Positions 1-64,000 of a DNA stretch of 64,000 bases are shown one piece after another. Where the stretch lies: positions 316,233 through 380,232 of the forward strand of contig NC_049994.1 in the NCBI RefSeq assembly GCF_000003815.2, given 5' to 3'. Origin of the DNA: Branchiostoma floridae. Taxonomy: Eukaryota > Chordata > Leptocardii > Amphioxiformes > Branchiostomatidae. Made by a program: the position numbers and the translations under genes. The notes under the pieces are model-generated. The model saw nothing but the letters and a program-made list of their open reading frames with translations, was not told the DNA's origin and ran no database searches. The number at the start of each line of letters is the position of its first letter. Position 1 is the stretch's first letter.

Positions 1-159
1 TTTCTGTGCAGACTGGAAGGCTATATGGGCAGATTTTACAAATAGACCGTCCGTTCATGTATCTGATGTTTTAGGTTCTTGAAATGCATGTAAGCTGTCC
101 CAATTTTCGTATTCCGCGGGCCAAAAATGGAAATCTCCGTCTTTGCGTTTTTCTCGAAC

Positions 160-224
160 ATGGCGTCGCTGCAGCTGATAAACAAGGTCACTAGGGGTCA
201 GTGGACGACTCCACTTTTAACAAG
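160..224 (+). CDS. Candidate first coding exon, unknown protein
   Basis: An ATG in GC-rich context opens a 65-base exon of 21 codons plus two bases, ending at AG|GTAAAA. The predicted start (MASLQLINKV, then TRGQWTTPLL) is basic and amphipathic without acidic residues, which would suit a mitochondrial targeting peptide. No second exon with a matching phase was found before the gap at 740, so the gene, if real, continues in or beyond the gap. It could equally be a chance ATG near a promoter. Confidence 0.25.
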
Positions 225-739
225 GTAAAATATCGCAACAAGATTTCTGATGTGTAGCATAAAATACAGTGATTACGGTATAAAAACGATTAAAATCTAT
301 TAAATGAAAGTTAGTTATGTGAAAACTAGACTAAGGTTGATTTTTGTCAAAGAAATAAGCCTACATAAAGAAAGTTTTATTTTGACGTGACCATCTCGGC
401 ATAATGGCACATGCATCTACAAAGGAATTTGTGGCGGCTTGATGCTTAGAAATGATTATGAACTTGCTGTCTTTACCGACGAATTCCTGTCGTTTGGGAG
501 AATTTGCGGCGTCAAAACTCATATCACAAGGGAGACGAAGTTATAGTTGTTATTTTTACGTCCAGCATTTATTATGTGAACGACTCTTCCGGCTCGCTGC
601 CGAAAGCGCATGGAACCACAAGACCGGAAATTCCTCGTGCAAGGTGCTGGTTTACGATGTAAACAGAGACTATAAACTACTACTAAATTAAACTTAAGGC
701 TAGGCAAGACACTCAGAGTTACTCATGCAGAACCATTTC

Positions 740-839
740 NNNNNNNNNNNNNNNNNNNNNNNNNNNNNNNNNNNNNNNNNNNNNNNNNNNNNNNNNNNNN
801 NNNNNNNNNNNNNNNNNNNNNNNNNNNNNNNNNNNNNNN
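740..839. other. Assembly gap (100 N)
   Basis: Exactly 100 Ns, the convention for a gap of unknown size. The same length recurs at 12718-12817, 16978-17077, 55075-55174 and 58276-58375. Flanks 225-739 and 840-1190 are AT-rich and show no supported gene. Confidence 0.95.
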
Positions 840-1194
840 GACAGCACATTTGTAAGTCAAAACTGGTAAATGACAGATTCAAAGTGACAGAAAAGTGTGC
901 AAAGAAGTTCAGATAAAGAAGTCGACCAGTTCTAACGACAGTGCCCTCCAGTGATTTTTTTATATAGTATCTTTGCCTTCCCGTTCCTTCATCATTTCAT
1001 ATTTGACTCGGCCTTTCCTATTTTTTGAGGAAGGTGAATAGTTACAGTTGTTTTAAAAGTAGGAAATCCTTCGATATATCTGTACTTTTTTACTTCAACT
1101 ATGATAAGAAAATACAATGAAGAAACATAAATTGCTGCCAGCTATTGCCCTGATACGGTAACCGTAATTATATTGCAATCCATACATAGTATGG

Positions 1195-2260
1195 GATTGC
1201 AATATATTGTTTTTCCTTTCGTTCTCCTCCTGTCAAATCTTCAAATGGATTCAACTTTTTCATTTTTGGGCCAAATGAGCTGAAATTTGGCAGGGTAGTA
1301 GAAGTAGCAAATACCCCTAGGCGTTTTTTTCACTTTCTTGATAGAGGCCTTAGAATTTATGATATTTAGGGTTTTTGGTCATTTTTAGACAAAATATGTA
1401 TATTTTGGGCCCCTGTGCCCTGGTATTACAAGCTAATGACCTGAAATTTGGTACAGATGTGCATTAAACATGTGAGCACAGAAAACCATCAACACTTTCT
1501 TCATAGATTGCTTAAAAAATGAGTTATTTTAGGGCTTTTGGCCATTTTTGACTAAAAATGTATATTTTGGGCTCCTATGCCCTTGTATTAAAACCAAATG
1601 ACATGAAATTTGGTACATAGGTGCGTTTGACATATGACCACAGAACCCCATCAACGCTTTATTCATTGTTTACTCCAAAAATGAGTTATTTTAGGGTTTT
1701 TGGCCATTTTTGACAAAAAATGTATATTTTTGGCTCCTATACCCTTGTATGAAAACCTAATGACCTGAAATTTGGTACAGAGGTGCATTGAACATATGCT
1801 CACAGGACCCCATTGACACTTTCTTCATAGATGACTTCAAAAATTAGTTATTTTGGGGTTTTCAGCCATTTTTGACTAAAAATGTATATTTTTGGCTTCT
1901 ATGCCCTTGTATGCAAACCAAATCACCTGAAATTTGGTAGAAAGGTAAATTGGACATATGACAACAGGACCCCATCAACACTTTCTTCATAGAACACTCA
2001 TAAAATGAGTTATTTTGGGATTTGTAGCCATTTTTAACTAAAAAATGTATATTTTTGGCTACTATGCCCTTATATTGAAACCAAATGACCTAAAATTCGG
2101 CATGAAGGTGTGTAGGACAAGTGCCCACAGTACTTCATTTTCCCATTGAGCAAACATTACTTCAAATTGTTGAATTTTGGGATTTTTTCAAGGATGAAGA
2201 TGGATTGCAATATGCTGTATTTGCTCCTAAGCAAATGTCGGCCTTTCTAGTATTTCCATA
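1195..2260. repeat. Array of degenerate ~160-bp tandem repeats
   Basis: About six diverged units carry the words TGAAATTTGG, CCCTTGTAT and TGTATATTTT at a spacing near 160 bases. The block opens with GATTGCAATATATTG and closes with an ATGCTGTATTTGCTCCTAAG segment. That closing segment recurs near 6824, so the whole block looks like a dispersed element with internal repeats. No coding sequence is seen. The stretch 2260-3590 that follows is unassigned and contains a single N at 3534. Confidence 0.75.
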
Positions 2261-3594
2261 CTTCCACAAAACATGATCCACCTTTCTACATAGCCAAAAT
2301 GGATCGGTCCACTGTAGGGAGAATACACTGTTTAATCAGTAAACAGTCCTTTCTTAGGTCAAAAGTTTGTTAATTTGGCCCATATATGGAGCAAACTCAT
2401 GTTCCAACAAATATTTAAGAATATTATTTTGTATTTAAGTGCATATTTGTGACCATTTTAGTCTTTTTACTGCATCTTTTCAAGCCAAAGACAACATGAT
2501 ACGTCTAAAAGACGCGCCATGTGTTTTCAATCGGCCAGGCTCCGGGCCGGCCCGGGAGCATGGGGACCCCCTGGGACATTGATTGACAGGGATATGATGA
2601 CTTTTGCATCTCATCTGACTTCGGGAATCGTCGGAAACCAATAGTATTCCTTTTTTTGTAAGATTAATTCACGGCATACGTTCGTGTGACACCATATTTG
2701 GAAGTGCCATATGCTGGGGGAGGGGTGTGTGCCTGGTTGTATGTATTGAGTTTATGGGCTGTACCATTCCTGGGGACCACACGACTCCCAGATAATTTGT
2801 ATGAAAAAAAAGCATATTTCGGTAATATCTTCGTCATATATGTGATTTGGTGAACAAATATTACTAACAACCTTAACTTTGTGTTCACATAACTGCTAGT
2901 GACCATCATTTTGGTAGTATTTTGATGTGTTTTTAAATAACTTTAAGACAAACGGACGGCAGTCTTTGAAACCGGAAGTTGAGATTCGGCCGTAATTTTA
3001 TTCAAACCTTTGACTATTTCCTTAAATATAACTTGATGGATGTTATGTACATATACTTTTGTAAGTTGTGTCCAAGTTTCGTTGTAGTAGGATGAAAAAT
3101 GCCTACGCTAAAGGGTTGAAAAGATAGTAACCCCTACGTGCCCCCAGACCCACGCTGGGACACTTAAAGTTATTTATGTAAAAATTGTATTTCAAAATGT
3201 CAGTGTGGTGTTTTATTTTCCCCCAACAACAACATTTACTTCGTAGCGTCATAGCGAGATCGACCGAAATCACCGAAAGAGTACCGCGTACGCATACACG
3301 CTCATGGAAATCCGCGCCGTTTCACCCGAAAAATAGGGAATTTTGAGCAAAAATACAGCGGAAATATGGGCAGAAACCCCAAAAACTTCAATTCTTTGAG
3401 GGTCCTGGCTAAGCAAAGCCCCAATTTTCAGAAAAAAAATAAACGTACCGTCCAAAATAAGAACGTACCGGGTGGATTGTGAGGCTGAAAAAAATAAACG
3501 TCCCGGTACGTTTATTAGGGACATGAGAGTATTNATCAGCCATACCATAGGTATGGTGAAATATATTGTATTAGTAATGTTTCTTTCTTTCTTT

Positions 3595-5030
3595 CTCCTG
3601 TCAAATCTTCAGAACACGGTATCTCCGTTGTTCCTCAACCGAATGACTTGAAATTTGGCACAAGGGTAGAGTGGGCCAATACCCTCGGGCGTTTTTTTTC
3701 ATTTTTTCCATATCTGTCTCTTAAATGATTTTATTAAGGTTTTTTGGTCATCTTAAGACCAAAACTGTATATTTGGGCCCCCTGTACCCTGGTATTATAA
3801 CCGAATGAGCTGAAATTTGGCACAGATGTGCCTTGATAAGGCCCTCATATAGATTCAATATCAGTTTTGGTGTACAGTACAACAAAATGCTTATTTTTGC
3901 GATTTTTTGACCAATTTTTGACCAAAAAAGGACACTTTTGGCCCCTGTACCCTGGTATTACAACCAAATGAGCTGAAATTTGACAGAGATGTGCCTTGAT
4001 AATGCCCCCATATAAATTCAAGAACACTTTTGGTGTACAGTACAACAAAATGCTTATTTTTGCGATTTTTTGACCAATTTTTGACCAAAAAAGGACACTT
4101 TTGGCTCCTGTACCTCGGTATTGCAACCGAATGAGCTGAAATTTGACACAGATGTGCCTTGATAATCCCTTCATATAAATTCAATAACACTTTTGGTGTA
4201 CAGTGCAACAAAATGCTTATTTTTGCGATTTTTGGCCAATTTTTGACCAAAAAAGGACACTTTTGGCTCCTGTACCCTGGTATTACAATTAAATGACCTG
4301 AAATTTGGTATAGATAGGCATTAGATACTTGGTAACAAGATTCAAGTAAAATTTTTGACATAAACAACTTTAAAATGATTAATTTTGGCACTTTTCTGAG
4401 GGGAAATTTGTTTTCTTTTGGCCTCCTGACGTGACCTTCCGTGACCCCGCACAGAGCCGCACCTGTGCGCGTCAGCCGGAGAGTTAATTGAATCAAAGAC
4501 CTAGCCAATCAGCGAAGAGGAGGCCAAAGGCTAATTAATATTCATAAGCGGGGCCTCATGATCCCGTATATAGCAGTGTTCCCGCCAGGGGGAGCAAAGC
4601 CCGCCTAAGGCTCTCGCATTTTAGACTATTCAGAAGGCTTTATATTGTATCAGTTCTTAGGGGCATATCTATGATAATCGCAGCAGTCACTTAACTTCTC
4701 TTCAGGAGTTTAGCGTAACACTGTTTCAGGTCAAACCGTCAAAGGCAACTAAAAACAAACTTTAACGTTACTGAGTTCAACAGTACTTATAACTTGTTAT
4801 CCGAAGTTGAAACGCTAGCGATGGTATTTTCGCTGCGCTGTTAGCTCCGTGCGACTGTTGTTGACGGTCTTATAACGGTATATTTTGCACCCCTGTACCC
4901 TGGTATGAGTAACATTTGGTATAGATAGGCATAATATAGTTGGTAAAATGATCCAAGTAAAATTTTTGGCATAAAGTACTGTAAAAGGCTTAATTACAGC
5001 ACTTTTTTTAGGGGAAATTGGTTTTCTTTC
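3595..5030. repeat. Second array of the ~160-bp repeat family
   Basis: Units with TGAAATTTG recur near 3651, 3810, 3975, 4136 and 4300, and a partial unit lies near 4880-5030. They share words with the 1195-2260 array in the same orientation. The repeated open frame on the minus strand here is a translation of the repeat and not a gene. Confidence 0.75.
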
Positions 5031-5640
5031 GTTCTCCATGCCGTGACCTTTCGGACGTTCACCCCACAGAGCCGACATCTGCACCTGCGTCTAGCCGGCA
5101 GGAAGAGTTAATTCAATTAATGGTTCAGCCAATCAGCGAAGAGGAAAGCAAAGGCTAATTAATATTCATAAGCGGGACCACACAATACGTTAACTTGAAG
5201 ACTCAGGCCGTACAAACTTCTCGCCAGGATTTTTTCAAAGCGTCGGACAGGGGTCCGGGGGCCGCCGAATGTCCCTGGCGGGGTCCAGGGGCAGGGCCAC
5301 TGTGGGGGGGACCCAGGTGGGCAAAGCCCCCCCGGAAGCTCTTGCATTTTATCATTTGCATTTTAAGCTCTTTTATCAGTTTTTTTAGGGCCATATCTAC
5401 GATAATCGTAGCAGTCACTTACTTCTCTTCAGCAGTTTGACTTTAAAATATTTCGGGTCAAAGCTTCAAAGACAACTAAAACCTCATAAACAACAAACTT
5501 TACATAGCTCAACAGTATACAAAAATATTGTACGGGTTGCCATCCTTAGTTGAAGCGCTTATTTATAGCGCTAGTATCTTCGCTGCGCCGTTAGCCGCCG
5601 TGCGACTTTTGTTGACGGTCTGATATCCCTACGTCGCCGC
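4380..5640. repeat. Tandemly duplicated ~0.6-kb block with CCAAT and TATA-like motifs
   Basis: Segments 4430-4860 and 5040-5640 are similar through several shared runs: the AGCCAATCAGCGAAGAGG word, GGCTAATTAATATTCATAAG, the CATATCTA(T/C)GATAATCG word and the CTTCGCTGCGC end. Each copy has CCAAT, and the first has a TATATAG box at about 4568, so it may be a promoter-bearing repeat. No transcript or gene can be assigned. 5640-7100 holds nothing supported except a copy of the repeat end near 6824-6865. Confidence 0.6.
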
Positions 5641-7102
5641 CTCGCTGATATTCCCACGGACATGTTTCAAAAAAAAATACCCAGCAAAAAACGCTGCTCT
5701 GCGTCAAATTCTATTCTATAAAACTCAGTGTTACAGTCTAAATATTTTGTAGAAGCACCGCTGTAGGAAAGAAGGTCCAAGCAATGTAAAACATCACGTA
5801 GCATGAAGTTCGCTGTCAACTGGCACACAGCACATGACTGTTTGAAACTCTAAGTCTAATCAACAGCCGTGTTTGATTGATAGCCGGCGGTCCTATGATG
5901 AAGTCGGCGAAAGGTGCGTTTTTAATAGTTAGAAAATCTGCGTTTAGTTTTGATACGTAATTATAAGTTAGACAGTGGCGAGAATGATTATTTTCTCATC
6001 AATATTTCTCTTCAGAATTATTTGAACTTAATTGTACATCTAAACAATTGGCTTACCTGTGCAATGTTTATATGATTAATGATCAGTGTACTGAAATCAT
6101 GTGTAACGTATGGCTCCTAGTCAATAGATCAGCATTTTCTCTATAGTGACCACCTGTCTATAGTGGCCACATTTCCTAGTGCTGTTATTGTTTGACATAA
6201 ACTTTGAACATTTAAATTGTAAGTAACTTTAAACTGCCAGAGTTTCAGCTCTATAAAACACTCTCAGCGCCAGGGTATGACCAGACTGACCAGACAGACG
6301 AAAATAAATCCTCGAACAAGGTTCAATCGTATCTTCCGGGTCTGGCAGGAAGTTGTTAAACTAAAATAAGAATAGGCTCGATGGTTGATTGCATACAAAG
6401 TAAAACAGTTTAACAGTTTTACAGCTTGAAGAAAACAAACGCTCCTACAGTACCTGCACCTGCTTGATAATTATTAAATCGTATGCCCTACTTGAATAAA
6501 AAAAGTTCATTGCAATAATAAATGTACCCACATCACAAGGAGCTTATACTTTTTAAAACTTACACCTAGTTATCGTACTGAAAATTGTTAATGACATTAC
6601 ATGAAGTCATTCAACAATTTTCAGTCATGATGAAAATTTTCTGAATGGAAGGTGTGATTATTGTCATTTTCTGAAAAATAGAAGCAAGCTCTGTTTTTAC
6701 CTGGAGTCAATTCACAATACCAGTCCACTTTGGGGGATAATGTACTGTTAAGAGGATGTTCCATTTTTGCGCAGGGGTGATTTGGAACAGTCCAATGTTG
6801 CGTGGGAAGGGGTATGGCTGAAATATGCTGTATTTGCTCTTAAGCAAATGTCGGCCTTTCTAGTGTTTATAACTGTTCATTGTCACTTGTATATCTCCTA
6901 TGTTTATACCATGCACTTGCAATTAGCCCTCGGGCACGGACTTGCAAATAAACTTCTTCTTTTAATTTTGTAACTGCAGAATACTATGCCACTACTACGT
7001 AGAACAACAAAAAAAGCAGGGAAGAGTTGGGTACAAAGGTTAAAGTTAAGTCCAAATCCGTGAATTTTTTATCAAAACTTTTTCGGAAGAGTATAGACTT
7101 AC

Positions 7103-7253
7103 CTGACTTCGGGTACGTAACGATAAAGACGTCATCGTCTCGGACAACGAAGTCTTGAATGGCGTCCATGTCTTCAGCACTAACGTCATCAGAAGCCATC
7201 GGAATCCCCTTGTATCTCCGATATTCAACACGGTCGTCCCCGCTGGCCGCCAT
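7103..7253 (-). CDS. Orphan first exon of a second cytosolic sulfotransferase
   Basis: A 151-base exon starts at ATG 7253 and ends in the PAPS-binding motif TYPKSG split at phase 1 before a GTAAGT donor. It is homologous to exon 1 of the complete gene at 8581-11928: both begin MAA, contain DRVEY, YKG and QDF.VRDDDVFI, and stop at the same codon. A TATAAATA box lies 38 bases or more upstream. Its later exons should lie to the left on the minus strand, but none is visible in 1-7100, which is filled with repeats. It may be a paralogue whose other exons are outside the window or in the gap, or a stranded exon of a dead copy. Confidence 0.7.
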
Positions 7254-7292
7254 ATTGGGGGTGTGAACTTGGGTAAAGGTCGCATAACACAA

Positions 7293-7300
7293 TATTTATA
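7293..7300 (-). promoter_or_regulatory. TATA box upstream of the orphan sulfotransferase exon
   Basis: On the minus strand the word TATAAATA lies about 40 bases upstream of the ATG at 7253, leaving room for a very short 5' leader. This supports the exon being, or having been, a real first exon. Confidence 0.4.
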
Positions 7301-7309
7301 GCGACCTTC

Positions 7310-8575
7310 GTCCTCAATAGTAGTTCGGGTATAAAGTATTGTATTTTAGTACTTGCAAGGCTGTAGTTATTGTTCTGTGCACCATATCGTTGGTGGAAAT
7401 TGTGGTGAATGGTAGAGCAATACATCAGTTTGGAGACTGTATAAGTTGGATTACGATTTTCTCGCTTGAATTTGCGCCTGATGGTGTTACGGGGTGCTGC
7501 CCAAGTTTGCGTCGGCTGCAGTTCCATGACCTCCGCCGGGGGTCAAATACAAACTGCTTTTGCGAGAGAACGAGCAGGCAAACTTTAGCTCATTTTCAAA
7601 TATTTTGCAGATTGTACCCTGAACTTCAACATATTGAATCCTTGTAAATTGAAGTGCGCCCTGCTAAAAATTTTGACGCCTTTGGCTTCGGGGTCCTAAC
7701 CCATGTAAATCCCCATGGCCGAAAAAACTGTGTTTCGCTACCTCAATTGACAACAAACACACAAAAGTGGTAGAGTGAAAGGAATGTGGGATTTAATTAC
7801 CTCCATCTATATGTCTATATGTTTTCAGATATCTATGGTCAGCATAACTTTAGAATCTTGAATGGATTGTAATGATATTTGGCATATGGGTACGTGTTAG
7901 GGCAGACGAAGACCGATGTCGATTAGGGCCCTCCTATTGTATAAATACTGTTAAGCCAAGGGCACAGACATGCAAATACGTGCTGTCTACGTGCCAAAAC
8001 GTGGGCAATCTTTTGGGATCCGTAAGTGGTAAGTACCGCCTCCGTACAACTCGTACGGAATCCGAAGGATTTTGGAGCACCCAGACACGCCGTAGAACTT
8101 TACGTGCAGGCAAAACTTTGTGTGCCATCGGGCTGTGGATTCGCCCCCCGTACGTGCCAGTACGGGCGACGTGCCTGCCCTGTACAGCCTGAACGTTTTC
8201 AGAAATATGTGACGGACGTGGCCTCACAAAAAAACGTACGAACAAATTGCACGCACGGCGGGTTGTGCCCTTAGCTTAAGAGAACTTCAGTTCTTGTCTT
8301 TACATTTTTGTTCGTCCATTGTTGTAGGGTTGGACCCTTAGCAGCCTGTTGGATACTTGAAGACCACAATTATTGAACTGTCAGTAAAATGTTAAAGAAA
8401 GCTGTCGTTTGCTCTTTGTTCTGGTTGATACTTAGCAGGCTGTGTTTCGGTCTTCAGTAAGCTGACGGTATGGAAAACCTAAGTCCTCAAATATTCTACT
8501 AACCTCTACTATTAAAACAAATTGGAAAATACAACAACAAATTACACTGACAATACAAATTTTATGTTCTTTTTT
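7310..8575. other. Spacer between sulfotransferase copies, no gene seen
   Basis: Only short shadow frames on both strands. No splice-consistent coding segment, RNA gene or recognisable repeat could be supported. Confidence 0.5.
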
Positions 8576-8580
8576 CCCTA

Positions 8581-11500
8581 TTACTGAAAGTCAAAGTGAA
8601 GCCCAGTTGGCCCAAGTTTTTCCTGGTAGAAGGTGTCAAACCATTTGCTCTGTTCGTCATTGAAGTGAGACTTCCAGTCACCAGCTACACCTGCAAAAGA
8701 GTATACTTTATCTATTTTGGAGATTTTGCGAAGAAGATCAGAAGACACACTTAAAGAAGAAAAAAAAAAGAAAAAAAAGATAACGTACTGATAATATAAT
8801 TTGTTAATCATAGCAGTCAGTTATTACTGCGTTCAACATTGTGAAAATTTGTAAAATGTAGGAACTTTACTCCATACCTTTTCTTAAGAAAGTTCCCTTG
8901 GAGGAGTCAAATATCCCCGCTTTGGCCTCCTTCCCTGAAACTTTGTTCGTGTTAGGATTTGTCGCCATCTTTTGGAATTTGCTCTCTTCAACGACCTTGT
9001 CAATCACTTCCGGGGTCACGGGCCACTGCAGGAACTCTGCCACTTTCTCCACCTGCTTTCGGGTGTTCTGTAAGAAAATAGATATTTACGACATTTCCTT
9101 TAGTTTGTGCTTTTGTAATTTTATTCATCAATGTGCAAAGTTACTAGTAGTTTCAAGTCATTGTACTGTGTTACCAAGAATATGTCATTGCATAGTACAT
9201 GCAGTGTTCATGATAATTCGTTTATTACAGATACATACACATGTCCGAGGGCTAATTGATAAACTCTACATTACCATCACTACAGGAAAATTAGAAATTA
9301 AAACTGGCAATGACAAAGATAAGTGCAATAATGTAAAATAACATATTATTGGGGTTGGGAATTATACGACGTCATACTTAATAATATTGTACATCGAACA
9401 ATTAAGACTTAGAACATAGGGAAGTTTTGTCATTTGAAACGTATGGTGTCAATAATATCAGCTTGCATTAAAAGCTAGATAGCTAGTCCTATGAAATATT
9501 GCAACTAATGTGGAATGTTTCATGTTTACATGGAAATTAAACAACATAATCAGTGATTCAGTGTTCAGTGATCATTACAACTTGAGAAGTTTCAGAGGAC
9601 TGATCGAAAGCTTGTTGGTATTTTTTGTACGGAAAAAAGGTGTTAAAATTGTAACATAATAATCAGTGAGTTAACACAATATTCCATAAAATAGCCTAAC
9701 CTTTTGCAGGTCCTCGTACCGGAGGAACAACACGTTTGGCAGGTCCTGATGTTTCCACCAACCCAGCACGTGGTCGTGCCAGGCTCCCCTGCTTACTGGT
9801 AAAGTTATAAGAGAATGGTTTTACTGTAAATATGCAGGACAAGATTTTCTTTTCTAAAGACCTTGAATACATCAAATGAAGCTATATTTCATCCCCTGAT
9901 CTCGAAAGATCTGACTCTGGGAAAACAATGCTAAATGCTCACCTAAATAAAGGTTACCGCATAATTTTTGGAGCCTTTGCATGTCAAAATCTAAGCATGA
10001 ATCTCTAAAACGTTACAAAGGGCCATTTTGCTACATGATCCCACGTGACATATATTGCATGATGGGAGGAAGTGACGTAAGCAGGAATTTATGTACTCCT
10101 ACCTTCTCCGTTGACAAACTCCTGTAGAAACTGTTCCCAGGATGTGGGGGTCTTGAGCGTTGAACACATGAAGTGGAAGTGATAGTAGGACACTGCAAGG
10201 TCTTTTGGGTTCCTGGCGACGTAAATTACCTGTAACAAAATATAGTATATTATAACAATTGACTTCATAACGTAACAACATTGCAAACACACAAACGCAC
10301 CGAGTTATGCACTCACATACACACAAGGACACAGCGTTGCATACACACACTTGCGTACACACACATACATAGACACACTCAAACACGCACACATACACAC
10401 ACATGCACAAACACATACACACATGTACATACATACATACACTAACCTATGTGTTCGCACATCCTCCTAACGCGCGGTCCCCAACGGCATTAGCCTATGG
10501 GGCCCTGCTATCTCATGCCCTATCAGTGGTTATAATGATTGTCGCCACAAACCAGCTGTCAACCAATCAGAGAATAGGCTTTTCTTTGGCTTTTTGTTGT
10601 CGCAAGCTGTCTCGCAAAGGCCGCTGGGAAGCTATCAGCCAATCATGTTACGTATTACATAGCTCCATCCTCCTACGCTCGATCCCCAACGGCTGACTGC
10701 CCATATAAGGGCAAGCTCATTAATTATTAATATTTATAAGTAGGGCGGTCCCTAACTGGTCTGAGTGCACAAGATAGCAAAGGTAAACACAAGGCGTTTT
10801 GACACGACTGTGGTCCCTCTGCGTAGGAGAATGGTGTTCGCATAGTATCACACTTGTATTATATGACACACAGACATACAGAACATGCACTGTACACTCT
10901 GGTACGTGCAATTCTTAATTACATATGCACACATACACACTTATTATACATGATGTACACACGGAGTACCTTTCACTTACTTTCCCTTTCCCTTGCGTAA
11001 GTTGTACCGGTGCGTGACTAAAGTGAAGATGACTTTTCATCATTCTTGGTGAAGGCACTTCAGTTAGTTTCCGAAAGGCGGCGCTGTCTCCAACCTTCTG
11101 TTCAAAGTAAGGAACCAGTTCGTCTTGTTCTTTCCGGTCAGTTTTTGACACGTCACCACCAAAGTGAAGCAGAGACACGATGCGCTGTAGCCAAGCTGTC
11201 CCTGTACAAAAGATGAAGCAGGAAAGTGTATATACTGTTTTGATAACTTTATTACAAGACCATGAATATGACAGGGGGCTTATTACAATAAAAAGTAAAG
11301 CAGTGGTATACAGAATTGTACACTTTTGCACTGTTTGCCGTGCGTTCTATTTCGAACGTTTTCTTCTTGTCCGTCGGCAAAAAAAATGTCACACAATGAC
11401 GTCTAAAACACGTTAAAAACAGACGGAGCCGAACCTCCGCTTAGAGAGTTCGTTATATCCAAGACGCAAGTCAGACATTACATCAGTTGGAGATAGGGCG

Positions 11501-11928
11501 TATGTTTGTCAATGTTATCATTTTCAAACAGACCGTCTTCAGTAAGCCGTTCATCTGGCAAATGGTAAAACGCCGGCAGAAAGAGTTTTGCCATTTAATC
11601 GACAATATCCAAAAAATACGTATTAACCTATTTGATATGCTAAGTTAAATATCAATTTCAATCTAATCTACTGATGTCCTGGTAGGCACCATGTTGGATA
11701 TAAACAACAACAGCGATCGCTCGTACAGTCCTTGCATTTTTGTCACAGTCAGACAATACGAGAGACAAACCCACCTGACTTTGGGTACGTTATAATGAAG
11801 ACGTCGTCGTCTCGAACGGTGAAGTCCTGAATGTCGTCCATGTCTTTAGGGTCGAGGTGGCTAGGGAGAGGAACCCCCTTGTACATGTGGTATTCGACAC
11901 GATCGCGATCGTCCACGCCGGCCGCCAT
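8581..11928 (-). CDS. Cytosolic sulfotransferase (SULT family), six coding exons
   Basis: The product should transfer sulfate from PAPS to a hydroxyl or amine of a small acceptor in the cytosol; the substrate cannot be told. Coding exons are 11775-11928, 10981-11201, 10103-10229, 9701-9795, 8878-9067 and 8581-8690, all with GT/AG borders and matching phases, giving 298 residues, the usual SULT length. Visible motifs are the 5'-phosphosulfate loop TYPKSGTAW (Lys50), the catalytic His109 in MMKSHL, the 3'-phosphate motif YVARNPKDLAVS (Arg131, Ser139) and C-terminal RKGVAGDWK. The 127- and 95-base exons equal those of vertebrate SULT genes. The 221-base second exon corresponds to two vertebrate exons (about 126 plus 98). 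The ATG at 11928 is chosen because the orphan copy aligns from the same MAA. The KTVE-type dimer motif is only partly recognisable (HFNDEQSKWFD). Confidence 0.93.
10262..10445. repeat. CA/TG-rich microsatellite in sulfotransferase intron 2
   Basis: A 180-base stretch of interrupted ACAC, CACA and CATA words. The frames read through it on both strands are low-complexity Val/Cys or His/Thr repeats and are not genes. Confidence 0.85.
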
Positions 11929-12817
11929 TTTTGGTGTCAGTTCACCCCGGAACAGACTAGACACGCCTGTCACGAGATTCCCCCAGGCAGGAATGTACCA
12001 TTCCAAGGGGGTAGGTCAGAAATTTCAGGACATGACTTGTTTATGTGTTTATTGAAAGGAAATGCAGTAGAAACAAGAGTTCGAAGACTTCATACCTCCA
12101 TGAAATATTCTGATTATGCAAGATAATCTATACCTGGTTATGTAACGTTACAACTTAAACTAAATTACACGTTATACAAGTCTCTATTTTGACAATTCAA
12201 TCATTTTCTACATGTGCTTAGACTTTCTATGACACTTGAACATTAATTATGCAAATTAGGGAGTCGATCATTTGAATAATGGTTATATGCTAATATTCCA
12301 CCTGTCACAAAGTACATACGTTACATGCGCTTGAGTCCAATAATGGAAAACACTGTAAATATAGATTTTCCTGCATGGAATGTTCCCATCATATTCAAAT
12401 TGTTACTTTCTCAATTTCACTGTATAAGACCGTACTTTATATTTATATAATATGTGTTAGAAAATGTTTGTTATGTGAAGATTGGCACAAAAAAGCACAA
12501 TCATATTTGCATCGAAAATGAAATATTATCTCAATAACAATACACAAGCTTTCCAGATATATAAAACATCTGCATCCCAACGGACAAATCATCGAGGGAA
12601 ATTCCACTGTATTTTTCTCACATTCTCTGCCCTAGTTTGACCTTTGTGAAAGACATGTGAAGGGTATTAGATAATCTGTAATGATATGTATAACACAATA
12701 CAATTAAAGAAAAGTAANNNNNNNNNNNNNNNNNNNNNNNNNNNNNNNNNNNNNNNNNNNNNNNNNNNNNNNNNNNNNNNNNNNNNNNNNNNNNNNNNNN
12801 NNNNNNNNNNNNNNNNN

Positions 12818-13029
12818 AGCTCCCAGCTCGCTGGAAGAATAGTAGAAATTGGCTAAATAGCTATATATAATATAGACGGAAAACACCGTGACCAGCGGAG
12901 TTGGTTGGCTGAGGAGTACAGTTTGTCGCAAACTGTACTCCTCGGCCAACCAACTTCTCTGGCGTGTTTTCTGCCTATTTAGCCAATTTCTACTATTTTT
13001 CCAGCGACCTGGGGAGCCTGGTAGAGGCT
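12818..13029. mobile_element. Fold-back MITE, family 1 (gap-truncated)
   Basis: A long inverted repeat centred on GTTTGTCGCAAAC, with arms containing GTAGAAATTGGCTAAATAG and its complement. It ends in AGCCTGGTAGAGGCT. The left end abuts the gap. Related copies lie at 15444-15650 and 17378-17584. Confidence 0.8.
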
Positions 13030-13309
13030 TTCAGAAAAAAATTAAAATTGACTTGATTTCAAAATGGGCGTTTTGGGCTACATGATCCCGTCGTATCGTG
13101 AGAGCTTGATATCAATTTTGGTCAAGTTATATGAAATATTGATAATGTATGTCTCGGCATTGTTCGAATATATCAAAAGGACAACGAGGGTCTTTGTACA
13201 CAACCAAATGGGGAATGCCTACAGATACGGATATACGTTTGTAAGTGCATTGTAATAACTTTGTTATCTATGCTATGTGTTTTGCAAATACTTCACGTTT
13301 GCGACTGCA

Positions 13310-13425
13310 TTTGTGAGCAGCGACACCTATAGCTGCAGTACAAAGTGAACCAGTCAGTATTGCCCTGAGAAAGGTGAGAGAAGCTCATCGAAACATCGGG
13401 TGAATTTGGTTTTTTAGTGACTTGG
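13310..13425 (+). repeat. Dispersed element end with hammerhead-like core
   Basis: Contains GCGACACCTATAGCTGCAG followed by CCCTGAGAAAGG, a GGTGAG/CTCATC stem, CGAAAC and ATCGGG. The same order of words occurs near 19040 and 27760. It resembles the ribozyme-bearing ends of Penelope-like elements, with a core deviating from CUGANGA. Confidence 0.4.
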
Positions 13426-13429
13426 AAGT

Positions 13430-14150
13430 CTAAATTATTATTCAGAAACTATTTACATGGCATTACGAGAGTCCTCTGTACATGTAGTGAAGCTATGATA
13501 AATGGTAGGTTCACACTCGCCTCCGTGTTTTTTATAGCAGGTTTGACAAAACAGACATTGGGAAGGCAACGTTAACCTTTTTTGCTAGAAAAAGATCTAG
13601 CTACACGACAAAGCAACGACTGTTTTAGGTATGCCGCCAAGCTTCTGTCGTAAAGTTTTCGCACGACGAATGTGGAAGAACCCTTTCACGAACTGTGCTT
13701 TGATTTACTTTTAGCGAAAATGGCTACAAGTAAATTTGCTCGTGATCAGCAGTTTATTACAATTCTGCACACAAAAAAGTTTGACAATATCAGTGATAAA
13801 TCATGGAATACATACATACAGGGGGGGGGGGCATGGATTTTTTGCATGATAAACTGCTCAACTAGTTACGTGTTCTATCTGCATAGCGTGGCGTCACAGA
13901 CGTGGTGGCTTGCTTTGAAACGGACTGGAGCTAGTCAGTCGAAAAGTTGAGGAGTCCAATTTCTGCGTTGGAAGTAACATTTCTGTTCTGATCCAGAATG
14001 ACTTTTACTAAAACAGATGAACTTTCAAATTAATTCATGGATGATTTGTGGCATCATCTACAGCGCTTACTCTTATAACATCAATGCGAAATATAGAGCA
14101 ATCAATATGCTTTTTTCCTTCTGTTGTTATTGCATTCTCTTGACCATGTT
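13430..14150. other. Gene-free stretch downstream of copy A
   Basis: A homopolymer G run at about 13821 and short shadow frames only. This is presumably the 3' flank or UTR of the gene ending at 14154. Confidence 0.4.
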
Positions 14151-14153
14151 GGA

Positions 14154-17100
14154 CTATGGCCTGGGCATGATGTGGACATCAGCGCACTCATAGAACATGG
14201 CGGGAGCCTGGGGGTTCTTGGTGACGTACACAGCCTGGAGGGTCGCCATGCCATGTCTGCGGACACAAAGATTTTCCCTTTCAGTTTCAAGGAGTTCCTT
14301 GTTTCTTAATCCCAATGTAAGGCCACAGCAAGTAAAGTTTATGGATGACATCAGCGCGCGCATTAATTTTCGCCTGATTTCAGAAAAAAACAAGGATGTT
14401 TATCTTCTGCAGGAATGGTCAACATGACGTTAAAGCACCAAAATGGGCAAATATATTGTGTTGTAGCCTAATAATTGTACTTGTAGAAGTGACACTTGCG
14501 AGGTACCCAGGACTGTAGTTGTAGAAAACTTGTTGGATAGTTGTAAAAGTGACACCAATATGGAAGCCATGAGTGTGGTTACCAACTTTGTTTGTGATGC
14601 CACACTAGTGTCACTTTTACCACACCATTACATGTCTTAGATACAGGGATGGGTGCCTTGTTGGCTCTGATACCATGTTTTGTCCCTTTAATTCTTTTTA
14701 CAACAGCCATCACAACGTTATGGTGCCTATTTTTGAAACTGCAGTCATCTTTTTTTTTTCACCCATCTTGTTTTTTTTTTCGCCCTATCGCACTATTTTT
14801 GCAGTCTACAGACGATGTCATCCATACAATTTACTTGCTGTGGCCTAACACCAGTTCTAATTTCCAAGCAGATCCTATTGTGTCATAAGATAGTATCAAA
14901 GCTGGCCAAGGAGTATAGCCGGCCAAGGGGAGTCAAACGGGCGTATGCACACTCCTAGGTCGGCTTCACTCCTCTGATAGCTTTTGGTACTATCTTATGA
15001 TACCGTAGGCTCTGCTTGGAGATTACACTAGGTCACCTTAATCCGTGGGATCTCCTATATCCGTTGTCAGTTTCAAAAGTAGGTTATGTTAATTGTAGGG
15101 ATAACGAGTCGATGGGACATAGTTTCAAACTTATGGTATAAGAGCTGATATAGGTTACTCCAGTATTTGAAAATTCTGCAGTTTGACATAAAAACGGACA
15201 AATGTAACCCATCGATGCGCGCGCGGATGTCATTCATACATGTATATATAATCAAACCAACATGTTTAATGGTAGTAAGGCTAGAGAACGTTAACGTCGG
15301 ATTTAGCTTTAACATCACTTAATCTGAATTTAACGTTAACGTCATAACTTAGTCTCCATGTAGACCCCAAAGGTAGAATTTACAAGAAGCATAGTCTACA
15401 AAGGGCACTTTAGAATACGAACCGAATATATGGAAAAAAATGTAGCCTCTACCAGGCTCCCCAGGTGGCTGGAAAATGCATATGGTAGAAAGTAAGTGGC
15501 TAAACTGTCAGAAAACACACCAGAGGGGTTGGTTGGCTAAGGTCGCAAACTGTACTCCTCAGCCAGCCAACTCCTCTGACGTGTTTTCTGTCTTTTTGGC
15601 GACTTTCTATCTACTATTTTTCCAGCGACCTGAGGAGCCTGGGAGAGGCTAGAAAACAAGGCACATCGAGTAGATGATTGAGGATAGGGATTGTCCATTA
15701 CTCACCCCATGGGATGTGGGACAGTGATGTTGGTGGAGTAGAGAGTCAGGGACGGTTCACCCATGTCTTTGATCATGGCCAACTGTTTAAACTCCCCCTC
15801 TTCCCCCTCCCGCATGTTGATGGTGAACATTCCCTGTTAGAAAAAGAGTGTAAGAGATCGGTTTGCATACAATCCACTGTCATAAACTGTTAGATACGTA
15901 ACCTATGCTAAATGAAGTGACTGAGGTGTATTTTGTTCATTCGTATTGAATTGAGTACAGCTGATTTTAGCAGGCTTGATACCACATGCAAATTTTTCTA
16001 TAGATTTAAAAACTGTCATGTTACAAAAATACATGTAGGCAGATACATAAAATATCGCAATAGAAGGGAAAATACTGTCACGTGTAGCCCCGCGTGATTG
16101 TATGAAGATTCACGTTTGTTATTCTGTATCGTTTTAGTTGAATTCTAAAATTTATCATACATTCCTATGTTGTAGCTTGTGTTGACCATTTGTCAACCAT
16201 TGTGTTTTTGTAGTGTGACGTAATCTCCAAGCAGGTCCTACGGTAGCATAAGATAGTATCAAATGCTAGCAGAGGAGTGAAGCCGGTCTAGAAGCCTTTG
16301 GCCGGCTATACTCCTTAGCCATCTTTGATACTATCTTATGGCCCCGTAGGGTCTGCGTGGAGACTAGTGTCACCAAATGTTCTATACTCCTGATGTCACC
16401 TGTGATTGTAACTAAGTGATACTGTACGTGGGAGCTACTAAGTCTAAGTCTTGTTGTTTTAGTTGACTTATAAACTTATTTGATTACTTCTAAGTTTGTA
16501 TACCAGCTACACGTCACTTTGTTATTTGATTTCTTGTTTTTTTTTTATTTCATGTCGTTATCATTATCTCTTGACTTTGTTATTCAGCGTTTTGTAGCCA
16601 TGTATGTGTGTCCTTATTCTGTTTGTGTACATGAGGAGCAGACCTCGATAAGCAGGGTCTGCTTTCCGTCTCATTGTGAATAAAAAGTAAGATAGAAAGT
16701 CTAAGTCTAAGTAAGATACTGTACCGGTGAAGAGGAGGTCCAGTGATCCAGGTTCTTCTGAAGGGTGACAGTGAAGTTCTCCCCTGCCCTGGGAACGGGA
16801 ACATCAGGGGCTATAAACAAGAGTTGCTGATCCAACTTAATTTTAACGATATGTCTGTTACAACGCTCTATACGAATGTGTGCAAATATGAAATGTATCA
16901 ATTGCCTATATGCATATAAACATTACATGTATACATATACAACTATACATTGCACAAGCACGTGCACATGTATGTGGNNNNNNNNNNNNNNNNNNNNNNN
17001 NNNNNNNNNNNNNNNNNNNNNNNNNNNNNNNNNNNNNNNNNNNNNNNNNNNNNNNNNNNNNNNNNNNNNNNNNNNNNATATAGGTGACCCCAATAGTTGA

Positions 17101-20100
17101 AAATATTTCATTTTGATATAACAACGGATATAGGTTACCCATTGATGCGCTCGCGGATGTCATCCATGCATGTATGTATACTCAAACCAACATGTTCAAT
17201 TGCAGTGAGGCATTAACATTAACATATCGTTGGATTTGACTTAAGCATCACTAAATCTGAATTTCACGTTACTAAATCGTAACTCAGCCCCAACGTGGAG
17301 GCCTAAGTTAGAACTTACAAGAAGCATAATCTACAAAGGGCACTTTAGAATACGAACCGAATTTATGGAAAAAATGTAGCCTCTACCAGGCTCCCCAGGT
17401 GGCTTGAAAATGCATATGGTAGAAAGTAAGTGGCTAAACTGTCAGAAAACACACCAGAGGGGTTGGTTGGCTAAGGTCGCAAACTGTACTCCTCAGCCAG
17501 CTAACTCCTCTGACGTGTTTACTGTCTTTTTGGCCACTTTCTATCTACTATTTTTCCAGCGACCTTGGGTGCCTGAGAGAGGCTAGAAAACATGGCACAT
17601 TGAGCAGATGATTGAGGTAAGGGAATGTCCATTGCTCACCCCATGGGATGTGGGACAGTGATGTTGGTGGAGTAGAGAGTCAGGGACGGTTCACCCATGT
17701 CTTTGATCATCGCCAACTGCTTAAACTCCCCCTCTTCCCCCTCCCGCATGTTGATGGTGAACATTCCCTGTCAGAAAAAGAGTGTTAAAGATCGGTTTGC
17801 ATACAATCCATTGATAAATATGAATTAAATGCAACTGATTTTAGAAGACTGCATATTTGACTGAAGATTTGAAACTGTCATATAAAAAAAAATACATGTT
17901 GAAAGATACATAAAAGATTGCAATAGTAGAAAAGATACTGTCACTTATAGCCCCGCCTGATTGTATATAGTACTAAAGATTCACTAAATATGTTATCTTG
18001 TATTGTTTATATATAGTCAGACGAATTCTAAATTCTATCATTTATTTCTAGGTTGTAGTTTGTGTTATCATTTGACAGCCATTATGCTTTTGTATTGTGA
18101 CGTAGTCTCCAAGCAGATCCCACGGTAGCACGAGATACTAGTAGTATCAAATGCTGGCAGAGGAGTGAAGTCGGTCTATATTCCTTTGCCATCTTTGATA
18201 CTATCTTATGGCCCCGTAGGGTCTGCGTGGAGACTAGTGTGACGAAATTTTCTATACTCCTGATGTCGCCTATGATTGTAAATAAGTGATATTGTAAGCT
18301 ACTTGGGAGCTACTAAATCTAAGTCTAAGTAAGATACTGTACCGGTGAAGAGGAGGTCCAGTGATCCAGGTTCTTCTGGAGGGTCACCGTGAAGTTCTCC
18401 CCTGCCCTGGGGAAGGGGAACATCAGGGGCTATAAACAAGAGTTGCTGATCCAACTTAAATTTAACGATATGTCTGTTACAATGCTCTTCATTAATGTGT
18501 GCAAATATGAAATGTATCATGTGCCTATATGCATATAAACATTATATGTATACATGTATGTGTGTTTGCGTGTGCATATGTATTTATTTACACATTGTGT
18601 ATGTGCATATGTGTGTATGTGTCTGTGTCTGTGTCTTTGTGTGCGTCTGTGTTTACATATGTGTATGTGTGTGTGTGTGAGTCTGTGTGTGCGTATGTGT
18701 GTGTGTGTACGTCTGTGTACGTGTACGTCCCGGCAGTCTTTCAATGGGTGTTTGTATGCGAACTTTCAAACCAAGAAAGCTTAGGTTAAGTCTAGGGTAA
18801 GCGTAATATGATTCTAATGAGTCCTTCTTATTTTTACTAATTCAAATATGATTTAGTTAACACTACGGTCTTACATGAGAGCGATGCCGGTATGAGGCAT
18901 CGGCATCCTCCCGCCACACGGGCCGGTCACCAGGGCGCAGTCATCCGCTCCTGCAGGCAGGGGAACACAAACCGTAACGTTAACGGTCGTAAAAAGTTCC
19001 ATCACCTAGGTAAGTCTTTAAATAACCGCATATATGAAAGCAGTGACACCTATAGCTAGAGCTGCAGTGCAAGGTGAACCAATCAACTTTGCCCTGTCCT
19101 GAGGAGGGTTACGCATTGCATGAGGACCATCCTATTTCTACCGGGGCCCCTTCCACTCGCTACCCTAAGAACAATCATTTTATAGGATAGTGAGCGTAAT
19201 GAGCCCCGGTAGAAATAGAATGGTATATATAGCCTCCGTAGCAGGCACTCTGAGGCTTTTTTTTTCGGCTCATAAGCCAGAGTGCCTGCTACGGAAGCAA
19301 ATGGTACCCAGGCTAGGTTACGAGGGTCATCGAAATTTCGGTACTCACAGACGGTTACGGAAAAAAAATTCAATGGGTTACCGAAAAGCTCGCTGTTCAA
19401 AGATAATGAATGATGTTAGTAATATCTGATAAGTGAAGGGTCCTGAATGTGTAACCGGGGCTTTACCGCGACGCCCCTGAACAATACATGATTTATTTTT
19501 AGCGCCACTTTGATCAGCTACCACGTGTTTACTGTAACCAGTAAAGTTTGTTTTCACAGTAAACAAAGTGCCTGGCATCGGACTGTACCAGACTGTACCC
19601 TACCTAACGTCATCTGACCCAGTTTCAAGACACCTCGTGATGACCTCGTGCGCAGGTTACTACCATATAGCCTCCGTAGCAGGCTCTCTGATGCTTTTTC
19701 CAGCTCACAATACACTTTTGCGTGGCATTTCTTTTTGTACTGGGGCCCCTGATCGCAGGCTGCCCTGATTCAGGGGGCAAAAGTGTATTTTGAGCCGAAG
19801 AAAGCCCCCAGAGAGCCTGCTACGGAGGCTCACTACCGTACCAGACAAACAACCTCGCTATGCACACACTTGTTATGTAACGTTTAGAGAGCGGAAAAAA
19901 CAATGGGGATCTCATGCATTATACCGTCTGTTTTGAACAGATAGCACAAATAAAATCCATTGAAGACTTATAAGTATTTGTTCCCGAAGATTGCTCATTG
20001 GTGAACAATAGACCGATAAAATGACAGAAAAGGAAGATTGAACATGTGGGAAAGGGGGCGTGGCCTTCAATTGTAAATGGCCGTTGTTTTGTGTTTCAAG

Positions 20101-20631
20101 CTCTAACCCAAGGGCGTGTACTAATATGTTTCATGAATTCATTTAGTTCTCCTCTTTAGTACAGCGTTTCAGTGCCCATTTGAGTAACAAGGATGTTGTA
20201 TGACATATAACGTGCTCGAGACACCTCCTAGATCACGGGATCCCGTTTTCATAATCACGTCCCTTCCGAAAGCAGCTCCAACCAGTTCGCCTTTCGCGTC
20301 ATTCGACCCGGGGTCGCCAACTTACAACCAGCGAGTCGGAACCACGAAATCAACTGTGAGACTGCTACCAGTTGAGCCACAGGGACACCACATGTTTCAA
20401 AGCAAAGTTACAATTTTCGTAACAATTCGTAATTCAAACGTTGCGTAATAATTTTCCTGCATTTCCTTGAGCCAAGAAGTTCTGTCGTTTCTTAATATAT
20501 TCTTCAACGAAGATACTTTTCTCACCTGCTTTGTTTATTCCCATCATGGACCCCCTCTGAGGAGGGCTGATCATGCACATGTGGGCCCAGGTACCGGCCA
20601 GGCACATCAGGAACACCGCCACAGTCTTCAT
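14154..20631 (-). CDS. Secreted LPMO-like (X325/BIM1-like) protein, copy A
   Basis: Five exon types join in phase: 20526-20631, 18875-18950, 18343-18406, 17640-17767 and 14154-14256. They give 158 residues. A hydrophobic signal (MKTVAVFLMCLAGTWA) ends so that the mature chain begins His-Met-Cys. Then come PPQRGSM, a DDC.LVTGPCGG segment, a TVTLQKNLDHW strand, a GEPSLTLYSTNITVPHPMG segment, GHGMATLQ and the closing FYECADVHI. Cysteines 19, 40, 47 and 149 could form two disulfides. His17 (mature His1) with His126 or His122 could form a copper histidine brace, as in lytic polysaccharide monooxygenases and fungal X325/BIM1 copper proteins, which share the PCGG and YxCAD pattern. That family link is from memory and unproven. 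Exons 3 and 4 occur twice (see 15706-16788). Confidence 0.8.
14859..15026. mobile_element. Fold-back MITE, family 2
   Basis: Inverted ends built on TTTCCAAGCAGA and TCTGCTTGGAGA, with inner arms AAGATAGTATCAAA and TTTTGGTACTATCTTA. It sits in intron 4 or the duplicated region of gene A. Related copies lie at 16214-16373 and 18096-18244. Confidence 0.75.
15444..15650. mobile_element. Fold-back MITE, family 1
   Basis: Near-perfect inverted repeat beginning AGCCTCTACCAGGCTCC and ending GGAGCCTGGGAGAGGCT. The centre is GTCGCAAACTGTACTCC, and the inner arms are AGGGGTTGGTTGGCT and AGCCAGCCAACTCCTCT. Confidence 0.85.
15706..15833 (-). CDS. Second copy of exon 4 of gene A
   Basis: A 128-base exon with the same protein sequence as 17640-17767 and the same phases (0 in, 2 out). 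Its AG acceptor and GTGAGT donor are intact. It lies between the second exon-3 copy and exon 5. It could be an alternative exon or the product of a tandem or assembly duplication. Splicing all four copies in series would break the fold. Confidence 0.8.
16214..16373. mobile_element. Fold-back MITE, family 2
   Basis: Ends TGACGTAATCTCCAAGCAGG and CTGCGTGGAGACTAGTGTCA are imperfect inverted repeats. The inner arms are AAGATAGTATCAAA and TTTGATACTATCTTA. Confidence 0.8.
16725..16788 (-). CDS. Second copy of exon 3 of gene A
   Basis: A 64-base exon reading AGENFTVTLQKNLDHWT and then SSSP, identical in protein to 18343-18406. Its acceptor lies inside a CCC-rich tract (CCCGTTCCCAG) and the donor is GTACAG. 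The homologous exons of copies B and C fix this acceptor because they share the leading split Gly codon. Confidence 0.8.
17378..17584. mobile_element. Fold-back MITE, family 1
   Basis: Duplicate of the element at 15444-15650, at the same place relative to exon 4. It was therefore copied with the surrounding segment and is not an independent insertion. Confidence 0.85.
18096..18244. mobile_element. Fold-back MITE, family 2, internally deleted
   Basis: Counterpart of 16214-16373 in the second half of the duplication, shortened in the loop between GTGAAGTCGGTC and TATTCCTTTGCC. Confidence 0.8.
18549..18732. repeat. TG-rich microsatellite
   Basis: Interrupted (TG)n with CTGTG and TATG words for about 180 bases in intron 2 of gene A. 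Frames in it are low-complexity artefacts. Confidence 0.9.
19036..19112 (+). repeat. Truncated copy of the hammerhead-like element end
   Basis: Shares GTGACACCTATAGCT..GCTGCAGTGCAA with 13310 and 27760 and has CCTGAGGAGGG, a standard CUGANGA core. It breaks off where an inverted-repeat element starts at about 19112. Confidence 0.35.
19112..19298. mobile_element. Two overlapping fold-back elements
   Basis: An outer inverted repeat pairs CCATCCTATTTCTACCGGGG (about 19127) with CCCCGGTAGAAATAGAATGG (about 19204). Adjacent, AGCCTCCGTAGCAGGCACTC at 19231 pairs with GAGTGCCTGCTACGGA at about 19280, around a T-rich loop. Confidence 0.75.
19669..19830. mobile_element. Fold-back MITE, family 3
   Basis: Terminal inverted repeats AGCCTCCGTAGCAGGCTCTC and GAGAGCCTGCTACGGAGGCT are complementary over their full length. 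An inner pair is AATACACTTTTG and CAAAAGTGTATT. It is the full-length relative of 19231-19298. The word ACTACC flanks both ends, offset by a few bases. Confidence 0.85.
20300..20388 (-). repeat. tRNA-like SINE head
   Basis: On the minus strand the sequence reads GTGGCTCAACTGGTAGCAG, resembling a Pol III A box, followed about 50 bases on by CCCGGGTCGAATGACG, a weak B box. No tRNA cloverleaf with a paired acceptor stem can be drawn, so it is read as SINE and not as a tRNA gene. Confidence 0.4.
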
Positions 20632-20635
20632 GGTT

Positions 20636-21000
20636 GGCTGGCGAGGTGGGAGCTAAGGAGAAAAGGTGTGTACACGTCGCTGTCTGCAGGACAAGTGATC
20701 AGACTTTACTCGTACTGTGTGTGTCCCGTGACGATCCCACCGGACCACGGTACAAAGTTGTGTTGGTAGGCGAGGTGGAGGCTCCAGTGAAAAGGTGTTA
20801 GTTAACACGTCGGGGGCTCAGACTTTACTCATACTGTGTGTCCCGTGACGATCACACCGGACCGTCAAGGTCAGTGAAGTTGTGTTGGTAGGCGAGATAG
20901 GATTTCCAGTGGTAGTGAAAAGGTGTTTGTTAACACGTCGATGCTTACTCGTACGTACTGTGTGTACATGTTCCGTGACGTGACGCTCACACCAGACTAA
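20636..21000. repeat. Three tandem ~115-bp repeats just upstream of gene A exon 1
   Basis: Units share GTGTTGGTAGGCGAG, AAAAGGTGTT..TTAACACGTCG, ACTTTACTCGTACTGTGTGT and CCGTGACGATC.CACCGGACC. The first unit abuts the ATG at 20631. They occupy the expected promoter or leader of gene A and may carry its regulatory sites or a 5' UTR with an AG acceptor (CTCCTTAG, about 20653). Confidence 0.65.
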
Positions 21001-24000
21001 CATACAATGACCGGCAATGGTGCACTCTCACTGTATTTGTGTCACGCTTGCGTCACTGCGGGGTTCGAAAGATACTCAACGAATTTCAGAGATAAAGAAC
21101 GATTTTTTTTGTATTTTGTCCTCTTTCAAGTCATACTTATACACGTATTATGCAATACCTGAATAATAACAAATCTGAGAAAATAACAATATAGTTACAC
21201 AGTAAACGAACCCCGCAGTGACGCAAGCTTGACGCAAGTCCAGTGAGAATATTAAGGCATGGCTGTGGCATGACTGTAGGGATTTTGGCCCAGACATTAG
21301 AGGTCCTGGGTACGAATCTCCGGACATACCCAATTGAAGTTAACACGCCTTTCCTCACCTTCAAAAATGAGTACCTTGCTACGGATAGGGATGTTCTGTA
21401 GATATATAGGATATCCTATCCAAGGCCAGTGCTTGAGGAGAGTCACACATCAAGTACTTTAAAGTACCAACCAAACGTACGGAAAAGAGTAGTAGTCCTT
21501 CTAAAAAGTTGATCAAATATATTTGTCAGGATATGCAGCTTGTACAAACCTGGTAAGTTACGCCATGAGACGAATAGCGATTTTCTACATTCAACCGTTT
21601 TGTCATGAAAAAGTGATTGTTTACATTCAATTTGGATGTTATCCATAAAATATGCTTGCTGTCGGTTAGTGGTGATTCCAAAGGTGACGACTGACCTCGG
21701 GTGACCTCAAACATATCTCAAACCTTTAAGCTTTTTACATAACATATGACCTGCTGCTATAGATATCATTATAGGTACTGTATACGCCATTATAAACCAT
21801 CTATACGTAATAGTTAATATGTTCTCAGAATATTGTTATTGATTGCTATTCTGTACATATGAAGTTCCAGTTGTATTGTCTCCGTCCAATTTTATTTGTA
21901 TTTTCCACAGGTTAGCTGGGCAGCTCTGGCTGTCCGCGCTGGACAGACGAAGAAATAAATGAAATCCATCGTAGTAATGTACAAGGTCTCCCCTCCTGTG
22001 GCGTCACCAAAAAGTTTTCGAGTTCTACTGCCAGCTCCCTATCGAGGCTACTGAACAATGATTTATTTTCAGCGTTCTCTAGTTAGGAGTATGTGTTACA
22101 TCTTTTTCACAATAAACAACTACATAGAATCTGATTTAAGAAGACGATAAACACGGTGGTCAAATACGGGCTCCAAATCTCCCATGTCTAGCCGAATTCG
22201 AACCTGCTTCCACAATGTTCCATCTGACGTAATTCGAACCGAACCCGTGTTCTATTTGGGGTCATCTGCGGTCGTTGCCGGTAAATAATATTAAAACACT
22301 GCTGGCTAGCCTTTTTTGCCAAACCGCATTGAATTAGCCAGAAAAGATAGTTTTTTACCAATATAAACAATTTTCTGGACAGTACACCCATGCTATCACT
22401 TTGTTTCGGACATGTAACATGTAACGAAGCTACTGACGTTTGTGTTGTTGACCTTGAATATCATAAGTGTTGTTTACACCGGTATCAATTACACCCTCCT
22501 GCTCTCCGCGCGGCATGACATGCGTGCAAACATCGTTTAAGATCGCGACCAAGAGTCCAAATTAACTCATTGACGGCTCAAAATGACCGCAACGATTTTC
22601 CCGAGATTTCTGTTTTTGGGATTTTTAAAAAATGCCTTCGATTTTGAATTATTGGTAATTAAGTGCGAAAAATGTCATTTTTACGCATATTTTTGACTGT
22701 AACTTTGCTTAAGATTAAAAATTAAAGAATCCCAAAAACAAAAAGTTTTATTTACCTCTCAGACGACGAAAAATATAAAAATCGAGAATTTGCCATGGCA
22801 CTTGCGGCCCATCTTATCAAGAGTATGGTCAAATTGAAGGCCTTCCTTGAAACAGAAAATAATGGTATTTGGAAGCAAAATCGAAACAAAACAACTATCT
22901 CAATTAAAACGGGAAGATTCAAACTATCTAGAATTGCGAATTTAATCCTATTTTGAATACATTTTCCTTGTCATAACATTTTGTTTATTTTGAAATATTC
23001 TACGGTTAGCAAATAGTCGGCCTCTTGTAACCCGATACTCTGTCGAACTCGCATAGCAACGGGAAAGAATACCCTAGCAACCGACCGCCGTGAAAGCATA
23101 TTACGTAACGCAAATCATGTCTTTTTTGTCACATAAACGCAACCTTTAAGCATGCTTTTCGGTGTGCTTAAAGAATGCTTCTCGTGCACTGCCGCCTCAC
23201 CTTGGACTGTACCCCACCTACCGTCAGCTGACAACGTGGCGATATCGCGCCCAGGTTACTACAGTATCAGGTGACCACAGTATCACAAACTACCTCGCTA
23301 TGCACACAACTGTTACATAACGTTCGAGGAGCGGGAAAATAACAATGCCGCTTTCATGCTTCAGTCGTTTTGTACAGAAAGCAAAATTCACTGACGAATA
23401 GTAATAATCAGTTATTGTATTAGATTGACTAACTAACTAATTAGATTGAGATAATTGATAAGACTAACATGCTGTGACGAAATGGTGATTATATCTGGTA
23501 ACCTTACACATGTTTTAAATGCTTTGCTGAACGTTTACCTTTCATTTTCAAATGGTCGTTCTCTGAAGATACCATGACAGTCGCTGCAGACGCTATGATA
23601 GGCATTTATACGTGACAGTTTTAAGATATGCTTAGAATATTTTTCTTCTCATTCTGTACATTTTTTGTAAATTTCATTTGTCTCGTCGTTGTCAGTAGGG
23701 CTAACAGTAACTGGTAGTTTGGCAGCCCTGGCTGTGTATGGTGAACAGCCAAACTAATTAATCAAACCAGATCACAGATCTACGATTAGTAGTATTTGCT
23801 ATCATAAATAAATACTGGTAGACAGTTTGGACAGACTGGTTTTTCAATCATATAATTCAACTCTTTAGATACATAGAAAGCGGCAATGTGCACAGTAAAT
23901 CTTGGAGACGTCGCATGACGTTTTCTTTAAAATACGGACTATGCCATACATCTAATTAAAAAAATAATGGTATTTACTATGTCAACTAATATCTATAAAG

Positions 24001-24700
24001 GCAGATGCAATGGTAGTCCCATTTATTTTTCTAAACCTTAGCTGCAGTGAGTTGCTATCAATTGTGTTATCTATGGAGCCCATACCTCTCTTTCCACGAC
24101 CTAGCCCTTTTACCTCCCCAACCGAAGTCAGGTACCCATTTTTACAACATAGCTGTCCCATTACCACACTCACAACATCGGTGACATGTCAGGGGATTCA
24201 AACCTGGGACCGTTGGAATCTGGGCCAGACAGACTAACCATTCATCCAACGGAACCCCACGGATATCTACATAGATGATAATATATAAACACACCTTAAG
24301 TGTAAGTTGCTATTTTACCAATGGAAATGTAAGACTATAACAGTGATCTCCTTTTTTTTAAATCAATCGAGTGTATTCTTCCAGCATCGCTATCTCGACA
24401 ATATTCATAGTCAATAACATGAATTTGTTGACTTTGCAAACTCGCCCAAAGAAGTTTCATTATTGAAAGGTTGCTAACACTTTACTAAAATTGCAAACAC
24501 TGACACTTTCATGCTAAGACACTTCAGGCAGTAGAAATGAAATTGTAATACTCTCTTAAGAAGAAGATTGACTCCCTACAATATAAACAAGGTTGTATCA
24601 GTCTTAGAGATATTTAGATTGTGATGAAAGTAGAACGTAAAAAGGCGACGTCTGCATCAAAAGGAAACGACTGTTCACCAGAACGAAGCGTCTCTATCCT
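21000..24700. other. Gene-free spacer between copies A and B
   Basis: AT-rich sequence with only short shadow frames. A CACTGCGGGGTTCG word occurs near 21055 and, inverted, near 21210, and again near 39488. From about 23200 it is the left part of a segmental duplication shared with about 45150 onward. Confidence 0.5.
24180..24258 (-). repeat. tRNA-derived SINE head
   Basis: The minus strand reads GGATGAATGGTTAGTCTG (A-box-like) and then CCCAGGTTTGAATCCCC (B box). The acceptor arms do not pair, which favours a SINE over a tRNA gene. The diverged partner in the duplication is 46146-46213. Confidence 0.5.
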
Positions 24701-24701
24701 C

Positions 24702-27700
24702 CTACGGATAGTCGATGTAGAAGTCTGTACACTGGTAGTAGACGGGTGCGGCCTGCGGGTTCCGTGTTATGTACGCCACCTGTATGGTATTGATGAGGGC
24801 CCTGCCAAAGCAAATTGGGAGAGAAGTTTATACTAGGGCTGGTACCGGTACAGAAAATTCAGGTCCAGGTCCGGTTCAGGTCCAGAGGATTAGGTCCCGG
24901 TCCGGACCTGAACCTGGATCTAATTCAGTATGTGAAAACGTGTGAATGCGCAATACTAAGATCAATGGTCCATTCCGCTACAAAGAAATCTGTTTGGTGG
25001 AGTATTTGAGTCCCACTGGCTACAAGGCTAACTGCCACTATACGTTTGACTGTAAAACTTGGTAGAGATTACAATAAACTCTACTCTGCTTCGCTCTTGT
25101 TATTTTCGTCAATCTGTAATCCCCAAACATGTGAATTTCTGCCGATTAACCTCTTCATTTTCTAATAGATCTAACATCCGGTCCACCTTCCGGTCTACCG
25201 AATCTTTACAGGTCTGTTTTTTCTGGACCAGTCCAATTAGAACATCCGGTAGCGGTACCCATCCCTAGCTTATACAGTTACCTTTGTTTTTTTCATAAAT
25301 CTTCAAGACAATCAAACATACTAAAAATACTAAAATCACTGATTAACCAATTGAAGTACTGCTATAACTTCTTGAAATACGTTAGCTTAAGAAATACCAA
25401 CATAACGTTATACGATACAGAAATTCTATACATTTGTCGTCAGTAGTTGGTAATTTGTAATATTGGCGAACGCCCATGATACAGGCATGTCACACATAAC
25501 ACACAAACACATGCCTGCTCACAAACACAAACAAACACACACACACACACACACACACAAGCACATACTGACGTCCACACATATAATTGCACACAAAGAC
25601 ACGCCCACACTCACACACAAACACAAGGAACAGTACTTACCCTGTAAATTTAGGAATGGTGATGTTGACAGAGTACAGGGTAAGGGACGGTTCACCATTG
25701 TCGGGTATCTTTTCCAGCGGTGTGAATTTCCCCGTTCTGCCTGCCCGGAAACTGATAGTGAACTCTCCCTACAAAAAATAGAAAAAAGGCCTAGACATTC
25801 TTCAACCAATACAAATACAAATGAATGAATATATAATACACTTCCCTAAAGGAATCCTGTTCAAAACAGAGTATTAGACAGTTAGAATTTTCATCGAGCA
25901 GTAACTACTTTTTAAAGGTAAAAACCCGTGCCTCCAAATGAATGAATGAATGAATGAATGAAGACCTTTATTGTACAATTTTGCCCAACCGGGCTAAGTA
26001 CAGGTCACAACAAGTCAGGATATATACATACATAAAAGTGTCACAAATCTAGTCTAACACAAAAGTTCGGCTTCTTCTCGCTTCTTGGTAATAGTGAAAA
26101 TGTAGGACTGTATGGGTTTCGCTATTGTCGGTTTGTCAAAACGCATGAGAAATATAAACTTGTCAGTGCTACTCATGTGTCTAAAATGAGGGAATCTACT
26201 TTCTATATAACTAAATAGAGTATTTCTATCATTCGCATACATATCGCAATCAACAGTGAAGTGCACTTCATCTTCTACCATGTTTGAGGTACAAAATTGG
26301 CAGACGCTTTGTTCTAGCCTATCTCAAGCAACGTCGAGATTATTGACCAAGAACCACGTAAGGCCCACAGAAAGATCAAACAAGCAGTTCACATCGAGTT
26401 GGAAGGTGCCCAAGTCCTACGTATCTCTACTCCGCAAGGAGGCAGGGTGAGGGGCAGAAGATCCACGCAAGTCTCGACCTAGTTCTCGCAACTCTCGCGA
26501 GAACTAGGCCACTCCGTGAGCAAGATGGACTGATAGCCATCGAAAATTTGGAAGTACGTGTGTTTACATTTAAAAGGTAGTCACTGCATTATGAAAATTC
26601 TATTAACTGTGTGCATACGTGACTAATGAATCAAAACTGCATTAAAGATTAAAAATTTTGTGAACATTGATAAATGCTTTAAAGTTGTAACACAATTCAG
26701 TGTTGTGCATTTTATTCAGATTGAGGCCCAAACCGTGTTGGTCATACTTCGTAAGAATGATAGGATAGGACGTCCCGTCCCTTGGATAGGACATAAGATG
26801 GAGGTCCCGTGTCTGGGGAGAGCCATACTCCTGACACGCTAAAGAACCCACAACACGTGCGATGATGCGGTGTGAGTGGCTCAAAACCTACAGTCTCTTG
26901 GCCGCACATGGGGCAATAATTGTCGTATTGAGGTCACCTGAGTGGCGCCGAATGGCAGCTCGCACCAGACCCTTGTGATTCAGCCCCGCCTATTGTAAGC
27001 TCCTCGCAATTCAGCCCCTGGTTGCCAAGAGAGAGTAGTCGGCCCACCCAATAACAATAAAAAATAACGATACTGTACCGGAGATGATGGGTTATAATGA
27101 TCCAGGTTCTTCTGTATCGTCACGGTTTGACTGGTCCCTGTCCTGTTAACAACGGTGAACACAACAGTTATACATCGAATATAACCCGTAACTAAATGGA
27201 AAATTGATCATTCTTTTTTTAATCATTCTTTTTTTCCAAACACAAGGTACAAACATAGAACAATAATACTGAAAGGACATGTGGAACACAAAGAAATATA
27301 AATAAAACTAGAAAACAATCAGGATAACTCATAGCAATGAACACATTTGGCTATAACAAGGAAATGATAAATTGAAGCTGTATTATCTGTCAGTCAGTCT
27401 ATACAGACTATGACACTTATCTACGCAAAAAGAGTATAAGCCAAAGAGACGACTGTATTAATAGCATGTTATTCACTAAAGCTATTTCCCCCCATTGATC
27501 AATGTGTTTATTTATTTCATCTTTAACATAGTTATACATATGATCAAACCCGTAAAGAATTTGAAAATTAATAATTCTTAATTGACAATGAAGACATAAA
27601 ATCCCCTTCAACAGGGCAGTTCTGACTAATTCACATTAAAAAAACAGCAGTTATTTGATCCCTCCTCCTCCTGTTATTTGACAACATTTATGCGTAACGT

Positions 27701-29354
27701 TGTAAGTCACTCATGTAACGTTATGTGGCCGAATTCTAGACACCGCGTTATCTGTGAGCAGCGACACCTAACAAGTTATAGCTGCAATGCAATGCAGACT
27801 AGTCGGAATTGAATATCATGACGAAGGTGACAGACTGTCACCAAAACGTCGGTTTCGAATAAGAATAAAGAGTCGTAAGTCGTTATTCATCTGATATTAC
27901 AAGGGAATAAGTCAGATTTTCAATGCAATACTTATTTTCATGACAATTGAACGAATAGTTAGTTGTATCTGGTAGTTATACTTACAGAAAGGCTATAGTT
28001 GCCTTTTTGGGGGGAGCTGGCCTCTGTCCACAGGGTCCACTAGTCAGGCCACAGTCAGGAGATCCTGAAACACAAAGACAACAGCATTCGTCATCGAAGG
28101 TAAACATCTAAACATATCATGTTACTACCAATTTTATTCCAAAAAGTCGCTGTTTTAGAGGTAAAGTACATACCTTAATTTTTCGATATCTCACAGCACA
28201 TTTTGATCACGGAGAATGACCCAGTCTCAATCTCGCGAGAGAACACGAGAATAGGTCAGGCTTGCGTGAATCATCTGCCCCCCCCCCCCCCCGAGAAGGG
28301 GTAGGTAGGACTTGGGCAGCTCCCGACCCTCATTTTGGTTCATATGTTGAATATATAATGTATTTTGTAACATTATGGTATTATTTATTTTGTCCAGATT
28401 TGATACTTGAAAATTCAAGATGGATATAACGGGGGGGGGGGGGACCAAAGTCCGGTAAGGTCCAATGTCCGGTAACGTTTTAAAAATCATTGTTGCGGAG
28501 ACATGCATGGGTAGCTGCGCATGATAAGTACAACTAGTTATGGGCTAAACCTTGTTGTAAATAACTGCAAAGCGGAAGTATGTGTTGAAGTTCGTAAGTC
28601 CCAGTAGATAAAGATCGAAAAAATTGCACAAGTTTCACGCCTTCCGTACAGGCTGACGAGGGAACTTGCTGAGAACATGGTCTTCGAAACTGTTGAATTA
28701 TACTTCGTACAATGCATCATGTGATAATATGTCACCACATACATGAAGGTTATTTATTAAACTTTCCATTGAAAACACAGATGAGTCTTGTCTTTGTCTT
28801 TACCTTGGATAATCGGAGCTAAAATGATGACCACTGTTTCCACTCCATTGTGGCGCGCCATTTTGAGTACATAGAAGACTCCATTCAATAAGTCGTAGCA
28901 CAGTCACGATACGTCAAATCGAGCTATTATATGTGTCCCCGTGATCTAAAAGAGTCAGGCAAGCGTGTGTAGGTCAGTTGAGATTTCAAAAAGTAGTTCA
29001 AGACGAGATTCGTTTCGTCAAAGTTGACCTTCTAAGTACTCATTTTGGCGAGCGTACCTCGTGTTTTACGGTCTGCATGGGGGTTTCCAGGTGACCGATG
29101 TGATACTTCCGGATCAAACCAACTACCCAAAACAAAACACGCAATACTCTACCAATGATTACCGATTGAGTACCCTCAGTTTGGAGAATCGTATGTATCT
29201 CAGTCAAAACACTTTAGACAGCTTAATTAAACAGACCAGATCTAGGTTTTATCAGTTATCTTATTAAACCTTATTGGTTCATCCCAACTGACCCGAGACT
29301 TTGCACTACAAGTGACCGAATGAAAGTTTTACCTCTGAATATTATCTGTCATAT

Positions 29355-29392
<38 letters not shown>

Positions 29393-29413
29393 AGAAGTTC
29401 CACAGATCTACCA

Positions 29414-29474
<61 letters not shown>

Positions 29475-32400
29475 TCATATAACTTAACTGTATTTGAACC
29501 AGAATTCTGGAAAAGCCTTAAAGCTATTCCGACGACACTGTATCATTCAAATGATACAGGGTAATACACAATGTGCATACAGCGATCTATGGGGTGTATC
29601 ATTCAAATGATACAGGTTAAGATACAAGCAACTGGTTAAACATTCAAAGGACAAACTCCATGGGAAAGACTAAGCTATTCCGACAGTGTATCATTCAAAT
29701 GATACAGGGTAATATACAGCGATCTAAAGGGTGTATCATTCAAATGATACAGGATAAGATACAAGAATCCCAACTGGTGCAACATTCAAAGGACAAACTC
29801 CCCGGGAAAGACTATTATATATGATACAGTTGTAGAAAGGCGCTGTTCCATCCATATTAACCTCCTTTAATAACAGAAAGTTTCGACTGGCGGGAGGACA
29901 ACTGTGTCAATTTATAAGACGCAGTTGTAGAAAGGCGCTGTTTTATCCGTATTACCTCCTTCAATGACAAAGTTTCGACGGGAGGACAACTGTCAATTTA
30001 TATGAACGAATGTTACACCTTCAGGATTCTTGTATCATTTGAATGATTCACCCACTAGATTGCTGTATATTGCCTTGTGTCATTTCAATTATGCACTGTT
30101 GGGATATCTTAGTTTTTCCCTCTGTCCTTTGAATGTTACACTTTTAGGATGCTTGTATTTTAACCCGTATCAATTGAATGATATACCCTTTAGATCGCTG
30201 TATATTACCCTTTCTCATTTGAATGATTCGGCATATGTTCGTCTTTCCTTCTGTCTTTTTGTTTGAACCTTTATTCATTCACGAGAAGCTCAAATCGGCC
30301 AGCAGGCCGCGGAGGTCATGAGGTCATGAGGGAGGTCAGATAAAATATAATAGAAATACAGATTACATTGAGTACTAACAAATCCATCAACCTATATCAC
30401 TACACATTAGAGCTGGGTACCGGTACAGAAAATTCAGGTCCGGTTCAGGTCCATGTCCTTTGAATGCTACACCTATGCTAGGATTATGCTAGGATTCTTA
30501 TATCTTAACCTACATCATTTGAATGATACACCCTCTAGATCGTTGGATATTATTCTGTATCATTTGAATGATATACTGTCGGGATATCTTGATTTAATTG
30601 ATTTGATTTATTTTTTTTGCACAATTTTTAAAAAAGATAACACAAATTAAAGGATGAAAGGACGTGCAGGGGGAGAACAGATATTTTGATTCAAACTATT
30701 CCAACTTTGCGGGCATTTGAACTTGGCGTTTTTACTTGGATCTGATTTAGGTTGTTCCACTGTCCAGTGCTGTAGTGATAGAAAAGGCCATAGAATTGCT
30801 TTGGTACACAAGAACTTGTTTATTGTTTTGTGGACGAAAAGACAACTTTGTAGTTTGTTTATATCATATATAGTCATTACTTTTAGATTATAAAAAAAGA
30901 TTCAGAAGGGAATGTGTACGAGACAACTTAGTCTTAGTCTTTCCCTCTGCCCTTTGAATGTTGCACCAGTTGGGATTCTTGTATCTTGATAACGTGTATC
31001 ATCTGAATGATGCACCCTTTAGATCAATGTATATTCCCCTGCGTAATTTGAATGATACACCCTCTAGATCGCAATATATTACCTGTTTCATTTGTATGAT
31101 ACACTGTCGGAATAGCTTAGTCTTTCCCTTTGTCCTTTGAATGTTGCACCAGTTGGGATTCTTGTATCTTATCCTGTATCATTTGAATGATACACCCTTT
31201 AGATCGCTGCATATTACCCTGTATCATTTGATTGATACACTGTCGGAATAGCTTAGTCTTTCCCTTTGTCCTTTGAATGTTGCACTAGTAGGGATTCTTG
31301 TATCTTATCCTGTATCATTTGAATGATACACCCCTAGATCGCAATATATTACCTGTTTCATTTGAATGATACACTGTCGGAATAGCTTAGTCTTTCCCTT
31401 TGTCCTTTGAATGTTGCACCAGTTGGGATTCTTGTATCTTATCCTGTATCATTTGAATGATACACCCCTAGATCGCAATATATTACCTGTTTCATTTGAA
31501 TGATACACTGTCGGAATAGCTTAGTCTTTCCCTTTGTCCTTTGAATGTTGCACCAGTTGGGATTCTTGTATCTTATCCTGTATCATTTGAATGATACACC
31601 CCTACATCGTTGCATTTGAATGATACACTGTCGGAATAGCTTAGTCTTTCCCATTGAGTCAGCTTTGAATGTTGCACCAATTGGGATTCTTGTATCTTAA
31701 CCTGTATCATTTGAATGATACACCCCTACATCGTTTCATTTGAATGATACACTGTCGGAATAGCTTTAAATTGGCACAGCTGTCCTCCCGCCGAAGTCTT
31801 AAACTGTTCCTGTAACTTCTTGTTGTAAAGGAGGTTGTCTCTTTCACCGCCTAAGTCCGTCGGTTTATGTGCATGGTTTCATGCGCTTCTACCGACAGTG
31901 TGTCCCGGAAACAGATGCGTTTTACTTTGTGATCGGGTACCGCAAAACCCCCATGTGGTGCGTATTTCAGCCGGAAACATGGCGGCTAGAAACATGGCGG
32001 CTTCCGAAAAATCTGAGTTAGGCCAAACTTTGAGGTGGTACCCGTCAATCTAGTAAAAGTCTAATTCATCTTGTGAGGTACACAAGGTTCTCTGAGCCTT
32101 CATCGTTACGTGGACATATTTGATGACCTGATTTGACGAATTGTAACTGTGTTACGACTGACTGAATGGAGTCTTCTATGTACTCAAAATGGCGCGCTAC
32201 ACCATCGCTGCATCCGCCATTTTGACTAATCACGTGATTCTCGTCATGTGATCATTCGAACGTAACACAAGACGACTCGCAGCTGTTCGGAACAACTCAC
32301 AACACAGCTTCAAGTTACGTGCAGTTTTGCGCTTTTCCGCATGTCGTCGCGGTAAGTTGACATCTCTGGATTATTCCTTGGACGTTTCCGTTTGTATAAG

Positions 32401-35400
32401 TTATATTTTGACAACGAAACATGTGATACGGGAACGAAAACATAAAAATTCTCACTATACATGACTTCTCGTTCGATTGAATGCCCATATTTAATTCGAA
32501 CTCCACAAGGTTAAAGAATTAATCGCGTATTATTATCGTAATTTGTTGAGTACAAGTTGAAATACTTAAGTCGTGTTGGCCATGAGCAAACAAGTAAACA
32601 AACAAGTAAACAAACAAACAAACAAAGAGGTGCATTTTCTTTTTAATATCTGATTGATGGTGTATTATTTGGGAAGGGAAATCTCAGTTCATAAACGACA
32701 TTTGTCTCATTGTCAGATGGCGTCAAGGAGGAAAAAATATAACCAGGAAGACATGGATAGAGCTCTACAAGCATTGGAAGAGACAGACGAACACACACTC
32801 AATAATACAGCAAAGGAATATGGTATTCCTCAATCAACACTGCATGACAGAGTAACGGGCAAATCGAAAGAAAGGATGGGCAGACCCTCCATCCTCTCAC
32901 CAGAGGAGGAGGGGGCCCTCGTGGTCTATGCCAAGTATCTGGCAGAGAAGGGGTTTCCCCCTACAGTCAGGGTGATCAAAGCCCTTGCTTTTGAAGTGGA
33001 GAAGAAACGTGCCAAAGGAAGGGGAGAAGAACCTCGCTTCAAGGACTCCGGCCCCGGGAAGAGATGGTGGAAGGGATTTAAAGGCCGCCATCCCGACCTC
33101 AGCTTAAGGTCACCAGATCAACTCGACAAGGAAAGAGCGGCCTTTTCCACAGCCGGCGTAGTCTTTGAACACTTCGAACGACTGGAGCAAATTCTGACGG
33201 ATGCAAAAGCCAAGGACAAAAGACCGCATGTTATCTACAATGCAGACGAAACTGGCATGGATTTGTCGGCTAAAGTGTCCAAGGTCATTGTTCCCAAGGG
33301 CTGGAAGAGATCTCCGTCACGACGAGTCGGTGGCCGTGACCATGTGTCGGCACTTGTGTGCATCTCAGCGGCAGGGCAGACAGTGCCGCCCATGATCATA
33401 TATAATAAAGCGTTTCCGGGGGGGAAATACACTGAGGGCGGACCGGCTAACGCATTGTACGCTTACTCCGACTCAGGTTTCATTGATGATGAGCTGTTCG
33501 AGAGATGGTTCAAGCTATCTTTTCTCAAGCACTGCACAAGCGACAGGCCAGTAATCCTTATCCTGGATCAGCACTACAGTCATATCACGCTTAGAGTGCT
33601 AGAGGATGCAATTCAAAACGACGTTATAATCTTAGGTCTCCCCCCTCACACGACCCACTTCCTCCAGCCCCTTGATGTGAGTGTGTTCGCGCCACTCAAG
33701 AAGAAGTGGGCCATGACCCTGGAAGTGATGCAGGCAGCGAACACCTCATTTCATGTTACAAAACGGAACTTTGCTAACATATTTAGTTCAGTTTATGACA
33801 ACGCCATCAATCCTGCCATCATCAAGACATCGTTTGCAAAAACGGGAATTTATCCATTTAATGACGAGGCCGTCGATGACAAATGGATCCGAATGTCTGC
33901 AGCGGAGTTGGGGGAGTCAACTTCCACCACGGCGACTCCAACTGCCGCGTCATCCACCACGGCAACTCCAACTGCCACGGCCACGTCGTCCACCACGGAA
34001 ACTCCAACTGCCACGGCCACGTCGTCCACCACGGAAACTCAAACTGCCACGGCCACGTCGTCCACCACGGAAACTCCAACTGCCACGGCCACGTCGTCCA
34101 CCACGGAAACTCCAACTGCCACGTCGTCCACCACGGCGACTCCTTCCGCGATGACTCCAACTGCCGCTTCTTCTTCTCAACAGGACAGAACACCTGCCAG
34201 TGCTTCCAATACTGCTTGCCCAACATGTAATGCGGCATGTACAGTTTGTAACCCGCTGCAAAGTCCGTTGATTCAAACTCTCATCCCACCGGAACTGCAT
34301 GATATCCTCATCCCAATACCACCAGCAAAAAAGTCATCACGCTGCAATCTCAACAGACGACTGACTGGTAGAGTGTTAACGCACTCTGAAGTAATGGAAG
34401 AGATGCGGTTGAAAGAGAAAGAAAAGAAAGAAAAGGAAGAAAAGAAAGAACGAAGGAAAGAAGAGATGAAGAAGAAACGCGAGGAGAAGGAGCAGAAAGA
34501 GTTGGAAAAGAGGCTGCAGAAAGAAAAGAAACAAGCCGAGAGTGTAAAGAAGTTGGCAGAAAAGGAAGAGAGAAAACGAAAGAGACAGGAGCTTGCGGAG
34601 GCAAGGAAGAAACAACGCATAGAAGGGAAAGAAAACCAGCGCCCTACTAGGCCACGAGACGTAAGAGTACGTATCAGGCACATGTTTTTTTCCATATTCA
34701 ATATCTAATCTTTCAAAATGTTTTTCCCAGTTCGATAATGTTTATCATTTCGGACAATCCGACTCAATTGATGGAGGTATTCTGGTTCATTTGCTATATA
34801 CATTTGCTATATTCAGAATTTTGGATTGTAATAAGAGTGTAGCGAACACAGAAACAATAGAATACGTGGTCTTGTGAGCATAACTACATATATCTATAGT
34901 TCTCTTTACTATGATCTTAGTTATGAATGATGTCTATGTTTTAGTTATAAATGAATTTTTTCTCGTCGAATCAGTTTTACTTTCATGGTTTGTTGTTATA
35001 CTCGGCCACAGGAAGGTTCCAGTCGTAGCCGTCCCGTGAAGCCGCCGTCGTGGTATGCAGAATACGAAATGGGCCAGGGAGAAGATGAAGAAGCAGAGTA
35101 AAGAAGATTCTAGTGTACCCTTAAATCCACACGATTGATAGCGTTCCTCTTACGCCTATGATCGGTTTACAGAATTGAAAACTTCAATTTTTGGAGTAAA
35201 GATTTTGCTGTTTGTAGACCGTATTCGCTTGTTCAGTAGGACTGCAAGGTCGTCAGAATTCAGTACGGGGAGTTTTGATCTTCTGTATCTTCGTCTGTAA
35301 CAGTTCCAAGTTCTTATCTCAGCTATGATAGAAATTTAAGATGAACAAATTCACAATGTTCGTATGTGCACGGATCTATACATGGAACCGTTTCCGCCTT

Positions 35401-38400
35401 TCACCGTAAACGTGTAACGTTACATCCTATCACTACCAGTGCCCTCAGTGCGGCGAAAACTGTTATTATCGTATCGTTTAGCTATCTATTTCATTACATC
35501 GAAAAATGTTTAAGATATACCTGTTAACAAAAGTTTGTATTAATGTTCTTCCACTACGAGCAAAATACTGAGGCGTTTGGGCGTAACGGTAGGTTTCAAG
35601 CGTAAGATTCTGCAGGTCAAATAAACAGACTGTCAGATATACTGTTACCGTAGACTCTCACTAGTGCGAGTGTTCAGTGCTTTATTTCTTCGGTAAATAT
35701 CATTATAGGGCTGGTTTTTCAGACGTTAGCCTAAAAAGAAAAGACAGAAGGCAGACCACAATTGTGGCGGCGTGTGTGTCATGCTAAAACTAGTAACAAA
35801 ATTTCCTAAAGCCGTCTCTTGACAGTCAGCAATATTACGTGCTAGAAGATAACATCAAGTACCATAATTGCAGACTGTCGTTGTTGATCAAGAAGATCGT
35901 TACGTACCTGGGACATCCTCATCTTCAGACCTGACAAACGTGCTCACTTGACGTTTCTGTCACAGTCAAATAGTCAGTCGCAAGGATGGGAAAATGACTA
36001 GTCGGCTGGACGATGACAATATGTACACACGAACTACTATTTATCTACCCCTTTTTTATTCATTTACTCACCTTAGTTTATCTCTTTAATTTTTGAAATG
36101 TCATATATTATTAAGTTTTTATGCACCGTCAGGAGTTGAAACAATATGCAACATCAACGAATGAATTACTCTTACTCTAGTCCCCTTTTTAAAAAAATGT
36201 AAATGTCCCGAGCCACTTGTAAACATACCTTGACGATACCAATCGTCTCGGTGCAGGTGTAGCACGCGGGATACAACAAACGTTTGAAAGCGATTAAAGG
36301 TTGTCAGTAACTAAAGCTAAATGATTCTTCCTACATTGCGTATTTAAGACACATAACATTTCTTTATTCCTGCAACAAACATCTGAGCCATGGCTGAGAC
36401 AATAGTGGCAACCGTACCACCCCCCATCGCAGTGCTGTTTGCTCTTGGTATAGGCCGATGACCCGTGTTATCACCTTACAGTTTCCGCCGGGTCAGCAGT
36501 TTGCATGGAATTTTACAAACTGTAGTCCACTCATCATAGTTACTCACTTTGTTATAGCTGTAGCAGGCCCGAAAGAGATCGACCCAAAGGCAAGGTTATT
36601 GGAACATAAGAACAGATCTGCCGCAGGCCCACAGGACGATGTTTTTCATGACTTTATTTTGATCGCAGCTATCGTGAGTGTATCGGCGTAATGAAACAAA
36701 TGGACCATGTATGTAAATTTCGGAACAGTGTAGTAATGTTTTGTGTTATTTTGCGCACATGGGATAATCAAACGTAGCCAGAAATGACTTCTTAGTTACA
36801 TTACCGGAGTTTGGACCCCCTTTTTGTGCTGGAACGTTCCACTGGAACGCGAGCCAAAAACCTTCCGTAAGTTTTGTGTGTGGCCAAACCACAGTGCGGA
36901 ACGCTACCGTTAGATGAACTATATGTCTGTACAGCTTAAGCCATAGTTATATAGCTGTTAGAAGATGTAAGTTTGTTTTTGATGGGTTCAAGGTAAAATT
37001 GACAAGGACAAAAGCCATGCGCATTCACTTAGAACAGTTACCGGACTTTGGACTCCCCCCGTTAAGATGGCGAAGCCCAACTGGTATCTTATATATGCAT
37101 GACGTCATTTTGACGTCATCAATGTTGATATTGGCAACATAAGTCGTAATAAACATTATTGTTCCGTTATCTGCACTTGTTAAATTTTTGTAACATACCT
37201 TGAAGTTTTCTGGGAATACTCCAATTTCACTGTTCCAGCCAATCAGGTCAAATTGATGATGTCATAATTACGTAATATTACGTCACTGTTAATAGTTCGT
37301 TTTAGAATTACAGTTGTCAGAAGAGGTGGGCCTCAAAAGCCCTGTAACGGTCTAGAGATTGAGGGTCGGAACTCACGTTGTTCTGAAGACGAATGAGTTT
37401 ATTGGTAAGACAAGACAAGAGTACAAGTAAAAGTAAACGTGACCTACCTTTACGATCGGCGTTCTCTAACTGACTAACCAACTTTCAAAGTATAAACTGA
37501 CTCATTCGATATTCTACTTTTGCCAACGGCACGTGCTCGGCCACCCGTGGATCATATGCTCTCACCACGTAACCCCCCGCGCGGCCGGCAGGTGCCGTGG
37601 CTACTTTCTAAGTATATATATATATATATATATATATACTGTTACAGCCCGGTCTGAATATGGTTAAGAATTGCCAGGAATAGAAAAGAAATTTCCTTCT
37701 GACGGCATTCCGGCTCATTCTTGCTCTCCTGTTCTTGCTTTACACCACACGCGTACCACCCCCAATTATGATACTAAATAGAGCCCCTGGATCTTTTGTT
37801 ATCTCTATATACTCAAGGCTGTGCCCTACTTGTTCACTGTCCCTTGAACTCTGACAAAACCCCATTTTCTGTCATTAAAAATAATACCGTGGCACTGAAC
37901 CAGCCTGATTTGATCACGGTTGATTGAGACAGTTCTGAAAGTTCACTAACAAGGGAATAGAAAACAAATGTTGGGAACGTAAGTTAAAATTGTGATTTGG
38001 GGATACTAAAAAAAGGCCCTGGATACTTAAAAGCTCCTGGTTGGTATCTCTATTACCCCCTCACATTAGGCGCGATTCGATCGGACGACGAGTCTTCGAG
38101 CTCTAATTTACGAGGAGGCATGACCCTGACGCCGACGAAGAAATGGCAGAGTTCCCCCTTCCCGTCAGGGTCATGTTTTTTATGTCATAACTGGACCGCC
38201 GTAACGTTCGATACAGGTGTTCCGGACCGTGTGCTAAAAAGCTGTATCACACAGAATTCGAGGTTGTATCACACAGGCTTCCATCTAATAATTCGAACGT
38301 ACCCTGCCCACGCCAAGTGTGGTGCGGTCGAAAGATCGAATACCTGATTCGGACGTTGGAACATTGCTGTTGTAACATTTTTTGTTCGAGGGCACCAAAT

Positions 38401-38720
38401 TTGTTCAACTTCTGGCGCATTTTGCATCAAAACATGGGTTTTCTCAGGTGGGTATGACATAAATGAAATACAACACGGTGTATTCCCTATCACCCTCGGT
38501 CCCAGCCATCCCGCGGGTCGGATCGCCCTCCGGCCTTCGGACGATCCTTCCCGCGGTCGGGTGATACCTCAGGTAATACAGAATACATTGTGTTGAATTC
38601 TTTATTTATCTCACCGGGTTTGTTTATGCCTGTCATCGACCCCCGCTGATGAGGACTGATCAGACACATGTGGGCCCAGGTACCGGCCAGGAACAACAGA
38701 AACACCGCTACGGTCTTCAT
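24702..38720 (-). CDS. Secreted LPMO-like (X325/BIM1-like) protein, copy B
   Basis: Exons 38615-38720, 27986-28064, 27079-27142, 25641-25768 and 24702-24801 join in phase to 158 residues. Exon 1 encodes MKTVAVFLLFLAGTWA followed by His-Met-Cys-Leu and PHQRGSMTGINKPG. Exon 2 has SPDCGLTSGPCGQ, exon 3 TVTIQKNLDHY, exon 4 GEPSLTLYSVNITIPKFT and exon 5 QVAYITRNPQAA ending YYQCTDFYIDYP. The four cysteines are kept, but the GHGMAT histidine of copy A is replaced (TG-ALINTIQ) and the PHP histidine is also lost, so a two-histidine brace is unlikely. Assigning exon 1 across a 10.5-kb intron that contains a transposase gene is inference. An alternative first exon at 28.8 kb has the same phase. Confidence 0.7.
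24834..25267. mobile_element. hAT-type non-autonomous element
   Basis: Begins TAGGGCTGGTACCGGTAC and ends GGTAGCGGTACCCATCCCTA. It is flanked by GTTTATAC and GCTTATAC, an 8-base duplication with one mismatch, as expected for hAT insertion. It contains GGTCCAGGTCCGG runs. It lies 32 bases upstream of the exon 5 acceptor of gene B, close to its branch-point region. It is non-coding. Confidence 0.8.
25528..25625. repeat. CA microsatellite in intron 4 of gene B
   Basis: (CA)n followed by interrupted CACA words. A homologous, longer CA/CATA repeat lies at 47817-47945 in copy C. Confidence 0.9.
25937..26330 (-). mobile_element. 3' end of a LINE, minus strand
   Basis: The minus strand encodes CQFC..NMVEDEVHFTVDC, DKFIFLMRFDKP and KKREEAEL, matching the C-terminus of the LINE at 41-43.5 kb. 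It ends with ACAATAAAGGTC and an (ATTC)n tail. It is a dead, 5'-truncated copy. Confidence 0.85.
27755..27860 (+). repeat. Dispersed element end with hammerhead-like fold
   Basis: After GCGACACCTAACAAGTTATAG comes ATGACGAAGGTGACAGACTG, with a perfect 6-base stem GGTGAC/GTCACC, then AAAACGTCGG. It is two substitutions away from a hammerhead core. It belongs to the same family as 13310 and 19036. Confidence 0.4.
28805..28863 (-). CDS. Possible alternative first exon for copy B
   Basis: On the minus strand ATGGCGCGCCACAATGGAG opens a frame of 19 codons plus one base, ending at CAAG|GTAAAG. The phase fits exon 2 at 28064. It lacks the signal peptide and N-terminal histidine of exon 1 at 38.6 kb, so a product using it would be cytosolic or broken. 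It sits at the end of a long inverted repeat and may be a promoter borrowed from that repeat. Confidence 0.2.
29362..29472. repeat. TA microsatellite, two runs
   Basis: (TA)n at 29364-29390 and 29415-29472, separated by CAAGAAGTTCCACAGATCTACC. Confidence 0.95.
29525..31770. repeat. Tandem ~130-bp units each with two GTATCATT-NN-AATGATAC palindromes
   Basis: Left of about 29.8 kb the motif centre reads CA; right of 30.0 kb it reads TG. The two sides are therefore opposite in orientation. Units on the right include ACTGTCGGAATAGCTTAGTC, CTTTGTCCTTTGAATGTTGC, ACCAGTTGGGATTCTTGTAT and then a second palindrome. Regular copies run from about 31090 to 31770 with spacings near 120-135. Small unrelated insertions lie at 30247-30345 and 30412-30455 (the latter a hAT fragment). 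Confidence 0.8.
32340..32716 (+). other. Possible 5' UTR intron of the pogo-like gene
   Basis: GCG|GTAAGTTGAC at about 32350 is a good donor, and TCATTGTCAG immediately before the ATG at 32717 is a good acceptor. A non-coding first exon starting near 32.2-32.3 kb, at the edge of the inverted repeat, would fit. This is inference. Confidence 0.3.
32717..35101 (+). CDS. Pogo/Tigger (jerky-like) DDE transposase, two coding exons
   Basis: Exon 1 (32717-34660) and exon 2 (35012-35101) join in phase across GAC|GTAAGA and CCACAG|GAAGG to 677 residues. If unspliced, the frame ends at 34708. The N-terminus (MASRRKKYNQEDMDRAL, then AKEYGIPQSTLHDRV) is a pipsqueak-type helix-turn-helix, followed by a CENP-B-type second helix-turn-helix. 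The DDE core shows YNADETG (Asp177), LILDQHYSH (Asp284) and HFLQPLDVSVF (Asp320), so all three acids are present. The tail has five to six Thr-rich repeats, a CPTCNAACTVC cluster and a long Lys/Glu coiled coil. ATG 32717 is chosen over the upstream in-frame ATG because the motif begins there. It is intact, so it is either an active element or a domesticated gene; no terminal repeats were identified. Confidence 0.85.
35102..36380. other. Gene-free stretch
   Basis: 3' flank of the pogo-like gene. No gene, RNA or clear repeat is seen. Confidence 0.4.
36390..36673 (+). CDS. Candidate two-exon start of an unknown small gene
   Basis: ATG at 36390 opens MAETIVATVPPPIAVLFALG, which is hydrophobic at its end. 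A phase-1 donor (CTTG|GTATAG) joins an acceptor at GTAGCAG|GCCCG (about 36568) in phase. The second exon reads PKEIDPKARLLEHKN and on to HDFILIAAI before GTGAGT. The phases agree, but no family is recognised and no further exon was found. The open frame through the putative intron in another frame weakens the case. Confidence 0.25.
37098..37122. promoter_or_regulatory. Paired CRE-type palindromes
   Basis: TGACGTCA occurs twice, four bases apart (GACGTCATTTTGACGTCATC). Related TTACGTAA and TTACGTCA words lie near 37270. These are consensus CREB/ATF sites; no adjacent transcript is identified. Confidence 0.35.
37610..37638. repeat. TA microsatellite
   Basis: Uninterrupted (TA)n of about 28 bases. 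Confidence 0.9.
38119..38176. repeat. Inverted repeat
   Basis: CATGACCCTGACG and CGTCAGGGTCATG are 13-base complementary arms around a ~30-base loop. Confidence 0.6.
38380..38600. mobile_element. Fold-back element, family 4
   Basis: ATACAACACGGTGTATTCCC pairs with GAATACATTGTGTTGAA, and TATCACCC with GGTGATA, around a GC-rich centre. A diverged copy lies at 61868-62050. It ends about 15 bases left of exon 1 of gene B, in the first intron. Confidence 0.65.
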
Positions 38721-41000
38721 GCTAACTGCGATCCTCGCAAAAACGCTGTAGAACCTACTAAATCTTGTCTGTTTCCCAACAGCTTGCTTGTTTTATGTAG
38801 CTAAAACCAGCTATACTGGATTTTCTGGCTGGGTGGGTCAGAGGTCACAGAGTATTAAACAGTACATTGTATCTATGTCACTTGTCCTTACCCTGTCCAA
38901 CAAGTCCACACAGTAGGCTACTGTTTCGCAAAGTTTTGGATGTCTTCAGTTGTTGGTCATGTCATCAGAGAAAAAGCTATTGGAAAACGGGAAAGTGTGT
39001 TCGAGTATAACATTATCCATTTTAGATCGTGCCATCCTTAAGAATTAGAAGTTATATTCATGTACAAACGGAACTTGTATAGAACAAACGCGGTGTAAAT
39101 TACACTGTAAAGCTGGGAAGAGACTTCGTTTCGTAAGTCACAAATTAAACAAACATTGAAATGAGAGGAGCATCACTGACGAATCCGTTTTCTTTTTCAT
39201 AGAGGCCGTGACAATTGTAGAAAGCGAAATATACATTCCTTGTTGTCACAATATGCTCCTTTTTCACCTCCATAACGCTATTTAATGTCTTTGTCTAATG
39301 TCGTCGAATTCGCGAATGTGTCCTAGTCACTGCGCCGCTTGTGCTGTCATCGGTCCCATCATTCCTACCAGGGAGGTTCCTACCGGCCCGCTAATTATAA
39401 TAACCCCTACAAGACCCTCGTTCCTCTTTACATCCCTGCCTGTATCTTTGAGGTCCACTCTCGCTGCACTTGCGTCAAGCTTGTGTCACTGCGGGGTTCG
39501 TTCACTGCGTCACTGTTTTGTCTTCAATGGGAAATGTCATACATTTTATCTTTTGCATTTATCTAGTTCTTTCTTCATCAAAAGTTGGACATTTCATCAT
39601 CAAGTAATTTGATGGCAAATAGTAGGTACTACCGTGCTCCGCGAATCGCTGATCAAGTAGTAGAAACCCCTCTAGCGTACTATTGACTCTATTTGTCCAA
39701 TTTCTGCTATTTGGCCAGCGCTCCGTAGAGCCTGGTAAAGTCCGGGCTACTGGTACCCAAACTAGGCATGGATCAAAAGCGACCTCTATTTATCGTTTGC
39801 AGTACTGTTTCACGACTAGTAGTATGTCGTGTTTACTGTAGTATTATAACCGGTTAATAGGGGTCGCTTTTGATCCATGGGATATTTCCATTGACCTATG
39901 ATCAGATGCACATGCTTCAATTTTACAATGTTACGTGTATATGATTGTGCATCTTACATGTTAATAAAGAGAATGAGTGACCACAGTACTGTGATATGGC
40001 ATCCTAGTGACTACAAAACCATTAACACTAAAATTAGGCCCTTTCAAAGATTTCGAGGTCCGCTCTTTCCTCACACCTATGGATTGATGTTTCCTGTAGT
40101 ACTTGTACGTGGGTCAGATATATATAGAGGAAGTGAACATCTGACAAACTTTTTGAAGGTGTGGTCATCTTGAAATCATCTCATCCAATATATAGAAATC
40201 TGGGCGACAAATTGAGATATTTGAATGTAAAGAGGATATATGCCTTTACCTTTATAAAACTAATGACGCCACTTTTTGTCACTTAACCCGCATCACTGTA
40301 CTGTTATCATTTTGGAGCAGAAATGTGGATTCTGTACAATGTTTTCTTGTTCAACATTTCTTTTAGCAATAAATTTGGTGCACTTGTGTGTTCTTGTGTG
40401 TACAGAAAAGAACATAGTTTACGTTTCAACTGTCATCTATAAATACCACAATATGGTTAGCACTGGCCCCTAGACTACTCAGAGAGAATCAATCGTAGGT
40501 GTACATGTACGTCCAACCTCTACTGTATGTAAGTAAGAACAGATATCTTCTGTTGGTTATCTATACATCGTTTGCTTGTCAGACTTATTTTTACATTTCT
40601 CTGACCAAAGTAAGATAAAACTTGTTGGAAATTTCCACATACCTGTGTGGAATTCTTGTCTGTTAATGCCTTTTTCTTGTGCGATGAAAGAATCCACTCT
40701 CCGTTTCAACTCATTTTACCACAACATGGTTGTGAAAGTTGTAGCTATTTTGCCCCTAGATTGCTCACACACGCCATCTAATTCTATTGTAGATGCCCAG
40801 TATTTGTTGTCTGTTACTTTTCCGAAAATACCTAGCGTTAACATACCATTTCCTTTCATAAACATGTAGGTCCATTCTTTTCAAAGTTGTCTTGTTCTCT
40901 TTTGGTGGTCAGTAACAAATAACCATTGACAGAAAAGTTTCGTTCATAAACGTGTGTTTGTCTGTGACACGCCAATGGTATTGTTATTGACAGACACGTA
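38721..41000. other. Upstream flank of copy B exon 1, no gene seen
   Basis: Contains a CACTGCGGGGTTCG repeat word at about 39488, a fragment resembling family 1 MITE ends at about 39655-39735 and the fold-back at 39767. Otherwise it is unassigned. Confidence 0.4.
39767..39879. mobile_element. Fold-back element, family 5
   Basis: CATGGATCAAAAGCGACC and GGTCGCTTTTGATCCATG are perfect 18-base complementary ends, extended imperfectly inward. A 113-base non-coding element. Confidence 0.75.
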
Positions 41001-41007
41001 TCTCTAA

Positions 41008-43395
41008 GTGGTACAATGTTCAAGTCTACAATGTCTCATTTGCATACTTGTCTTACACCTTGGAGTACTTGAAAAACATCCATCTAACCCAGAAATAAGA
41101 GGAAGGTTCTTTAAAACAAGAAAAGACTACAAAAAGCTGGTAAAAAAGAAAAAACGTGACTTTCACCAACAGATAATGAACCAACTATCTTCACTCAGAG
41201 AAAGAAACCCGACTGCGTTCTGGAACTTATTGAATAAGTTGAAATCTGAGAAAGTGTCTGGGAGTAGCCAAATATCAGAGGAGGATTGGTTACAGCACTT
41301 TAGTAACCTGGACAAAGATTTAACAAATGGTTTCTGTAACATAGACGCTTCAACCACTGAAACCGTAGACACTTCATCCCCTTCAAATACAATCCCAATG
41401 GAGAGCTCCATATTAGACTCCCTTATAACAGAGAAAGAATTGGACACCGCTATATCAAATCTAAAAAACAAAAAATCTAGCGGTGGTGACATGATTAATA
41501 ATGAAATGTTTAAATGTGGAAAACATATCCTAAAGAAACCACTTCTACATCTTTTCAATTCCTGTCTACAAAATAGTTACTTCCCTAAAGAATGGTCACT
41601 AAGTCATATTGTACCCATTCATAAATCCGGGGACACTTCTGTCCCAGACAACTATCGAGGAATATCCATTATTAGTTGTCTGGGAAAACTATTCTCATCT
41701 ATTCTGAATACCCGTCTAGTTAATTATGCAGAACATTACAGCCTTTTCAAACCACAACAGGCCGGTTTTAGAAAAAACTTTAGAACAACTGACAACCTTT
41801 TCGTATTATCCACCTTAGTTAGCAAATATCTGAGCAAAAACGCACGAATTTATGCCTGTTTTGTAGATTTTAGCAAGGCGTTTGACTCGGTTTGGAGAGA
41901 AGGCCTTCTACTGAAATTAAACAAACTTGGATTAGGAGGGAAATTTCTACTCACTATAAAAGACATGTATTCCAAAACAACAAATTGTGTTAAAACTAGC
42001 CACGGCCTTACCGAAACTTTTGTAACTAACTGTGGGGTTCGACAAGGCTGTAATCTTAGTCCAACTTTGTTTAATTTATTCATAAGTGATTTACCAGATG
42101 TGTTTAATGACCATTCCTGTAACCCTCCTATATTGCACGATAAGAAAGTGTCATGTTTATTATATGCAGATGACCTGGTACTTTTGTCTGAATCTCAACA
42201 GGGTCTGCAAACTTCTCTAAGTAGATTAGAAAATTATTGTGAATCATGGAAGTTGAATGTTAATCTAAAGAAAACTAAAGTCATTGTATTTACGAAAGGT
42301 GGCCGCCTACCAAAAGACTGCCTTTTTCTATATAAAAGACATGTAGTAGAAATTGTTACAAATTATTGCTACCTGGGCATTGTTGTAAACTCAGCTGGCA
42401 CGTTCAAGGCAAATAACAAATATCTGCACAGCAAAGGCCTGAGAGCCCTCTATGGAATCAACCAATCCCTTGGCAAAGCCGACGCTTCTATATCCGTAAG
42501 AAGCAAGCTATTTGACACATGCGTGAAACGTATTTTGTTGTATGGTTCGGAAATATGGGGTTCATTCAAAACTCCAAAATCATCACCAATTGAAGCTATC
42601 CATTTAAAATTTTGTAAACAATCATTGAATGTCCCCAGATCCGCATGTTACCTGGCCGTAATGGCAGAACTTGGAAGACACCCTCTTAAACTAGAAGCAT
42701 CCCTTAACGCCATCAAACAGTATATTAGAGTACGACAGAACGTGCCAGCTGATAGTCTATCAGCAGATGCTCTTTTGTGTCAACGTAAACTGGACACATT
42801 AGGCGCTAAATGCTGGGCTTCTGGAGTCCGCAAGACGCTAGAGGAATGTGGTTTTGGCTATGTCTGGCACTCTCCCATATCATCTGTCCTAAATCCATCA
42901 CAAATAATTCCATCCATCGACCAACGTTTAAAAGATATGTACCTTCAATCTTTCGTAACAGCAATGCACAGCAACAACAAATTACGAACATACAGATTAC
43001 TTAAAACTACTTACAACGACGAGAAATACTTAAAGATTGCAAACATTCGGCACAGAACAGCCATCACAAAGCTCCGCATTAGTTCACATAGACTCCACAT
43101 TGAAAAAGGCCGACATAACCACATTCCTCTGGAAGAAAGAATCTGCCAATACTGTAACTTGAATAAGATAGAGGATGAGTGCCATTTTATTGTTGAATGT
43201 ACTTTATACAACAACGAAAGAAACGTCCTTTTTGAAAATATACAACTTATGTTCCCAAATTTCCGATACTTGAATACCACGGAAAAATTTATATTTCTCA
43301 TGCAATTAGATAAGCCATATATTATTGATTCCATTTGTCCTTATGTTTATAACTGTTTTAAGAAGCGAGAAGAAGTTGAACTTGTACATACTTGA
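41008..43395 (+). CDS. LINE reverse transcriptase ORF, 5'-truncated
   Basis: The 795-codon frame encodes a non-LTR reverse transcriptase. Visible blocks are PDNYRGISIISCLGKLFSSI, QAGFRKNFRTTDNL, the catalytic FVDFSKAFDSVW (Asp287), GVRQGCNLSPTLFNLF and LLYADDLVLLS (Tyr386-Asp389). The C-terminus has a CQYC..N.IEDECHFIVEC zinc-knuckle-like motif. There is no endonuclease domain upstream, so the element is 5'-truncated. The first ~15 codons probably belong to flanking DNA read in frame. With no internal stop over 2.3 kb it looks young. The (ATTC)n tail suggests a CR1/L2/jockey-type clade, which was not resolved. Confidence 0.9.
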   Translation: MVQCSSLQCLICILVLHLGVLEKHPSNPEIRGRFFKTRKDYKKLVKKKKRDFHQQIMNQLSSLRERNPTAFWNLLNKLKSEKVSGSSQISEEDWLQHFSNLDKDLTNGFCNIDASTTETVDTSSPSNTIPMESSILDSLITEKELDTAISNLKNKKSSGGDMINNEMFKCGKHILKKPLLHLFNSCLQNSYFPKEWSLSHIVPIHKSGDTSVPDNYRGISIISCLGKLFSSILNTRLVNYAEHYSLFKPQQAGFRKNFRTTDNLFVLSTLVSKYLSKNARIYACFVDFSKAFDSVWREGLLLKLNKLGLGGKFLLTIKDMYSKTTNCVKTSHGLTETFVTNCGVRQGCNLSPTLFNLFISDLPDVFNDHSCNPPILHDKKVSCLLYADDLVLLSESQQGLQTSLSRLENYCESWKLNVNLKKTKVIVFTKGGRLPKDCLFLYKRHVVEIVTNYCYLGIVVNSAGTFKANNKYLHSKGLRALYGINQSLGKADASISVRSKLFDTCVKRILLYGSEIWGSFKTPKSSPIEAIHLKFCKQSLNVPRSACYLAVMAELGRHPLKLEASLNAIKQYIRVRQNVPADSLSADALLCQRKLDTLGAKCWASGVRKTLEECGFGYVWHSPISSVLNPSQIIPSIDQRLKDMYLQSFVTAMHSNNKLRTYRLLKTTYNDEKYLKIANIRHRTAITKLRISSHRLHIEKGRHNHIPLEERICQYCNLNKIEDECHFIVECTLYNNERNVLFENIQLMFPNFRYLNTTEKFIFLMQLDKPYIIDSICPYVYNCFKKREEVELVHT

Positions 43396-43525
43396 ATGTA
43401 TTAGCATATGTTGAGATGATAAGACACCTTTTTTTGTCAAAATTGTACCTTATCACTAGCGGTACGACCTGTACTTAGCTTGTTTGAGCACAAATGTACA
43501 ATAAAGGTCATTCATTCATTCATAT
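41050..43525 (+). mobile_element. Non-LTR retrotransposon, 5'-truncated
   Basis: Runs from somewhere near 41050 to a 3' end of TGTACAATAAAGGTC plus (ATTC)n. Diverged 3' fragments of the same group lie at 25937-26330 (minus) and 49047-49203 (plus). Confidence 0.85.
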
Positions 43526-44076
43526 ATTTCCATCCCCGCGAGCCCTCCTCATTCATTCCCGCCAGCCGTGACCTCAGAGTGACATCGTGCCGTGATCTAC
43601 GTGTCCATGAATTCTGTAAGTATCAAACTCTTACCAACGTGTTATTTTGCAATCGATTTCCTTTGTTTTTGTACGTACCATACACGCCATGGTTTCTTGG
43701 TGTTTTTAGTTTTATGTTTATAATAGCGGGTCTTGATGGAAGATGGACTTGTTATGTGAGAAATTGTTCAAAATTTGCAAATTAAATGACTTCTGAAAAT
43801 TGCAAATTATATGACTTTCCTAATTTAAAGTAAAGCTTATCGTTTTTCGTCGAATGATTTGCTGTTGATCCAAACGGAACAGGGACAGTTTTCTTGAGGT
43901 AGCTATAGCCATATGAGAAGCGATATTCTTCCCGCAGTTTTGTCAAACTGTTTTCCTGTTTGTATGGCAGATTTGTAGCTAGATTGGCTTTACCACAAGA
44001 ATAAAACTGGGTAATAGAACCGAATAGTCGTGATCATCATTTTGTTTCCCCTCCCTACATCAGCTGAAGCTCCACC

Positions 44077-44672
44077 ATGAAGCTGTTTGTCTGCATGATG
44101 CTGGTGACGATGGTTGTCATGGCAACGCTGATCGACGACTCCGAGGGATGGAGGCGTCGGCGCAGGCGCAGAAGGGGCCGTCTGGATGTCGATGCAGATG
44201 GTACGTTTGGTCATCACAGACGGACCCTTTGGTTTTGTCTAGATGTTGTCTTTTTAATTTGACCAGGGTTCAAGTAGACAATGTTCCTACGTAGCTAACA
44301 CAGAGCGAAAATTGCTTTATTTTAGTACTGATGCATTATATAATACAAAACTTTGCTCTTTCAGTGTCAACAATGTTCTTCAAAAGCATGGATTTCTGCA
44401 CTACATATCGTCACCGTACCCACAAGTCGATGTACTATAGTTATTTGCCACAGCTGTCTCATGATACAGTATATTAAAATTGTATTTCCTTTCCCCGTCC
44501 AGCTGACTCCGAGTTGAGGGAGGTTGTGGAAGAGGCGAGGTCGCTCCTGGAGGAACTTGATGAGGCCAGTGAACACTTGGATACACGGGAACTACAGGAC
44601 GAGGAAGTGGAGAACATACTCGCGGATCAGGAAGAAAGTCAAATGAGAAGGACTCTCGAGCAAGAAATTTAG
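44077..44672 (+). CDS. Small secreted precursor with an eight-arginine run
   Basis: Exon 1 (44077-44200) and exon 2 (44503-44672) join at phase 1 (GATG|GTACG, TCCAG|CTGAC) to 97 residues. A hydrophobic signal (MKLFVCMMLVTMVVMATL) leads into IDDSEGW, then Arg26-Arg33, GRLDVDADAD and a Glu/Asp-rich helical tail ending LEQEI. The layout of signal, short very basic segment and long acidic propiece is that of some antimicrobial or neuropeptide precursors, where the acidic part neutralises the basic one. The poly-Arg run also offers proprotein-convertase sites. No family is recognised. An AATAAA-like AATAAAACTGGG about 75 bases upstream could be a TATA substitute, and ATTAAATAA at about 44969 a polyadenylation signal. 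Confidence 0.65.
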
Positions 44673-45072
44673 TAAAAGTTGAAACTGAATGGTTTAGAAT
44701 TAGAACGGAAGGACGATTGGTCGTTGACTTTATTTTTCTTCGGTTGAATTCATTTTGTCTCGTGTCATTCCTTTCACACAACATGCAATGTTATTCGACC
44801 CAAACAGAATGTCAATTTGAGTTGGTAAAAAAATTTGTCTAATAATGGGTTCAATCTGTTGACTCAAAAATCAGCCACGCCTACTTTGATATGTAATAAT
44901 GCTAATAATTATGCTATGTAAAATGTACATAATGTACGACATCATCTTCTGCACTTGATTCTTGCTGATTAAATAACATTTATTCAAAGCAAATTGAATC
45001 AGTTTTTTGTTCTATTTACAAAAACTAGCAAGAGCTCGACTAAAGTAAGTAAGTAGGTGTATAACGTTAGTT

Positions 45073-45147
45073 AGGTCCAGGATCAGGTCCAAACCTGGAT
45101 CTGAACCGTACCTGGACCTGGATTTTCTGTACCGGTACCCACCCCTA
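45073..45147. mobile_element. 5'-truncated hAT-type element fragment
   Basis: Retains GGTCCAAACCTGGATCTGAA and the terminal TGTACCGGTACCCACCCCTA of the family at 46682 but lacks the other end. Confidence 0.65.
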
Positions 45148-46145
45148 TGCTCAACCATCACTCAACCTACCGTCAGCTGACCACGTGACGATCTCACGCC
45201 CAGGGTACTATAGTATCACACAAACAATCTCGCTATGCTCACAGCTGTTATGTAACGTTTGGGGAACGGGAAAATAACAATACTGACTTCATGCAATAAA
45301 CCATATCGTTCAAGAAACAAATCCATTCACAAATGGTAATTAGTTCTCGCGTTAGACTGATAGTTTATCATCAATAAGATTTAACTGTTGTGACGTAGTT
45401 GTGATGTCAAAGGTTAAGACTTACCTCGGGTAACCTTACACCTGTTTTCAAATGCTTTGCTGAACGTTGACCTTTCATTTACGGATGGTAGTTCACTGTA
45501 GATAGTAACTAGATATCGTTACAGTGACTGCAGACGCTATGAAAGACCATTTATACGCAATTGTTTTAAGATATGATTAGAATATTGTTATTGATTGTCA
45601 TTCCGTACATTCAAGTCAAATTCCATTTGTATATTCGTTGTCAGTAGGACGAACTGTTACAGGCTAGGTTTGCAGCCAGGGCTGTACATGGTGAATAGCT
45701 GAACTAATGGATCAAATCAGATCGCAAATCAGAGTACTAGTTATTGCTATCAGAAAAGAACACTCTGGTAGACAGTTTAAGCGTTTAATGCTTTTCAATC
45801 ATTTGCTTCAATGCTGTAGATAGTACATAGAAAGCGGAAATATGCACAGTATGTATATATCTAAATCTTAGAGACCTCGTATAAAGCTTTCTTGAATATA
45901 TGGAATATCCCCTATATTTGATATTAGTCACCATAACAACTTACTTTGCATGTATGTCTATAAAAGTAAATGTAATGATACTAGTAGTTCCATATAGGTG
46001 CAGTGGTTTGTTATATGCTGTGTTATCTACGGGGCCCATAACTCTCTTTTCAATGCCTTATACCTCCTCAACCGAAGTCAAGTAGCCATTTTTACAACAT
46101 AGCTATCCTATTACCACACTCATGTGCACAACATCGGTGGCATGT

Positions 46146-46213
46146 CAGGGAATTTGAACCCAGGACCGCTGAGATCTGGACCAGACAGCTTAGCCATAAT
46201 GCCAACACAACGT
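46146..46213 (-). repeat. tRNA-derived SINE head (duplicated copy)
   Basis: The minus strand reads GGCATTATGGCTAAGCTG and CCTGGGTTCAAATTCCC. It is the diverged partner of 24180-24258 and so predates the segmental duplication. Confidence 0.5.
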
Positions 46214-46681
46214 CACATCTATACAGATGATAATATATAAACACACCTACAAATGTACATGTTGCTATTTTACCGACAAAAAGTAATACTATATAATAGT
46301 AATCTTCCCTATTTAAATCATTTGAGTGATTCGTTCATCCAGCATCACAATCTCGTCATTATCTATCGTCAATAACTTGAAATTGTTTACTTTGCAAACT
46401 CAAACCCAAAGAAGTTCCACTTCAGGCAGCATAGAAATAGAATTGTAATACTCTCTTAAGAAGAAAAAATGACCCCCTACAAGGGCGTACTAGTCTTAAA
46501 GATATTTAGCTTGTGAAGAAAGCAGAACGTAAAAAGGTGATGTCTGCTTCAGAAGGCAACTACTATTCACTAGACAGAAATAAGCGTCTCTATCCTCCTA
46601 AACACTCACTCACTCACTCACTCATCCTCGCCGCATGTCAGTCTTCACTGACGTCATTGTTCTCCAAGCTATCCTGTCTTC

Positions 46682-47115
46682 TAGGGCTGGGTACCGGTAC
46701 ATAAAACTCAGGTCCAGGTCCGGTTCAGGTCCAGGGGATAAGGTCCAGGTTTGGACCTGACCCTGGACCTGATTCAGTATGTGAGAACTTATACTCAAAA
46801 CGATGGTTCATTTCACTACAAAGATATCTGTTTTGTGGAGTATTCGACTCCCACTGGCGTTTGAATATCCTACAAGGTTAACTGCCTCTGTACTATTGAT
46901 TGTAAAACTTGGTAGAAATGACTAACGGCTCTACTCTACTTCGCTCTTATTATTTTCTTCAACCGGTAAGCCCCCAAAAGTGAGAATGCATGATCATATA
47001 ATCTGTTCCTTTTCCAATAGGTCCAACATCCGGTCCACCGCATTTTTTCATGTCCGATTTTTCTGGAAAAAAAAAACGGTTTTGTACCGGTACACCGTAC
47101 CGGTACCCAGCCCTA
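46682..47115. mobile_element. hAT-type non-autonomous element
   Basis: TAGGGCTGGGTACCGGTAC at the left and GTACCGGTACCCAGCCCTA at the right are perfect terminal inverted repeats. Flanks CTGTCTTC and CTGTCTGC form an 8-base target duplication with one mismatch. It ends 39 bases downstream of the stop codon of copy C. It is non-coding. Confidence 0.85.
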
Positions 47116-47292
47116 CTGTCTGCTGCTGCTCGCTGCACCCCTCCCAGGTACATCCTACAGAGGCTCGATGAAGAAGTCTGTACACTGGTAGAATACGGGC
47201 GGAGCCTGGGGGTTCCTGGTGACGTACGCCGCCTGAAGGGTCCCGATGTCGGAATGCCTAAAGCAGATTGATTGGGAGAATAGATCTTTTCC

Positions 47293-47547
47293 TCAATCAG
47301 TGACTGTTATTAAAGGTAAGCAAACATACCTCCAAATTTTCGATGGCTATCGAGTCCATCTTGCTCACGGAGTGACCTAGTTCTCGCGAGAGTTGCGAGA
47401 ACTAGGTCGAGACTTGCGTGGCTCTTTTGCCCCTCACCCCGCCTCCTTCCGGAGTAAGATTAGGTCACTTCGTGAGCAAGATGGACTGGATAGCCATCGA
47501 AAATTTGGAGGTACATTTGCTTACCTTTAATAACAATCACTGATTGA
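47293..47547. mobile_element. Fold-back MITE with inner CTCGCGAGA palindrome
   Basis: Ends TCAATCAGTGACTGTTATTA and its complement TAATAACAATCACTGATTGA, continued by complementary AAATTTTCGATGGCTATC and CCATCTTGCTCACG arms. The middle holds a second palindrome, CTAGTTCTCGCGAGA/GTTGCGAGAACTAG. Diverged relatives lie at about 26430-26580 and 28150-28290. Confidence 0.85.
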
Positions 47548-47816
47548 TGAAAAAACTATTAACTGTAAACATACGTGACTAATGAATCTCTTCAACGAAA
47601 TTGGGAAAAAAGTTTAACCCCTGTTTTGTTTACAGAAGTTTACAACTAGAAGACAATCAAAAATACTTAAGATACTACAGTCACTTATTAGACATTTCAA
47701 GTACTGTGAGAACTTCTTGAAACAGGCAAACGTCAAAAAATACGTAACGTTATGTACAGAGTCTATACATTTTACGTTAATATTTAGAAATTTTCTCCTT
47801 TGGCAATACACGCATG

Positions 47817-47868
47817 TCACACACACACAAACACATACCTGCTCAAATTCACACACACACACACACAC

Positions 47869-47909
<41 letters not shown>

Positions 47910-47945
47910 TACATACATACATACACATACACACAAACACACACT
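47817..47945. repeat. CA/CATA microsatellite in intron 4 of copy C
   Basis: (CA)n followed by (CATA)n, homologous to 25528-25625. Confidence 0.9.
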
Positions 47946-49046
47946 GACGTCCACACAAATAATTACTCACACACAAACACAATGAACAACACTTACGCTG
48001 TAGGTTTAGGAATGGTGATGTTGACAGAGTACAGGGTAAGGGACGGTTCACCATTGTCGGGGATCTTTTCCAGGAGAGTAAATCCCCCCTTCCTGCTTGG
48101 CCGGAAACTGATAGTGAACTCTCCCTACGAAAATGGAAAATGACCACCGACATCCTCAACAAACACACATGCATAGATATAAATAGCAAGCTTTCTTGCC
48201 ACGACAGAAAGCACAGTGAATTTTCTATCTGTATATAACCGCCCTTTGGCGTAGCACACCAGCTTTGGCTTAGGTCACATTTCAACAAAGGGGCCCGGCC
48301 GGGCAGCTTTCTGGAGCGAAAAGAATGATATAAAAGACATTAAGATACACAAAATGTCAAAATAAGATTCAAGGGCATAATTTTTATATTTCTATAGGTA
48401 TACAATTTGATTTTTCGTTTCTTAAAGCATCCCGGCCGGGCCCCGGTTTGGAAATGTGACTCCAGCCTTTGCAGGCACGCGGCGCGGCAGCAGCTGGTTA
48501 TATTACGATGAACGACCCGTCAGACCTAGCCATCTACAAGCGTTCTTTAAAACTATCTAGAGAAAATGCCCATACTGTGCTTGGTGATAACAAATTCCAC
48601 TCTACGATAGTTCTAGGTACCGGTTGGTAACTCTGGTACTTGAAGTCATGAATGTTTCTTGTTCTTTTTTTAGTTGGCATTAGATACTTATCAGTCGGTA
48701 CGACCACTATGGTCAAATATAAACTACAAAAAGTGGATGCAGTATGAATATTAAAACTCTACTAACTAAACAATATAGGAGAATAATAAAACATCCATAT
48801 AATCAGGTAAGGCTAAACATGAGTGACACTATCTTTTCAAATTGTTGAAATTTGTGTTGTGCACTTTATTCTAAGTGAGTCCCAGAACATTGGGCATCCT
48901 TCGTAAAAATGATACTGTACCGGAGATGATGAGTCATAATGATCCAGGTTCTTCTGTATTGTCACGGTGTAACGGGACCCTGACCTGTATAACAAAGGTT
49001 AACACAACATTAATATCTTGATCAAAATGTCAATCACCGCAGAGCT

Positions 49047-49203
49047 ATAACGAAACTAAGGATTAGCGACCATCCGCTACAAATTGAAGTTGGTAGACAC
49101 AACCAGACTCCTCCAAAAGACCGAATATGTACACTTTGCAATGATACTTATATAGAGAATGAAGTACATTTAATTGTAGAATGCTCACTATACACAGATC
49201 ACT
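49047..49203 (+). mobile_element. LINE C-terminal fragment
   Basis: Reads ITKLRISDHPLQIEVGRHNQ, then CTLCNDTYIENEVHLIVEC, matching the 3' part of the ORF at 41008-43395 with substitutions. It ends abruptly in the next inverted repeat. Confidence 0.8.
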
Positions 49204-49214
49204 GCATGAAAAGT

Positions 49215-49340
49215 GGAATTTACCGCATTTACCTTGAACGTGTAAATGACTGGTAAATGTGGTGTATTACATATACCAGGCTTTACCTCATATTTACCCA
49301 ATAAGTACTGGTAAATGTCTGGTAAATTTGTGTAAATTCC
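49215..49340. mobile_element. Short fold-back element
   Basis: GGAATTTACCGCATTTACC and GGTAAATTTGTGTAAATTCC are complementary ends. TGGTAAATGT words recur inside. Confidence 0.6.
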
Positions 49341-49445
49341 AGAAAGCCATAACTAACAGCACTACCTGGACCTGGTAGTACATTATAATTACATTAGCCC
49401 TTACATAGAGGTGTTCCCATTTAAAATGTACACATATAGTATATC

Positions 49446-51830
49446 TACCCGCAGTGTACAGAACACACCACCGCCCTGAGATAAGAGTTATCCCAGGGCG
49501 GTGTTACCCACAGTGTACAGAACACCCCACCGCCCTGAGATAAGAGTTATCCCAGGGCGGTGTTACCCACAGTGTACAGAACACACCACAACCCTGAGAT
49601 AAGAGTTATCCCAGGGCGAGGGTACCCGCAGTGTACAGAACACCACACCGCCCTGAGATAAGAGTTATCCCAGGGCGAGGGTACCCGCAGTGTACAGAAC
49701 ACCACACCGCCCTGAGATAAGAGTTATCCCAGGGCGAGGGTACCCGCAGTGTACAGAACACACCACCGCCCTGAGATAAGAGTTATCCCAGGGCGAGGGT
49801 ACCCGCAGTGTACAGAACACCACACCGCCCTGAGATAAGAGTTATCCCAGGGCGAGGGTACCCGCAGTGTACAGAACACACCGCCGCCCTGAGATAAGAG
49901 TTATCCCAGGGCGAGGGTACCCGCAGTGTACAGAACACCACACCGCCCTGAGATAAGAGTTATCCCAGGGCGAGGGTACCCGCAGTGTACAGAACACCAC
50001 ACCGCCCTGAGATAAGAGTTATCCCAGGGCGAGGGTACCCGCAGTGTACAGAACACACCACCGCCCTGAGATAAGAGTTATCCCAGGGCGAGGGTACCCG
50101 CACTGTACAGAACACACCACCACCCTGAGATAAGAGTTATCCCAGGGCGAGGGTACCCGCAGTGTACAGAACACCACACCGCCCTGAGATAAGAGTTATC
50201 CCAGGGCGAGGGTACCCGCAGTGTACAGAACACCACACCGCCCTGAGATAAGAGTTATCCCAGGGCGGTGTTACCCACAGTGTACAGAACACACCACCGC
50301 CCTGAGATAAGAGTTATCCCAGGGCGAGGGTACCCGCAGTGTACAGAACACCTCACCGCCCTGAGATAAGAGTTATCCCAGGGCGAGGGTACCCGCAGTG
50401 TACAGAACACCACACCGCCCTGAGATAAGAGTTATCCTAGGGCGAGGGTACCCACAGTGTACAGAACACCACACCGCCCTGAGATAAGAGTTATCCCAGG
50501 GCGGTGTTACCCACAGTGTACAGAACACACCACCACCCTGAGATAAGAGTTATCCCAGGGCGAGGGTACCCGCAGTGTACAGAACACACCACCGCCCTGA
50601 GATAAGAGTTATCCCTGGGCGAGGGTACCCGCAGTGTACAGAACACAACACCGCCCTGAGATAAGAGTTATCCCAGGGCGAGGGTACCCGCAGTGTACAG
50701 AACACACCGCCGCCCTGAGATAAGAGTTATCCCAGGGCGAGGGTACCCGCAGTGTACAGAAGACAACACCGCCCTGAGATAAGAGTTATCCCAGGGCGAG
50801 GGTACCCGCAGTGTACAGAACACCACACCGCCCTGAGATAAGAGTTATCCCAGGGCGAGGGTACCCGCAGTGTACAGAACATCACACCGCCCTGAGATAA
50901 GAGTTATCCCAGGGCGGTGTTATCCACAGTGTACAGAACACACCACCGCCCTGAGATAAGAGTTATCCCAGGGCGAGGGTACCCGCAGTGTACAGAACAC
51001 ACCACCGCCCTGAGATAAGAGTTATCCCTGGGCGAGGGTACCCGCAGTGTACAGAACACACCACCGCCCTGAGATAAGAGTTATCCCAGGGCGAGGGTAC
51101 CCGCAGTGTACAGAACACAACACCGCCCTGAGATAAGAGTTATCCCAGGGCGAGGGTACCCGCAGTGTACAGAACACACCACCGCCCTGAGATAAGAGTT
51201 ATCCCAGGGCGAGGGTACCCGCAGTGTACAGAACACCTCACCGCCCTGAGATAAGAGTTATCCCAGGGCGAGGGTACCCGCAGTGTACAGAACACACCAC
51301 CGCCCTGAGATAAGAGTTATCCCAGGGCGAGGGTACCTGCAGTGTACAGAACACACCACCGCCCTGAGATAAGAGTTATCCCAGGGCGAGGGTACCCGCA
51401 GTGTACAGAACACACCACCGCCCTGAGATAAGAGTTATCCCAGGGCGAGGGTACCCGCAGTGTACAGAACACACCACCGCCCTGAGATAAGAGTTATCCC
51501 AGGGCGAGGGTACCCGCAGTGTACAGAACACCCCAGCGCCCTGAGATAAGAGTTATCCCAGGGCGAGGGTACCTGCAGTGTACAGAACACACCACCGCCC
51601 TGAGATAAGAGTTATCCCAGGGCGGTGTTACCCACAGTGCACATAACACACCACCGTCCTGAGATAACTGCTATCTCAGGGCGGTAACACACAGTGTATA
51701 GAACATCCCCCCGCTGTAGTGTCACTGAGAACATAGTAGAACATCCCCCCACTTTGAGATAACCGCTATCTCAGGGCGGTGGCACACACAGTGCTACAAA
51801 CATACCCCCGCCAGGAGATAAAATGTACAG
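49446..51830. repeat. 59-bp hairpin minisatellite, 37 copies in exact register
   Basis: TGAGATAAGA starts at 49477 and recurs every 59 bases to 51601 (36 x 59 = 2124) with no length change. Each unit holds CGCCCTGAGATAA-GAG-TTATCCCAGGGCG, a 13-base stem with one mismatch, followed by GAGGGTACCCGCAGTGTACAG or, in a minority, GTGTTACCCACAGTGTACAG. The second form extends the stem by three pairs. Three decayed copies with altered but still pairing arms (TGAGATA/TATCTCA) follow to about 51830. No coding frame. Confidence 0.95.
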
Positions 51831-52993
51831 TATCTACAGATACCCTCACACACACAATAAAATGTAGGTAATACTAGTCTACAACTTCATTCACACTATG
51901 AGGTGACTTTCATCTCTAGAACAGGCACAGCTCTTTCACACACAGCTCTTTGCCATAACACTGTCTCTACCCTAACAGGTTACAATCTCCTTCCCACTCA
52001 TTGCTACAGGTTAAACTACAGCATTGTTCATATACTCATAACTGTCTTTTAGGGAAAATAATTTCTTCCTCTCTTGACTTTATAACCTTTTTAGCTGATA
52101 TAGACCTGAGATCAAAACTACTGATGCAAAAATGCTTGTTGTAATATTTTGATATTAAAATGCTAGTTGTAGACATCTATTTAAGAAAACATGATCACCT
52201 TTGTACATAAGAAAATTTATTGAAAATATGTACACACAAGGAAGTTCATCATGTGGATAACTTGGCATATCCTGATGCTGCTAAATGCCAAAAGCCATGT
52301 GAGGCTGATATACAATTGTTGAGGAAGATACATCCAGGGAGGAATGTCCATACAAGCAAGAGAGAGCAATATCATCAGCTTTACACATCACATGTCTTCT
52401 AGACATGGTAGCTTCAATAAGTATTATATCACTTAACCATAAATCTTAGTTTGTAAATATGACAATCAAATCATTTGAAACATGCAAATGTCAAAATATG
52501 ACATAACAAACATATTCAAAAATGACTACCAGATTATCCAACTGAATATACAAAAGTTGAAATATCATACTACTGACTGACTGATATTGCAAAATTGGAC
52601 AACAACATAATCTGACAGACTGTACAAAGATTCTATCAAAATACAAACCTACCTTGTGCCACAGAAAGTTATGATTTTGTACAGAGGGTGTCAAATACTA
52701 TCACTTTATTCCGTCAATTCACCTTACAAATGAATGTATCTGTCTACATTATAGTATTACATACAAATGGAAAACGTACATGATAAAATCAACATTCTAT
52801 TTACCTAAATAAAGGTTCAAACGAAATGTCCTGAAGGCCAACAATTACTTAAACACATACATTTCATAATACTTTCAGCTATTAAAACCTGAATACTGCA
52901 TACCTAATGTACAACATTTATCCAATCAGTCTGGCTTTAATAACCGAGATACAGTGAATAACCTCAAAATACTGGAAATTGAATTCAATGGCT
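51830..52993. other. AT-rich spacer, no gene seen
   Basis: Short shadow frames only. Lies between the 59-bp array and the tnp2 transposase remnant. It may belong to the same transposon, but ends were not identified. Confidence 0.4.
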
Positions 52994-55921
52994 CTAGTAA
53001 CTGAAGTACCTGTCCCGAGGACAAGCAAATATGACATCTTTATCCTTAACTTTTCCAGGAGCTTTAACAAACTTGCACCTCAACCTTTGAACAGGCAAAA
53101 AAGATGCAGGGCCTTCTGCATCAAACACTGCAGGATGCCATGCCTCTACAGGCTGGCCACAGTGTGTACGCACAGAGTCAGCTACTCTCGAGTACCATTC
53201 TACTTTGGCAAGCAGGTGAACCTGTGCACTCCATTCTCTGATGTAATGATATGTCTTAGGAAATAAGAAATCCTTCCAGGCCTGGGGATACGGTACATTT
53301 CACTGTAGTCTTGTATGTGACCATCAGTGCCAGCCCAGTTGGCTAGGATGTAAGATGATCTAGATGAACGTGAAGTATGTGAACCAATGGCAGATCCAGT
53401 CACTGTTATAGTTTTTAGTTTCAGATATGACCTAGGTATGAATGTATTTGGCGGGAGGGAGGGATAGATAGTCTTATACATGGCTACAACATTATCAAAG
53501 TCATCATTTACAAGAACTGAAGCAACACCTTTCTGAAATTGAATGTTTGACTTTTCATCAATTGACCAAGGTTTATTTTCTACAGGAGTTTTATGAGATG
53601 ATAGTTCCCCCCAAGATCCATCTCCTACACCATCATGGGCTCCTCTGCTGTCTTCTTTTAGAATGTTCACCATGGAAGAAGTTAGTTGAGAGAAAGATTC
53701 ATTGAAATGCTTTGGTTCACCTATATCAAGAAGATGTCTCTCTTTGTCAAATTTTCTCATTATCTGTAATTCAACCTCGCGGTTGTTGCTAGGTTGGTCG
53801 CCTAATACTCCATTCAGCCTTTCAAAGCTGAATAGCCAAAATGAATAGACAGGTCCAAAATCCTCCATACAAGCTTTCAGGTGTGGATGCAAATGCATGT
53901 TTGGCGTCACACGATCAGCTCCATACAAACTTTCAAATTTCTTACAGAATTCAACCAATAATGTACAGGCTAGATCAATACTTCTTTGAGTGATAACCCG
54001 AGAGGAAATCAGTCTACATGCAAGGACAAATTTACGCCAACACTCCAGATCCTTGTCGTTAATAACATCTTTAAGTGCAAAAATGGAATAAATGATGGTC
54101 CAATTCTTATACTGGTCTGCCGTGAAACCTCCAAAACAGGATGCAATCTTTCGTGGAAGCTTACCGATGTCACTAGGTGCTTCTACATTATCAACTTTCT
54201 CCTGAATTTTACGGAATTGTTTTTCTGTTAATATACCAACATCCTTCCAAACTTCAATCATTCTTTTTCCTGTTCCAAGGAATAAGTTGTGCATCGGGTC
54301 AATCGTGCTCATCCGAATAATGTCAAAGTAAGGAAGATTGATTAAGGGGGAAAATCGTGCACCAGTGGCCCTTTCCAGTTCTTGCTGTTCCATTTGTGTA
54401 TTGCTTTTCAAAATAACATTTACAGAGGCTAGGTGGTCTTCATGTGTCCTTGGAACCCAATTCTCAATGTCAAAACCACCAAAGAATTTTTCTCCAATTC
54501 CACCTGGGAATGACTTTTTACACCTGGAACAGCCTTGTGTAGCTGCATGTCCTAAAAATCCGCATAACTTTCTTGTGGCAGGAATGTCACATCCAACACA
54601 AATTAATGCTAGTCTAAATGTCCTTTCATGTTTTCCAGATAAAAAGCTCCTTATCTTGAAACCATCTGTCCATGCTTCCTTCAGCTCTTTCACAAGTGGT
54701 TCAATAAATGTAGTTGTTTTGGGTTCTACCCCCATGTCTGGTATAATGCCAACTAATATGATATTGTTCCTTTTGAAACGTTCCTCCCGTGGGAGATTAG
54801 CAATAGCGAGATATATAACACCAACCGAGTACTTCACATGTTGGAATGGTTGGAACCAATCAACGTTGAGGATCAGTCCATAATTGCATTCTTTTGTAAA
54901 GAAGTTATGCTTTTGTGGATCATTGAATTCCTTCCAGATTTTGCCATCATAGATATCACTCATCTTATTACCATTTACAGACCTTTTTCTCCAATGCTCA
55001 CATGACTCCTCAAAACCACTTCGTCTTACAAGAGCTGAGATGGACTCTTTAAGTGACTTGTAGCAGTATATCTTNNNNNNNNNNNNNNNNNNNNNNNNNN
55101 NNNNNNNNNNNNNNNNNNNNNNNNNNNNNNNNNNNNNNNNNNNNNNNNNNNNNNNNNNNNNNNNNNNNNNNNNNCATCCCATGTAAAACATACTTGCAGT
55201 CACTGTAATCATATAAAGTACAACATTTAGGGCACACAACATACTTGATAAAATGGTCAGTCCTATAGTTCAAATGTCTCCACGCCAAGTATACAGATCC
55301 AGGGAAAATAGGTGACAGTGCAGCAATAAAAGAGGAATGCTTTGATGCAATATCAAACCACTGGCCAATGAAGTGGAATAACTGATCAACTGCAGTGTCT
55401 GAAATGAAATGTTTGGCCTGCCACAGTAGAATAAACCAGCACAACCAATGCAGTAGACATGTTATCAATCCTGACATTTGCCTGTGTTGATCATTTGAAT
55501 AACTGTTTTCAACCTCTTCTTCAATGTTAACATTTCCAGCAAGGCCACTATTCTCTACCCAAATTTCCTCATCTTCTGACTCTGACTGTTCCTGCAATGA
55601 TTCATCCACATCATAAAATGATGATATATCCTCCTCTGCATGATTTTTTGTCCTTTTCAATCTCCTACCCTCATCTAAAGGCTCAGAGGCAGTTACAGAA
55701 TTGGCTGTATCATTTCCAAACTCTGATACAGGTGTAGTAATACTGGGCTCATAATCCATTTCAGGACAATGGCTTTCTTGGTGATCCACTTTTACACAGC
55801 TATACGTCTTGGAATCCTCATGATAGAAACGTGACCGATGGTTCCGAAAGGCTTGAGAACTATAGTTCGTGTGGCAACCAGGGCAAACCTTTCGCTTGTC
55901 TACTTTCTTCCGTCTGGACAC
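52994..55921 (-). pseudogene. CACTA/EnSpm (tnp2-type) transposase, frameshifted and gap-interrupted
   Basis: The frame opens at 55921 with MSRRKKVDKRKVCPGCHTNY, a zinc-finger-like start, then an acidic linker, and crosses the 100-N gap at 55075-55174. Downstream come LILNVDWFQPF, GIIPDMGVEPKTTTF, EPLVKELKEAWTDGF, a CSRCKKSF pair, STIDPMHNLFLGTGK and SFERLNGVLGDQPSNN, the order of tnp2-family transposases. The frame stops at 53200. A second frame immediately continues with AKVEWYSRVADS and QPVEAWHPAVF to a stop at 52994, so one lost base near 53207 truncates about 70 C-terminal residues. Whether the missing gap sequence restores the frame cannot be told. Terminal CACTA repeats were not located. 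Confidence 0.8.
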
Positions 55922-57786
55922 CCTTTAAAGAAAAAGACACAACAGGCTTAACAACACAAAAAACACGAAAGGCTAAATGCAAGTTGTCACTTTTCAAAAG
56001 TCTTTCTTGTCCTTAAGATATTTATTTAACAAATCATGGCCTTTACACTTGAATATATCATTGATTGTAAGTGAATACACTGTGAAATATTGACCTATTA
56101 TTGCTTGATGACATCTTTAAGAAACAATAAACACACAATCATACAAAAAGAGTTGGCCAAGAACAACTTGTCAGTTTACATTTTAAAAAATCTTATATAA
56201 AGTCTTCCTAATCCTTAACATATACTAGGGCTGGGTATCGGTACAGTGTACCGGTACAAAACCGTTTTTTTAATTGGACCGGTCCAGAAAAAACGGACCT
56301 GAAAAAATTAGGTGGACCGCATGTTGGACCAATTAGAAAATTAACAGATTATTTTATCAGGCATTCACACGTTTTGGCGCTTGCAGGTGGAAGAAAATAA
56401 CAAGAGTGAACTAGAGTACAGAGTTTATAGTCATTTCTACCAAGTTTTACAGTCAATCGCACAGTCTAATACTCCATCAAACAGATTTCTTTGTAGTGAA
56501 ATGGACCATTGGTATGAGTCATACTGCATCAGGTTCAGGTTCAGGTTCAGGTCCAGACCTGGACCTGATCCTTTTGACCTGAACTGGACCTGAATTTTCT
56601 GTACCGGTACCAAGCCCTAATATATACACTTGCCTATCAATCATACATGAATGCACTATGAAAATGCTGATCAAGTATTCCTTGATGAAACCCTTTCATT
56701 AAAAATAAAACACATACAAAAGAGTTGGCCAAAAGCAACTTGTTACTTTGCATCATAAATCTTTCCATGTCTAGACTTGGAAAAATAGTATAACATTTGG
56801 ATATCAATTGTACACGCCATGTCAATAATGCCATATGAAAGACCTCATATTTTGTACAGTGACACAAAATTTTTCAGTAGAAGTGCACAAATGTCTGTAA
56901 CTCAGTAAAATGAGTAATCAACATAAAGATCAGCTTTCAAAGACTTTGATGTATGTCAAAAATGGTGCAATATATAACTATATACAATATATTTGACTGT
57001 AATACTCAGCCTTTTATCAGTTATCTTGCATTAATATAAGGGTCCAGTTTACTATTGTTATGTTTTAGTCATGACTAGTATTTAACTAATAGAAACCACC
57101 ATTGATTGAATACCAGTGCACACTTTGGCTAATAGTCAAGTCTGTAACTCAGGGGAGGTATCCAGAGAACATCATATCTATGATGAATAAGCTTTGCAAA
57201 GCTAGATGCTCAAGAAACATAGCTACAACATAGAAGCAAATTTTCTGTACGACAACAAAAACAAAATCAGAGGATTTGGCCACGTAAATAATTAATACAG
57301 ACTGTACTAAATCTACAAATTTGACATATTTAGGGAAATTTTTACAAATGGGAAACAACTACACATGTACTACTATTCAAACTATGAACAGAAGGACATT
57401 GATATAGATTCAGTGTCTTCAGAATACTGTTGAATCTTAATCTGGCTTTCACAATCAAGGCGACTCACAATGTCATTCCTTTTTTCAAACACAAGGGTCC
57501 CCTTAGTGTGATGTACAAATGAAGTATCTGTACAACAATAGACTTCATCATCAGTGTACTAGACCATACACCAACATAGCCAGAATCACAAGTGACAAAA
57601 ACTATCAATTTGAACCATAATACAGGACAATTTGAACAGCAACATGTTTTTGAAATTTGACATAACTTTAAATCCATCTTGAGATATGATGTTACATGTA
57701 CAACTTACAACAAGTAGTACAAACTTGCTTGCAAACTGAAAGACTTTCAAAATCGGTGAACTGCAACTTCATTTGATTTATGAAAA
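55922..57786. other. Spacer with one hAT element, no gene seen
   Basis: Apart from the element at 56226-56619, the stretch is AT-rich and without supported coding sequence. The part near 57.5-57.8 kb is probably the 3' UTR of the kinase gene. Confidence 0.4.
56226..56619. mobile_element. hAT-type non-autonomous element
   Basis: TAGGGCTGGGTATCGGTAC to GTACCGGTACCAAGCCCTA, flanked by ACATATAC and ATATATAC (8 bases, one mismatch). Third complete member of the family at 24834 and 46682. It contains a GGTTCAGGTTCAGG run. Confidence 0.8.
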
Positions 57787-60700
57787 TTACTGCATGTTTT
57801 CGACAGAATGCTGCAAGGTTTTTTTCAGTATTGTCAAACAGGGCCTTTCCATCTTTTTTTTCCTGCACTCTTCTGAAATGTGCGACAATGCATCGCATGT
57901 TGCATACTTCTTACACTTCTTCAGAATCTTCCATACCACAAAGCCAAGGGAAAATATGTCACTTGCAGTGCTTGGTGCTTGCTCACCAAGGCACACCTCT
58001 GGAGCTATCCAGGGATACTCGGACTCTGACAGTGGCTTTGACATTTTTCTTGCCTCTGACAGGAGGCAGGCCTGTCCAAAATCAATGATCTTCACTGTCT
58101 TATCGTGCAGAATGATGATATTATTAGGCTTCAGGTCACAATGCAGGATGCCACGCATATGGACTTTGGCCAAGACACGACAAAGATCAAGGACAATGAG
58201 CACCAACTCTGCTGTCAAGTCCACTAGGCCGCTAGTTCGAGGGCCTCGGGAGCCCTTTTTTTTTTTTTTTCTTTTNNNNNNNNNNNNNNNNNNNNNNNNN
58301 NNNNNNNNNNNNNNNNNNNNNNNNNNNNNNNNNNNNNNNNNNNNNNNNNNNNNNNNNNNNNNNNNNNNNNNNNNNAATGACTTGGAAGCCACTTCACCTA
58401 CAAGAGGGACATTCACTTGGCACACCATTCCAAAGGAACCTCTTCCTATATATTTTGATGTCTTCTTTACATCAACAAGAAACTCTCTGCTATGTATATA
58501 AGGGGATGGAATGTCTTCTAGCCTGGTTACAAATGTTTTACCGGTGTGCTTTGACACCGCAGCATATAGCATGTTATTTTCTTCATTGACAGCCACAAGC
58601 TTCTTAAAGAAAACATCATTATTAAATTCTGCATTCTTTCTCCTGGCAACTTCACTTTGTAATTGGTCTTTTAATTTGGACTTGCTATCTTCTAGCTTAG
58701 CCTTGGCCTTCAACTGCTCATCTACCTCTCCCTGCAAAATACTCACTCTTTCTTTCATTCTCTCATTGTCAGATTTCAGAGCTCTGATCTCTTCTTCAGA
58801 CTTACTGTCAGAAGTGGGAAGTGATTTCTTATCTTCCTCAGACTTACTGTCAGAAGTAGGAAGTGATTTCATATCTTCCTCATCTTCTACCACCATCAGC
58901 TCAATACCGTAGTAATAATATTCTCTCGTTGCTTTCCTTCCGTTGTGACCATGACGCACCCTCTGTTGATAGATAGCTGACAAGATCCTTCCCAACTGTT
59001 GTTTAGACAAGTTATGTCCCTCAGGCATAGACTCCTCAATTCTCCTCCTGAGCTCCTCAGCATTCACTTTGGAACCTTTTGTTTCAATCACATTGCCACT
59101 CAACCTGAATGAACATGATGACATAACAAAGGCCAGGTTTGAAAACAATCCTCTTTGTAATGTTTGGCAAATAAATTCAACCTGTGCCCAATCTGTGCGA
59201 TAATTTCTTACCCAATGGCTACTATTATTAGGTATGACCTAAGAAGCTGTGAGCATGAACACAAAAAGCAACCACAGCCAGGTCTTATATGCAGTGTACA
59301 TGTGGGTAAGTCTAAGTATTGTGTCCAGCATCTGGCCTTTACTTCAGTAACGTATGCAAATAATGCAAAGGCAATATGGAGGACACAGATAAACAGACAC
59401 CATTGATTCATAGCTCAAACTTTCCAAACAGGCTTTAAAAGACAAAGAGCTCGTAAACTTGTTCTCTGTGGCAGATTTAGCACCCGTTATTGCCAGCTTG
59501 GGTCAGAAATATACTTAGGCTGGAATAACTTTTTAAAAAAAGGGACCATAGGTAAACATACTTAGTAATACTCCCATATCTGCTTGAAGATAAGCTAATT
59601 ACCAAACCCAAAACCATCTGGTTGTTCCATAATATCCGGAACATAGGGGTAATTTCTGAAATTATTACATTGATTACAACAACAGCTACCGCTAAAAGAA
59701 ACTACATTATTGTGCAACTGAGTGCAGACGACGTGCCAAACTACATTTACGAATGAAGCAAACGGAAAATAGAGATACAGATACGGCCACTGATCAAATC
59801 CACCAACAAGAATACTGTCAGAGTACCTCCATAACAGAGTAATAGCAAAACTGGTAAATCCCCAAGACTGCAGGTTTTCTATTCATAATTGCATAGGCAA
59901 TGTATCAAAAGAGCTACACAAGTTACTTGCTCCATGTACACTGCATATACCAGACAGTTGCAGCTGACTGTGGTCAGCTGTGGACAGTTGTTATAATATA
60001 CAATTACCCAAGTCTTGGATGATTTGCTCATAGCTTGATAGTGGCTATCATTCAGTAGCCAATGGATAAGAAATTATTGGTGTTTACAATGATTTTGATA
60101 TTTTCTTTGTAAGTTAAAATTCAAATCTTGATTTGGTGGCAACATTATATCATATGGAAAACATCTAAAAATAGTACACATTTGTTAGATTACTTGGCCC
60201 ATGCATTAAGTTCTTTGCTATCTATGATGAATATTGAAGATTGCAGCATTTAAGAAGGATGGGCTACTCTTTATGTTGTATGCAAACAAGATACAGGTAC
60301 TAACCAACTTTGCACCAATTTTCCTGTCTGGGATTTCACACTGTCTCTCCTAAAGACAATCAATCAAAAAGAAATTGGCTGTCTCAGGTTGTGGCAAAGA
60401 AGCAAGTGTGCAAGCATTGCATGAGATTACTGCTATGTAGCTACTTTACGAATAGAATAGATATTGATATCATCTCTCAAGTATGATCAGGGCTCGAAAT
60501 ACCATCTGCATATGCACCTTAGTGCAGGTAAAATTGGATCTGTGCAGGTATTTCTGGTGTCTACCTGCACCTAACCTGCACTGGTCTATGTACTGGGTTT
60601 TATACATAAATGTCCTATGAATAGTATGATGTAGGTGTATCTGGATTGTTATTAGCTGTATTGACTGTTACCACTTATAAAGTATAACAGAAAAAATAGC

Positions 60701-62256
60701 TATAGTTCCTGAACAATTTTAGTATGATCCATACTTCCTAAATTCATAGTTGTGCAGGTAAAATTTGTCTGGTGCAGGTAATTTTCAATGTTACCTGTAC
60801 CAGTGCAGGTATGCAGAAAAAAGTATTTCGAGCCCTGATGATGATATTAAGGGAATTTCAAGTGCACTTAGTATGTCATGATGACTCTATGGACTAAGCA
60901 AAAGTGGCTACTATAGACAAGTGGTCTCAATCCACAGGATGAAAAAAAACTGGGGGCAATATTGAGATTTTGGAGAGATGGTTTGGCTGCATGTGTCTCT
61001 CCTGCAAAACCAGTTTCTATTGCATAGTATCAAGTTGTTCTTGGCCTCTCCCCTATTAGCAATAAAACAACAGTCACATAATTCCACTTACTTTCCAGGT
61101 TTTGTAGCTTTTGGTGGTGCTCCTCCATTCAGGGCCAGCACTACCTCAATGTTGCAGGGCACATTTTCCATTAGCTGACTTTTCTTCAGCTGCAGAAAAT
61201 AAAGAAAATTGATGCATTTTCCAAACAGAATTCTAACATTCAGCAGACCTGAACAATATTGCAAAAAATGCATGGTCCTTCCTTCCTCCATCCCTCCCTC
61301 TCATTAAAAATACTGTACAATATACAGTATGGTCACAATTCTCTGAAACATTTTTTAGGAAAAGAAAGCCTAACTTAACTGAGATTTAAAACAATGAAGT
61401 TTGCAGCTGACAACTGCAATATCTGTCTGAGAAGAAATGTCTAAAGAAGTCTACCAATACAACATTTGTTGCAGGAGGGTCTAACTCTAAGGCTAAGGTC
61501 AGGTTATGTGAGACATACTAAAAACTCGTATTTTCTGATATCCACTGTTATACATACATTAAAACTGTAACTGTAACATTAACACACCTTTCTTGGCCCT
61601 GCAAACAAGGATCCTCCAGGAGGTAGGATCTTCTCCCTCTGCAGATGTGCCATGAGCTCCTCCACTGTGCTTCCCTCCCGCACATCTGCACACCTGGTCG
61701 CTCCTTTCAGGTCTTTGACAAACACCTGATAGGTCCTTCACAAGAGAATTTTGTGGATAAGTTTGTGCTGAGTATGTCATACCTGGGTCGCAATAATGTT
61801 TGATACATGGTGTTCACTGCTATCACATGCACTTCCATAGAATGTTTCATATGCATAGTTTTTTTGTTCAAGGTTCAAGGACACCAAATTCCTCATCTTC
61901 TAGCACATTTTGCATTGAAACATGCAATATATCACAACACTGTGTATTCTGCATCACCCTAGGTACCAGCCTCCCACAATCCTTCCTGTGGTCGGGCTGT
62001 GTTGAGAGTGATATAGAATACACAGTGTTGTATTCTATAAATGCAATCAATTACAAAGTCCTGGCAAAATTGAACAAACTTGCAAACTCTGAAAATAATT
62101 AACTGTTGCTGATACTATGACTAATCATTCCTACTGATTCATAGGCCTTTCTATAGTACTTGTACAGTAATTATAAATATTTCATCTACCTGAGACAGTC
62201 ATCATGCTTCCTGCTGGGAGATGCTTGTGTTGATGCCGGGGGCTGCAGTTCTGAGG
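57787..62256 (-). CDS. Ubiquitin-like domain / coiled-coil / protein kinase fusion
   Basis: Exons 62190-62256, 61588-61735, 61092-61189 and 59104-57787 (with the gap 58276-58375) join in phase. After a Ser/Pro-rich start, YQVFVKDLKGATRCADV through ILPPGGSLFAG to IEVVLALNGG has the size and pattern of ubiquitin and ends in Gly-Gly. Next come a NLSKQQLGRILSAIYQQ segment, two SLPTSDSKSEE repeats and about 90 residues of coiled coil. A kinase domain follows: IGRGSFGMV, VASK (a candidate catalytic Lys), LHCDLKPNN (the usual HRD Arg is Cys), KIIDFGQA and APEVC. The stop is at 57787. The gap removes the helix C to helix E region. It is probably an active Ser/Thr kinase; substrate and pathway are unknown. 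The first exon is unresolved. Confidence 0.75.
60488..60837. mobile_element. hAT-like fold-back element
   Basis: CAGGGCTCGAAATACC and GTATTTCGAGCCCTG are inverted ends. Flanks AGTATGAT and ATGATGAT agree at six of eight positions. The interior repeats GTGCAGGTA. It lies in an intron of the kinase gene. Confidence 0.75.
61868..62050. mobile_element. Fold-back element, family 4
   Basis: ACAACACTGTGTATTCTGCA pairs with ATAGAATACACAGTGTTGT. It matches the order of words of 38380-38600 (TTGTTCAAGG, CACATTTTGCAT, CACAAT..TTCC). It sits between two exons of the kinase gene. Confidence 0.75.
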
Positions 62257-62372
62257 CTGTGGATAAGTTAAAGTTTTCAGTTAATGCTAATAATAGTAAA
62301 ACTTTTACAACTTGCCACTTCTGGAACCACCATTACCTCAAGCAAGAAGAATTATGTTTGCTTGTGATGAGT

Positions 62373-62494
62373 ATTTAGGCGTTTTTGTAGGGCTTTACAT
62401 TTTTTCACCCTTTTCTTATGTCCATCGCCCAGACGGACATTAAGAAAATGGTGCAAAATAGAAAGCCCTACAAGTACAAATCGCCTAAAACATA
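62373..62494. mobile_element. Fold-back element, family 6
   Basis: TATTTAGGCGTTTTTGTAGGGC-type left arm and GCCCTACAAGTACAAATCGC right arm pair imperfectly, with inner TTATGTCC and GGACATTA. About 120 bases, non-coding. Confidence 0.7.
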
Positions 62495-62771
62495 AAAAAC
62501 AGCCGGCGTCGAACGTCTGCTTGGAGAGCAAAATACTCAATGTAGGTCAAGAGAGTCATAAATCAATCTACACGGCACATGGCACGGGCCAGCTAGTCTA
62601 TTGTATACTGGCACGAGTATCAACACTATAATAATAGGGTGCTAATCTCTGCGCTGTCAGGATTATTAGCTTGTTCACAATAAACATGCTGTTACTAAAT
62701 GACCGACAAAAGACCAATCGATTGAGACGATTATCACCTAATTGTCACCAACTGAGCAAGGACCCACTCAC

Positions 62772-62860
62772 CTCACGCCAAGGCGATCACTGTCGCATCC
62801 AGATCCTCCTGCCGTCTCAGTGGAGCATTCTCGGCGATGCCGGGCCAGTAAGGAACCCAT
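62772..62860 (-). CDS. Candidate first exon of the kinase gene
   Basis: ATG at 62860 opens MGSLLARHRRECSTETAGGS and ends phase 2 at GTGAG|GTGAGT. It does not fit the phase of the exon at 62256, but it would fit an acceptor inside that exon at 62213 (TCTCCCAG|CAGG). The join, or membership of this gene at all, is therefore unresolved. Confidence 0.35.
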
Positions 62861-63646
62861 TTGTCGGCTATTATTCCGGTTTTGAAAGCTGAACAATCAC
62901 TTAGCAAAACTTAGCAAAGGATACCAACCACCGCGTGCGCTTGTGTCGGTGCAGTGTGCACTGTGTGTAGAACTTCTATCCTATGGCCAGCGAACACTGG
63001 TGTGGCGGGAACACGGCAGAAAAACGTGAAAATTCTTCACTGTGAATATTACACAGTTGGGTGCAAATCGCTTCTTTTTGCCGGGCAAATTCATTCATCG
63101 AGATAAATGAAATATTAAAACATTTTTTAAATACTACGAAATACATTAAATCTGCCAAAATGGTGACGTTTTTTATTAGTCGCTAGTTTTGCGTTTGGAT
63201 GAAACAGGGGTAATGTTACAAAAAGAGGTCTGGCTCGGAAGGGAAAGTCTGGTTTACGTTACTGGGAAGCAGACGGCGAAACCATATTAATACTGCAAGG
63301 GGGTATTCGTGGATTTACTCAGCCAGTCTCCGGCAAATATTCTTTGTAGACGATATGGTACAGTTTCTCAAAATGTGTAACTTGAGAGAGGATAGTGATA
63401 AAGTGTCGTTCAGTAGTGATGGGGAATGTTGACCGTTTTGCTACATGAGTGCACGTAGATGGCGTCTACTGCATGTTGGTATAACCTGTGGACAACTAGG
63501 TGGCTATCCCCTGAGACTCGGTACCCGGGCTGCTGATTGGCTGGGTATGTCGTCAGACACACCGTGCGCATGTGCTCTTTGGCAGTCGGACACTTTAGGC
63601 GGCAAGTGCAAAAACTCAGTTGAGCGCCAAATTTCAGGCAGGCAAC
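62861..63646. promoter_or_regulatory. Putative divergent promoter region
   Basis: Less AT-rich than its surroundings, without repeats, and lying between a minus-strand and a plus-strand first exon. Shared control of the two genes is inference. Confidence 0.35.
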
Positions 63647-63910
63647 ATGACTACTCGGAAGTCTCTGTCCTTTGGAGGCGGACTGAGCTATCGGAAGCAG
63701 GACAATGGTGGCCAGAAGGACTCCGTAAGCAACAGCGAGAGCGAAGATTCTGTAGAAGGTGATGGAAACCCGGTGAACAGTCCGGAATTCCTCAGTTCTG
63801 ATCCTAGTTCTCCTGCTCGAGCGCGCCCTGCCGCCCACCACCCCACGGGTAACGTTACGCCCCGACGACAGGAGAATACCGATAGAAATCGTCGCAAGGG
63901 CCGAACTCCG
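63647..63910 (+). CDS. First coding exon of an unknown gene leaving the window
   Basis: ATG 63647 opens 88 codons ending in phase at ACTCCG|GTGAGT. The protein is polar and probably disordered: MTTRKSLSFGGGLSYRKQD, a Ser/Glu-rich SNSESEDSVEG, an SSDPSSPARARP stretch and a basic RRQENTDRNRRKGR end. It is preceded by an in-frame TTG but no earlier ATG in good context. The family is not recognised. Low complexity suggests the N-terminal tail of a nuclear or cytoskeletal protein, which is only a guess. Confidence 0.55.
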
Positions 63911-64000
63911 GTGAGTGTTTGTCAAGCACACTTGACAACAAGTTTGTGAATGGTTTATTTTGTGAAATGGTAAAATGAGTCGTCCCTTCGAAATCCACCT

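Follow-up and report, generated by a model that had tools for sequence, protein, structure and literature searches.

A gene cluster in the lancelet Branchiostoma floridae encodes what, from their sequences, look like short secreted proteins with histidine as the first residue, distant kin of fungal copper-binding proteins and of copper enzymes that cleave recalcitrant sugars. They are best placed between X325 and AA15, as an animal branch of secreted proteins with a histidine brace, the fold, ligands and copper binding being predicted features. On balance it is probable that the genes, termed A, 2 and 3, encode single-domain members of the LPMO/X325 superfamily with approximately 142 amino acids in the mature form, a copper brace composed of His1 and His60, an axial Phe/Tyr130, an open site and an extracellular role.

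Gene structure and organisation of the cluster

The window, i.e. the whole stretch of 64,000 nucleotides that was analysed, covers most of a single cluster on contig C16, composed of three five-exon genes and an additional exon 3-4 pair (Table 1). An earlier note on this DNA had claimed at least three copies, and three complete genes were indeed found, exons 1 and 2 of gene 3 lying beyond the window. Gene A occupies 14154-20631 of the minus strand. The five phase-matched exons claimed for this interval were all found; they have AG/GT borders, agree in phase and together form one frame of 158 amino acids ending in TAG, in which the motifs named in that note are present as PCGG, GHGMAT and FYECAD. 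Genes 2 and 3 repeat the exon structure of gene A with 58–60% identity, hence this structure is not a product of chance. The dN/dS of gene A versus gene 2 (NG86) is 0.330/1.294, or ca. 0.25, and the apparently duplicated exon 3-4 pairs differ by synonymous changes only (5/5). Both pairs are contained in a self-repeating stretch, which also harbors an assembly gap (N) at 16978-17077.

Table 1. Exons and associated features of the C16 cluster; positions refer to the window unless a contig is given.
Feature	Position	Strand	Content
Gene A, exon 1	20526..20631	-	predicted signal peptide MKTVAVFLMCLAGTWA, then HMCMISPPQRGSMMGINKA(G)
Gene A, exon 2	18875..18950	-	carries PCGG
Gene A, exon 3 copy a	18343..18406	-	AGENFTVTLQKNLDHWTSSSP; contains mature His60, candidate for the second brace ligand
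Gene A, exon 4 copy a	17640..17767	-	
Gene A, exon 5	14154..14256	-	(G)HGMATLQAVYVTKNPQAPAMFYECADVHIMPRP, then stop
Exon 3 copy b	16725..16788	-	protein identical to copy a, changes all synonymous
Exon 4 copy b	15706..15833	-	protein identical to copy a, changes all synonymous
Self-repeating stretch	15148..18558	.	halves match each other in 98-300 nt pieces, 82-95% identity
Gene 2, exon 1	38615..38720	-	MKTVAVFLLFLAGTWA, then HMCLISPHQRGSMTGINKP
Gene 2, exon 2	27986..28064	-	
Gene 2, exon 3	27079..27142	-	NLDHY
Gene 2, exon 4	25641..25768	-	
Gene 2, exon 5	24702..24801	-	without late His; VYYQCTD
Gene 3, exon 1	G000:C16:397069-397174		beyond window
Gene 3, exon 2	G000:C16:392977-393052		beyond window
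Gene 3, exon 3	48921..48984	-	
Gene 3, exon 4	47997..48124	-	
Gene 3, exon 5	47155..47257	-	AHSDIGTLQ...VFYQCTD
Extra exon 5 copy	G000:C16:299258-299356		left of window

Predicted mature N-terminus and candidate copper ligands

A divergent paralogue is present as two copies on a separate contig, C17, and is considered here alongside the three C16 proteins. Signal cuts were scored with a von Heijne weight matrix, which predicts a mature protein beginning with His in all four proteins, narrowly so for C17. The best cuts fall between TWA and HMCM in gene A (11.1, next 0.3), TWA and HMCL in gene 2 (12.5, next 1.1), SWA and HLCL in gene 3 (11.9, next 4.6) and, less clear-cut, GNG and HLCV in C17 (7.7, next 6.2). 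Cleavage exactly before His, as had been proposed for gene A, is therefore also what the matrix places first, exposing His1. The C17 signal peptide is very unlike those of the C16 proteins, yet its predicted cut precedes His.

Directly after the predicted cut, the pattern H[ML]C.I.P.QRG is common to the C16 and C17 groups despite their differing signal peptides. This conservation argues against non-metal secreted beta-sandwich proteins, in which the N-terminal His would be an inherited relic while His60 and the Cys pairs are structural, a reading that we consider decidedly doubtful. It draws on the middle region, whose scores against AA15, AA10 and X325 do not exceed those of shuffled sequences (45 to 108 of 120 shuffles scoring equally well), and on the N-terminal His being described as common among proteins, secreted or not (PMC10952591).

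With regards to the brace, His1 would most likely hold one Cu(II) through both its amino group and its side chain, together with mature His60, located in a conserved NLDH[WY] turn. His60 belongs to the pattern [KQ]N.[DN]H[WY], found in 4/4 proteins, and besides His1 it is the sole histidine common to all; four Cys are conserved along with the two histidines. The late His of GHGMAT, which the earlier note had pointed out, is a poor candidate for the second ligand and was set aside in favour of His60, since gene 2 has no His there (GALINT). Three of the four proteins have a late His: gene A and gene 3 at mature position 110 (AHSD in gene 3), and C17 as His residues close by (VHCSHC).

Correspondence of the NLDH His to X325 His49 was not obtained by alignment under five scoring schemes and MAFFT, the latter pairing His60 with LaX325 Ala66 rather than His49, and with a gap in CBP21. 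The Cys-to-His spacing is 29 residues in these proteins and 27 in LaX325. When C17 and LaX325 are aligned locally, the YTVG immediately following C17 His58 falls opposite the YTVG that comes shortly after LaX325 His49.

Phe/Tyr130, present in 4/4 proteins within the strand [FY][FY].C[AT]D, would occupy the LPMO axial position. His1, the His60-type His and F/Y130 lie at plausible places in 4/4 proteins. X325 is described as having an Asp ligand, carried by a Gly-rich loop towards the C-terminus (PMC7529816), which, from the wording of that source and the sequence, we infer to be Asp122 of LaX325. An acidic residue between NPQA and Cys was absent from the three C16 proteins (3/3), except for the Cys-adjoining E of YEC in gene A; the C17 paralogue has a Glu aligned with LaX325 Asp122. 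As the fourth-equatorial Asp of X325 is missing in the C16 proteins, their site should be open, as it is in LPMOs.

Relationship to X325/BIM1, AA15 and LPMO_10

The X325/BIM1 family (PF20238) has a curated cut-off of 27 bits, which is reached by one of the four proteins, the gene A precursor (27.9 bits, E 3.8e-6; 0.9 bit above). Mature gene A alone scores 26 bits, gene 3 24.9 bits (E 3.1e-5; 2.1 below the cut-off), the C17 composite 23 bits (E 1.2e-4) and the consensus of the three C16 proteins only 21 bits, while gene 2 matched no Pfam family at E up to 10. LaX325 itself scores 92 bits. In hmmscan the C-terminal 58 amino acids of gene A give 17.6 bits and residues 1-90 of the mature protein no match, therefore the last strand supplies much of the PF20238 signal. 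This strand aligns with LaX325 at an hhalign E of 1.4e-4 (probability 52%), with 0/120 shuffles as good. The kinship to X325/BIM1 suggested earlier thus stands as weak but significant matches of genes A, 3 and C17, and is tempered by gene 2, by the score of mature gene A and by AA15 and LPMO_10 matching C17 about equally.

Features shared with LaX325 (X325/BIM1 (Cbi1), PDB 6ibh) comprise a signal peptide whose predicted removal leaves His at the N-terminus, P..RG with a subsequent Cys-Gly, and the C-terminal TIQVVY...YQCADV strand. The differences lie in the five-exon animal genes, a second His outside the GHAP turn by sequence alignment, and the C16 proteins being without the Asp of the Gly-rich loop. 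True membership of X325/BIM1, implying capped, redox-silent copper binders that pass copper to a Ctr1-type importer, appears rather unlikely. In its favour, genes A and 3 match no Pfam family other than PF20238, the C-terminal strand is closest to LaX325, the C17 Glu aligns with the X325 Asp, and Bim1 itself is described as not redox active (PMC7529816); set against these are the capping position devoid of an acidic residue in three C16 proteins, Pfam scores that are marginal or absent, and a second His left unaligned by sequence.

The C17 composite also matches LPMO_10 (PF03067) at 21 bits (E 6.1e-4), below the curated cut-off of 23 bits, with residues 64-159 on LPMO_10 85-183, and aligns with insect AA15 (5msz) such that 1/1000 shuffles are as good. 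These matches, weak but significant, belong to the C17 paralogue only: genes A, 2 and 3 have no LPMO_10 match and their pairwise AA15 scores are not significant, being equalled by 55, 534 and 199 out of 1000 shuffles, respectively. For genes 2 and 3, pairwise comparison with X325 and AA10 is insignificant as well. The C16 profile also matches AA15 at the C-terminal end (2/120 shuffles as good), but this match was discounted, as it lands on another Cys of AA15.

The ligands of AA15 are given as His1 and His91, with axial Tyr184 (PMC5823890). MAFFT aligns GENFTVTL-His-loop-PGMFTI with GSTISVDL...IGFFEF of AA15, the segment bearing His91, yet pairs His60 with AA15 His86. Insect TdAA15A (PDB 5msz) shares ...C..CVL...CADIAI with the C17 paralogue; further likenesses are the order strand-His-strand and an aromatic residue at the third position ahead of the Cys in C-A-D. 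In contrast to AA15, the lancelet proteins are approximately 50 residues shorter, mature ca. 142 amino acids against 192 aligned residues in 5msz, and have fewer Cys.

It is conceivable, if less than likely, that these are minimal animal LPMOs, enzymes whose oxidised substrate would be chitin, a cellulose-like material or some other glycan of the matrix. Such a role is consistent with the sub-threshold LPMO_10 match and AA15-like C-terminus of C17, with His1, His60 and F/Y130 in 4/4 proteins and with the C16 proteins lacking the capping Asp; the short mature length and the lack of an LPMO_10 match in genes A, 2 and 3 count against it.

Two further systems were compared. AA10 (CBP21, PDB 2bem) is alike by eye in its HGYVESPASR-like start, FTWKLTARH-like strand plus His and NAFYQAIDV-like end, but the cluster proteins are shorter and the pairwise score is not significant. 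The bacterial copper proteins CopC and YcnI, described as having a histidine or mono-histidine brace and an N-terminal His (PMC8424229), share that N-terminal His; their families do not figure in the Pfam matches listed, to an E of 10, for genes A, 2, 3 and C17.

Possible function and evolutionary placement

For the histidine-brace branch preferred here, our guess is a copper protein that works outside the cell, close to a glycan of a surface or matrix. The open site slightly favours an LPMO-type redox role over BIM1-type copper delivery, between which the evidence does not separate. Tentatively, the proteins may represent a chordate family of minimal (ca. 142 amino acid) histidine-brace copper proteins joining fungal X325 to animal AA15, the C16 site perhaps being redox-competent. 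In such a family the C16 cluster would have lost the X325 capping Asp and have F/Y at the LPMO axial position, and the C17 branch would keep a carboxylate (Glu) and carry the domain on a larger protein. If true, a single genome would contain open and capped versions of the same site. X325/BIM1 proteins are listed as fungal, and the LPMOs of animals under AA15 (PMC10952591, Table 1 and text); an animal branch scoring with X325 and, via a divergent paralogue, also with LPMO_10 and AA15 would aid in ordering histidine-brace evolution, and would offer a natural test of whether loss of the capping carboxylate converts a copper carrier into an oxidant. Among the matches listed from a mainly non-subscription literature, judged by title and start of the abstract, no paper concerned X325/BIM1-like animal proteins; automatic databases may label such proteins already. 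In tunicates, an LPMO orthologue group is described as common to all those studied (PMC8704543).

A search of the lancelet's own genome with the PF20238 profile, which proceeds exon by exon, gave 0 matches and likewise none for its 14 controls. Pfam searches of three stretches downstream of the C17 paralogue returned no match, and solved-structure sequences searched with gene A or an A+2 profile matched at chance level only. Among viral contigs, where LaX325 also served as query, and genome contigs no relative was confirmed; the patterns used in one search of each set were poor, drawn mostly from the signal peptide. Weak matches elsewhere in the lancelet genome lie on contigs C1, C4, C13 and C14 (E 0.29 or worse).

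A five-exon gene and its relatives

Gene A is composed of five exons with AG/GT borders and consistent phases, which together encode a single 158-aa precursor; the earlier note had likewise seen phase-matched exons. The cut right before His predicted there is also favoured by a weight matrix, which scores the site between TWA and HMCM at 11.1 versus 0.3 for the next position, and the PCGG, GHGMAT and FYECAD motifs are all present. Gene 2, a cluster relative, is complete within the window and gene 3 lies partly within it. Across genes A, 2 and 3 (the C16 group), 82 of 160 columns are invariant, including His1 of the mature protein, four Cys, NLDH and Asp151. The NG86 dN/dS is 0.330/1.294 for gene A against gene 2 and 0.114/0.141 for exons 3-4 of gene 2 against gene 3, the latter showing little constraint on this pair.

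In whole-genome protein queries, whose counts are lower bounds, convincing matches were confined to this cluster and to a divergent relative present in two copies (a and b) on contig C17; matches elsewhere had E 0.29 or worse. Exon 1 of this C17 relative reads MDLYVTALALVVFLAVLLSTGNG then HLCVIEPRQRGDFDISK, exon 2 contains PPCGG and QQNYNHY, exon 3 reads GYMDVAW onwards and exon 4, found in copy b, contains VHCSHCVLRFRYNSHKPGEQIFYQCADIAI. Since copy b has a frame break in exon 2 and no exon 4 was found for copy a, a composite protein was tested. By weight matrix its best cut is the one before HLC, though narrowly (7.7 versus 6.2). The relative is a larger protein, in which the LPMO-like domain is followed by a Pro/Thr-rich linker and a further region in frame; this last region has no Pfam match. 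By eye, its downstream frames resemble repeated beta strands.

Candidate copper ligands

The likeliest reading of the C16 group is that of secreted mononuclear copper proteins, in which His1 and His60 (mature numbering) would form a histidine brace with an open equatorial site; they may serve either in oxidation of a substrate or in copper carriage. The only histidines common to all four proteins (A, 2, 3 and C17) are His1 and that of [KQ]N.[DN]H[WY], which is His60. The late His of GHGMAT, claimed earlier as a motif residue, is not kept across the family, being absent in gene 2. Conservation and strand order suggest His60 as the candidate second brace ligand. In MAFFT alignments it falls in the AA15 segment that holds the second His ligand, although the exact column disagrees, and the hairpin of the X325 protein LaX325 (PDB 6ibh) is placed differently.

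PMC5823890 gives the ligands of insect TdAA15A as His1 and His91, with Tyr184 axial, and the AA15 sequence used carries these residues at those numbers. For X325, PMC7529816 and PMC7467343 describe an additional Asp ligand on a Gly-rich loop, for which the candidate among 138 residues of 6ibh is Asp122 of the GGDG loop. This position is non-acidic in genes A, 2 and 3, and Glu in C17 by an alignment that 16/1000 shuffles equal. Three positions ahead of the Cys in the last strand, genes A and 3 and C17 have Phe and gene 2 has Tyr, the two residues that are reported to occupy the axial position in LPMOs of AA15 and AA10 (PMC5823890).

Similarity to known families

Against PF20238 (X325/BIM1; cut-off 27 bits), the gene A precursor scores 0.9 bit above the cut-off and its mature protein 1 bit below, gene 3 reaches 24.9 bits (E 3.1e-5), gene 2 has no match and LaX325, retrieved from the PDB, scores 92 bits. 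The C17 composite scores 23 bits with this family and 21 bits with LPMO_10 (PF03067; cut-off 23); a third family listed for it (E 0.084) is taken as chance.

In shuffle comparisons, the significant part shared with LaX325 is the C-terminal strand (0/120 shuffles as good), with 11/1000 for the whole of gene A. Gene A gave 55/1000 against AA15 (TdAA15A, PDB 5msz) and 324/1000 against AA10 (CBP21, PDB 2bem). The C17 protein gave 1/1000 against AA15, 16/1000 against LaX325 and 360/1000 against AA10, and genes 2 and 3 gave 191 to 825/1000 against the three references.

Duplications and neighbouring elements

Between exons 4 and 5, gene A carries an extra copy of exons 3 and 4 encoding the same residues; all five nucleotide differences in 192 nt are synonymous. 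Surrounding intron pieces are duplicated at 82-95%, and an assembly gap lies within the duplicated region. Because exons 3 and 4 taken together are phase-symmetric, in-frame splicing of both pairs is possible, but a duplication arising from the assembly or from haplotypes is equally probable: a larger block recurs left of the window. This block holds the sulfotransferase-like exons together with exon 5 of gene A, of which the left copy has a counterpart; it reflects either a segmental duplication at this locus or haplotypes left unmerged. By eye, the introns flanking both pairs contain inverted repeats of a snapback-like kind (TCTCCAAGCAG...CTGCGTGGAGA and related sequences).

Features of the window and related loci
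Feature	Position	Strand	Remarks
Gene A	14154-20631	-	
Gene 2	exons from 38720 down to 24702		
Gene 3	exons 1-2 at G000:C16:397069-397174 and 392977-393052		exons 3-5 in window
C17 relative	G000:C17:5610482 downwards; C17:6428291-6431152		two copies
Assembly gap	16978-17077		
Inverted repeats	14860-15030, 16220-16370, 18110-18240		by eye
Repeated block	6861-15136; G000:C16:280023-300729		in pieces, 86-96% identity
Sulfotransferase-like exons	6984-7295 and 11749-12015	-	DDVFI[VI]TYPKSG
DDE_1 transposase frame	32654-34708	+	open, 684 aa; Pfam match
Reverse transcriptase frame	41008-43395	+	open, 795 aa; RVT_1 E 5e-37
Transposase family tnp2 frame	53200-55269	-	Transposase_21 E 4.2e-14; assembly gap inside
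Protein kinase frame	57787-59238	-	Pkinase E 1.2e-22; broken by assembly gap

The motif of the sulfotransferase-like exons resembles that of cytosolic sulfotransferases; as single frames these exons have no Pfam match at E up to 0.01. The DDE_1 frame, which we take to be Tigger/pogo-like, sits inside the first intron of gene 2 on the opposite strand. The reverse transcriptase frame looks to be of a non-LTR type element. A coiled-coil-like stretch was seen by eye upstream of the kinase frame.
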